DNA of 64,000 nucleotides, from the NCBI GenBank assembly GCA_963924555.1, contig OZ004594.1, forward strand, positions 2,945,563-3,009,562, written 5' to 3'. The notes below the pieces were generated by a model. The model was given only the letters and a program-made list of their open reading frames with translations, was not told the origin of the DNA and ran no database searches. Shown here piece after piece: positions 1 to 64,000 of this stretch (position 1 is the first letter of the stretch; the number at the start of each line of letters is the position of its first letter). This DNA comes from Crambe crambe (Eukaryota > Porifera > Demospongiae > Poecilosclerida > Crambeidae). The translations under genes were made by a program, and so were the position numbers.

Positions 1-150
1 TAACTACCTAGGAATTTAGATGCTACAATCTTATGCAGATTGTCTAGCAAGCTAAGAATAACAAGATTAAAGTAAAAGAATAAACTACAATGCGGTTACA
101 ATAACGAACCTCGATCCACCACAATAAAGAAGGTGCTCGCAGCTACTAAC

Positions 151-313
151 CTTTCTGATAGAAAATGGCGCTTCCTCCTCGCTCTTTCCTGCTGGCATTC
201 ATCTGGTCGTCTTGAGAAGTGAAATCTACTTCAGGACCTGGAGCCGGGCTAACGCGGACCAGAGTGGAACGCGAAGTGGATCCACCTGTCGAGAATATCG
301 AGCCCAAGGACAT
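151..313 (-). CDS. First coding exon of an unidentified gene (partial)
   Basis: On the minus strand an ATG at 313-311 opens a frame of 54 codons plus one base. It ends at a good splice donor (AAAG then GTTAGT) at 150-149. An in-frame TAA lies five codons upstream of the ATG, which supports this start. The peptide begins MSLGSIFSTGG and later reads EVDFTSQDDQMNASRKERGG; it is polar and I do not recognise the family. The remaining exons would lie left of the window. A 61-codon plus-strand frame overlaps but has no splice context and is probably a shadow. The ATGGCG sequence near 165 resembles promoter elements seen elsewhere in the window. Confidence 0.4.
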
Positions 314-793
314 TGCTACTGCGAGTTATCGTCTATTGGTCCAAATAAGTGTTGAATTCATCCACGGTAAGCTGCTACCTGGTGCAGAATTTCAACACTT
401 CTAGGCCTAGATTACTTTAAAGCTTTGACGTGTCAAATATGCACTGATGCGTGAAAAAGGTGGGCGGCGGTCTCTTCCAAAGGCGTGGCTAGGTATTTTA
501 ATTAATGATGGTACAATTGTACAACTGTAATACATTTACACATAGTGAACAGATGCAATGAGATATACAATGCATTGAAAATTTGTTGTGTAAGTTGGCA
601 CAAATTTGTCGGTTTATGCTAAACAGTCACTGAACTATATGTAGAGCATGGAAAAAGAAAAAAACTAAATTGTTAATCCTACCATAGCATAATTATATAC
701 AATGTTATGATAATAAAATGTTTTTGCTAAAGTATGACTTCCACCTCGTGAGAGAAGGTGAAATTATAAAGTCTTCAAGCTTTGATGAAGGGT
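314..793. other. Intergenic, no gene seen
   Basis: AT-rich sequence between the start of the unidentified minus-strand gene and the 3' end of the protein kinase C gene. No open frame with splice support was found. AATAAA-like sequences for the kinase transcript should be read on the minus strand here, but none stands out. Confidence 0.5.
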
Positions 794-12098
<11,305 letters not shown>

Positions 12099-12446
12099 TT
12101 TTGTTTCTTTTTTTCAAGGGAGTGAGAGTTTTGAAAACTGGAAAAATCTCTTCGACACTTTCAGAGAGGAGCTAGAGTTCTCTAATACCGTACACACCAC
12201 TCAAAACACCAACTGTACCACCGTAAGACTTTTTCTTCAACCGCCAGCAGTCGCCAAGTGGGTGTACGAAATCATGTCATTGGCCTGGGGGGCGGAGTCG
12301 AACATTTTTTGGGGCGGGGCGTTCTTCCAATTAGACAGAATTGAATTTAAAATTTTGTTTCCCGGGTGACACCAACAAAATCCAAACATACCCCAACCAG
12401 TGCAGCTAGCCTGTCGACCAGTGATCAATCCAAGAACTAACGAGCC
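12099..12446. promoter_or_regulatory. Bidirectional promoter region, protein kinase C / DRC3
   Basis: Only 348 bp separate the two divergent start codons. The stretch 12285-12330 contains GGGGCGGAG and GGGGCGGGGCG (GC boxes) followed by CTTCCAATT (a CCAAT-like site). No TATA box is obvious. This is an inferred shared promoter; the transcription start sites are unknown. Confidence 0.5.
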
Positions 12447-15400
12447 ATGAGCCGTCTCTACGATTCCATAGAACCCAACGTTATAAGTGACAGCTTGCTA
12501 AGAGAATGCGTTTCCCAGCAGGGCCCTCAGGGAGAAGCTGGGAAAGTGGCCAATGCTGAAGGTATTGACTTCTCAGAGGTGCAACAGCTCCGACTGGACT
12601 TCAAAAGTTTGTCATACAGCATGATAGATTAGTCTAGCCTAATTCAGTAATTGGGAATATGCCTGCAGCAACATTATTAAGTGGGATGGGTAATTCCAAC
12701 TCTGCTGCTATAGCTAAAATCAATTGGTAAATGCTGTGTTATTGAAATAGATATTCTACGCATCGAGAATTTATGGCAGTTTACAAGCCTTCGCAAGTTG
12801 CAATTGGACAATAACATCATTGAAGAAGTGTATGGGTTAGATAAGTTGACTCACCTGGAGTGGCTTGACTTATCATTCAACAACATCGAAGTCATATCAG
12901 GTCTGGATAAACTTAAGAATCTGAAAGACTTGAGTCTGGCAAACAACAGAATACGAAAGATCGAACATATGGATTCTCTAGTGGACACTCTCCAAATTCT
13001 ATCTCTGGCTAATAATCTCATCGATGACATTAAGAATGTGAGCAGGACATTTATTTTACTGCATAGTGAGATTGGGGAGTGTAACCCCCCTTATTAGCAC
13101 TAAATCAATAGTTTTAATCCTTCCATTATGCAGATTAAATATTTACGTGAATTTGGCAAGCTCCAAACCTTGGTTTTGAAAGGGACTCCTGTGTCATTGT
13201 TGGACATCTACAAATCATTTACAGTAGCCTACATCCCCTCTCTGATCTACCTGGACTTTGATTACATCCTTGAGGATGAGGTAGCTAATTTTCTGTTTGT
13301 CAATAGTTGCTATTTTCATCCTTTATTTTTTGTGCTGTAGAGGCAAGATGCATGCGAGTCATTTGCAGATGTTCTTCAAGAAGTGGAACTCCAAGAGAGA
13401 GAAGAAAAGCGTAAGGAGGAGCACCATAGGGCAAGTGAGGAGAGACATCAATTGATGAAGGTATATAACTACAAAGAGAATGCTGGACAGTGGTCATGCA
13501 TGATAGCTGTATCCTCAAGAGAGTGAAACACCAGATACTTTTTCTCCTTGTGCATGCTGGAGGTATATCTAATGGTGATATAATTGATTTATAGTCAGCA
13601 TATGTGGATGGACTGCAAGGCTCAACATTTTTTCGATCCATGTTTGATGAAGATCAAGATAGTAAAAAAATTGAGTTAATACCAGGAGTAAGAGAGCTTA
13701 TGGTTCAGTAAGTTATTATTATTCAGTGAGCGAGTGAGCTGACTCCTCAGGTCATGACTCATTGAATATATCTAGGCCTACGTCTTGTACCTGTGGTGCA
13801 ATAGTAGCACCCTGCCATGCATGCTCAAATTGTATTTGCAATTGCAAGATCGATTTCTACAGCCTTTTAAGTGGATTGTAGGCACTAGGCTTATCTGCCT
13901 GCCACTTACATAATAAAAAATCTTTTTAAGGAGTTGAAACTCAAAATAATTAATGAATATCAGCACAAAAGCCTATAGGAATACTTGCTCACTCGCTTGC
14001 TAGCTGTGACTCAAATGTTGTATATTGCAGTGTTATATGTATGCAATTTAAGCCTTTGAATATGATATAGCTGTATCAATTGGGTAGGTTATTAGCTACT
14101 TTTAGTTTCTGCATTTGAATAATCAGGGAATTAATTAATGTACATTCATTGATACTTTCTGCTTTGAACTTGAAGATTTGAGAAGGAATTTGTTACCTGC
14201 TGTGAGCATTTGACAGAAGTGGGGCTTGATGAGAAAAAGAAACGTGACAGTGAACTTGCCTCATTCAGAAGTGCTCATGAAGAAGCTTGCAAGAAGAACC
14301 AAGCACAGTCGGTGCAAAAACTGAAGGAATATGAGGAAGCTAAAACTAGACCTTTTTCAGTATGTTTAATGTAGCCAATTATTTAATACTAGTGGAAGGA
14401 TGTGCACTCTGAAAGAGGACAAACCTCTCAACAAAATACCTTTGTCTATACAAAATAACCTCCAAAAGAGGACAAAATATAGGTCCTATTATTGGCAATA
14501 ATTATTATTGATAATAGCACAAGGTGGCCAGGGATACAACAGAAGATGAGAAAGCAACCATAGATCGACTGCAACACAGTCTCATGTGGCTGGAAATGCA
14601 ACTCGTGGAGCAGCTAGATGTAATTACAATCAACATCATCACTGCATGAGTGAGAGACATGGGATCTTTTTCTTTTGCAGGAAATCACTAAAGATTTTGA
14701 GCTGAATTACGGTGATATATTTGGCTCCTTCAAGGAGAGTATCCAATCACAGTATCCTCAATGATGTCATAATTATGGTTGTTTTTTTTTTAAATTTATT
14801 TGTTTGTTGTTGTTTTTTATTAGCTACTAAATGAAATGCAGGATTGGTTTTAATAACACTATCAGGAACGTACTAATTTTTTACAGGGAGTCCGAGTCTG
14901 GTCTGTGTTACCACAACTTTTATTTTATTATTTCCTTGATGGAGTTGCCTTTCAGCATGACTCAACTGCGGGAGCTTGAGAGCAAGCATCATGAAGCAGT
15001 CACTGAAACTGCCATTACCATTCTGGAGAAGTTCACAAAGAACGAGCTAGAAGAAGGGGAACTCCATGATGACCTCAGGACGGTAAGAGTTGAGATACAC
15101 AGTCCTATAACTTTTGGAGAATAAGCCTGAAATAAAGTGATAAATAATTCATGATACACTTTTCAGATAGGACACCTCTCTTTATCATTATAGTACTGAG
15201 TGCAGTGAGTGTAGTTTTTGAACCCATCAAACACAAAATGAATGATAGATTCATTCTTATAATTCTACATGCACTTTCTGCAGTTTTTTGTGGATAAAGA
15301 CACTCTAGTGAGTGCCCTCAATACAGCCCACGACACCCACTTGCTTGCTGTGGACAACAAAGAAGACAGTATCTCCCAGAAGATGAATAAAGAACTCACA

Positions 15401-15541
15401 ACCTTACTGGAAGAGATCCAGTCAGTTGAATTGGCCAGAAATAGGAGAAAAGTGGTAGAGATTGAAAAGTACATTGAGAACGAGAGAAGTAAGCTTGGAA
15501 ATGCTGATCTAATATCTCCTCACTCGATAACTGCAGCTTAG
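12447..15541 (+). CDS. DRC3: Dynein regulatory complex subunit 3 (LRRC48), 10 exons, complete
   Basis: Subunit of the nexin-dynein regulatory complex of motile cilia, which links outer doublets and controls dynein. Exons: 12447-12606, 12751-13037, 13134-13280, 13341-13460, 13595-13707, 14176-14359, 14518-14619, 14681-14751, 14956-15082, 15284-15541. Phases join without error to a protein of 522 residues, against about 523 in human. The N-terminus MSRLYDSIEPNVISD is family-typical. Residues of about 40-190 form leucine-rich repeats (KLQLDNNIIEEVYGLDKL, LSLANNRIRKI), followed by an LRR cap and long charged helical and coiled-coil segments (EVELQEREEKRKEEHH). The C-terminus has the conserved FVDKDTLVSALNTAHDTHLL segment. 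Intron 5 holds a dispersed repeat also present at 44 kb. It pairs divergently with the kinase gene. Confidence 0.95.
13715..14032 (+). repeat. Dispersed repeat, DRC3-intron copy
   Basis: Starts near TTATTCAGTGAGCGAGTGAG and ends near the GTTGTATATTGC phrase. It shares many blocks in the same order with 44012-44651: CTGACTC, GGTCATGACTCATTGAA, CAATAGTAGC, TTGCAATTGC, GATTTCTACA, TGGATTGTAGGCACTAG, and a final CTCACTCGCTTGCTAGCTGT. The first and last blocks are roughly inverted (GCGAG versus CTCGC), as in short inverted-repeat elements. No coding capacity. Confidence 0.65.
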
Positions 15542-15780
15542 TCTTAGGCTTATTCAAGTATGTATAACTCTGCTCATTTTCAGCTCATATTATAATTTGG
15601 TTGCTGAAATTAAAAAAAAAAATTCAATAACTTAATGAATGAGATACAGACATTAAAATTGGATAATCTAGTGAATGTAACGGATAAATATTATAGCTTA
15701 TTAGCTAATATCAATACACAAAATTAAAAAAAAAAAATTACCAAAAATATTGACTACTATAACCATAATAATCTGGAATA

Positions 15781-17599
15781 CTATGTATTGATAAATTGCT
15801 TCAGAGCTGTTTTTAGCCGATTCGGTAAAGGTAGTTCGTCAGTTTTCTTAGCATTACCTAGCCACGATGAGAGCTGTTGCATGCACAGTTCCTGAAGATT
15901 AATGTTCACTCTTGTCACTGCAAAAAGAGTAGAATATTCTGGATTGTAAGGAATACTGAACACCTTAGTAAGATAGGCTCATGTGCTAAGTTACTTTTAA
16001 ACACACTCAAATATACCACAACACTGTCATACTGCCAATGCATGCTTTTCTGTTTGATCATTATCCCAAAATTAATTAATTTAATCATCTCATTGTATGC
16101 AGGGTCTTACTCTTGGGGTCTAGTGACAATGGCCTACTGAAAATAAACAAACCAAACCAGACTGTATTATACCACATCATTATGTCAAGAAGACTCTCAA
16201 AATCTTTGAGCCACCTAGTCACTGAAAACCAGAAACCTGACAGAAGATATCACTCAAACTTCTATTGCCTAAAACCTAGAGACCCATCGATTGTTAACAG
16301 GTTGTACAATATAACCTTCTAGCAGCACTTGCCAAAAAACATACATTTCTGAAAGAGAATGGAAAGCTTGACCATTAATCCTCTTAGCAAACTTGGCTAT
16401 GATGGATAAATGACCTCAGAGTCCAGGGTTCTAGCCGGGATGAATGCAAAGAGTGGGGGTGTAGGCAATAAGGGGGTCCAAAAACGTGAAAGCTAGGGAG
16501 TGTATATATATATATTCCAAATTCAGGCAGGGGAAGGGAGAAATAGAGTGGAGGAGCAACTCTTTGGGTTAAGTAGTACTTGTAAACCAGATGGAGGGTC
16601 GTAGGCGATTGGATGATTATTGATGTAGAACAAATTGTGGATTATTGGCAACCTATCAGCAAATTCAAGCCTACAGAATTTGGTCAAGAAAGAAAGTCTC
16701 GGACATTGACACTGGGTTTTAAATACAAATGTCATTTGGAAAATAAACGGAGGCTAAAGTAAATCAATACCATTTTAATACACGACTACCAAAACGGTTG
16801 GCTCTCCCACAGAGTGTTTATACACAACACAACAGTACAGTAGTGTTAATAGCAAACAATACCAGGACCCCAGGTCACCATTGAGAAGTTAATTAGATTT
16901 GAGGGACCAATAGACCATACCAGCTCTGGTGATGACTGTTGACTTGCAATTAGCATAGTGGTCCACAACTGGATATATATCATGTCCCTTCTCATATACA
17001 TTCTCTGCTGCCAGTCCTTGGTACTTCCCATTCACAAAGAACATGAGATTTCCATCAATTGAGAGTCTTAAACCTAATTTATCTCCCACTCTGAGTCCAT
17101 CTAGATTTGTGTAACCATACTGCTTCTCCTGAGCGTTCTGATTGTTATGTAATCTATTGTGTATTTTATCTGAGCTCCAAACACAGTGATGATTAGCTTC
17201 TGGTGAGTATCGGGGAATGTTATTGACTTGAATACTGTGTCCTGTCTTGTATTTCGCTACACCCAGCTTTAACGTCCCTGACCATCCTGTACCGTAATCT
17301 GCTAAAGTTACTTCAAACTCTGCTGTGCCTTTGAGTGGTTTGGCTCCATAAGCTACACCATGGGCATAGTGGAGGGTGGGGTCTTTTTTCTCTGCCTTCA
17401 GGTCATTCTGTGAAATCTTTATCTGCTGTGAGCAAATGTTGTGGAAACCGAATTGAATTGCCTGTGGTAGGATGAATGTTTTGCTCGGATTTTCTTCAGA
17501 TGCTTCTTCCACAGCGCTGAGACTCTGTTTATAATGATTGGAGTCTGGTAGAGGAGAGTCTGGTCTAGGCGAGGGTGTATCTGGGTACTTGCCGTTCAT
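15781..17599 (-). CDS. NEURL2: Neuralized-like protein with SOCS box, 2 exons
   Basis: Predicted substrate adaptor of a cullin-RING ubiquitin ligase. Exon 1 is 17599-16921 (donor GTATGG) and exon 2 is 15917-15781 (acceptor TTTTTGCAG), joined in phase 1 to give 271 residues. Residues of about 65-225 form a neuralized homology repeat: HYAHGVAYGAKPLKGTAEF, then YGTGWSGTLKLGV and FFVNGKYQG. The second exon supplies a SOCS box, LQELCMQQLSSWL followed by LPLPNRLKTALKQF. That order (one repeat plus SOCS box) is the NEURL2/Ozz layout. I chose the ATG that starts MNGKYPDTP. An in-frame ATG 33 codons upstream (17698) would add a hydrophobic leader and is probably 5' untranslated sequence. It lies divergent to IFT56, 134 bp away. 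Confidence 0.88.
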
Positions 17600-17733
17600 T
17601 TTTTTCGAAGTAATAAAAATTTCAAAATTACTTCTGAAGGTAGTATAATACAGGTAATTGGAGAACGGTATCAAGGCAACAGACCAAAAGATAAACAATG
17701 CAATGGGTGTGTTAATGAGAATAGTCTAAGATA

Positions 17734-20262
17734 ATGGTGAGTTTTTTCTAGCTAGCTAGCTACTTTTTTCTTTTCACGTAGCCTTTTTTTTTTCGTAGAA
17801 TCTTTCTCGTTCCAAGCCAGCTGCTGGTGGGGCATTAACCAGTGGAGGAGCTGCACTCAAAGATAAGAAGAAAAAGAAGCTTCCCAAATTGGAGGAGTTT
17901 GTCGTTACTAGAGATTACGTGGGAGCAATGACTCTTCTTGATGTAAAGCATAATCCTTTTATATCTAGTCACTGATTTGAATAGCACCTTATTGTGTAGT
18001 TTTCTCGAACTTCAAGTGAAGATAATAAGCAACAGCAGATGTGCAGCCTTTGGATGGCTTACTGTGCTTTTCATAATGGCAATTATCGGAAAGCCAAAAC
18101 AGTAAGTTTGTTATTTACTAGCTAGCTAGCTAGCTATGTGTGATATCAATTCTTTATGCATAGGAGTTTGAAGCAGTTGATAAAACGAAGGATGATATAC
18201 AATGCAATTTGGCTTGTTGCTACTTCATGCTCGGCTTGTATAAGGAGGCAAGCGAAGCTTGTGAAGCGGGTATGATTAATAATAGTGGAAACAAGGATAC
18301 CCCCTATTTTTACGACCTATATCAATGATGCTATAGCCCCCGACAGCTGTCTGAAAAACAGGCTACAGTTTCATCTTTCATACAAAGTAAGTCGATATTT
18401 AAGTTTGTTTGATTTACATAATAATCTTATTTATTCCCACTTCAGTTCAATGATGAACAAAAATTGATGGGATATCATCAGAAATTGCAGAATATCATAG
18501 AGGATCAGCTCAGTCTGGCTGCTATTCATTACCTCCGCACTCACTATCAAGAAGCCATTGATATTTATAAAAAAATACTATTGGATAACAGGTAAAGTGG
18601 TAAAGTTACAGGAGGTACCTTTGTATCATTTGTATGTTATTCAGGGAAATGCTAGCTTTGAATGTATATTTGGCCATGTGTTACCACAAACTGGATTACT
18701 ACGACGTATCGCAGGAGGTATTGGCTGGTTATGTGCAACAGAACCCTGACAGTGCCATTGCCATTAACCTCAAAGCCTGCAACTATTACAAGCTCTACAA
18801 TGGAAAAGCTGCAGAGGTAGTTAGTTAGTCAGTGGTGTATTCACTGCTTGTGTATTTGAACAAAACTATAAATTAGCTAGCATGTGAATATTTCCCTGGA
18901 TTTGTGGCTACAATAATTATTATCAATACTATTATACAGGCGGAGTTGAAGGTATTGATGGATATGTCCACATCAACCTTCACATTTGCAAAGGAACTAC
19001 TGAGACATAACTTGGTGAGCGACTACACTATTTTGACATAGTCAGACTGTCCAATATTTGTACACTGTAGGTTATCTTTCGATCAGGAGAGGGGGCTCTC
19101 CAGGTTCTCCCACCATTGGTAGGAGTCATCCCTGAGGCAAAGCTCAATCTTGCTATTTATCACCTCAAAAATGGTTAGCTAGTCACATGCTAAAGAATAA
19201 GGCTATGATAATGATTAATTGCACAGAAAATATTGATGAAGCGTACAAACTGATTCAAGATCTTGAGCCCAGTAGTCCACAAGAGTACATTTTGAAAGCT
19301 GTGGCTAACACTATGATAGGACAAGAGAGAGGTTCAGTAAGTTAATTTTACAGTGAAACTTTATTATACATTGACTACCTAAGCTTCTCTCCTCTTCGTA
19401 GCAAGAGAACCTGCGCTTGGCTCAGCAGTATTTCCAGTTAGTAGGTAGTTCAGGCAGTGAATGTGGTAAGTATGCAAATCTTCCCTTAATGAAATCTTGT
19501 CCTCAATTCATTAATATCATCTTCTTATTAGACACCATTCCTGGACGTCAATGTATGGCCTCCTGTTTCTTCCTTCTACGGCAATTTGATGATGTATTGA
19601 TATATCTGAACTCTGTAAAGGTAAGCTGTACTAACCTTGGATATACCTAGCACACATAGCCTTATATATTCATTTTACCACAGAGTTATTTCTTCAATAT
19701 GGATTCTTTCAACTTCAACTATGCCCAGGCCAAGGCAGCCACTGGTAGCTATCAGGAGGCAGAGGAAGTCTTCATGCTCATCAACTCTGAAAAGTTCAAG
19801 AACGACTACGTCTACATCAGCTGGCTGGCAAGATGCTGTAAGCTTCCGCCATGTTACCTTCATGTATCTACTATCACTGTTTTGTTTCTTGCCATCATAG
19901 TCATAATGAACCGTAAACCACAACAGGCTTGGGAACTGTATCTAAAGATGGAGACATCAGGTGAATCCTTCAACCTCCTCCAACTCATAGCCAATGACTG
20001 CTACAAAATGGGCCAGTTCCTCTACTCTGCTAAAGCCTTTGACGTCTTAGAGAGACTGGATCCCAACCCCGAGTACTGGGAAGGGAAGAGGGGTGCATGC
20101 GTAGGGGTACTTCAGCTTGTGATTGCTGGACACGAGCCAAAGGATAGCCTGAATGACATAGCACAGATCCTCCGAAATACGTCCCAACCACAAGCAGAGC
20201 TGATCCTTGTTGGCATTAGGAAATGGGCCAGAGATAACAGAGTCAACATACCAGGACTTTAG
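17734..20262 (+). CDS. IFT56: Intraflagellar transport protein 56 (TTC26), 14 exons, complete
   Basis: TPR subunit of IFT complex B, needed for ciliary transport of motility proteins. Exons: 17734-17736, 17799-17942, 18000-18101, 18164-18269, 18337-18386, 18446-18591, 18645-18816, 18940-19014, 19071-19173, 19227-19336, 19402-19465, 19532-19620, 19684-19837, 19901-20262. The product is 559 residues, close to the vertebrate protein, and diagnostic segments are near identical: [68 protein letters not shown]. The first coding exon consists only of the ATG, directly followed by GTGAGT, and the second starts NLSRSKPA. Introns are mostly under 130 bp. It pairs divergently with NEURL2 and converges on the sialidase-like gene (85 bp between stop codons). 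Confidence 0.95.
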
Positions 20263-20347
20263 AAAGTGGGAATTGTATCATTACTGGATTATACACTCAA
20301 GAAGTATATTAATATCACACATCATAATTATCTAAAACTTACAAAAA

Positions 20348-22617
20348 TTATTTCTCATATATCCAGCTCTCTTTAAATTTGACATATTTGATTGTCTCCC
20401 TATTATAAGTATAAGAAACATGGATGTATCCATCCTGAGTCTGTAGCAAGGAAGGGTAACTATATTCCACTGATTTCTCTCCATTTAGTGGCGTGTACTC
20501 CAAATCTCTGTAAGATGGCCATGTTTCTCCTCCATCTTTAGAGACAGCGATTCGGATCTGATTTCTTCCCTTTGTAGTGGGATTGAATACAATAGCCATG
20601 TTGCCACTGGATAGCATGGAGGCTTGGATAGCAGCATTATTGTTAGGAAGTACTGTTTTCTTAGGTGTCGTCCACGAGTATGCTTCGTCATTCGAAGAGG
20701 CCGAATAGATATGCTCTGCCCGGCGATCCCTGAAGAATGCTTTCAGAAATTGCCGGTCTGGGGCTGGTCTGACCACAGAGGGCTGGACCAAGTAGTTAGA
20801 GTTTGCCACTGGGTAGCCCTTCCAGTTGACATGGTCTGTGCTCAGCTTCATGGCAGAATACTGGTTCTCATCACCATCCACTATACATAAAAAGTCTGGC
20901 TAATTCAAGGATCTCCTTAATTACTACAGTAGCTATAAGTATAAAAGCTTATTGGATTTAGACCCTGAAATAATGTTTCAATAATAGTCCCCTTCCTGTT
21001 ATACAGGGGCGGATTTAGGCAGTCTTCCGGAAGACAGTCAATTATGGGAAGATCAGCGTGTGTGCAGCTGATATGATAGCTCTGTGGCAGGGTGGGAAAC
21101 GCCTCTCTTTGGCTACACCGTCTACTAACCCCCCCCCCCCCCCCCCCCCCTCTCCCTCGACGATGTAGTCTAACCTCCCCCCATTTTCATCTCACTTCCA
21201 CCCCTGTCAGCTGTTTCTAATGTCACATCATGTGTCATTCTTATTTCATGTCTTATTGATGTCTAACACTTTATACTCGAAGAGACTTGGAAGCGTAATT
21301 TGTGTCTGAGAAAGAAAGGTAAGCACTTAGCAATTGGTTAGGTTTCAGCCAGTACAGGTCATTGCTAGCAGCTAGCTACAGTCTACAGAAGTGTTAGAAG
21401 CAAGGATTCGATTGGTCAAGCCCAAAATTGAAACGTAATCACAATTTGCTATACTCGAACTCGAGCATCATACGTATACGACACTTTCTGATTGATAGCC
21501 ACTCTTTTTCCCCCAAAAATAATAATTATTGGTCAGGCCTGGGCACTGGCCTTACCTGTTCCACCGCCTATGAGCTACTAGAATGCTATTAAACTTAGCT
21601 AGCTACAGGCTACAACTGGGCCATGATCAGCACCATTCTTCATCAACACCAACTTCGAAATTCTTATACCTACACTACTCTATTGTATTTATCTATGATT
21701 GTGATTGTTGTGAAATAGGCATGGCTGAGCAAACAAAGACTATCAATTTCAAGGGCTAGATCCGCCCCTGGAACCTCTGAGTAAAGGACACTTGTCCTTG
21801 TAGAGAGGTTGTCAGGTGTACTAATGCTATGGGAAAGGGGCCCAAAAAGAGAGCATCCTTTGTTGGGAGGTTGTTCTTTTCTTGGAGGGTTTTCTATCGG
21901 AAGTTCCACTGTACTTACATGAATAATAGATGGGGAAGATGAGACCACCATCTGTCACTGACTCAATAATCCTATTCCTGTCAAAGGATCCATCTTTATC
22001 GAAGAGTTCCTTGGGTTCACTCCATCGCACCCCTATCTGATCAGAGGACTGACACATCCATATGTGAGCAGTGTCTTCTCTATTACCGACATTCGCTCTA
22101 TTAGTATCTCTATGGAGAGTGGCTTTCTGCTGCGAATGGAATAAGTTCAACATGCCATTGCTCGTATCGTAATAAAGGACTGGGTTCTGGTTGGAGTAGC
22201 CCTCTCGTCTTGATACCAGAGTAGCATTAGACCACTGAGTGTCATTTGCAAGGAGGTGAGCCACAACTATGGAACACTTGTCTGCTCCCTCGCTTGTTCC
22301 GCTGAACCACGCCATGACCAAGATGCCATTCTGGGGGATGAGCTCAAGGAAGGAGGCGTGGTTGGAGTGATAGGGAGGGATCATGTAGGCATCAAATCTT
22401 CCTCCACCAACATCACGGATTTTACCTATTAATAGCATGATTGAATTATTAGTTGCCAGCTTCAGCTAGCTATTATTATTGTCAGTACATCAAACTGACT
22501 CTGTGGGCCAGCTCCATAAGACTTGAACTAACCGTCATATTCCACTGCATGTGTCCATCCACTAAGCTTTGTTAGTGCTAGAAGTCCTAGAACGAAGAGA
22601 TGCTGCAGGGTCATCAT
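20348..22617 (-). CDS. Secreted sialidase-like (BNR/Asp-box) protein, 3 exons
   Basis: Exons 22617-22533, 22425-21919 and 20880-20348 join in phase to 374 residues. The first exon encodes a hydrophobic signal peptide (MMTLQHLFVLGLLALTKLSG), so the product should enter the secretory pathway. The body resembles the BNR_2 sialidase-like family: LVMAWFSGTSEGADKCSIVV near the N-terminus, YSNQNPVLYY, and a clear Asp-box SKDGGETW at about 311-318, with weaker relatives (DQIGVRWSEP). This predicts a six-bladed beta-propeller acting on sialylated or related glycans. A full catalytic arginine triad could not be proved by eye, so enzymatic activity is an inference. The start codon is only 91 bp from that of RPL11. 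Confidence 0.82.
21004..21770. mobile_element. Element with CAGGGGCGGAT inverted ends (hAT-like), in sialidase intron 2
   Basis: The left end reads CAGGGGCGGATTTAG and the right end CTAGATCCGCCCCTG, a 15-bp inverted repeat with one mismatch. CAGGGGCGGA termini are typical of hAT-type DNA transposons. The 8-bp flanks do not match, so no target duplication is visible. The inside has a poly-C run (about 21130-21150) and no transposase frame, so it would be non-autonomous or decayed. Confidence 0.5.
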
Positions 22618-22708
22618 GATAATCTTCAAGTCTAGTATAATAGAGGGGAGTGGCTAAATTCTAGATTGCGCATGCGTAACATCCCTTGGAAAATCACGGA
22701 GAAAAGAA
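22618..22708. promoter_or_regulatory. 91-bp divergent promoter, sialidase-like / RPL11
   Basis: The two start codons lie only 91 bp apart on opposite strands, so both 5' ends and their promoters must fall here or overlap each other's coding start. The sequence contains GCGCATGCGTAAC and no TATA box. The arrangement is seen directly; shared regulation is inferred. Confidence 0.5.
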
Positions 22709-23647
22709 ATGTCTGTAAGTTGACCACATGTACATGTAATCCTTTCTATAGAACGTTATATGGCGTCAATCACTTAAAATATTACCTTGAACTTAATGGT
22801 GGATGCCATATTTCGTCTATGATTGCCTCAATGTGCGTACCGAGTGGTTTTATAGTCACTTTTTTTAAAGTTGGCTATTATCTCTATTTCTTAGGGGAAG
22901 GGGAACAATGTGATGCGGGACTTGAGAGTCCAAAAGCTCTGTCTCAATATATGCGTTGGGGAGAGTGGAGATAGACTAACCAGAGCAGCTAAGGTTCTGG
23001 AGGCTTTGACAGGACAGACTCCCGTCTATTCTAAAGGTAGGGCATGTAAGGGTGCTTATAATAGTATGATCTATTTTGAATGTGTTCGTGTAACTATGAT
23101 CAAGTATCGTGGGGAAGCATACTGTAGGTATTCTAATTAATGTGCACCAACACTTCTATGGTATGCTTTAATTGGAGTAATTGCTGAACCATATTCTTTA
23201 TGCAGCTCGGTTCACTGTCAGATCTTTTGGAATCCGTCGCAATGAAAAGATTGCTGTACACTGCACAGTCCGTGGACCCAAAGCAGAAGAAATCCTTGAA
23301 AAGGGGTTAAAGGTTCGAGAGTATGAGTTGAGAAAAGACAACTTTTCTGACCAGGGAAACTTCGGCTTTGGTATCCAAGAGCACATTGATCTGGGGATAA
23401 AGTATGATCCCAGCATTGGAATCTATGGGATGGATTTCTACGTGGTGCTGGGACGTCCAGGATACAGAGTTGGGTATCGCAAGAGGAAGAGTGGAAGAGT
23501 GGGCAGCAACCATAGGGTCAACAAAGAGGAGGCCATGAAATGGTTCCAGCAAAAGGTGTGTTTTATTAAGAATTGGTATTGATGTTTACTTTTTTGCCCC
23601 TCCCCTTTCAGTACGAAGGGATTTTGCTTCCTGGAAAGAAAAAGTGA
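22709..23647 (+). CDS. RPL11: 60S ribosomal protein L11 (uL5), 4 exons
   Basis: Ribosomal protein of the large subunit, binding 5S rRNA. Exons 22709-22714, 22895-23036, 23206-23555 and 23612-23647 give 177 residues (human 178). The sequence is almost invariant: [60 protein letters not shown] and the C-terminus LLPGKKK. The first coding exon holds only ATG-TCT and then GTAAGT; exon 2 continues GKGNNVMRD. Another ATG at 22666 is open towards the same donor region, but its frame would not give the family N-terminus. Splicing of such a short coding exon is common for ribosomal protein genes. Confidence 0.95.
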
Positions 23648-25995
23648 TGCAACTGTTCATGTATTTCATGTCTTATCAATAACATAATTGTTGATGGAGA
23701 GGGAAAAAATTTTTTTACAGTCCAATATTTAATAAAAAAAGAAAAAAAAGTATAAGTAATCATAGTAGTACTGTACTTAATTCAGTGTTGCAGGAAGTAT
23801 CGGTGATACCGATTGGTGCTGATAGCGACCCTTTACCAGGTTTCCTTCCTAAGTATGGTAAAGGGTTGAACTACCAGGTTAGATGACTACACTCGTACTC
23901 CACGTTGGTTCGTACTCAGTGCAGTGTACGTGTGTGTGGTGCCGGTGGTGGTTGAAGTTAATGCATGGTTAGCTAGGTCGATTGAATTCTCAAATGTGGT
24001 CAAACTTGATTGGTCATTTCCAGTTCCATAGTGGTGGTGAAAGTTAGGCCACGAACCTGATCAAATTCTCAAATGTTGTCGAACTTGATTATTTTTCTGA
24101 TCCATAGTGGTGGTGAAAGTTAATGCAAATTTAGGCCATGAACCTGATCAAATTCTCAAATGTTATCGTTTTTCTGATCCATAGTGGCGGTGAAAGTTAA
24201 TGCCACAAACTTGATCAAATTCTTTAATGTTATTGAACTTGATTGTTTTCCCTAATCCATAGTAGTTAGGCCACAAATTCTCAAATGTGGTTGTGGATGT
24301 TGCAAAGTTAGGCCACAAACTTGATCAAATTCTCAAATATATTCGAACTTGATTGTAGAGTTACAGCATTACGGATTTTGAGACCATTTTTCACCAACTG
24401 GCCATGTAATGGTCTGCATGAAAAGTCACAGTGTAGGGTCTTCGTTTTTAAAGTGATATCGGTATCAATGGCTATAGTACACACAGCAAGGAGATACTTC
24501 CAATGGTTAGGAGTTGTATTACCTTCAGATAAGAATTAAGTGGTGTCAGTTGTGACAAGTATTTCTAGAGCAATCTGATTCATAGTATAGTTCAACCATA
24601 CTATGAATATGCTTACAGAACCTTCATTAACAGTAACCAACCATATCTAGCAATGTACAGAGAATTATTGGGCATGCTATTATAACAAGATAGCAAGATA
24701 GCTAAATCTCTTAACACTGCCAATGATTAACTATAACACTCACTTGTATAATAGAAGATATCACTTTTGAATTAACATCTGAACCTACATTAAGGAAGAG
24801 AGGAACAAATTGAACATGATAAACATGACATAGTGCTCATTGCTCACCATGAATGAAATAATATCCATATAATTATAATTATCTTCTTCGATGATAAGGG
24901 TTAGTAGCAACCACATAGATAATGCACACCTTTGTCTTGATCACATGATGATCTGGAGGAAAAGGTCAACACATCACTAGTTGTGACAGCATCTTTTTTT
25001 TATAGCTGCCATGATGCACTCACCAATGCTGTCTCCAAGTATCAAGTATTTGTTAGGATGTGAAAAATGAGTAGCTAGCGAATACAAAATAGCCACAAAA
25101 CAACAACAACAAAAACAAAAAATAAACAAACAAACAAACTAAGTTGAGATTGAAGAACAGATTCTAAAATGATTCAATACACAAAATTAATAAGGTACAC
25201 ACTTAAATAAACCTAAAAATTAAAAAAAAAACACTAGAAGAAGAAAAAGGCTGGTGCACGAAATTAGAGGGCATACTAAATAGAAGAGCTACACTTTTGA
25301 AATGTACAGATAAAAGTGTTATAGATACACAAAGATTAGAGTCCAAAGGTGCACACTAAAGGTTACAATATAGAAGTGTATAGTGTTATAAACACCAGAC
25401 TAGAATAGCCATAGATTGAGAGATCGAGATCACATAATATTAGAGAAATACATGCTCCATTGGGATGAATAGCAAGATTTGAGGAAGATACATACACACA
25501 CATACACTAAAGACAAATCAGATTCATACCAGATAGAGAATACACATAGAGCATGGAGAGATAGCTAGTACTAATAAAATAAGCTAGATGAAGAGATGAT
25601 AGAGATAAAGTAAAAGATGCAGGATATTCATGATTAGAGGAAGATACACACTAAAGACAAATTATATATATATATATATATAGGATACGCATAGAGCATG
25701 AAGAGATGTGTAGCTAGTGATATAATAATATATACGTAATAAGCTGGAAAAAGAGATGATAAGGACAGCACAGCAATCACAATGTACATGAACAGAGAGA
25801 GCTAATGGTTATCATGAATAAAGATCACTAGCTAGCAAGATAAAGAAGAGGCAGCTGTTACTATAAAAGATAAAAGATATGAAAAATGAGGGGAGGGGAA
25901 GAAATGGAGGGGAGGGGGAGGGCTAAACAACATGAGAGTTACTAAACACACACACACAACACACACACACACACACACACAGAATGTAATATTTT
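23648..25995. other. Intergenic, AT-rich with simple repeats
   Basis: No gene could be supported. About 23985-24355 holds four to five imperfect copies of a 70-90-bp repeat with the phrases CTCAAATGTTGTCGAACTTGATT, CCATAGTGGTGGTGAAAGTTA and AGGCCACAAAC. Further right is purine-rich AT sequence with TATATA (25668-25682), a CA microsatellite (25947-25981) and a GGGAGGGG stretch. The right end holds the 3' untranslated region of the ankyrin gene. Confidence 0.6.
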
Positions 25996-28900
25996 CTACA
26001 CATACTGAAAGAGTGAGATTGTTTTGAGTCTGTTGCAGAGCTGACCATATGTGGCCCCTTCTTTGGAGGACCACTTCTTCAGCATGAGGAAGGCTTGATC
26101 TTCCTCTTCTGTCTTCACTTCTTCTATCTCCTCACTGATCAGGGAGAGAAGGCAGGCCAGGGATGACCACTTGGATCCTACCACTCCAGCGAATAACTTC
26201 AGAAACTCAACATCAGGTGTAATGATTTGAAGCTTTGGGTCAAGCAGCTTTTTCTGGAGCTGAATGTGGTCACCTGCAGAATAAAATTAGTGACCTTTTA
26301 TATTCTTATGTATCCCCTTCAACTGGCTAAGGTCTTGACATTCACTTACTGTATTTCTCTTCAATCTCATTAGCTAGTGCTCCCCAGTTGATCTTCCTCA
26401 GTGCCTCCACAAGATGCCACCAGCATGGAGGGTCCAGGGAGGAGCTCATCCACTTCCTCACCAGTTCGGTCCTCTGTCCACTTGTATCAAGGAGATGGTC
26501 CCTCTTTATGGCCTCAAGGACACTTTGGGGGATGTTGAGATGGAGACCAAGGACAAATAACTCAGCTACTATGTCTCTAAGGTAACCAAAAACAGAGATA
26601 AAGTCTATAGGAAAAATACTGTTCCAATGAGTGAGTGCGCGCAACCATAGCAACTTAGAACGCTTCATCTTCCTCTTCCCGGTTACACTTATAACTACTT
26701 CTTTCCTATATGAAGATGTCAGGACCCTCTCCACATCACTCATGGTAAAGAGGTTGTCCTCACTAAGATAATCACCTTCTTTACTGGAGTCAAGCAGAAA
26801 GAACTGAGGTGTGATGGAGTGGCAGAACTCTTTCATGGTTTCCATTACACAGCTAATTATGCTATTGAAGATGCTATTGCAATTTTCCATGAAATCTTGT
26901 TCACTTTTTGTGATGACCACCACTCCCTTGTTGCCATTCACCATCTCCACCATGCATTCCGCCCCCTCCTCCATCTGCCAATGTACACCAGTCTTCCACA
27001 TGGTGCAGCGACGTTGACAGTAATGCTTGTAAAAAGAATCAGTTGCAGCTGCTTTAGCTTTTGCTGAAAGATGCACTTGAGGAGCAGTGAGGGTGAACCC
27101 GAAGACTATTCTGAGGAGAAGGACATGAAGGAAGCGTGGGGGGAAGTAGTCATGAGGATCAGTGCACTGTGCAAGCCACCCAATACTGTAACTGAGGTCA
27201 GGAGGTGTGGACCATGACACTTCACTCCTATCTGCACTGCAGAGAGCAGGAAAGAACAAGAAAGACTGGGGACTAGATGAAGTGTCCTGTGGTGTGGAAA
27301 GGAACAGTCCTATATCTTTGTGCTTGATTTCTTGGCAGTACTGAAGATGAACAAGGCATTCCTTTGTGATGTATGATGGTAAGAGCTTCTGGAGGAGATT
27401 TTCAGGGACGATTCCAATATTGAGGGAAGGAACATATCCACGTTCACTCATTTTTTTAATATTTAGAATTGCATCCTTGGAAAACAGGGCTTTATGAACT
27501 CTATTGGTTAGTTGAGATGTGTTTAATATTATGTGGTAATCATGCTTAGTTCTGTCTCCTATCAGTAATAAAATACCAACCTCGTGGAGCCCATGCAGTA
27601 TGGGGTGTTATAACTCAGCTTTATTGGGAAGGTGTACCCCAGTGTCCTCTATGTGGGATACTAATGTACTGACAGGACAAGCAGTGACATTGCTGAAATC
27701 TTTCTCCAATAACCCTAAAAGAATGCTTGCTTCAAAGGAAAGCCTATAACGTCGAGATTTACAAGTTAGGTTCGTAAATTTACTCTGGACCTCACTTATG
27801 TTTTTAGAACCTGGTTTACAGCAGTCTAGCATAAAATAACCAGTACTCTGCATCTCACTGGTATAGAGAAGTGATTTTAGAAATTTATTTTTCAGTGTTA
27901 AGATTTCTTGAGTCACCAAATCTGAGTGACTCCCAATCACAATGAGGGAGGGCTCATTTTTAAACTTTTGGTGTTTTATGAATGTGAACCAATAGTGCAG
28001 TGTATTCTCAATAACAGAATCATCTTCTCTTAAATCTGTCACTAAGATGAATATGTTGTCACCATTTCTTGAGGAGGCAAGATTCTCAAGTATAGCAGCA
28101 TGTGAGGAGTAGTACTCAGGGTCTCCGGCAAAGTCATGGAACTGGACTCTCCCATAGTGTTTACTGGTATAAATACTAGGGACTATACCAGCAGTGTGAG
28201 GGGGTACAGTGGATTCAGATACCCTCCAAAATGATTCAAAATAACCCTCTCTTTTAAGTGATTCAACAAGGGAACTCTTCCCTGCACCAGGATTACCAAT
28301 GATAAATAACCTGATTATATGTTGTGCACCTGAGTACTTCTTCTTTGCTCGCTCTTGCATACCATGATAGTCAACCAGTGTTTTATCTCGATTCTGTTTC
28401 ATGTACTCATTAATTAGTAATTTAGCATCACCTTTTGCTAAGTCCTTTGGAGTCTTTCCTGAATTATTTCTTATCAGAATTGGAGCATTTTTTTGAAGTA
28501 ATACCTCAACACATTTGGTATGGCCACGTGAGGAACAAATATGAAGGGGAGTATCACCATCATTGTCTAATACTAAGGGGGATGTGGATTTATCGACTAA
28601 TAAAAGTATAATCTCTTCTTTACCTGCCAATGCTGCTACATGGAGTGGTGTGCTATTTTCATCATCCCTAGCATTGATATCAGCCTTGTGGTATCGTATC
28701 AGAGTTTGAACTAGGCTAACATTACCTCCAATACATGCTGAATGTAACAAAGAACAACCTAAACTACCTTTGATATTAATGTCACAACCCACATCATTAA
28801 TTAAAAACAATGCAACCTCTTTTTCCCCACAAATTGCTGCCACATGGAGTGGTGTGTTATTATCATCATCCCTAGCATTGATATCAGCCTTGTGGTCTCG

Positions 28901-31900
28901 TATCAGAGTTTTAACTAGGCTAACATTACCTCCATTGCATGCTATATGTAACAATGACCGACCTTTATAACCTTTGATATTGATATCACAACCCATCTCA
29001 TTAATTAAAAACGATGCAACCTCTTTTTTCCCACACAATGCTGCAACATGGAGTGGTGTGTTATTATCATCATCCCTAGCATTGATATCAACCTTGTGGT
29101 CTCGTATCAGAGTTTTAACTAGGCTAACATTACCTCCGTTGCATGCAACATGTAACAAAGACCGATCTAAATGACCTTTGACATCAATGTCACAACCCAC
29201 CTCATTAATTAAAAACAATGCAACCTCTTTTTTCCCACCCAATGCTGCCACATGGAGTGGTGTGTTATTTTGATCATCCCTAGCATTGATATCAGCCTTG
29301 TGGTCTCGTATCAGAGTTTGAACTAGGCTAACATTACCTCCTTTGCATGCTATATGTAACAATGACCGACCTTTATAACCTTTGATATTAATATCACAAC
29401 CCATCTCATTAATTAAAAACGATGCAACCTCTTTTTTCCCACCCAATGCTGCCACATGGAGTGGTGTGTTATTTTGATCATCCCTAGCATTGATATCAGC
29501 CTTGTGGTCTCGTATCAGAGTTTGAACTAGGCTAACATTACCTCCTTTGCATGCTATATGTAACAATGACCGACCTTTATAACCTTTGATATTAATATCA
29601 CAACCCATCTCATTAATTAAAAACGATGCAACCTCTTTTTTTCCACAAAATGCTGCCACATGGAGTGGTGTGTTATTATCATCATCCCTAGCATTGATAT
29701 CAGCCTTGTGGTCTCGTATCAGAGTTTTAACTAGGCTAACATTACCTCCGTTGCATGCAACATGTAACAAAGACCAACCAAATTTGCCTTTAACATCAAT
29801 GTCACAACCCACCTCATTGATTAAAAACAATGCAACCTCTTTTTTCCCACACAATGCTGCCACATGGAGTGGTGTGTTATTATCATCATCCCTAGCATTG
29901 ATATCAGCCTTGTGGTCTTGTATCAGAGTTTGAACTAGGCTAACATTACCTCCATGGCATGCTGAATGTAACAAAGACCAACCTAAATGACCTTTGACAT
30001 TAATGTCACAACCCACCTCATTAATTAAAAACAATGCAACCTCTTTTTTCCCACACAATGCTGCCACATGGAGTGGTGTGTTATTTTGATCATCCCTAGC
30101 ATTGATATCAGCCTTGTGGTCTCGTATCAGAGTTTGAACTAGGCTAACATTACCTCCTTTGCATGCTATATGTAACAATGACCGACCTTTATAACCTTTG
30201 ATATTAATATCACAACCCATCTCATTAATTAAAAACGATGCAAACTCTTTTTTTCCACAAAATGCTGCCACATGGAGTGGTGTGTTATTATCATCATCCC
30301 TATGTAACAAAGACCAACCAAATTTGCCTTTAACATCAATGTCACAACCCACCTCATTAATTAAAAACAATGCAACCTCTTTTTCCCCACAAATTGCTGC
30401 CACATGGAGTGGTGTGTTATTATCATCATCCCTAGCATTGATATCAACCTTGTGGTCTCGTATCAGAGTTTTAACTAGGCTAACATTACCTCCGTTGGAT
30501 GCAACATGTAACAAAGACCGATCTAAATGACCTTTGATATCAATGTCACAACCCACCTCATTGATTAAAAACAATGCAACCTCTTTTTTCCCACACAATG
30601 CTGCCACATGGAGTGGTGTGTTATTATCATCATCCCTAGCATTGATATCAGCCTTGTGGTCTTGTATCAGAGTTTGAACTAGGCTAACATTACCTCCATG
30701 GCATGCTGAATGTAACAAAGACCAACCTAAATGACCTTTGACATTAATGTCACAACCCACCTCATTAATTAAAAACAATGCAACCTCTTTTTTCCCACAC
30801 AATGCGGCTACATGGAGTGGTGTGTTATTATCATCATCCCTAGCATTGATATCAACCTTGTGGTCTCGTATCAGAGTTTTAACTAGGCTAACATTACCTC
30901 CGTTGCATGCAACATGTAACAAAGACCGATCTAAATGACCTTTGACATCAATGTCACAACCCACCCCATTAATTAAAAACAATGCAACCTCTTTTTTCCC
31001 ACCCAATGCTGCCACATGGAGTGGTGTGTTATTTTGATCATCCCTAGCATTGATATCAGCCTTGTGGTCTCGTATCAGAGTTTTAACTAGGCTAACATTA
31101 CCTCCTTTGCATGCTATATGTAACAATGACCGACCTTTATAACCTTTGATATTAATATCACAACCCATCTCATTAATTAAAAACGATGCAACCTCTTTTT
31201 TTCCACAAAATGCTGCCACATGGAGTGGTGTGTTATTATCATCATCCCTAGCATTGATATCAACCTTGTGGTCTCGTATCAGAGTTTTAACTAGGCTAAC
31301 ATTACCTCCGTTGGATGCAACATGTAACAAAGACCGATCTAAATGACCTTTGACATCAATGTCACAACCCACCTCATTGATTAAAAACAATGCAACCTCT
31401 TTTTTCCCACACAATGCTGCCACATGGAGTGGTGTGTTATTATCATCATCCCTAGCATTGATATCAGCCTTATGGTCTCGTATCAGAGTTTGAGCTAGGC
31501 TAACATTACCTCCATGGCATGCTGAATGTAACAAAGACCAACCTAAATGACCTTTGACATTAATGTCACAACCCACCTCATTAATTAAAAACAATGCAAC
31601 CTCTTTTTTTCCACAAATTGCTGCCACATGGAGTGGTGTGTTATTATCATCATCCCTAGCATTGATATCGACCTTGTGGTCTCGTATCAGAGTTTTAACT
31701 AGGCTAACATTACCTCCGTTGCATGCAACATGTAACAAAGACCGATCTAAATGACCTTTGACATCAATGTCACAACCCACCTCATTGATTAAAAACAATG
31801 CAACCTCTTTTTTCCCACCCAATGCTGCCACATGGAGTGGTGTGTTATTTTCATCATCCCTAGCATTGATATCAGCCTTGTGGTCTCGTATAAGAGTTTT

Positions 31901-33556
31901 AACTAGGCTAACATTACCTCCTTTGCATGCTATATGTAACAATGACCGACCTTTATAACCTTTGATATTAATATCACAACCCATCTCATTAATTAAAAAC
32001 GATGCAACCTCTTTTTTCCCACACAATGCTGCCACATGGAGTGGTGTGTTATTATCATCATCCCTAGCATTGATATCAGCCTTGTGGTCTCGTATCAGAG
32101 TTTCAACTAGGCTAACATTACCTCCGTTGCATGCAACATGTAACAAAGACCGATCTAAATGACCTTTGACATCAATGTCACAACCCACCTCATTAATTAC
32201 AAACAATGCAACCTCTTTTTCCCCACCCAATGCTGCCACATGGAGTGGTGTGTTATTTTGATCATCCCTAGCATTGATATCAGCCTTGTGGTCTTGTATC
32301 AGAGTTTGAACTAGGCTAACATTACCTCCGTTGCATGCAACATGTAACAAAGACCGATCTAAATGACCTTTGACATCAATGTCACAACCCACCTCATTAA
32401 TTAAAAACAATGCAACCTCTTTTTTCCCAAAACCTGCTGCCACATGGAGTGGTGTGCTATTTTGATCATCCCTAGCATTGATATCAGCCTTGTGATCTCG
32501 TATCAGAGTTTGAACTAGGCTAACATTACCTCCATAGCATGCATAATGTAACAAAGACCGACCCAAACCACCTTTGACATTAATGTCACAACCCACTTCA
32601 TTAATTGAAAACAATGCAACCTCTTTTTTCCCAAAACCTGCTGCCACATGGAGTGGTGTGCTATTTTGATCATCCCTAGCATTGATATCAGCCTTGTGGT
32701 CTCGTATCAGAGTTTGAACTAGGCTAACATCACCTCCAATGCATGCATTATGTAACAAAGACCGACCCAAACCACCTTTGACATTAATATCATAATCCAC
32801 TTCATTAATTAAAAACAATGCAACCTCTTTTTTCCCATAAGATGCTGTCACATGAAGTGGTGTGTTATTTTGGTCATCCCTAGCATTGATATCAGCCTTG
32901 TGATCTTGTATCAGAGTTTGAACTAGGCTAACATTACCTCCCTGACATGCCTTGTGTATTAAGGTCATACCAGAACTATCTTTAACATTGATATCAGATT
33001 CAAACTCATTAAAAATAAATAAGGTAATGTCTTCTTTCCCATTCATGGCAGCCACATTAAGTGGAGTGTTATCTCCACTATCCTTAGCTTTTATATCAGC
33101 TTTATAATCTCGTATCAAAGTTTGAACTAGATCCTTATTGCCTCCTATGCAAGCAAAGTGAAGTAATGTCTGATTCCTTTTACTTTTTACATTTGAAGGA
33201 CAGTGATACTCATTCAATAGAGTAAGCACCACATGCTCCCACCCATTCAAAGCAGCATCTATTAGTGGTATGCAACCATTAACATCCTTAAAGAGTACAT
33301 CAGCATTGAAATCAGATATCAGTACCTTCATCATATCTAAGTGACCTTTAGCACAGGCATAATGCAGTGGAGTCTTCCCATTGGAGTCAGTACAGTTTAC
33401 ATTGTACTCACCACTTTGCAGTAATTCCCTGACCTTATCCACATCACCTGACTCTGCAGCTAGGTGGAGGGGGGTGACACCAGTGACTGAGGAAGTGGAG
33501 GCCATAACATTTCTTATTGCTTCTTGTTTATCCAGTATAGCTACGATGGGAATCAT
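25996..33556 (-). pseudogene. Giant ankyrin / Roc-like GTPase / death-domain gene A, with one in-frame stop
   Basis: Exon 1 is 33556-26350 and exon 2 is 26273-25996 (GTAAGT donor, CTGCAG acceptor, phase 1). The ATG at 33556 has an in-frame TGA two codons upstream. Residues 20-1690 are about 50 ankyrin repeats, mostly 68-residue pairs (TPLHVAA, SLLH-AC-GGNVSLV). Then come a Roc-like GTPase with P-loop GNPGAGKSSL (about 1752), DFAGDPEYYSSH (switch II, about 1809) and GSHSDL in place of NKxD, a COR-like winged helix, and two death-like domains ending WWHLVEALRKI--ALANEIEEKY and WSSKEGATYGQLCNRLK. The layout recalls DAPK1 without its kinase. Codon 1983 is TAA (27610-27608) where paralogue B has TTA; beyond it the frame is open for another 419 codons. 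So this is either a recent null allele, an error, or two products. Function as an immune or death adaptor is inferred. Confidence 0.8.
28630..32990 (-). repeat. Coding tandem array of 204-bp double-ankyrin units
   Basis: About 21 units of 204 bp (68 codons, two ankyrin repeats each) lie in one exon of gene A. Units differ mainly in the linker word: INIKGYKGRS (Y), IDVKGHLDRS (D), INVKGHLGWS (W). In protein order, units 5-12 read Y-D-W-D, Y-D-W-D, an 816-bp higher-order repeat. Units 17 and 18 are almost the same. One unit (near 30301) lacks 72 bp. The homogeneity indicates recent unequal exchange or gene conversion. Confidence 0.95.
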
Positions 33557-36500
33557 AAATCACATGACTTTAGCTACTATATTTAGTGTTGATGAATCTC
33601 TTGCCTCCACTAGTCTAATAGTAGACAATGACCACAACATCCTCTAACTACAACTCCTGCAACTAGAATTGTCATGAGATACTCATAAAGCTAAGAGACA
33701 TAACTATATAGCTAGTCTGATATCTCCAGAGATGAACTAGTTATGAATAAAATAACACGAAAATGATAGAAAAATAGCCAAAAAAACAAAACAAAACAAA
33801 AACAAATGAAAAATAAAATTTATGGTTGATGCAAAACTACTGAATAAGAGAGGATGCACTAAATGGAACAATCACACCTTTGATGATACACAAACACACT
33901 TAGAATAATACATTAGATTAGAAAGCCCTAAAGACAGTGTGTACCTTATTTCTAATTTATAGTGTAAAGATGTAATTGTTCTATTATTTCTAGTGTATAA
34001 ATGTACTGTATGTCCTTTATGACCTCTACAATAATACATACAACACATTTAAACACTAGAAAAAAATTAATAAGGTTGATGCACTAAATTAGAGAGGACA
34101 CACTAAAAGATAATTGGAAAGACACACACTAGAGGTTACATTGAATAGAGATACACACTACTCTGGCTATAGATTGAGGACACACATTACATTAGAGAGA
34201 TACACACTACTCTGGCTATGGATTGAAGACACACATTACATTAGAGAGATACACACTACATTATACACAATCACTAGATAGAGGAATTAGATACATACCA
34301 GGCAGAAGATAAAAATGGAGAAATGAGTGGAATATTTAATCCCACCGGTGAATCCCTGGGATCCAGATCAGGATACTGACTCTGGTCAGTTTAGAGATAG
34401 ATTATCCTGGAAAACCTAGATACTCTATTTGCTAACTGGAGAAATGAGTGGAAATCAAAACACAAAATAGTGCTAGCTAACGATGAAACGGGTCAAGGAT
34501 AACACAGAAATTACTATACGGTTACCATAGCTACAAGGGAATAAAGGACACCATAAAGGATATGATAATACAATAAGAGATGATGATATAGAACACCCAG
34601 ATAATAAATCTTATCAGCCTCCACAATTCCACTACTGTTCACAAAATCAAATATTTAATCCCACTCCCTCTAGATTGGTAAATCCCTGGGATCCAGTTCA
34701 GGCTGGTCAGTTCAGAGATAGCTCAGAGATAGATACAGATGAATGTGGTCAGTTTGGAGTCTAGTGAAGATAGCTTACTCCTGGAAGACCTAGATACTCT
34801 ATTTGCACACACACACACACACACTACCACACATCCTATTTATGTACGTACAAAAATTTTGACCCCAAGTGCACTCAACAACCACCATCACATACATCCA
34901 TATACAACTAAACCCTCCAACCATCAATCTTCCAGTGCCATAGATCCCTGCTACTAGTAATAGGTGTGTGGTGGGGGGATAAGGGTGGGTGCATGGATTT
35001 TGAGAAGAGGGGGTACATTAAAGGAGTGGGGTGTGTGGGAGAAAGGGATACTTTTATCTCCTCACTGGTAAGGGAGAGAGAGACCATGCATACAACCTAC
35101 CAGGACGACATACAACCATGGTAATTAGCTATACTGATAAAAACAGCTAAATGAAGTGAGCACTTGTTTATAAAATGCATTCTTCTCTCAAATGTTAAGG
35201 GGAAGTAAACTAACTACAAATCAAGTGCATCTAGTAAACATACTAAAACAACAAAGGTGAGTATTTAGGATAAGGGGACCTGTCATGTTCATTCATTCAA
35301 ATTCTAACCCACTAATTCCAGTGACAGTGAATTTGAAGGCAGCACCTCAGCTGAGCTGACCAAGAAGAAGTATCTGGTGGAAATATAGACTGGATGCACC
35401 AATGGTTGGTTGAAGAACTTAGCCTGATCAGTCTGTGGTGAGTTCATTATGATTTCTCTTCCTGCTTCATAATTATAATAATTGCTCTGTTATCATTCAT
35501 TGTGTGTTATAATATAACTGGTCCTGAAACTTGGTCTGTACATTGTAGTAGACTCTAGTAGGCTGGATAATCATTCACAGTAGCTTTTATTAAGACTAAG
35601 TGGGGGAACTAGAATTTCACTTTTGTATTAGTCTATAGGCGGTGCGCGCAGCCGTCTGCGCCATCCCTACATAGAGAGAGTCTCTGATTCATAAAATAAT
35701 TATTCAAGTATATAGGTATAACAAGCACTACACAAAGGGCAATGATAACAAAAATTATTCTGCATGCAAAATTAAGATAAAAAATGAGCTCAAGATAAAA
35801 TATTGTAACATTAGTGTATCAAGTGTTTATAATGAGGTATTATGTATGCATGTGAATGTACCAAAGGTTTGGAATACACAATTGTGTACAGTGCTCAAAC
35901 TCTTGACGTAGCAGAAGAGCTGAAAGTATTTTCTTCTGTGGGAATAAGAGTTCAAGTACTTAACTGCAGCCGAAAAAAGTGTTAACTGTAGACTTCAAGT
36001 ATGCTGTAGCCAGGTAAAGAGTTCAAGTATTAACTGTAGCCGGATAAAGAGTTCAATATTAACTGTAGCCAGATAAAGAGTTCAAGTATTAACTGTAGCC
36101 GGATAATAATTTCAAGTATTAACTGTAGCCAGATAAAGATTTCAAGCATTAACTGTAGCCGGATAAAGAGTTCAAATATTAACTGTGGCCTCATAAAAAT
36201 TTCAATATTAACTGTAGCCGGGTAAAGAGTTCAAGTATTAACTGTAGCCAGATAAAGAGTTCAAGTATTAACTGTAGCCGGATAAAGAGTTCAAGTATTA
36301 ACTGTAGCCGGATAAAGAGTTCAATATTAACTGTAGCCGGATAAAGAGTTCAAGTATTAACTGTAGCCGGATAAAGAGTTCAAGTATTAACTGTAGCCGG
36401 ATAAAGAGTTCAAGTATTAACTGTAGCCGGATAAAGAGTTCAATATTAACTGTAGCCGGATAAAGAGTTCAAGTATTAACTGTAGCCGGATAAAGAGTTC

Positions 36501-37888
36501 AAGTATTAACTGTAGCAAGATAAAGATTTCAAGCATTAACTGTAGCCGGATAAAGAGTTCAAATATTAACTGTGGCCTCATAAAAATTTCAAGTATTAAC
36601 TGTAGCCGGGTAAAGAGTTCAAGTATTAACTGTAGCCAGATAATGAGTTCAAGTATTAACTGACTGTGGCCTGATAAAAGTTCAAATATTAACTTTGGCT
36701 GAACTGGACGAATAGTTGAGGTATATAGAGATGAAAATTGTAGGGAAGAGTGTAAAAACTAACACTTGGCCCTCTTAGGATTTTGTTTGGAAGATTTGAT
36801 TGGGAAGTGTCCTTCTACTTCTCTGGACAATAACAAGAGAAAGAGAGAAAACAATGGCTACATGTCACATTGTAAATGGTCACAAATGATTATTACTCTT
36901 ACCATGATCCACTAAAACTCATATGATACATCATTGCCTTAGATTGATACTCACTGTGAACCTGTCTCAGAAGAAGAACCCTATGAATATGGAACATAAT
37001 AATTGGTCACATGACAGGGGAGAATGGTCACATGACTACTTACCTGGAGGGAATGTCATGTCACCTGGAAGAATTATTGCCAAGTACCTGGAGGAGAATG
37101 GTCACATGACATCCAGGGGGGAAAATGACCACATGACCACCTGGAGGAGGAGATTATAAAAATAAACAAGTAAAATGAGTCTACACTAACACTTACCAAT
37201 TCCATTAGTGTGTGAAGTACTTGTGTTGTGCAGTTTCAATGGGAGGGAACTAGTATATATAGCAACAGACTAATGATGGAATGAAAATAACATGTCAAGA
37301 GACAGAGAAAGTAATGGAAGATGGTAATATCAGAGAGTATTGTTCAAGGAGATAGGGAAAGGACTAGCTAGTATGACTCTGATTATGAAAATAGGAGATA
37401 TGTGAGTATGGAAGGATAATCAACAGACATGAAACTGAAAATGCAATGTATTTTTTATAATTATTAATAGAAAAGTTACACATTAGAAAAAGATTTGAAA
37501 GGTACACATTAGTCCAGATTATACAGAAGATGATTGGAAGTGCATATACTAGAAATTACAAAAGAGACAGTCTAAGTGGAGGTTATAAACAACAGATGAG
37601 AAAATATACACACTAGATAGAGGATATTCACAAAAATTATGCACTAAATACGTAGAGGAATTGGATGCATATAAGATAGAGGATATTAGCATGAAGAGAT
37701 AGCGATAAAATTAGATGGATAAAGAAATGACCAACAACAAAGGACACAAGCTAACTATAAATACACACACCATACGGGATAAAGAGAGATAGCTATAAAA
37801 CCTAATGGAGGGAGGAAAGAACCATAGGTGACTAAACTTATACAAAATATGTCAATTAGCTACCAACACAAACTAAATAGATTATTTT
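33557..37888. other. Intergenic between the two ankyrin genes
   Basis: AT-rich sequence with several short repeats. 34146-34265 has a repeat of about 50 bp (ATACACACTACTCTGGCTAT). Two similar 120-bp segments, both with AATCCCTGGGATCCAG, lie at about 34330-34440 and 34650-34760. There is a CA run near 34807, the 30-bp minisatellite (35950-36699), and a cluster of CACATGAC phrases at 37008-37135. No well supported gene was found. 35655-35695 resembles the hairpin end of the 51-kb repeat. Confidence 0.6.
35950..36699. repeat. Minisatellite, 29-30 bp unit, about 25 copies
   Basis: Tandem copies of TTCAAGTATTAACTGTAGCC followed by GGATAAAGAG. Some units lack a base pair (TTCAATATT), some carry CAGATAAAGA or CTCATAAAAA in the last third. 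A block of about six units starting near 36130 is repeated near 36510 with the same variants, so the array itself has been duplicated in part. No coding frame. Confidence 0.95.
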
Positions 37889-40800
37889 CTACACATACTG
37901 AAAGAGTGAAATTTTTTTGAGTTTGTTGCAGAGCTGACCATATGTGGCCCCTTCTTTGGAGGACCACTTCTTCAGCATGAAGAGGGCTCGGTCTTCCTCT
38001 TCTGTCTTCACTTCTTCTATTTCCTCACTGGTCAGGGAGAGAAGGCAGGCCAGGGACGACCACTTGGATCCTACCACTCCAGCAAACAACTTCAGGAACT
38101 TAATATCAGGTGTAATGGTTTGAAGCTTTGGGTCAAGCAGCTTTTTCTGGAGTTGAATGTGGTCACCTGTAGAATGAAATTGCCATTACAGTAGCCATAC
38201 AGCTATATTGTCATAGTAACTCACTGTATTTCTCTTCAATTTCATTCGCTATGGCTCCCATGTCTATCTTCCTCAGTGCCTCCACAAGGTGCCACCAGCA
38301 TGGAGGATCTAGAGAAGAATTCATCCATCCTCTCACCAGTTCTCTCCTCCTTCTGTCAGTATCTGTAGGATAGTCCTCTTCTATGGCTTCAAGGACACCT
38401 CGGGGTATTTCAAGCTCAAGACCAAGATCATACAATTTTCTGACTAGATTTTTGAGATGATGAAGGATAGAGGGGAAGTCAAAAGGGAACAAACTGTTCC
38501 AATGAGTGAGTTTGCGCATGCATAGCAAATTAGTACGTTTCATCATTCCCTTTCCTGTTTTGCTAATGACGACTTCCCTTCCCCCAGCAGATATCAGGAC
38601 CTCCTCCACTTCAGTTATATCAAACAGGTTGTCCTCACTGAGATATTCATCCTCTTTTGTGGAGTGAAGGAGAAAGAACTGAGGTCTGATGGAGTGGCAG
38701 AACTCTTTCATGGTCTCCATCACACAACTAACTATGCTATCGAAGACACTAATGCAATTTTCAATTAAATCATCTTCACTTTTAGTGGTCACCACTACTC
38801 CCTTATTGATGTTCACCATCTCCACCATACACTCCACCCCCTCCTCCATCAGCCAGCGTACACCAGTTTTCCACATAATGCAGCGACGCTGCAAGTGCTG
38901 AAGTTCAACTTTCGATGAAGGAGCATGCACTTGGGGGACAGTAAGGGTGAACCTGAAGACTATTCTGAGGAGAAGGACATGAAGGAAGCGTGGGGGGAAG
39001 TAGTCGTAAGGATCAGTGCACTGTGCAAGCCACCCAATACTGTAGCTGAACTCAGGAGGTGTGGGCCATGACACTTCTCTCTTATTTGTGCTACAAAGAG
39101 CAGGAATGAACAGGAAAGACTGGAGACTGGATGAAGTGTCTCGTGATGTGGAAAGGAATAGCCTTATATCTTCTGGCTTGATTTCTTGACAGTACTGAAG
39201 ATGAATGAGGCTTTCTTTAGTGATATATGGAGGTAAAATCTCTTTAAGGAGATTTTCAGGGAGGATTCCAATTTTGAGTGAAGAATCATATCCAAGTTTG
39301 TACATATTTTCAATATTTTGGATTGCATCTTTAGTGAACAAAGCTTCATGCACTTCATTGGTGAGTTGAGATGTATTTAATATTATGTGGTAATCATGTT
39401 TAGTTCTGTCTCCTATCAGTAATAAAATACCAACCTCATGGAGCTCATGCAGTATGGGGTGTAATAATTCAGCTTTATTGGGAAGGTGTACCCCAGTGTC
39501 CTCTATGTGAGAGACTAATATACTGACAGGACAAGCAGTGACATTGCTGAAGTCTTTTTCCAATAACCCTAGTAGAATGCTTGCTTCAAAGGAAAGTTCA
39601 TACTTACTTGATTTACTAGTAAGGTTTGAGATTTGGTCCTGGACCTCACTAATCTCAATGGATCCTGGTCTGCAGCAATCCACCATGAAATGTGTTGTGC
39701 TCTGTACCACATCAAGAGAAATCTCTTTAAGAAATGATTTAATGATTTCAATTTGTTTGTTTAAAGTATTCAAGGTCATTAAATCTAAGTGACTCCCAAC
39801 TACGATAAGGTGAGGCTTTTTTTCGAATCTCTGGTTCCATATGAATGTGAACCAATAGTGTAATTCCTTTTTCAGAGCAATCTCACTTTTTCTCAAATCT
39901 ATTACAATAATAAAAATATTATCCCCTTTCTGTGAAAATGTTAGATTCTCGAGTATAGCAGCATGTGAGGAGTAGTACTCAGGGTCTCCAGCAAAGTCAT
40001 AGAACTGGACTCTCCCATAGTCTCTACTTGTATGAATACTAGGGATTATGCCAGCAGTGTGAGGGGGTACAGTGGATTCAGATATTCTCCAAAAAATATT
40101 AAAAAAACCTTCCCTTTTAAGTGATTCAACAAGGGAGCTCTTCCCTGCACCAGGATTACCAATGATAAATAACCTGGTTATATGTTGTGCACCTGAGTAC
40201 TTCTTCTTTGCATGCTCTTGCATGCCATGATAGTCAACCAGTGTTTTATCTCGATTCTGTTTCATGTACTCATTAATTAGTAATTTAGCATCACCTTTTG
40301 CTAAGTCTATTGGAGTCTTTCCTGAATTATTTCTTATCAGAATTGGAGCATTGTTTTGTAGCAGCATCTCAACACATTTGGTGTGGCCAAGAGATGAACA
40401 AATATGAAGGGGAGTGTTACCAGCATCATCCCTAACTAAAAATGCAGTATGCATCTTTTCCAAAAGATAAATAATCAGATGAGCGTGTCCAAAAATACAT
40501 GCATAATGTAACAATGAGTTGCCAAAGGAACCTTTGCAATTTACATCACAGCCAAATTCCTCTATTAAAACTTGTAGGATTTCAGATCTCCCATGCATTG
40601 CAGCATAATGAGTAGGCATATTATTTTGATCATCCCCAGCACTTGTATTTACTCTATGATCTTGTATTAGAGTTCGAACTAGACTGATATTATCTCCTAT
40701 ACATGCACTATTTAGCAAGGAACCTGATTGGCCTCTGATATTCACATCACAACCCACCTCATTAATTAAAAATAATGTGACATTTTTTCCCCCACACAAT

Positions 40801-42539
40801 GCTGCCACATGGAGTGGTGTATTATTTTCATTATCCCTAGCATTAATATCAGCCTTGTAGTCTTGTATCAGAGATTGAACTAGGCTAACATTACCTCCAC
40901 GGCACGCTGAATGTAACAAAGACCAACCTGAAATGCCTTTGACATTAATGTCACAACCAACTTCATTAATTAAAAACAATGCGACCTCTTTTTCCCCGCC
41001 CAATGCTGCCACATGGAGTGGTGTGTTATTTTGATTATCCCTAGCATTGATATCAGCCTTATAGTTTTGTATCAGATCTTGAACTAGGCTAACATTACCT
41101 CTATTGCATCACCTAGGGCATGGTATAGGGAACAGTGTGTTGAATTAAATTTCCCATAACCATGTTATGATGGTTATGATGGTTATGATTTCATTGGAGA
41201 ATTATACACTGTGTTAGCTATTACATATCTTACACAAGGATGGATGAATAATTTCATTGAAGAAAGCTATTCCATATCTTGCACATACTGGCTATTATTT
41301 TATACGGTTATATGAAAAATCGTACATCATGGTTATGGTGGTTATAGTTGGTTATACATGGTTATTGCTGGTTATGCATGGTTATTCATGGTTATCCATG
41401 GTTATTACTGGTTATCCATGGTTATTGCTGGTTATGCATGGTTATTCATGGTTATTTATTGCTGGTTATCCATGGTTATTGCTGGTTATGCATGGTTATT
41501 TATGGTTATTCATGGTTATTTATGGTTATTCATGGTTATTGCTGGTTATGCATGGTTATTCATGGTTATTTATTGCTTTGCACTGTGTAACAAAGACCTA
41601 CCTGAATAAACTTTGATATCAATGTCACAACCCACCTCATCAATTAAAAATAATGCAACCTCTTTTTTCCCACACAATGCTGCCACATGGAGTGGTGTGT
41701 TATTTTGATCATCCCTAGCATTGATATCAGCCTTGTAGTCTTGTATCAGAGTTTGAACTAGGCTAACATTACCTCCATAACATGCCGAATGTAACAAAGA
41801 CCAACCTAACCTGCCTTTGATATAAATGTCACAACCCACCTCATTAATTAAAAACAATGTAACCCCTTTTTTCCCACCCAATGCTGCCACATGGAGTGGT
41901 GTGTTATTTTGATCATCCCTAGCATCAATATCAGCCTCGTGGTTTTGTATCAGAATTTGAACTAGGCTAACATTACCTCCAAAACATGCTGAATGTAACG
42001 AAGACCGATCTAAATAACCTTTGACATTTATGTCACAACCCATTTCATTAATTAAGAACAATGCAACCTCTTTTTTTCCACCCAATGCTGTCACATGGAA
42101 TGGTGTGTTATTTTGATCATCTCTAGCATCAATATCAGCCTTGTGGTCTCGTGTTAGAGTTTGAACTAGGCTAACATTACCTCCAAAACATGCTGAATGT
42201 AACAAAGACCGACCTAAATAACCTTTGACACTAATGTCACAACCCACATCATTAATTAAAAATAATGCAACCTCTTTTTTCAAACTCGATGTTGCCACAT
42301 GGAGTGGTGTGTTATTTGCATCATCCCTAGCATTGATATCAGCCTTGTGGTCTCGTATCAGAGTTTGAACTAGGCTAACATTACCTCCATAACATGCTGA
42401 ATGTAACAAAGACCAACCTAAAATACCTTTAACATTAATGTCACAGCCCACCTCATTAATTAAAAACAGTACAACATCTGTTTTCCCACACAATGCTGCT
42501 ACATGGAGCGGTGTGTTATTTTGGTCATCCCTAGCATCA
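37889..42539 (-). pseudogene. Ankyrin / Roc-like GTPase / death-domain gene B, 5'-truncated and interrupted
   Basis: Paralogue of gene A. From the 3' end: the last exon 38166-37889 encodes the second death-like domain (stop at 37891-37889). The large exon 41108-38225 runs open and encodes six to eight ankyrin repeats, P-loop GNPGAGKSSL, YDFAGDPEYYSSH, GSHLDL, the COR-like region with LLHPILHELHEVGILLL, and the first death-like domain. Its donor is GTGAGT. Upstream, 42539-41579 continues the ankyrin repeats, but 41578-41109 is a foreign minisatellite that introduces a stop. The 5' end breaks off inside an ankyrin repeat at 42540, where a foldback element begins, and no ATG or promoter remains. 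Unlike gene A, the GTPase-to-death part has no stop. It is probably a non-functional relic, though a downstream-initiated product is possible. Confidence 0.8.
41109..41578. repeat. 470-bp minisatellite-bearing insertion within ankyrin gene B
   Basis: Foreign sequence between TTGCA (41104-41108) and TGCACTG (41579-41585). The part 41335-41576 is a minisatellite of 12-18-bp words such as GGTTATGCATGGTTATTCAT. Joining the two flanks exactly restores a normal ankyrin repeat (LLHSAC then GGNVSL-like), so the left and right limits are secure. It is not an intron: the ends on the coding strand are AA...GA, and the nearest GT/AG pair would shift the frame. No terminal inverted repeats were found. Confidence 0.75.
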
Positions 42540-42986
42540 ACAAGTGAATGCAAAAAATTTCTTCGAAATAAAAATGTGAAGTAGGGATGCTATTATAACT
42601 GCAGCTTCATTATGAAAACCAAGTACTGCAGCATCGAAGCAGTATGGCCCAAAAATCTAGCTGGAATATGTATTATAACTGCATGCAAGAGAGTGAACTT
42701 AGTGAAGTGACCCTTACCCATCATCAAGTACGAGATACTATTCCTACTTCACTCCCTTGGCCCTTGATCATGGGAGTGAAGTAGGAATAGTATCTTGTAA
42801 TTGATGATGGGTAAGGGTCACTTCACTAAGTTCACTCTCTTGCATGCAGTTATAATACATATTCCAGCTAGATTTTTGGGCCATACTGCTTCGATGCTGC
42901 AGTACTTGGTTTTCATAATGAAGCTGCAGTTATAATAGCATCCCTACTTCACATTTTTATTTCGAAGAAATTTTTTGCATTCACTT
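42540..42986. mobile_element. Foldback element, core type A, copy 1
   Basis: A nearly perfect 447-bp hairpin: arms of about 216-220 bp around a spacer of about 15 bp (TTGGCCCTTGATCAT region). Ends read ACAAGTGAATGCAAAAAATT and the reverse complement. It directly abuts the broken ankyrin gene B. No coding capacity. Copy 2 lies at 45376-45824. Confidence 0.9.
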
Positions 42987-44011
42987 GTTTGCATTCTTTT
43001 TCTTTGTGATTATGAAAATTGATAGACACTAAAGGCTTCCTTGATTGAACTAAATTTATTTAATGATCAGTATTTCATTCTGTTCAGGGAGGAGAGTTTG
43101 AAGGATGATCATCTGCAGTGTAATGGAGTACTGAAAGGAGTGAACATTTTAAAAAGTGAACAGCATTAGCTAATTGTTACATATGTGATCACTGAAATAA
43201 TTATTGAGATGGTACGTATGTCTTGCTTGAGGGAGGAGTATGGGGAGTTTATGCATTTGGTGTAGTGATCATAATAGTGGATGCCATCAAATGGCCACAT
43301 CCTGTGCAGGTGTTATATGAGGAGAACTGCTATTAATTGCCCCACCCCTTTTATGAGGTAATATCGCGAAGATTTTTTTCATACGAGGCTGCAGCACATT
43401 ATAGATAGCCCAGCTAGATTTTAGGCTATCCCTACTTAACCTTTTTATTTGAAGAAATTTTTTACGCTCACTTGTTTCTATCCTTTTTCTTAGTGCTTGA
43501 AGTTGAATGAGGGAGGCTACAGTACAGTACTATACAAAGCCAGCTCTACATAAACCTCTTTTGTAGGTACATACTGGTTGAAGAATTTGTTTAGCTATTT
43601 AAGTTTTGTTGATATAAAACTTTACAGCAACAGCAATGTAAATGACATGTACACGGCATGGTGAAGTGAGCTGACTACACTACAGCCAAGTACTGGCTAT
43701 AATGCTACTATAAGATGAGCATCTGTACTGTGATTCAGCAAGGAGTGACTGGAACATCATCAGATAATGAATGAAGACCTTGGCTATAGCTAAACTTAAG
43801 CTTACGTGGCTCCGCCCATAAGCCCCGCCCCCTTCAAAATGGCGTAGAAAGATTAGCAGCTGTGTTCCGAGTGCTATCGAATAGTGAAGTAGAGCCTTAG
43901 TCAAAACTAATAGCAAAAGATCAGCCTCTAGGTGCCGCTCTAACAGATGGCCAAAGCAGAATTTTGATGACTATAGCCAGTAAGTCGGTACGTCGATCTT
44001 ATTATTATTGC
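42987..44011. repeat. Composite repeat unit 1: linker, solo foldback arm and GC-box module
   Basis: Holds a linker that recurs at 45825-46019 plus 47369-47560, a single arm of the core-type-B hairpin (43377-43476, recurring at 47564-47652), the phrase ACTACAGCCAAGTACTGGCT shared by all units, and the GC-box module 43798-44003. Minus-strand frames here (such as one of 78 codons) recur only because the DNA is repeated. Confidence 0.8.
43798..44003 (+). repeat. GC-box / ATGGCG module, first of seven copies
   Basis: A module of about 205 bp starting AGCTTACGTGGCTCCGCCCA, with CCCCGCCCCC, then CAAAATGGCG, and ending GTACGTCGATCTTAT. Further copies: 45139-45352, 47984-48187, 50815-51028, 52157-52371, 53066-53278, and inverted 53802-54013. 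A much older relative is at 54479-54600. GC boxes and an ATGGCG (YY1-like) site make it look like promoter DNA, but no downstream gene is attached. Confidence 0.8.
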
Positions 44012-44651
44012 AGCGAGCGAGCGAAGCGAGTGAGCTGACTCTCAGGTCATGACTCATTGAAATTTTAAATATATATATATATCTAGGTCTACACTCCAAA
44101 ATGCCCCAGGCGTACGTACGTACGTACGTGTCGTGCAATAGTAGCGCCCCTGCGCGTGCACTTATGCGCATGCTCCAGTTGCAATTGCTTGATTGATTTC
44201 TACATCGCTTTGTATATAGCATGGTGGATAGTAGGGCTAGGCTTATCTAAGTGGATTGTAGGCACTAGACATATCCAAGTGCTTTGTGGTAAGTACTTAG
44301 CTTTCTATGCATGCAGCTGCCTGCCACTTAGCTACATAACACAACAGCAAAGCACAAATGAACTATCAGCTCAACATTTCTACAGCCTTTTGGGCAGCAG
44401 GCACAAGAGGCTTATCTAAGCGGCTTGTAGGCACTAGGGTTATCTAAGTGCTTTGAGGTAAGTATGTATGCAGCTGCCTGCCACCACTTACATGACTCTT
44501 AGCAATATCAAGCACTGAAGCCTATCAGCTACTTTAATTGCTCACTGTCAAATGCTGCACATTGCTACAGATACTCAACAGCAAATGAAAATCGTTGAAG
44601 AATACTTGCTTGCTCGCTCGCTGTCAACTGAATGTTGAACATTGCCCTAGT
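44012..44651 (+). mobile_element. Dispersed repeat of about 0.64 kb, inserted copy
   Basis: Begins CAGCGAGCGAGCGAAGCGAG and ends near TTGAACATTGCC. The corresponding place in the duplicated unit (48184-48205) runs straight from CTTATTATTATT to ATCCTTATTATT, so this block was gained or lost after the duplication. It is related to the repeat in DRC3 intron 5 (13715-14032). Inside are TACG repeats and several copies of a TAAGTGGATTGTAGGCACTAG-like phrase (truncated in some). No gene was seen. Confidence 0.65.
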
Positions 44652-44667
44652 TATTATCCTTATTATT

Positions 44668-44917
44668 ACAAGTGAGCGCAAAAAATTTCTTCTAAATAAA
44701 AAGGTTAAGTAGGGATAGCTTAAAATCTAGCTGGGCTATAATAATGTACTGCAGCCTCGTATGAAAATAATCCCTACATTTACATCCACTACCTGGCAGG
44801 TTTAAATGTAGGGATTATTTTCATACGAGGCTGCAGTACATTATTATAGCCCAGCTAGATTTTAAGCTATCCCTACTTAACCTTTTTATTTAGAAGAAAT
44901 TTTTTGCGCTCACTTGT
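44668..44917. mobile_element. Foldback element, core type B, copy 1
   Basis: A 250-bp hairpin, ends ACAAGTGAGCGCAAAAAATT and reverse complement, arms of about 118 bp around CCACTACCTGGCAGG. It shares only its outer 50 bp or so with type A; the cores differ. Other copies: 48210-48450 (9 bp missing in the right arm), 51529-51786, 52395-52656 (left end eroded) and 54191-54450. Confidence 0.9.
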
Positions 44918-45375
44918 TTCCATCCTTTTTTCTTATTGCTTGAAGTTGAATGTAAGTTTGTGTATGTAAAGAATTGAATGGCAGTAGTGACCGTCACTTC
45001 AACTGAGACACTACAGCCAAGTACTGGCTATAATACTACTATAAGATGAGCATCTGTACTGTAATTCAGCAAGGAGTGACTGGAACATCATCAGATATAT
45101 AAGAATAAAATTAGCTACCTAAACGATTAAACTGAGAAGCTTACGTGGCTCCGCCCATAAGCCCCGCCCCCTACCGACGTGCGCTTCAAAATGGCGTCGA
45201 AAGATTGGCTAGTGTTCCGAGTGCTCGAATAGTGAAGTAGAGCCTTAGTCAAAACTAATAGCAAAAGATCAGCCTCTAGGTGCCGCTCTAACAGATGGCC
45301 AAAGCAGAATTTTGATGACTATAGCCAGTAAGCCGGTACGTCGATCTTATATTTATTATCCTTATTATTATTATT
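44918..45375. repeat. Composite repeat unit 2: linker and GC-box module
   Basis: Linker with GCTTGAAGTTGAATGTAAGT and the ACTACAGCCAAGTACTGGCT phrase, then the module 45139-45352, then TATTATCCTTATTATT, the joint always found before the next foldback element. The counterpart is 48451-51055, split there by a 2137-bp insertion. Confidence 0.8.
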
Positions 45376-45824
45376 ACAAGTGAATGCAAAAAATTTCTTC
45401 GAAATAAAAATGTGAAGTAGGGATGCTATTATAACTGCAGCTTCATTATGAAAACCAAGTACTGCAGCATCGAAGCAGTATGGCCCAAAAATCTAGCTGG
45501 AATATGTATTATAACTGCATGCAAGAGAGTGAACTTAGTGAAGTGACCCTTACCCATCATCAAGTACGAGATACTATTCCTACTTCACTCCATTGGCCCT
45601 TGATCATGGGAGTGAAGTAGGAATAGTATCTTGTACTTGATGATGGGTAAGGGTCACTTCACTAAGTTCACTCTCTTGCATGCAGTTATAATACGTATTC
45701 CAGCTAGATTTTTGGGCCATACTGCTTCGATGCTGCAGTACTTGGTTTTCATAATGAAGCTGCAGTTATAATAGCATCCCTACTTCACATTTTTATTTCG
45801 AAGAAATTTTTTGCATTCACTTGT
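45376..45824. mobile_element. Foldback element, core type A, copy 2
   Basis: A 449-bp hairpin nearly the same as 42540-42986, with a handful of single-base differences. Flanked here by TATTATT rather than ankyrin sequence, which shows that copy 1 or copy 2 arose by duplication of a larger segment. Confidence 0.9.
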
Positions 45825-48209
45825 TTGCATTCTTTTTCTTTGTGATTATGAAAATTGATAGACACTAAAGGCTTCCTTGATTGGACTAAATTTATTTAAT
45901 GATCAGTATTTCATTCTGTTCAGGGAGGAGAGTTTGAAGGATGATCATCTGCAGTGTAATGGAGTACTGAAAGGAGTGAACATTTTAAAAAGTGAACAGC
46001 ATTAGCTAATTGTTACATACAGTGCCACAGGCTTAAAGAGTAGAACTTTTGTATTTTTCATGTTTCTGTGTTCCAGAGTTTATATTTTCTAAGCTACAGG
46101 TCAGAGGGGTCTGAAACTCAGCAAGGATATAAATCAGCTATCACTCTCACTACATTACAAATATCAATGTTGAAAATGAAACTGTATTGTTTATAAACAA
46201 CTGCACGCGAAGGTACCTAAAACGGGTGTGGGATTCACCTTTTTTAGCTCATAATTTCTATAATTCATTTAGTTAAGGTCTACAATCTTGAATATTTCTT
46301 CCACTAGCACTAGTATCACCTCTACAGTTCTCTTTGCCACTCTAGCACAAGGTAAGTTCCACAATATTCAGTAGAAGCTGTTTTTTCTTCATATTTTTAG
46401 GTCCAAATGTGTTTAGATCATATTTTGTCCAAATATTGTAGTTAAGATTCATTATTTGAAAAGCATGTCCAACTAGTGTCCAGTTTACATCGCTCCAAAA
46501 ATCGAGTTCCATCCTTCAACGGTTTCTGCGTTACAGCTGTGTTTGTCGCTAGACTGGAGATCGAGCAACGAATCTGTGACGTCACAAGCACCACGTGGCC
46601 TCGTTAGTTTGCCGCCATTTTCCCACTGTAGCCTTACATGCAGCTAGAGATCTATAAAACGATGGCAATCGACATGTTAGCAATTTTTTTAAGCTAAGAC
46701 AGGGGTCTGCAACTTATATTTTCTTTCTACAGGTCTGCAAACTTACAGCGGGAAAATGGCGCTAAACTAGCGAGGCCGGCACGTGGTGCTTGTGACGTCA
46801 TGATTTGTTGCTGAATCCTAGCTTTTACTCCGGTCTAGCGACAAACACAGCTGTAACACAGAAACCGTTGAATGATGGAACTCTATTTTTGGAGCGATGT
46901 AAACTGGACACTAGCTGGACATGCTTTTCAAATAATGAATCTTAACTACAATATTTGGATAAAATATGATCTAAACACATTTGGACCTAAAAATATGAAG
47001 AAAAAACAGCTTCTCTTGAATATTGTGGAAACCTACCTTGTGCTAGAGTGGCAAAGAGAACTGTAGAGGTGATACTAATGCTAGTGGAAGAAATATTCAA
47101 GATTGTAGACCTTAACTAAATGAATTATAGAAATTATGAGCTAAAAAAGGTAAATCCCACACCCGTTTTAGGTACCTTCGCGTGCAGTTGTTTATAAACA
47201 ATACGGTTTCATTTTCAACATTGATATTTGTAATGTAGTGAGAGTGATAGCTGATTTATATCCTTGCTGAGTTTCAGACCCCTCTGACCTGTAGCTTAGA
47301 AAATATAAACTCTGGAACACAGAAACATGAAAAATACAAAAGTTCTACTCTTTAAGCCTGTGGCACTGTATGTGATCACTGAAATAATTATTGAGATGGT
47401 ACGTATGTCTTGCTTGAGGGAGGAGTATGGGGAGTTTATGCATTTGGTGTAGTGATCATAATAGTGGATGCCATCAAATGGCCACATCCTGTGCAGGTGT
47501 TATATGAGGAGAACTGCTATTAATTGCCCCACCCCTTTTATGAGGTAATATCGCGAAGATTTTTTTCATACGAGGCTGCAGCACATTATAGATAGCCCAG
47601 CTAGATTTTAGGCTATCCCTACTTAACCTTTTTATTTTTTACGCTCACTTGTTTCTATCCTTTTTCTTAGTGCTTGAAGTTGAATGAGGGAGGCTACAGT
47701 ACAGTACTATACAAAGCCAGCTCTACATAAACCTCTTTTGTAGGTACATACAGTGTCTCTGGTTGAAGAATTTGTTTAGCTATTTAAGTTTTGTTGATAT
47801 AAAACTTTACAGCAACAGCAATGTAAATGACATGTACACGGCATGGTGAAGTGAGCTGACTACACTACAGCAAAGTACTGGCTATAATGCTACTATAGGA
47901 TGAGCATCTGTACTGTAATTCAGCAAGGAGTGACTGGAACATCATCAGATAATGAATGAAGACCTTGGCTATAGCTAAACTTAAGCTTACGTGGCTCCGC
48001 CCATAAGCCCCGCCCCCTTCAAAATGGCGTAGAAAGATTAGCAGCTGTGTTCCGAGTGCTATCGAATAGTGAAGTAGAGCCTTAGTCAAAACTAATAGCA
48101 AAAGATCAGCCTCTAGGTGCCGCTCTAACAGATGGCCAAAGCAGAATTTTGATGACTATAGCCAGTAAGTCGGTACGTCGATCTTATTATTATTATTATC
48201 CTTATTATT
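45825..48209. repeat. Composite repeat unit 3, duplicate of 42987-44011, carrying an insertion
   Basis: Matches 42987-44011 in the same order, with a 1349-bp element (46020-47368) inserted at a TA. It includes the solo foldback arm 47564-47652 and the module 47984-48187. It lacks the 0.64-kb dispersed repeat found after unit 1. Confidence 0.8.
46020..47368. mobile_element. 1349-bp foldback element with TA duplication
   Basis: Long inverted arms (about 550-600 bp) begin CAGTGCCACAGGCTTAAAGA and end with the reverse complement; a non-palindromic centre lies near 46620-46720. It is bordered by TA at 46018-46019 and 47369-47370. The undisturbed sequence ACATATGTGATC is present at 43180-43192, so the insertion point and duplication are proved within the window. 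TA targeting and CAGTG ends fit Tc1/mariner-type elements. The 64-codon frame at 46872 is not a transposase. Arms contain GTGACGTCA and AAAATGGCGC sites. Confidence 0.9.
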
Positions 48210-48450
48210 ACAAGTGAGCGCAAAAAATTTCTTCTAAATAAAAAGGTTAAGTAGGGATAGCTTAAAATCTAGCTGGGCTATAATAATGTACTGCAGCCTC
48301 GTATGAAAATAATCCCTACATTTACATCCACTACCTGGCAGGTGTAAATGTAGGGATTATTTTCATACGAGGCTGCAGTACATTATTATAGCCCAGCTAG
48401 ATTTTAAGCTATCCCTTTTTATTTAGAAGAAATTTTTTGCGCTCACTTGT
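48210..48450. mobile_element. Foldback element, core type B, copy 2
   Basis: A 241-bp hairpin like 44668-44917; the right arm lacks ACTTAACC-like bases next to TTTTTATTTAGAAG. This makes it the less perfect member of the pair. Confidence 0.85.
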
Positions 48451-48665
48451 TTCCATCCTTTTTTCTTATTGCTTGAAGTTGAATGTAAGTTTGTGTATGT
48501 AAAGAATTGAATGGCAGTAGTGACCGTCACTTCAACTGAGACACTACAGCCAAGTACTGGCTATAATACTACTATAAGATGAGCATCTGTACTGTAATTC
48601 AGCAAGGAGTGACTGGAACATCATCAGATATATAAGAATAAAATTAGCTACCTAAACGATTAAAC

Positions 48666-50802
48666 CTTAGATAATTAGACTACGTACACAGGATTGGAAA
48701 CAGCTCACGTGCGCCCATTATGCTAATACAAATCGTCGCGGACGATCCGTGTTGCTATGCGCGAAGGAAAATTGGAAATTTATTCCTTGTTTCTCGAGTA
48801 TACTTTTCATGAAAGGAGAATAAACTGGTGAGTTTTAGCATCAAATAAAGGGCTACTTTACAGAGTATGTTCCAGGAATTTGAAATGTGTTTCTTAAGTA
48901 TAGTTAGTTTGCTCATAAAATAGTTTTCCATGAAGATTTTTATCACCTTAGCAACGGATAAAGTTTTTTTCTTCTTTCATTGCAAAGGCATAATTCCTGT
49001 GTCCTTTTAATGAAGTTTATGTTATTGAGTGATGCTTGCCATACGGAATGGTGTGCATAATATATGTTTTTGTCCTGAATCTTTGATGCTTTCTGGCTTT
49101 TTCTGTGTTTGGAGGTGTATATTTTTGCTTTCTTTCACACAAAAGGCACTGTTGCATGAGCAATGAAATTTTGCTAACTGATAAAGTTAGTGCTGCAGTT
49201 TGGAATAGCATCAATCCCATAAGCTGCAGTGACCAAAATTATAGCTAATGTACATGCTAACTTATCCACATTGATTTATTAGTTACAGCTATGCCAAGGA
49301 GGAAAAAAAGCAAACTGTGTGTCAAAAAACATGGAAGTAAGAACATTCTCAAGGTGCCATTATCTTCAAGTCCTGCTTCTAGTATCAGTGATCTTTCAAT
49401 CACCCTGGACAGACTTCCATCTAAATGGGTCAGATTGAAAGAGCCCAACCTCACCTTGGTGAAACTTTCAAAATGCCCAAATTCCACAGCAGTTTGTTCA
49501 CTCTTTAGCATCAAAATTAAGCTAGTATATCAGCAGTAGAAACTTTATAATTATAAAATTATAATACCTACATAATAATTAATTTTATGATAATCTATTG
49601 AGGGTCTTAGTAGTCTTCCTTATGCCCTTGGTTTTCTGGATCAATTTCTTAGCTACTTGCCATTTTGAGCTAGCAAAAGCAAAGCCTCGTGTGGTGATCC
49701 AAAGGTCCACTATCATTTCAATCACCTTGCTCTCCTCTTCATCCCAATCCTCAGAAATTTCAGACTATTTTTGTACATTCCTTCTTTAATATTTTTCTTA
49801 ATGTTATCAATGGGCTTTATCAAATGATTCTGAACTTCTTTCTCCATCTCCACCATGAAACTATACATGGAGTTTGAAATGTGGAGTAATCTCCTATCGA
49901 CCAAGTCTATATCCAATCCTCTGATTCTTCATCATCATCATCATAGTAACAAATCATCAATATAACATATCAAATTTTCTTTCAAGGGTGAGAGGAACTT
50001 TTTAATCTCTTGTGCAGAGCCCTTGGGATGTACCCTGCTGCATACCGCAATGCATTACTCTCTTCGTAAGTAATTACACACTCATAATCATGCTGGGAGG
50101 CGGAGCTGAGGTCACTTGAAATAGGGCAGTTATTAGGAATTACTCGTTCAAATAGCTAACACATCTGTAATTTTCTAGTACAGGAGGGGTGATTGCTATA
50201 CCAGCTTGACAAAAAAGTCTTTTCAGATTTTCTGAAACTCTGTGGTGGTTCTAATTTTATGGTACTGCCCCCACATAATTCGTTGTGTTTTCTCTAAGGG
50301 ATGAGGGTCAAGTAATTTTATTAGAAGCAATTCAACATTTCATAGCTTGAAGGATTTGTGCACCACTCAAGAGCTGCAGTAGCAATTTCTCGAACAGCAA
50401 TATTGTGTGGATGAGAGAACATCTTAGTCTTCACAATTTGTTGTAAAACTTGGACAATAATTCCACTAGGATCTATAGTTAAAGCAATTAAGCTCAATGA
50501 AGTGGTCATGTAAGCTTCAGTTAATAGCTAGCTAGCTAGGTCTCTAGCACTGTAAATTAGCAGTAGCCAGCTAGCTGATAGAGCTAGCTAGATCATAGCT
50601 AGGTCTCTTAGCACTGGCTAGCCAATAACAACACAATTTTACCTTGTAAATCAGGTTTCTCCAGCTATACAAGCATTAACAAGCCACACACTTAGAGAAA
50701 CAAACCACACACTGTAAACAGCTGCAATAATTAGGCGCAACGCGCATGGTCCGCGCGCGAATAATTGTTTCCAATCCTGTGTACGTAGTCTAATTATCTA
50801 AG
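48666..50802. mobile_element. 2137-bp DNA element with 37-bp terminal inverted repeats and 7-bp duplication
   Basis: Perfect 37-bp inverted ends start CTTAGATAATTAGACTACGT. The element is flanked by ATTAAAC at 48659-48665 and 50803-50809, while the uninterrupted copy near 45121-45135 has ATTAAAC once. The interior holds only broken frames: a plus frame from 49291 starts MPRRKKSKLCVKKHG and minus frames at 49722-49916 and 50321-50509 may be fragments of one protein. None was recognised as a transposase. TAGC-rich sequence lies near 50525-50600. The superfamily is unclear; 7-8-bp duplications occur in P-like and hAT elements. Confidence 0.88.
49291..49539 (+). pseudogene. Short open frame inside the 2137-bp element
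   Basis: An 82-codon frame with a basic start (MPRRKKSKLCVKKHGSKN) and a region LPSKWVRLKEPNLTLVKLSK that has protein-like texture. It could be a remnant of the element's transposase or a captured gene piece. I do not recognise the family, and no splice-linked continuation was found. Confidence 0.25.
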
Positions 50803-51059
50803 ATTAAACTGAGAAGCTTACGTGGCTCCGCCCATAAGCCCCGCCCCCTACCGACGTGCGCTTCAAAATGGCGTCGAAAGATTGGCTAGTGTTCCGAGTG
50901 CTCGAATAGTGAAGTAGAGCCTTAGTCAAAACTAAGAGCAAAAGATCAGCCTCTAGGTGCCGCTCTAACAGATGGCCAAAGCAGAATTTTGATGACTATA
51001 GCCAGTAAGTCGGGGCGTCGATCTTATATTTATTATCCTTATTATTATTATTATTATTA

Positions 51060-51527
51060 TTATAAAGAAAATGAACAAAAGTCAATTTTAGAACTCGTTT
51101 TTTTCTTATGTTAGCGAATGAATTTTTGGTTTTTGAACACTCTCCTCTCTTCTTTGTAGAAGTAGTATCTCACTGTAGCCTTCTGAGAACCTGTAGAGCA
51201 AGGGTAGAAGAGAAAGAAGAGTTTTTAGTTTATACAGTCTTATGACCTTTGACCCGCCATCCCTACTTAGAGAGTGCTAGCGCACTCTCTGATTATAAAG
51301 AAAAAGAACGAAAAGTCAATTTTAGAACTCGTTTTTTTCTTATGTTGGCGAATGAATTTTTGGCTTTTGAACATTCTCCTCTCTTCTTTGTAGATATAAT
51401 AATTCACTGTAGCCTTCTGAGAACCTGTAGAGTAAGGGTAGAAGAGAAAGAAGAGTTTTTAGTTTATACTGTCCTATGGACTTTGACCTGCCATCCCTAC
51501 TTAGAGAGTGCTACCGCACTCTCTGAT
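51060..51527 (+). repeat. Two tandem copies of a 234-237-bp repeat with a hairpin terminus
   Basis: Each copy begins near TATAAAGAAAAAGAACGAAA and ends with AGAGAGTGCTAGCGCACTCT plus CT, a nearly perfect hairpin. The copies differ at some 15-20 positions. Two more copies in the opposite orientation lie at 53307-53767. A copy of the hairpin end is also near 35660-35690, and GGCGGGTCAAAGGTCA recurs near 6595. Confidence 0.8.
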
Positions 51528-51528
51528 T

Positions 51529-51786
51529 ACAAGTAAATGCAAAAAATTTCTTTCAAATAAAAAGGTTAAGTAGGGATAGCTTAAAATCTAGCTGGGCTAT
51601 ATAATGTACTGCAGTCGTATGAAAACAATCCCTACATTTACATCCAATATACCTATAGCTAGCTATGGCAGTTGTAAAAGTAGGGATTGTTTTCATACGA
51701 CTGCAGTACATTATATAGCCCAGCTAGATTTTAAGCTATCCCTACTTAACCTTTTTATTTGAAAGAAATTTTTTGCATTTACTTGT
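51529..51786. mobile_element. Foldback element, core type B, copy 3
   Basis: A 258-bp hairpin with ends ACAAGTAAATGCAAAAAATT; its spacer carries TATAGCTAGCTATGGCAG. It begins unit 5 of the tandem cluster. Confidence 0.85.
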
Positions 51787-52394
51787 TTCTATCCTTTTTT
51801 CTTAGTGCTTGAAGTTTAATATAAGTTTGTGTATGTGGCAGTATTTACTGTCACTTCAACTGAGAGTATATGCATGCAGTGATTATTAATTTGACATGAG
51901 TATCTTTTTCTTTTGTAGGTAGCAGTCTCTGGTTGAAGAATTTGTTTAGCTATTTAAGTTTTGTCTATTATTTAATATAAAACTTTACAGCAACAGCAAT
52001 GTAAACAGCAATGTAGCTAAATGACATGTGAGCTGACTACACTACAGCCAAGTACTGGCTATAATACTACTATAAGATGAGCATCTGTACTGTAATTCAG
52101 CAAGGAGTGACTGGAACATCATAAGATAAGACGATTAAGCTAAGCTAAACTCAAGAAGCTTACGTCGCTCCGCCCATAAGCCCCGCCCCCTAACGACGTG
52201 CGCTTCAAAATGGCGTCGAAAGATTAGCTAGTGTTCCGAGTGCTCGAATAGTGAAGTAGAGCCTTAGTCAAAACTAATAGCAAAAGATCAGCCTCTAGGT
52301 GCCGCTCTAACAGATGGCCAAAGCAGAATTTTGATGACTATAGCCAGTAAGTCGGTACGTCGATCTTATTATCCTTATTATTATTATTATTATT
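51787..52394. repeat. Composite repeat unit 5: linker and GC-box module
   Basis: Linker related to those at 43477-43797 and 44918-45138, then module 52157-52371 and the TTATTATTATT joint. No gene. Confidence 0.75.
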
Positions 52395-52656
52395 ATAAGC
52401 GCAAAAAATTTCTTCTAAATAAAAAGATTAAGTAGGGATTGCTTAAAATCTAGCTGGGCTATAATATAATGTACTGCAGCCTTGTATGAAAATAATCCCT
52501 ACATTTATATCCACTACCTATAGCTAGCTATGGCAGTTGTAAAAGTAGGGATTATTTTCATACAAGGCTGCAGTACATTATATTATAGCCCAGCTAGATT
52601 TTAAGCAATCCCTACTTAATCTTTTTATTTAGAAGAAATTTTTTGCGCTTACTTGT
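52395..52656. mobile_element. Foldback element, core type B, copy 4
   Basis: A hairpin of about 262 bp. The left end has lost the ACAAGTG tip (reads ATAAGCGCAAAAAATT), while the right end is complete. The spacer again has TATAGCTAGCTATGGCAG, tying it to copy 3. Confidence 0.8.
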
Positions 52657-53306
52657 TTCTATCCTTTTTTCATAGTGCTTGAAGTTGAATATAAGTTTGT
52701 GTATGTAAAGAATTGAGTGGCAGTATTGACTGTCACTTCAACTGAGAGTATGCAGTGATTATTAATTTGACAGGAGTATCTCTTTCTTTTGTAGGTACAT
52801 AGCTACACAGTCTCTGCATGGTTGAAGAATTTGTTTAGCTATTTAAGTTTTGTCTATTATTTACTTTACAGCAACAGCAATGTAAATGACATGTGCATGG
52901 CATGGTGAAGTGAGCTGACTACACTACAGCCAAGTACTGGCTATAAACACTACTATAAGATGAGCATCTGTACTGTAATTCAGCAAGGAGTGACTGTAAC
53001 ATCATCAGATAAGAATAAATAGCGATTAAACTGAAGACCTATAGCCGAGCTTAGCTAGCTTAAGAAGCTTACGTGGCTCCGCCCATAAGCCCCGCCCCCT
53101 AACGACGTGCGCTTCAAAATGGCGTAGAAAGATTAGCTAGTGCCGAGTGCTATCGAATAGTGAAGTAGAGCCTTAGTCAAAACTAAGAGCAAAAGATCAG
53201 CCTCTAGGTGCCGCTCTAACAGATGGCCAAAGCAGAATTTTGATGACTATAGCCAGTAAGTCGGGGCGTCGATCTTATATTTATTATCCTTATTATTATT
53301 ATTATT
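52657..53306. repeat. Composite repeat unit 6: linker and GC-box module
   Basis: Linker plus module 53066-53278 and a TTATTATTATT joint, here followed by the inverted 234-bp repeats instead of another foldback element. Confidence 0.75.
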
Positions 53307-53767
53307 CAGAGAGTGCGTTAGCACTCTCTATGTAGGGATGGCGGGTCAAAGGTCATAGGACTGTATAAACTAAAAACTCTTCTTTCTCTTCTTACCTCTA
53401 TTCTACAGGTTCTCAGAAACCCTGGTCCAAGACCTACATCTACACAGAAGTGGGAAGAATGTTTAAAAACTCCAAATTCATTCGATAACATCAGAATAAA
53501 ACGATTTCTAAAATTGACTTTTGTTCTTTTTCTTTATCAGAGAGTGCGCTAGCACTCTCTAAGTAGGGATGGCGGGTCAAAGGTCATAAGACTGTATAAA
53601 CTAAAAACTCTTCTTTCTCTTCTACCCTTACTCTACAGGTTCTCAGAAGGCTACAGTGAATTATTACATCTACAAAGAAGAGAGGAGAATGTTCAAAGAC
53701 CAAAAATTCATTCGCTAACATGAGAAAAAAATGATGTCTAAAATTGACTTTTGTTCTTTTTCTTTAT
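53307..53767 (-). repeat. Two inverted copies of the 234-237-bp hairpin-terminus repeat
   Basis: Each copy starts with the hairpin CAGAGAGTGCGCTAGCACTC (the first copy has GTTAGC in the loop) and reads as the reverse complement of 51060-51527. This pair and the inverted module that follows mark the turning point of the cluster. Confidence 0.8.
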
Positions 53768-54450
53768 AATAATAAGGATAATAATAATAATAATAATAAT
53801 AAGATCGACGTACCGGCTTACTGGCTATAGTCATCAAAATTCTGCTTTGGCCATCTGTTAGAGCGGCACCTAGAGGCTGATCTTTTGGTATTAGTTTTGA
53901 CTAAGGCTCTACTTCACTATTCGAGCACTCGGAACACTAGCTAAATCTTTCGACGCCATTTTGAAGCGCATGTTGGTAGGGGGCGGGGTTATGGGCGGAG
54001 CCACGTAAGCTTCTTAAGTTTAGCTAGCTAAGCGCTTAGCTAGGTCTTCAGTTTAATCGTTTAGCTAGCTATTTATTCTTATCTGATGATGTTCCAGTCA
54101 CTCCTTGCTGAATTACAGTGCTCACCCTCAATTCTTTTATACATACACAAACTAATATTCAACTTCAAGAACTAAGAAAAAAGGATAGAAACAAGTGAGT
54201 GCAAAAAATTTCTTCTAAATAAAAAGGTTAAGTAGGGATAGCCTAAAATCTAGCTGGGCTATATAATGTACTGCAGCCTCGTATGAATACAATCCCTACT
54301 TTTACAACTGCTATAGCTAGCTATAGGTAGTGAATGTAAATGTAGGGATTGTATTCATACGAGGCTGCAGTACATTATATAGCCCAGCTAGATTTTAGGC
54401 TATCCCTACTTAACCTTTTTATTTAGAAGAAATTTTTTGCACTCACTTGT
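53768..54450 (-). repeat. Inverted composite unit 7 with foldback element (core B, copy 5)
   Basis: Module 53802-54013 in reverse orientation, a linker also reversed, then a hairpin at 54191-54450 (ends ACAAGTGAGTGCAAAAAATT). Together with unit 6 it makes a large inverted repeat spanning about 52395-54450. Confidence 0.8.
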
Positions 54451-55264
54451 AATAATAATAATAAGGATAATAAATATAAGATCGATGTATTGACTCACTG
54501 GCTGCAGTTAGCAGAATTATGTTAATGTCATTTCTTAGAGGGGCACCTAGAGACTGGTCTTTTGCTATTAGTTTTGACTAAGGTTCTACTTTGCTAATCA
54601 GCGCTACCTATAGTATGCGAACACTATCTACGCCATTGTTAATTTAATGGGTAAATGGTCGTCAATTACGTAGCAACAAGCGCGCGCCGGTTACCTTATT
54701 CAAATGCAGCTGCTTCTGTGTTACTGAGTCCTAGATCTACAGTGCAGTTTGATATTTCTCCTGACACATTCTCTGACTTCAGCTGCTTGCAACTTGGAAC
54801 TCTCTCTATTCTTTCAGAAAAAAAACCTCTGTCCCTCTAGTAGCAGTTTTGTGTAACAAGGTACATTAAATGCCATAACTGTACTTATTATTATTTATAA
54901 ATGTTTCTCCCTGTGACTTCAGCTGCTTTGCCACTGTCAAATTTGGTTTCTTGGCCTATATGTTCACTGTGTCCTACAGAGCAGTTTGACTTCTGAAAAA
55001 TTCTCTGACTTCAGCTGCTTGCAAATTGGAACTTTCTATTCTTTCAAGCAATCCTTTGTCCCTCTAGTAGCAGTTTGTATAACAAGGTACATTCAATGTC
55101 ATAACTGTACTTATTATTATAAGTGTTTCTCTGTCTGACTTCAGCTGCTTTGCCACTCTCAACTTGAAATTCTTTCTTCGCTGTCTTTCTGACTTCAATC
55201 TCCTGTCTCTCACTTTATCTCTCACTTTTTCACCTTCAGTGAGTTGTAACATACCAATATAAGT
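54451..55264. other. Old module relic and tandem duplication upstream of the Helitron gene
   Basis: 54479-54600 is a diverged relative of the GC-box module. 54761-54935 and 54995-55160 are two copies of a segment of about 235 bp with CAGCTGCTTGCAA, CTTTGTCCCTCTAGTAGCAG-like and AACAAGGTACATT phrases. Both copies carry polypyrimidine-rich TTCTTTCAG sequences. No gene was seen; this may be the 5' non-coding end of the Helitron. Confidence 0.6.
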
Positions 55265-58200
55265 ATGCCCTCAAAAGAACGAAAGAAAAAGGCTAATAGG
55301 AGAGAAGCTAATAGAAGGTACTACCAAAAAAATAAATTTTCCTTAAATGCACAATCACGAGAATATAATGCAGTTCACAAACAGGAATTAAGGGCACGAT
55401 CACAAAAATTTAATATAACTCACAGACAAGAATTGAAAGCACGATCAAAACAATACAATAGAGCTCACAGACAGGAATTGAAAGTGCTATCACAAAAATA
55501 TAAAATAACTCACAGACAGGAAATGAAAGTACAATCACAAGAATACAATAGAGCTCATAGACAAGAATTGAAAGCACGATCACAAGAATACAATAGAGCT
55601 CATAGACAAGAATTGAAAGTACGATCACAAGAATACAATAGAGCTCACAGACAAGAATTGAAAGTACGATCACAAGAATACAATAGAGCTCATAGACAAG
55701 AATTAAAAACTAAAGCACATAAATACAATAGAGCTCACAAAAAACAATTAAGTGCTTATTACAGGCAATACTATAAAATAAATAGCACTCAGATCAAAAC
55801 AGCTCAAAGACATTACTACTCTATTCATAAAGATAAGAAAATGGTTGCGGTTAGGAAATATCAGCTAAGAAATGCCAGGAAGATTTTGAAGTGGGCAAGA
55901 AAGTATTATGCTGAGCATCGTGCACGCATTGGTGCTAACAGGAGGCGAAGGTATGAACTTACTGAGCCTAAGCCTCTTACTAAAGAAAATTATATCAGAG
56001 AAATAACCAAAAAATTAATCAGTAATAGTCATGCCTCTAGACAAATGCTGCAGTCCTTTAAAGATCAGCATGAAAAAATTGCTCTTAAAATGACTGCAGC
56101 AACCTCTAGACGAGCTGCATCCTCTATAGCAGCTACAAGGTTGGTGAACAAGGTGCTGCAGATACGAAGGCATCTAGCTGGCTCCTTGTTAAAAATGGTA
56201 AGAGCAATTAATAAACTAAGCATATCCACTGAGAGTGATTTGGGTGAGGGTTCACATTGTGTTCATGGTGAACCATATTATTATGAAAGTTCCTATGTTC
56301 ATAATAGACCAAGCATTATTTGTATTGATGAGCATGGAAAATATAGATTGCTTGATGATGACAAAAATACCGTGGAGCATGTGGTTCCACGCTCATGGAA
56401 ATGCAATGACACATGTAGGACTCTATCACAATCTGATTTGTCATGCATTATTGAATTCAAATCAGTATTTAACGAGTCCCTGCAGAAAATACGTAAAGTT
56501 TTGGATGAGTGTGATGAATGTCCAAATAGCAAGTATGCTAAGGTAATCATTGTCCCAGCAAATGAGCCTGATAGTAACGTAGTACACTATAACTCTGTGG
56601 AATTAAAGGGACATAGTTTGATCTGTCACATTGGCAGTGATTGCAAAAGTAAGCTGAGAATCCTAAGAGCAGCATCGACTCACTATCCTGTGTTGAGGTC
56701 GTTCTTAAGATGTGTGTACTCAGCATTAAATAGCCATAAAAATATTGCTTCCCTTGATGAAGCTCTACACCGTGGAGACTTTAACAGCTTAATGAGAGAT
56801 TTTGAAATCACCTTTGATGATCTATTCAGTAATGAAGTCAATCTGTCTCATGAGCTTGAAAGTAGTTTCGCAAAATGTGTGCTTAGAAGACCAGATTTAG
56901 AAAAGCACCTTCAAATAGAGCACGCCGAAGTGATGGCAAAATATAAAAAAGAATTAGAAGATTATCCTCAGAATCCTTGCTGTAGCTGTAATATGCTCTT
57001 TTGTCTCAAGCAAGGCTCAAAAATTACTTTCAGTACAGAACTCGGCAACGTGTGGCTGGATTTAAAAGATTTCATCCTTAAGGATGATCCTAATGCTTCA
57101 AAAAAGACTCTGTTCATATGCACGTATTGCAGGTCTTATTTGAGGTCCAATAAAATGCCACCAAGATGTGTGCTCAATGGTTTACAAACCTCTCCAATAC
57201 CCAGAGAGCTGAGCGTGTTGGATGAGTTGAGCAAACAGCTCATTCAACGAGCGAAAGCTTTTCAAACTATAGTCAGGTTGGGCACTTATACAAACAAGGT
57301 GCCATCCTACAATTCACTTAAAGCCTGTAAGGGTAACATGTTTTTCTTACCCCTACCCCTGGACAAGACTCTAGAGACTCTTGATGGGGTTGAAGGATCT
57401 CTTGCTAACCCTGAACTTTACATTATAGTGAACAGTAAGCCCACCAAAGGCAATGTAGTGTGGCGAAGCTTAGTAGATGTAAATCAGGTAAAGGCTGCTA
57501 TCAAGAAGTTAAAAGAGTGCAACTGGCTCTACAAAGATGTCTGCGATGAATCTGTAGACTCTGCTGCCAAGGAGGTTATTGAAGTGGTAAGTAATACCTC
57601 TAGTACTGTGCTGGAAAAGGCCTCAAGTAGTGATATTGCTGGGTTCCAGTGCTACACACTGAGAGATATGAATGACAAACTCTCCACCAAAGATGACCTA
57701 CAACAATATAAAATGCTAAGCGTGCAAGAGGAACCTTTGAGTAGCACTCAAAGGCACCTCGATACCATGTGTTTCCCAGTCCTCTTTCCGGACGGAAACT
57801 TTGGTAAGTACCACCCTAGACAGGTGCCAGTATCCCACAGCGAATACGATAAGTCCCGTCTGTGGAACAATGACTCTCGCTTTAGAAAAGACCCTCAGTA
57901 TGTCTTTTATCTCCTAAAGGAGAAGGAGTCAAGGGAGTTAAAAGCTGGTGTGTATAATTTGCTTAAGACATCAAAATCCATTCCCACAACAGTGACTAAC
58001 ATTCTCCAGAAGGTCACAGCCAGTGACCAAAAACTTGAAGCTAACCTGTCCACTATGTTTCAGTCCATTCGTGGCACGAAACAGTATTGGTACAGGAGGA
58101 AGGGTGAATTAATGTGCATGTTGCGGGAACTGGGGCCTCAAAGCCTATTCCTAACCTTCAGCTGTGCAGAATATGAGTCACCTGACATAGCTGAGTACCT

Positions 58201-61200
58201 AAAAATTGTCAACAATGTTCCAGACAAATACAGCATTAATAAACTCTGCACTGAGGATCCTGTTTCGGTATCGAGGCAGTTTTCTCACAAATTTCATGCC
58301 TTCTTTCAGGCATTCATTGTAAAGGGTGAAGTCCTGGGTCCAGTAGAGCACTTTTACTGGAAAAAAGAGTACCAGGCACGTGGAGCACCACACTATCATG
58401 CAGTTCTATGGATAAAGGGTGCACCAATTATAGGTAAAGATGATCCAGATGTGGTGCTGTCCTGGATTCAGGAAAGAATCACTTGCCACATTCCTGACAA
58501 GGAAAACAATCCAGAACTGCACCACATGGTTACAAGGTACCAGTTGCACAAATGTAGCGATTACTGTAGAAAGAAACGCAAACGTGGGTCTGTGTTTCTA
58601 ACTACATGCAAGTTTGGATTTCCACGTCCAGAAAGAGAAAGTGCTGTTATAAATAATGTAGATTCCAGCTGTAAAAAGTTCCAAAAAATATGCGAAATAG
58701 CACGAGCACCTAGCGAAGTAAGGGTTAATGATTACAATCCCTTGCTTCTTCTGAACTGGGGGGCAAATATGGATATACAATTTGTGGGTGACAGGGACAT
58801 GGTTGTATCCATTTATGTCAGTGGATATGTTACCAAATATGAGCATGGTCACTTGCAAGAGCAGTATGAGGGCATTACAGATGACAAGAGCCTATGCAGC
58901 AAGCTTTTCAGTATTGGCCGCATGTTCTTAAAGTCTCGTGAATGTGGAATGCATGAAGCTGCTGACCACTTGAGTGGAGACCACCTCTATGAGAAATCTG
59001 TTGCCATTCAATGGGTTGATGTTCGCATGCCTCACAAAAGGCAGCGTAGGGTAAAAACGCATGCCCAGTTGTTAAAAATGAAATCGGAAGATCCGGAGAG
59101 TGAAAATATATTTACTCATAATTTCCTATCCACTTACTACCCACAAAGACCTGACGACTTGGAGGACATCTGCCTTCATGACTTTGTTGCCAATTACAGC
59201 TGGCATGAAACAGACCATAAGGGGGACAGAATATACAGGAAACTCAACAAACCTCGATTGGTCAACCACAAAATGTTTGATCCTGCAAAACAGGAAAACA
59301 GAGAAGATTACTATTACTCTCTGATTCTTCTCTTTGTACCCTTCAGAGATGAGGGTGCTCTTCTAAGAGAAAATGAAACTGCTGAAGAAGCTTTCAATCG
59401 TCTCCTGCCCCACAGTGATGATTGTTCCAATTATCACAGGAGGCTACAGACGATGCTCAATGCTGAGACTAAGGTGAGAAAAATAAATGAAGCAAGAAAG
59501 GCAGAAATCATGAAGAACTTAGAAAACAAAGAGCATGATAACATGCAGATCCTTGGAGAGGCTAAGCATGCAATGAAGGACATACAGGACATGAATCAGA
59601 AAATGCCTGACAACCTCACTCTAGAACAAAGGGAGAACATGTTGAACGCCGACCAGAAAAGGGTCTATGACACCATCCGTAATAGTTTGATACACCAGAA
59701 ACAACATGAAGAGGGCCAGTGTCTCTGTGACTACAAGCCCTTTGCAATATTTGTCAGTGGTGTAGGTGGTACTGGTAAGTCTTTCGTAATAGAGGCCGTA
59801 AAGGCATTAGTTGACAGCTTATGGACGTCAGAGGGTTTGAAGTGTGCTATCACTGCGCCCACTGGCTTGGCTGCGTTCAATGTTGGAGGTGTGACCATAC
59901 ACAGGCTGTTCCAGTTGCCTATCGAACATGAGGGCAAGGAAGCTGGCTATTGGTCACTGTCAAAGGATGCTCAGAAAGTGATGAAAACGACACTTCGTTC
60001 CCTTAAGTTGCTTGTCATTGATGAAGTGTCCATGGTGTCAAGTCTAAACTTGACCTATGTGCACATGAGAATGCAAGAAATCTTTGGGGAAGATCACTGG
60101 TTTGGAGGAAAGAATGTCCTCTTTGTTGGGGACTTACTCCAACTCCAACCAGTCAATGGCAACCCTGTGTTTGAAAAAATGAGTAGGGCTGCCATTGTCC
60201 ACAAGTTAGGATGCATTGGATCAATAAATATCTGGAAAGACTGTGTCCGTTATGACGAGCTCACAATTAACGAAAGACAGAAAAAAGACAGTCAGTTCTC
60301 TGATATTCTAGGTAAAGTGAGATGTGGTGGTCTCGCAAAAGAGATTCTTACAATTTTGAAAGAGCGCATTATTAATGTTCCAGTAGTTGAAAAGCTGGTG
60401 CAACTGCAGGAGTCGGGAAAAAATCCCGTGTGCCTGTTTCCAACCAGAAAACAGTGTGATGTGCTCAATGAGGAAATGCTGCGCAACTTGGAGTCAGAAG
60501 TGCATGTCATACCGTGCGCCGATGACGTAGACGAGACGCGCAGCACTGCAAAATGGCACCAAAAGGCAGCCAAACAACTTGAAAAGCTAAATCAGGACTG
60601 CAACAACACTGCAGGGTTGGAAGCTGTCCTGAAGTTGGCCGTGGGTGCCCGTGTAATGCTCAGGCGAAACATTGATGTTAAAGCAGGTTTAGTGAACGGT
60701 GCCATCGGCACCGTCCTTGGTGTGTTCTCAGAAAGAGTTTCAATCAAATTTGACCACTTAGAGAGCACCTGTGATATTGAAAAAATAAAGGGAAAGTTCA
60801 TGGTACTTAAGAGTTATTATGTGTCCCGTACCCAATTTCCTTTAATCTTGGCCTATGGGGTTACCATCCATAAATGCCAGGGCCTGTCGTTAGACTGTGC
60901 TATCGTAGATCTGTCAGACAAGGTATTTGCAGATGGGATGGCCTATGTAGCACTCTCAAGAGTGAGGTCTCTAAATGGACTGTACCTGACTGCATTTGAT
61001 GCACAATCCATTCGGGTAAGCAAAAATTGTGTAGCAGAAGTAAACAGGTTGAGACAATTGTTTAGAAAAGATCTCCCTCTTTATGAAACTCCAACTGCAT
61101 GTGTCTCCAGAAAAAGAAAGCTCACCGGCACGTGTGATGTGGAGCCACAATCAAAAAAGATATGTGGTCCCACAACGAAAAAGCTTCAGCCTGAGCCTAA

Positions 61201-62401
61201 GTCAAAATCAGCAAGGTCTCAGTCTCGCCAGAAGAAAGTATGGCCGTTCAAATTCCACTCTGTGGATGAACAGTGGCAACGTACTGCTTGCCACTCACTG
61301 AACATAATTTTTAAGCAAAAAAATACAATATTTCAGGGAAGTGGGGAAAGACCGCTGACACGTCCAGACATGAGAAGGGTGAAGAGAGTTAAGGGCGACG
61401 GAAATTGCATGTTCCGAGCCCTCTCTCTAGTGGTGACTGGGAGTGAAGACCAGCATCACGCCATTCGTACTAGAATAGTGGAGCACATGAGAAGTATTGC
61501 CCACCTCATGCTGGGACACATCAAGAGTCATACTGGTTTTAATACTTGCCAGAATATTGATGAGTACTTGCAGAAAAGCGAAATGGCTGAATGTAACACT
61601 TGGGGATCCGACATTGAATTACTGTGCTTTGCACACTTATGTAAAGTATGTGTGTTCTCTTATTCTACAGAATCAAGCAACTGGGACAGATATGGTCCCA
61701 ATAATGTTGACAGAACAATAACTGTAGATGTGACCGCAAAGTCCATATACCTGTTTCACCCTTCTGGCCATTATGATGTAGTGGGATCCACTCTAAAGCC
61801 TCCAAACTCTACACCAGACTGGTTGGAACAATCCAGAAACACTGAGGTATGGAATGATCTAAGGTTTCACTCTGTTGACTCAGAGTGGCAGTTGGAAGCT
61901 TGTAATTTACTAGGCTTGCCATTACACGGTCCAAATGGTGTGAGCCCAGGTGGCCCCAATTTAGCCATAACACGTCCTGCTTCTTATAAATCAATCCAAG
62001 GAGATGGTAATTGTCTGTTCAGATCCCTTTCATACCTAATAACAGGCTCATGTTGTCACTACAGAGAAGTCCGTGAAAGAATTATAGACCACATGCGAAA
62101 TGTATTTGAGCCGGTTTATGTTAGTGATTATTTAAGGAGCACTAACATGGACCAAGATGGGATTTGGGGGACTCATAATGAAATTACAACTCTCTCACAT
62201 TTACTGAGAACCCCAATATATACTTTTGTGCCTGATTCACATAACTGGGTCAGAATAACTCCTGAGGCAATGGATCAGGACTTTATCATTCCAATAACGC
62301 AAAAGGCAATGTATTTAGAGAATCACAGGAATCATTTCAATGTGGTTATGACTGTGAAACCAATCCCTAATATTAGTAGTGACCCTATCGAAATAGATTA
62401 A
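55265..62401 (+). CDS. Helitron/Helentron Rep-helicase with two C-terminal OTU domains, intact
   Basis: Single 2378-codon frame without stops, the replication protein of a rolling-circle transposon. Order: a basic N-terminus with nine or so 15-residue repeats of the type RAHRQELKARSQEYN (about 35-165); a cysteine-rich segment with CCSC and CTYC (about 575-630); the Helitron N-terminal region (FPDGNFGKYHPRQVP, about 840); the Rep nuclease with HUH motif GAPHYHAVLW (about 1043) and tyrosines in SIYVSGYVTKYEHG (about 1183-1190); a PIF1-like helicase with Walker A GVGGTGKS (about 1500), VIDEVSM, GDLLQLQPVNG, HKCQGLSLD and YVALSRVRS (about 1895). The C-terminus holds two OTU cysteine-protease modules, each preceded by FHSVD..WQ..AC, with GDGNC at about 2043 and 2246 and HYDVV / HFNVV for the histidine. 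All catalytic motifs are present, so the element may be autonomous. I chose the first ATG of the frame. Confidence 0.93.
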   Translation: MPSKERKKKANRREANRRYYQKNKFSLNAQSREYNAVHKQELRARSQKFNITHRQELKARSKQYNRAHRQELKVLSQKYKITHRQEMKVQSQEYNRAHRQELKARSQEYNRAHRQELKVRSQEYNRAHRQELKVRSQEYNRAHRQELKTKAHKYNRAHKKQLSAYYRQYYKINSTQIKTAQRHYYSIHKDKKMVAVRKYQLRNARKILKWARKYYAEHRARIGANRRRRYELTEPKPLTKENYIREITKKLISNSHASRQMLQSFKDQHEKIALKMTAATSRRAASSIAATRLVNKVLQIRRHLAGSLLKMVRAINKLSISTESDLGEGSHCVHGEPYYYESSYVHNRPSIICIDEHGKYRLLDDDKNTVEHVVPRSWKCNDTCRTLSQSDLSCIIEFKSVFNESLQKIRKVLDECDECPNSKYAKVIIVPANEPDSNVVHYNSVELKGHSLICHIGSDCKSKLRILRAASTHYPVLRSFLRCVYSALNSHKNIASLDEALHRGDFNSLMRDFEITFDDLFSNEVNLSHELESSFAKCVLRRPDLEKHLQIEHAEVMAKYKKELEDYPQNPCCSCNMLFCLKQGSKITFSTELGNVWLDLKDFILKDDPNASKKTLFICTYCRSYLRSNKMPPRCVLNGLQTSPIPRELSVLDELSKQLIQRAKAFQTIVRLGTYTNKVPSYNSLKACKGNMFFLPLPLDKTLETLDGVEGSLANPELYIIVNSKPTKGNVVWRSLVDVNQVKAAIKKLKECNWLYKDVCDESVDSAAKEVIEVVSNTSSTVLEKASSSDIAGFQCYTLRDMNDKLSTKDDLQQYKMLSVQEEPLSSTQRHLDTMCFPVLFPDGNFGKYHPRQVPVSHSEYDKSRLWNNDSRFRKDPQYVFYLLKEKESRELKAGVYNLLKTSKSIPTTVTNILQKVTASDQKLEANLSTMFQSIRGTKQYWYRRKGELMCMLRELGPQSLFLTFSCAEYESPDIAEYLKIVNNVPDKYSINKLCTEDPVSVSRQFSHKFHAFFQAFIVKGEVLGPVEHFYWKKEYQARGAPHYHAVLWIKGAPIIGKDDPDVVLSWIQERITCHIPDKENNPELHHMVTRYQLHKCSDYCRKKRKRGSVFLTTCKFGFPRPERESAVINNVDSSCKKFQKICEIARAPSEVRVNDYNPLLLLNWGANMDIQFVGDRDMVVSIYVSGYVTKYEHGHLQEQYEGITDDKSLCSKLFSIGRMFLKSRECGMHEAADHLSGDHLYEKSVAIQWVDVRMPHKRQRRVKTHAQLLKMKSEDPESENIFTHNFLSTYYPQRPDDLEDICLHDFVANYSWHETDHKGDRIYRKLNKPRLVNHKMFDPAKQENREDYYYSLILLFVPFRDEGALLRENETAEEAFNRLLPHSDDCSNYHRRLQTMLNAETKVRKINEARKAEIMKNLENKEHDNMQILGEAKHAMKDIQDMNQKMPDNLTLEQRENMLNADQKRVYDTIRNSLIHQKQHEEGQCLCDYKPFAIFVSGVGGTGKSFVIEAVKALVDSLWTSEGLKCAITAPTGLAAFNVGGVTIHRLFQLPIEHEGKEAGYWSLSKDAQKVMKTTLRSLKLLVIDEVSMVSSLNLTYVHMRMQEIFGEDHWFGGKNVLFVGDLLQLQPVNGNPVFEKMSRAAIVHKLGCIGSINIWKDCVRYDELTINERQKKDSQFSDILGKVRCGGLAKEILTILKERIINVPVVEKLVQLQESGKNPVCLFPTRKQCDVLNEEMLRNLESEVHVIPCADDVDETRSTAKWHQKAAKQLEKLNQDCNNTAGLEAVLKLAVGARVMLRRNIDVKAGLVNGAIGTVLGVFSERVSIKFDHLESTCDIEKIKGKFMVLKSYYVSRTQFPLILAYGVTIHKCQGLSLDCAIVDLSDKVFADGMAYVALSRVRSLNGLYLTAFDAQSIRVSKNCVAEVNRLRQLFRKDLPLYETPTACVSRKRKLTGTCDVEPQSKKICGPTTKKLQPEPKSKSARSQSRQKKVWPFKFHSVDEQWQRTACHSLNIIFKQKNTIFQGSGERPLTRPDMRRVKRVKGDGNCMFRALSLVVTGSEDQHHAIRTRIVEHMRSIAHLMLGHIKSHTGFNTCQNIDEYLQKSEMAECNTWGSDIELLCFAHLCKVCVFSYSTESSNWDRYGPNNVDRTITVDVTAKSIYLFHPSGHYDVVGSTLKPPNSTPDWLEQSRNTEVWNDLRFHSVDSEWQLEACNLLGLPLHGPNGVSPGGPNLAITRPASYKSIQGDGNCLFRSLSYLITGSCCHYREVRERIIDHMRNVFEPVYVSDYLRSTNMDQDGIWGTHNEITTLSHLLRTPIYTFVPDSHNWVRITPEAMDQDFIIPITQKAMYLENHRNHFNVVMTVKPIPNISSDPIEID
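55355..55760 (+). repeat. 45-bp coding repeats in the Helitron N-terminus
   Basis: Nine 45-bp units encode 15-residue repeats (RAHRQELKVRSQEYN type). The central four units are nearly the same, the outer ones diverged, which is typical of recent expansion from the middle. The repeats are strongly basic and helical, perhaps for DNA binding. Confidence 0.9.
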
Positions 62402-63462
62402 GACAAAAGAGATAATTGTTCACTTAAAGCTATGTACTTGAATAAATCAATGTGCTGTGTACTTCTCTCCCAAGTGCAGGAGTAAATTGATGACTTTGAG
62501 AAGAGAGAGAACGATGAAAACCTCAAGTTCATCCTCGTATCCTTATTAAAGAGATATGCAACTGTTGTTGCAGTGTAATCAGTGGCAAGTAGACCTCAAA
62601 TTGTAACAGTCACGTTTGTACATGCTGGGTGTTGTGTACCCAGCTCGTGACTTGCACATGCATCTAAGCATGTGTCAGGTGTTGTGTACCTGATTACGTC
62701 ATGTTTGTACATGCCAGGTGTTGTGTACCTGAGCTCATGACAAAAAAAAGGCAATTTAAGAACTACACATTGCCACTGTTAATTATTATATAAGTTAAAA
62801 TTAGCATGGGTATGCCATGCTGACGAGCTGAAACAACAGTGAAACAAAACGATCCAAGATTAAAATCTGGGTCATTTTGTCCATGGCTCCCTGTTAATGT
62901 TAGTGTATGTATGTATGCTTTTGTCTACTTTATGCAGGTGTGATTCAACGACTATAACGGATAGAAAATTTTTTTGAATGGTATTTCCAACATATTTATT
63001 AATGCCCACCTAATGGCTAGGACCATAAATTGAAGGGGAGGCAGGGGAACATCAGTTTTACACACTTAGAAAACTTATCCTGTTGTTAGTATCCATGGTT
63101 TCAGCCAAAAAATTGTTTCATTACTATGGTTACTGTTAAATTTTGGGTGTGTATCATTTGGAGTACTGGACAGTGTGTCTCAAACCATTACAATCATTCA
63201 TACAATCATTCATGTATAGTAGTACTTGTACTACAGGTTATTGTTCTCATTTACTGCTGGCCTGCTAGACTTGGTGACTCTATGGTAAAAATTAACCCTC
63301 TTATAGCTTCATACAGGGGTTAACATGTATACTGAATGATTTCTATTTAAGCTAGCATGTTGTGCTCAATGTATCATTTCTTTAAGATGGATAATGATGG
63401 TTAGTAGTTATTGGATCTAATTACACATTTTTAAATTGTTCTCGCTTTCTTTATCAGAAAAC
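62402..63462. other. Region downstream of the Helitron gene, with three hairpins
   Basis: No gene was supported. Three hairpins share the loop GTTGTGT at 62624-62644, 62675-62693 and 62715-62731. AATAAA at 62442 may serve the Helitron transcript. Beyond 62760 is AT-rich sequence without clear repeats. The exact 3' end of the transposon (hairpin then CTRR) could not be fixed. Confidence 0.6.
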
Positions 63463-64000
63463 ATGTCGAGTGAGGATGAAAGCCTTTTAGGTAAGCAATT
63501 TTGTTGTTGTAGGTAGTCAAAACTTATTTCAATGTAGCACATGCATGTCTCGTTGTTGTGCTCATACAGTAACATAATTAATGCTACAGAAGTGTAATAG
63601 CTAATCATTGTTTTTAAAGGTAAAAGAGAAGAAGAGCATAAAAAAGAGGACGAAAAAAAAAATGAAAGAAAAGACGATGAAAGAAAAGACGATGAAAAAA
63701 AAGACAAAGAAAAAAGTATGAACAAGACCATTAATTGCATACTTGAAATTTTTCTTACAACAGCTGGCAAGGAGGACAAACTAAAAAGAAAAAAAAGTAA
63801 GTGATATGTGATATTCACCTTCTTCCATAATAGCTAGCTGCTTCAAAAAAATTCAGTAGTTTGCAGGTATTGGTTAAAAGGAAGGTGTAAGTTTGGGGAG
63901 GAATGCCTCTACAAACGTAAGTTTAAGGCTATATGTCTCCATAATAACTACATAATTTTCTTACTCTGCAGATTCAGCTAGTTTCCCCAAAGAACGAAGA
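63463..64000 (+). CDS. CCCH zinc-finger protein, 5' end (partial)
   Basis: Exons 63463-63490, 63620-63796, 63860-63916 and 63972 onward, running off the window. Exon 1 reads MSSEDESLL and ends at GTAAGC. Exon 2 is very charged (KREEEHKKEDEKKNERKDD). Exons 3-4 give CRYWLKGRCKFGEECLYKH, which is C-x7-C-x5-C-x3-H, a CCCH zinc finger of the RNA-binding type, followed by SASFPKERR. The acceptor chosen for exon 3 is TTCAGTAG before TTTGCAGG; the more obvious TTTGCAG would run into a stop. 63716-63763 could be a further 48-bp intron (GTATGA...CAACAG), which is in frame either way. Family resemblance is to makorin- and ZC3H-type proteins; no closer assignment is possible. Confidence 0.6.

Follow-up and report, generated by a model that had tools for sequence, protein, structure and literature searches.

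Results

Organisation of the locus

The window, a stretch of 64,000 nucleotides of Crambe crambe DNA (contig OZ004594.1), carries on its minus strand two related genes, here called A and B. Their features, in window coordinates, are as follows.

27608-33505, minus strand: upstream frame of A with ankyrin array and Roc GTPase, from the family ATG to the stop (1965 codons)
28430-33470, minus strand: ankyrin array of A (approximate limits), with a DNA period of 204 bp over most of it and about 91% matches
27920-28309, minus strand: Roc GTPase domain of A (Pfam PF08477, residues 1751-1880 of P0001); the family profile resembles LRRK2 Roc structures
27608-27610, minus strand: in-frame TAA of A, leucine in 29 of 29 other sampled members
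27449-27451, minus strand: first in-frame ATG after the stop of A (codon +53), present in 17 of 29 aligned rows
26350-27607, minus strand: frame of A from the stop to the donor, with COR-like region and first death-like domain (419 codons and one base)
26357-26548, minus strand: first death-like domain of A (Pfam E 0.092 in A alone, weak; family profile against FADD structures E 4.8e-6)
26274-26349, minus strand: intron of A, 76 nt, GTAAGT...CTGCAG, donor at 26349
25996-26273, minus strand: exon 2 of A, second death domain and natural stop TAG (Pfam PF00531, E 8e-8, above cut-off)
38211-41108, minus strand: ankyrin repeats, Roc, COR-like region and first death-like domain of B, with no stop at the homologous codon 39462-39464
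41110-41578 (about), minus strand: 469-bp insert of B, which carries a 10/20/30-bp minisatellite and breaks the ankyrin frame
41570-42589, minus strand: upstream remnant of the ankyrin array of B, starting mid-array without the family N-terminus

The upstream frame of A is open from 33559, with the family ATG at 33505, and the downstream frame is open to 26342 (421 codons), exon 1 ending at 26350. Exon 2 encodes an intact death domain of 91 amino acids. A shortened ankyrin repeat that preserves the frame, reading KFGWSLLHRDDDNN, occurs in A around position 30300; it borders two tandem-repeat blocks. A second copy of A was not found in the assembly, the 3' flank of A giving a full-length match to itself only.

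In B, the part from Roc to the death-like domain is an open frame. A family N-terminus near B was found neither among the matches listed nor in a motif scan of B's side. Frame-compatible splice pairs span the insert, the best of them using the donor CAGGTAGGT at 41601, and these sites suggest that the insert could possibly be removed by splicing. Between the two genes, positions 35990-36694 are taken up by a 30-bp tandem repeat in about 24 copies. Beyond B, two nearly identical frames of 96 codons lie about 4.2 kb apart on the minus strand (43680-43970 and 47865-48155), pointing to a local duplication. The plus strand contains an open frame of 2383 codons at 55250-62401 with a Helitron-like N-terminal part, a PIF1 helicase and two OTU stretches; it represents a mobile element of the Helitron type that has kept its frame unbroken.

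Domain architecture

Pfam detected ankyrin repeats and Roc in both genes, with PF08477 above the curated cut-off in each. Across 22 family members and with E-values up to 0.1, ankyrin repeats and Roc PF08477 were present in all 22, and Death in 13. A family profile built without the ankyrin part matched Roc structures of LRRK2 with E 1.6e-5 and death domains of FADD with E 4.8e-6. A death-fold domain is thus present in A, as exon 2 scores above the PF00531 cut-off and the first domain is recognised via the family profile. Roc is followed by a conserved region whose place and size fit COR; the Pfam scans gave no COR family and the profile search no COR structure, and we call this region COR-like from its position only. 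A structure model of the Roc-COR part, calculated from window sequences only, had a mean pLDDT of 31.8, which is too low for use. No match to a kinase domain was obtained in the open reading frames of A and B (P0001-P0004).

A single nonsense codon in gene A

Gene A reads TAA at 27608-27610, in the context GCT GAG TTA TAA CAC CCC ATA, about 55 residues past the Roc match, while the homologous codon of B (39462-39464) encodes leucine in the context GCT GAA TTA TTA CAC CCC ATA. Re-reading of both codons confirmed the TTA to TAA change described in an earlier note on this DNA. The 419 further open codons claimed there were counted correctly from the stop to the donor, and the splice sites and domain motifs said to be kept are indeed in place, namely the GTAAGT/CTGCAG intron and the exon for the second death domain. 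The choice of B as reference held in part: B has leucine at this codon, but it is not itself intact, having neither the family N-terminus nor an ankyrin frame free of the 469-bp insert. The comparison was extended to other sampled family members, and 29 of 29 have leucine at this position. Relative to its homologues, A therefore contains a disabling lesion. Apart from the TAA, no lesion was found across its 2477 codons.

The gene family in the genome

The genome searched measures 143 Mb in 119 contigs. With the part of A after the stop as query, at least 101 rows matched, and at least 58 of them did so with 49% identity or more over at least 400 of the 421 residues. The part of B from Roc to the first death-like domain matched at least 64 rows, at least 60 of which cover 700 or more of the 711 residues. 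The copies lie in arrays on C17, C18 and C15, with a few elsewhere, and are mostly in tandem. Among the titles and abstract openings listed by literature searches, none describes an ankyrin-Roc-COR-like-death-death family in a sponge.

A stop was reported in ten of the 60 near-full-length rows, and it is internal in A and L028. In L018, L019, L026 and L027 it lies just beyond the exon donor, and the open-frame lengths suggest the same for the other four rows (C18 5441490, 5269912 and 5281339; C6 3317644). L028 (G000:C18:5473990-5478210) has a single internal TAG in its first death-like domain (codon index 814), after which another 97 codons are open. An interruption between Roc and the COR-like region was observed in gene A alone. 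Among the 101 rows matching the post-stop part of A, six have stops (1 to 5 per row), which shows that older decayed copies exist. Furthermore, at least five members (near L004, L010, L015, L018 and C18:5574427) switch frame between N-terminus and COR, and these switches within the ankyrin arrays represent either a lesion or an intron.

Outside this genome, a homologue with ankyrin repeats and 49% identity (L039, JACERO010000092.1) was found on a contig filed under a Nitrosopumilus MAG, the one such contig among the genome contigs; it is probably host DNA of another sponge in the MAG bin. At the position of the stop, L039 has leucine according to the MAFFT alignment (column L261, invariant); by eye it may be glutamine, with one extra residue there. 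In viral contigs, none of 13 candidate stretches was confirmed as a relative.

Constraint and age of the lesion

We compared A with 19 members by NG86 dN/dS (L021 dropped, C18 members left out). The median was 0.21 before the stop and 0.32 after it, and the other members gave 0.15-0.45 and 0.20-0.40, respectively. As A lies within the range of its relatives, it was under constraint until recently, a result that taken alone fits equally a gene with both halves still in use. Before the stop, A has a single private change, which is nonsynonymous; after it, 2 private changes are synonymous and 8 nonsynonymous, including one at a glutamate kept by 26 of 28 others. Intact members show similar nonsynonymous to synonymous private counts after the stop position (8 to 2 in L014, 11 to 2 in L011), so that the private changes of A say nothing for or against relaxation.

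Because the 2477 codons contain no further lesion, neutral divergence since the loss is bounded at 0.35-1.2% if the whole gene is dead and at 1.6-4.9% if constraint was lifted from the downstream part alone, assuming that about 3-5% of random substitutions create a stop and that 0-0.1 indels occur per substitution. Around the site the closest paralogues are nearly identical to A; between codons -120 and +175, A and L006 differ at 11 of 819 aligned bases. Both results agree with a very young lesion, one of the alternatives given in the earlier note.

In the family alignment, the nonsynonymous to synonymous ratio is raised to 0.57 and 0.72 at about codons +190 to +220 and +370 to +400 past the stop, and to 0.88 in a third segment near +130 with low synonymous change, while it is mostly 0.2-0.4 elsewhere. 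These segments are possible variable patches.

Mosaic identity to other members

We followed the identity of A to other members in 150-bp bins. Over the stretch that begins some 600 bp ahead of the stop and reaches 450 bp past it, identity is 97-99% with L006, 95-99% with L009 and 90-100% with L011. Beyond 450 bp past the stop, the identity of these three drops to 64-69% (64% for L006 in the next bin), and in a later bin A is up to 98% identical to L002 and L003. This mosaic pattern suggests that gene conversion or unequal exchange within the tandem array shaped A.

Discussion

Origin and consequence of the stop codon

The stop could be an artefact, the assembly having acquired a wrong consensus or base call in an intact gene. 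This would be in line with the integrity of the rest of A, and at modest base quality the assembly of 60 or more long genes should yield a small number of false stops. However, cross-mapping of reads from near-identical paralogues would favour leucine, the residue of all sampled members, and real single-stop and more decayed copies exist in the same family. We regard an error as unlikely, although it is the strongest of the rival readings. A stop that is tolerated, as considered in the earlier note, or selected appears more doubtful still. Here the products of A would be an ankyrin-Roc protein and, perhaps, a second protein with COR-like and death parts translated from the ATG at 27451, and it fits that the stop comes after the Roc match, close to what may plausibly be a domain boundary, and that both sides are open and were constrained in the past. 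Against this, none of the other near-full-length members among the 60 is split at this place, and the geometry of stop and exon junction predicts nonsense-mediated decay. The ATG at 27451 is not specific to A, as the 17 rows which have it are nearly all unsplit and the others do not contain it. It was thus not gained for a separate-effector role, and it was rejected as an internal start particular to A.

Least probable is a bypass of the stop, whether ribosomes read through it or splicing removes the stretch in which it lies. The bases after the UAA, CACCCC, do not fit the readthrough motif CARYYA, which argues against the readthrough considered in the earlier note. For splicing, weak donors of the GTGAG type are present at 27858 and 27795, in frame with downstream acceptors in 12 combinations, but each of these would remove 79-270 codons of conserved sequence, including part of the Roc tail or the COR-like region, and the sampled members read the stretch as a single exon. 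An intron around the stop was therefore dismissed as unsupported. It may also be speculated, at low odds, that the stop segregates as an allele whose product is a soluble ankyrin-Roc decoy lacking the death domains, and that this variant is maintained for a regulatory role in a sponge family resembling death receptors; gene conversion by near-identical neighbouring genes could then remove it or pass it on.

Based on the sequence comparisons, we consider it probable, at roughly three in four, that A is a null allele or pseudogene of very recent origin, whether fixed or segregating, and not a split gene of which both halves work. We infer loss of function of A, decay of its message, and birth and death in the family together with gene conversion. 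Until recently, A would have functioned as part of the tandemly expanded ankyrin-Roc-COR-like-death-death family, and a single nonsense mutation would then have struck it shortly behind the Roc domain. Exon-junction-dependent nonsense-mediated decay usually follows a 50-55 nt rule. As the stop of A lies 1258 nt ahead of the last exon junction, far above this distance, the message is expected to be unstable and predicted to be degraded. Any protein still made from it would be an ankyrin-Roc fragment without death domains. The family as a whole would gain, lose and recombine members by duplication and gene conversion.

Taken by itself, the stop of A would be nothing unusual for an early stage in the history of a large tandem family. 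With intact, single-lesion and multi-lesion members in one genome (at least 60 of them near-full-length), the family offers material for estimating the turnover rate of recognition-type families in animals and for asking whether young null alleles segregate, which may merit a study of its own.

Comparison with known systems

The Roc GTPase domain is shared with the ROCO proteins, LRRK2 and its relatives. In contrast to these, the present family has no COR model at cut-off and no kinase in the scanned frames, and it has ankyrin repeats in front and two death-like domains behind. DAPK1 is organised as ankyrin repeats, Roc-COR and death domain, and the order of ankyrin repeats, Roc, COR-like region and death domain is the same here. 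Differences from DAPK1 are that neither a kinase nor a calmodulin-binding region was found in the frames of A and B, that a second death domain is encoded in a separate exon, and that at least 60 members exist in one genome. A study on the sponge Amphimedon presents TRADD-N and other lineage-specific expansions of death-fold domains, which are read there as immunity or cell-death proteins (eLife 2021, PMC8195603). As described there, the Amphimedon expansions are likewise large, occur in a sponge and pair death-like domains with ankyrin repeats (PMC8195603). Their death-like and TRADD-N domains are placed at the N-terminus (PMC8195603), whereas in the Crambe family, in which no TRADD-N was found, the death-like domains are C-terminal and accompany a Roc GTPase.
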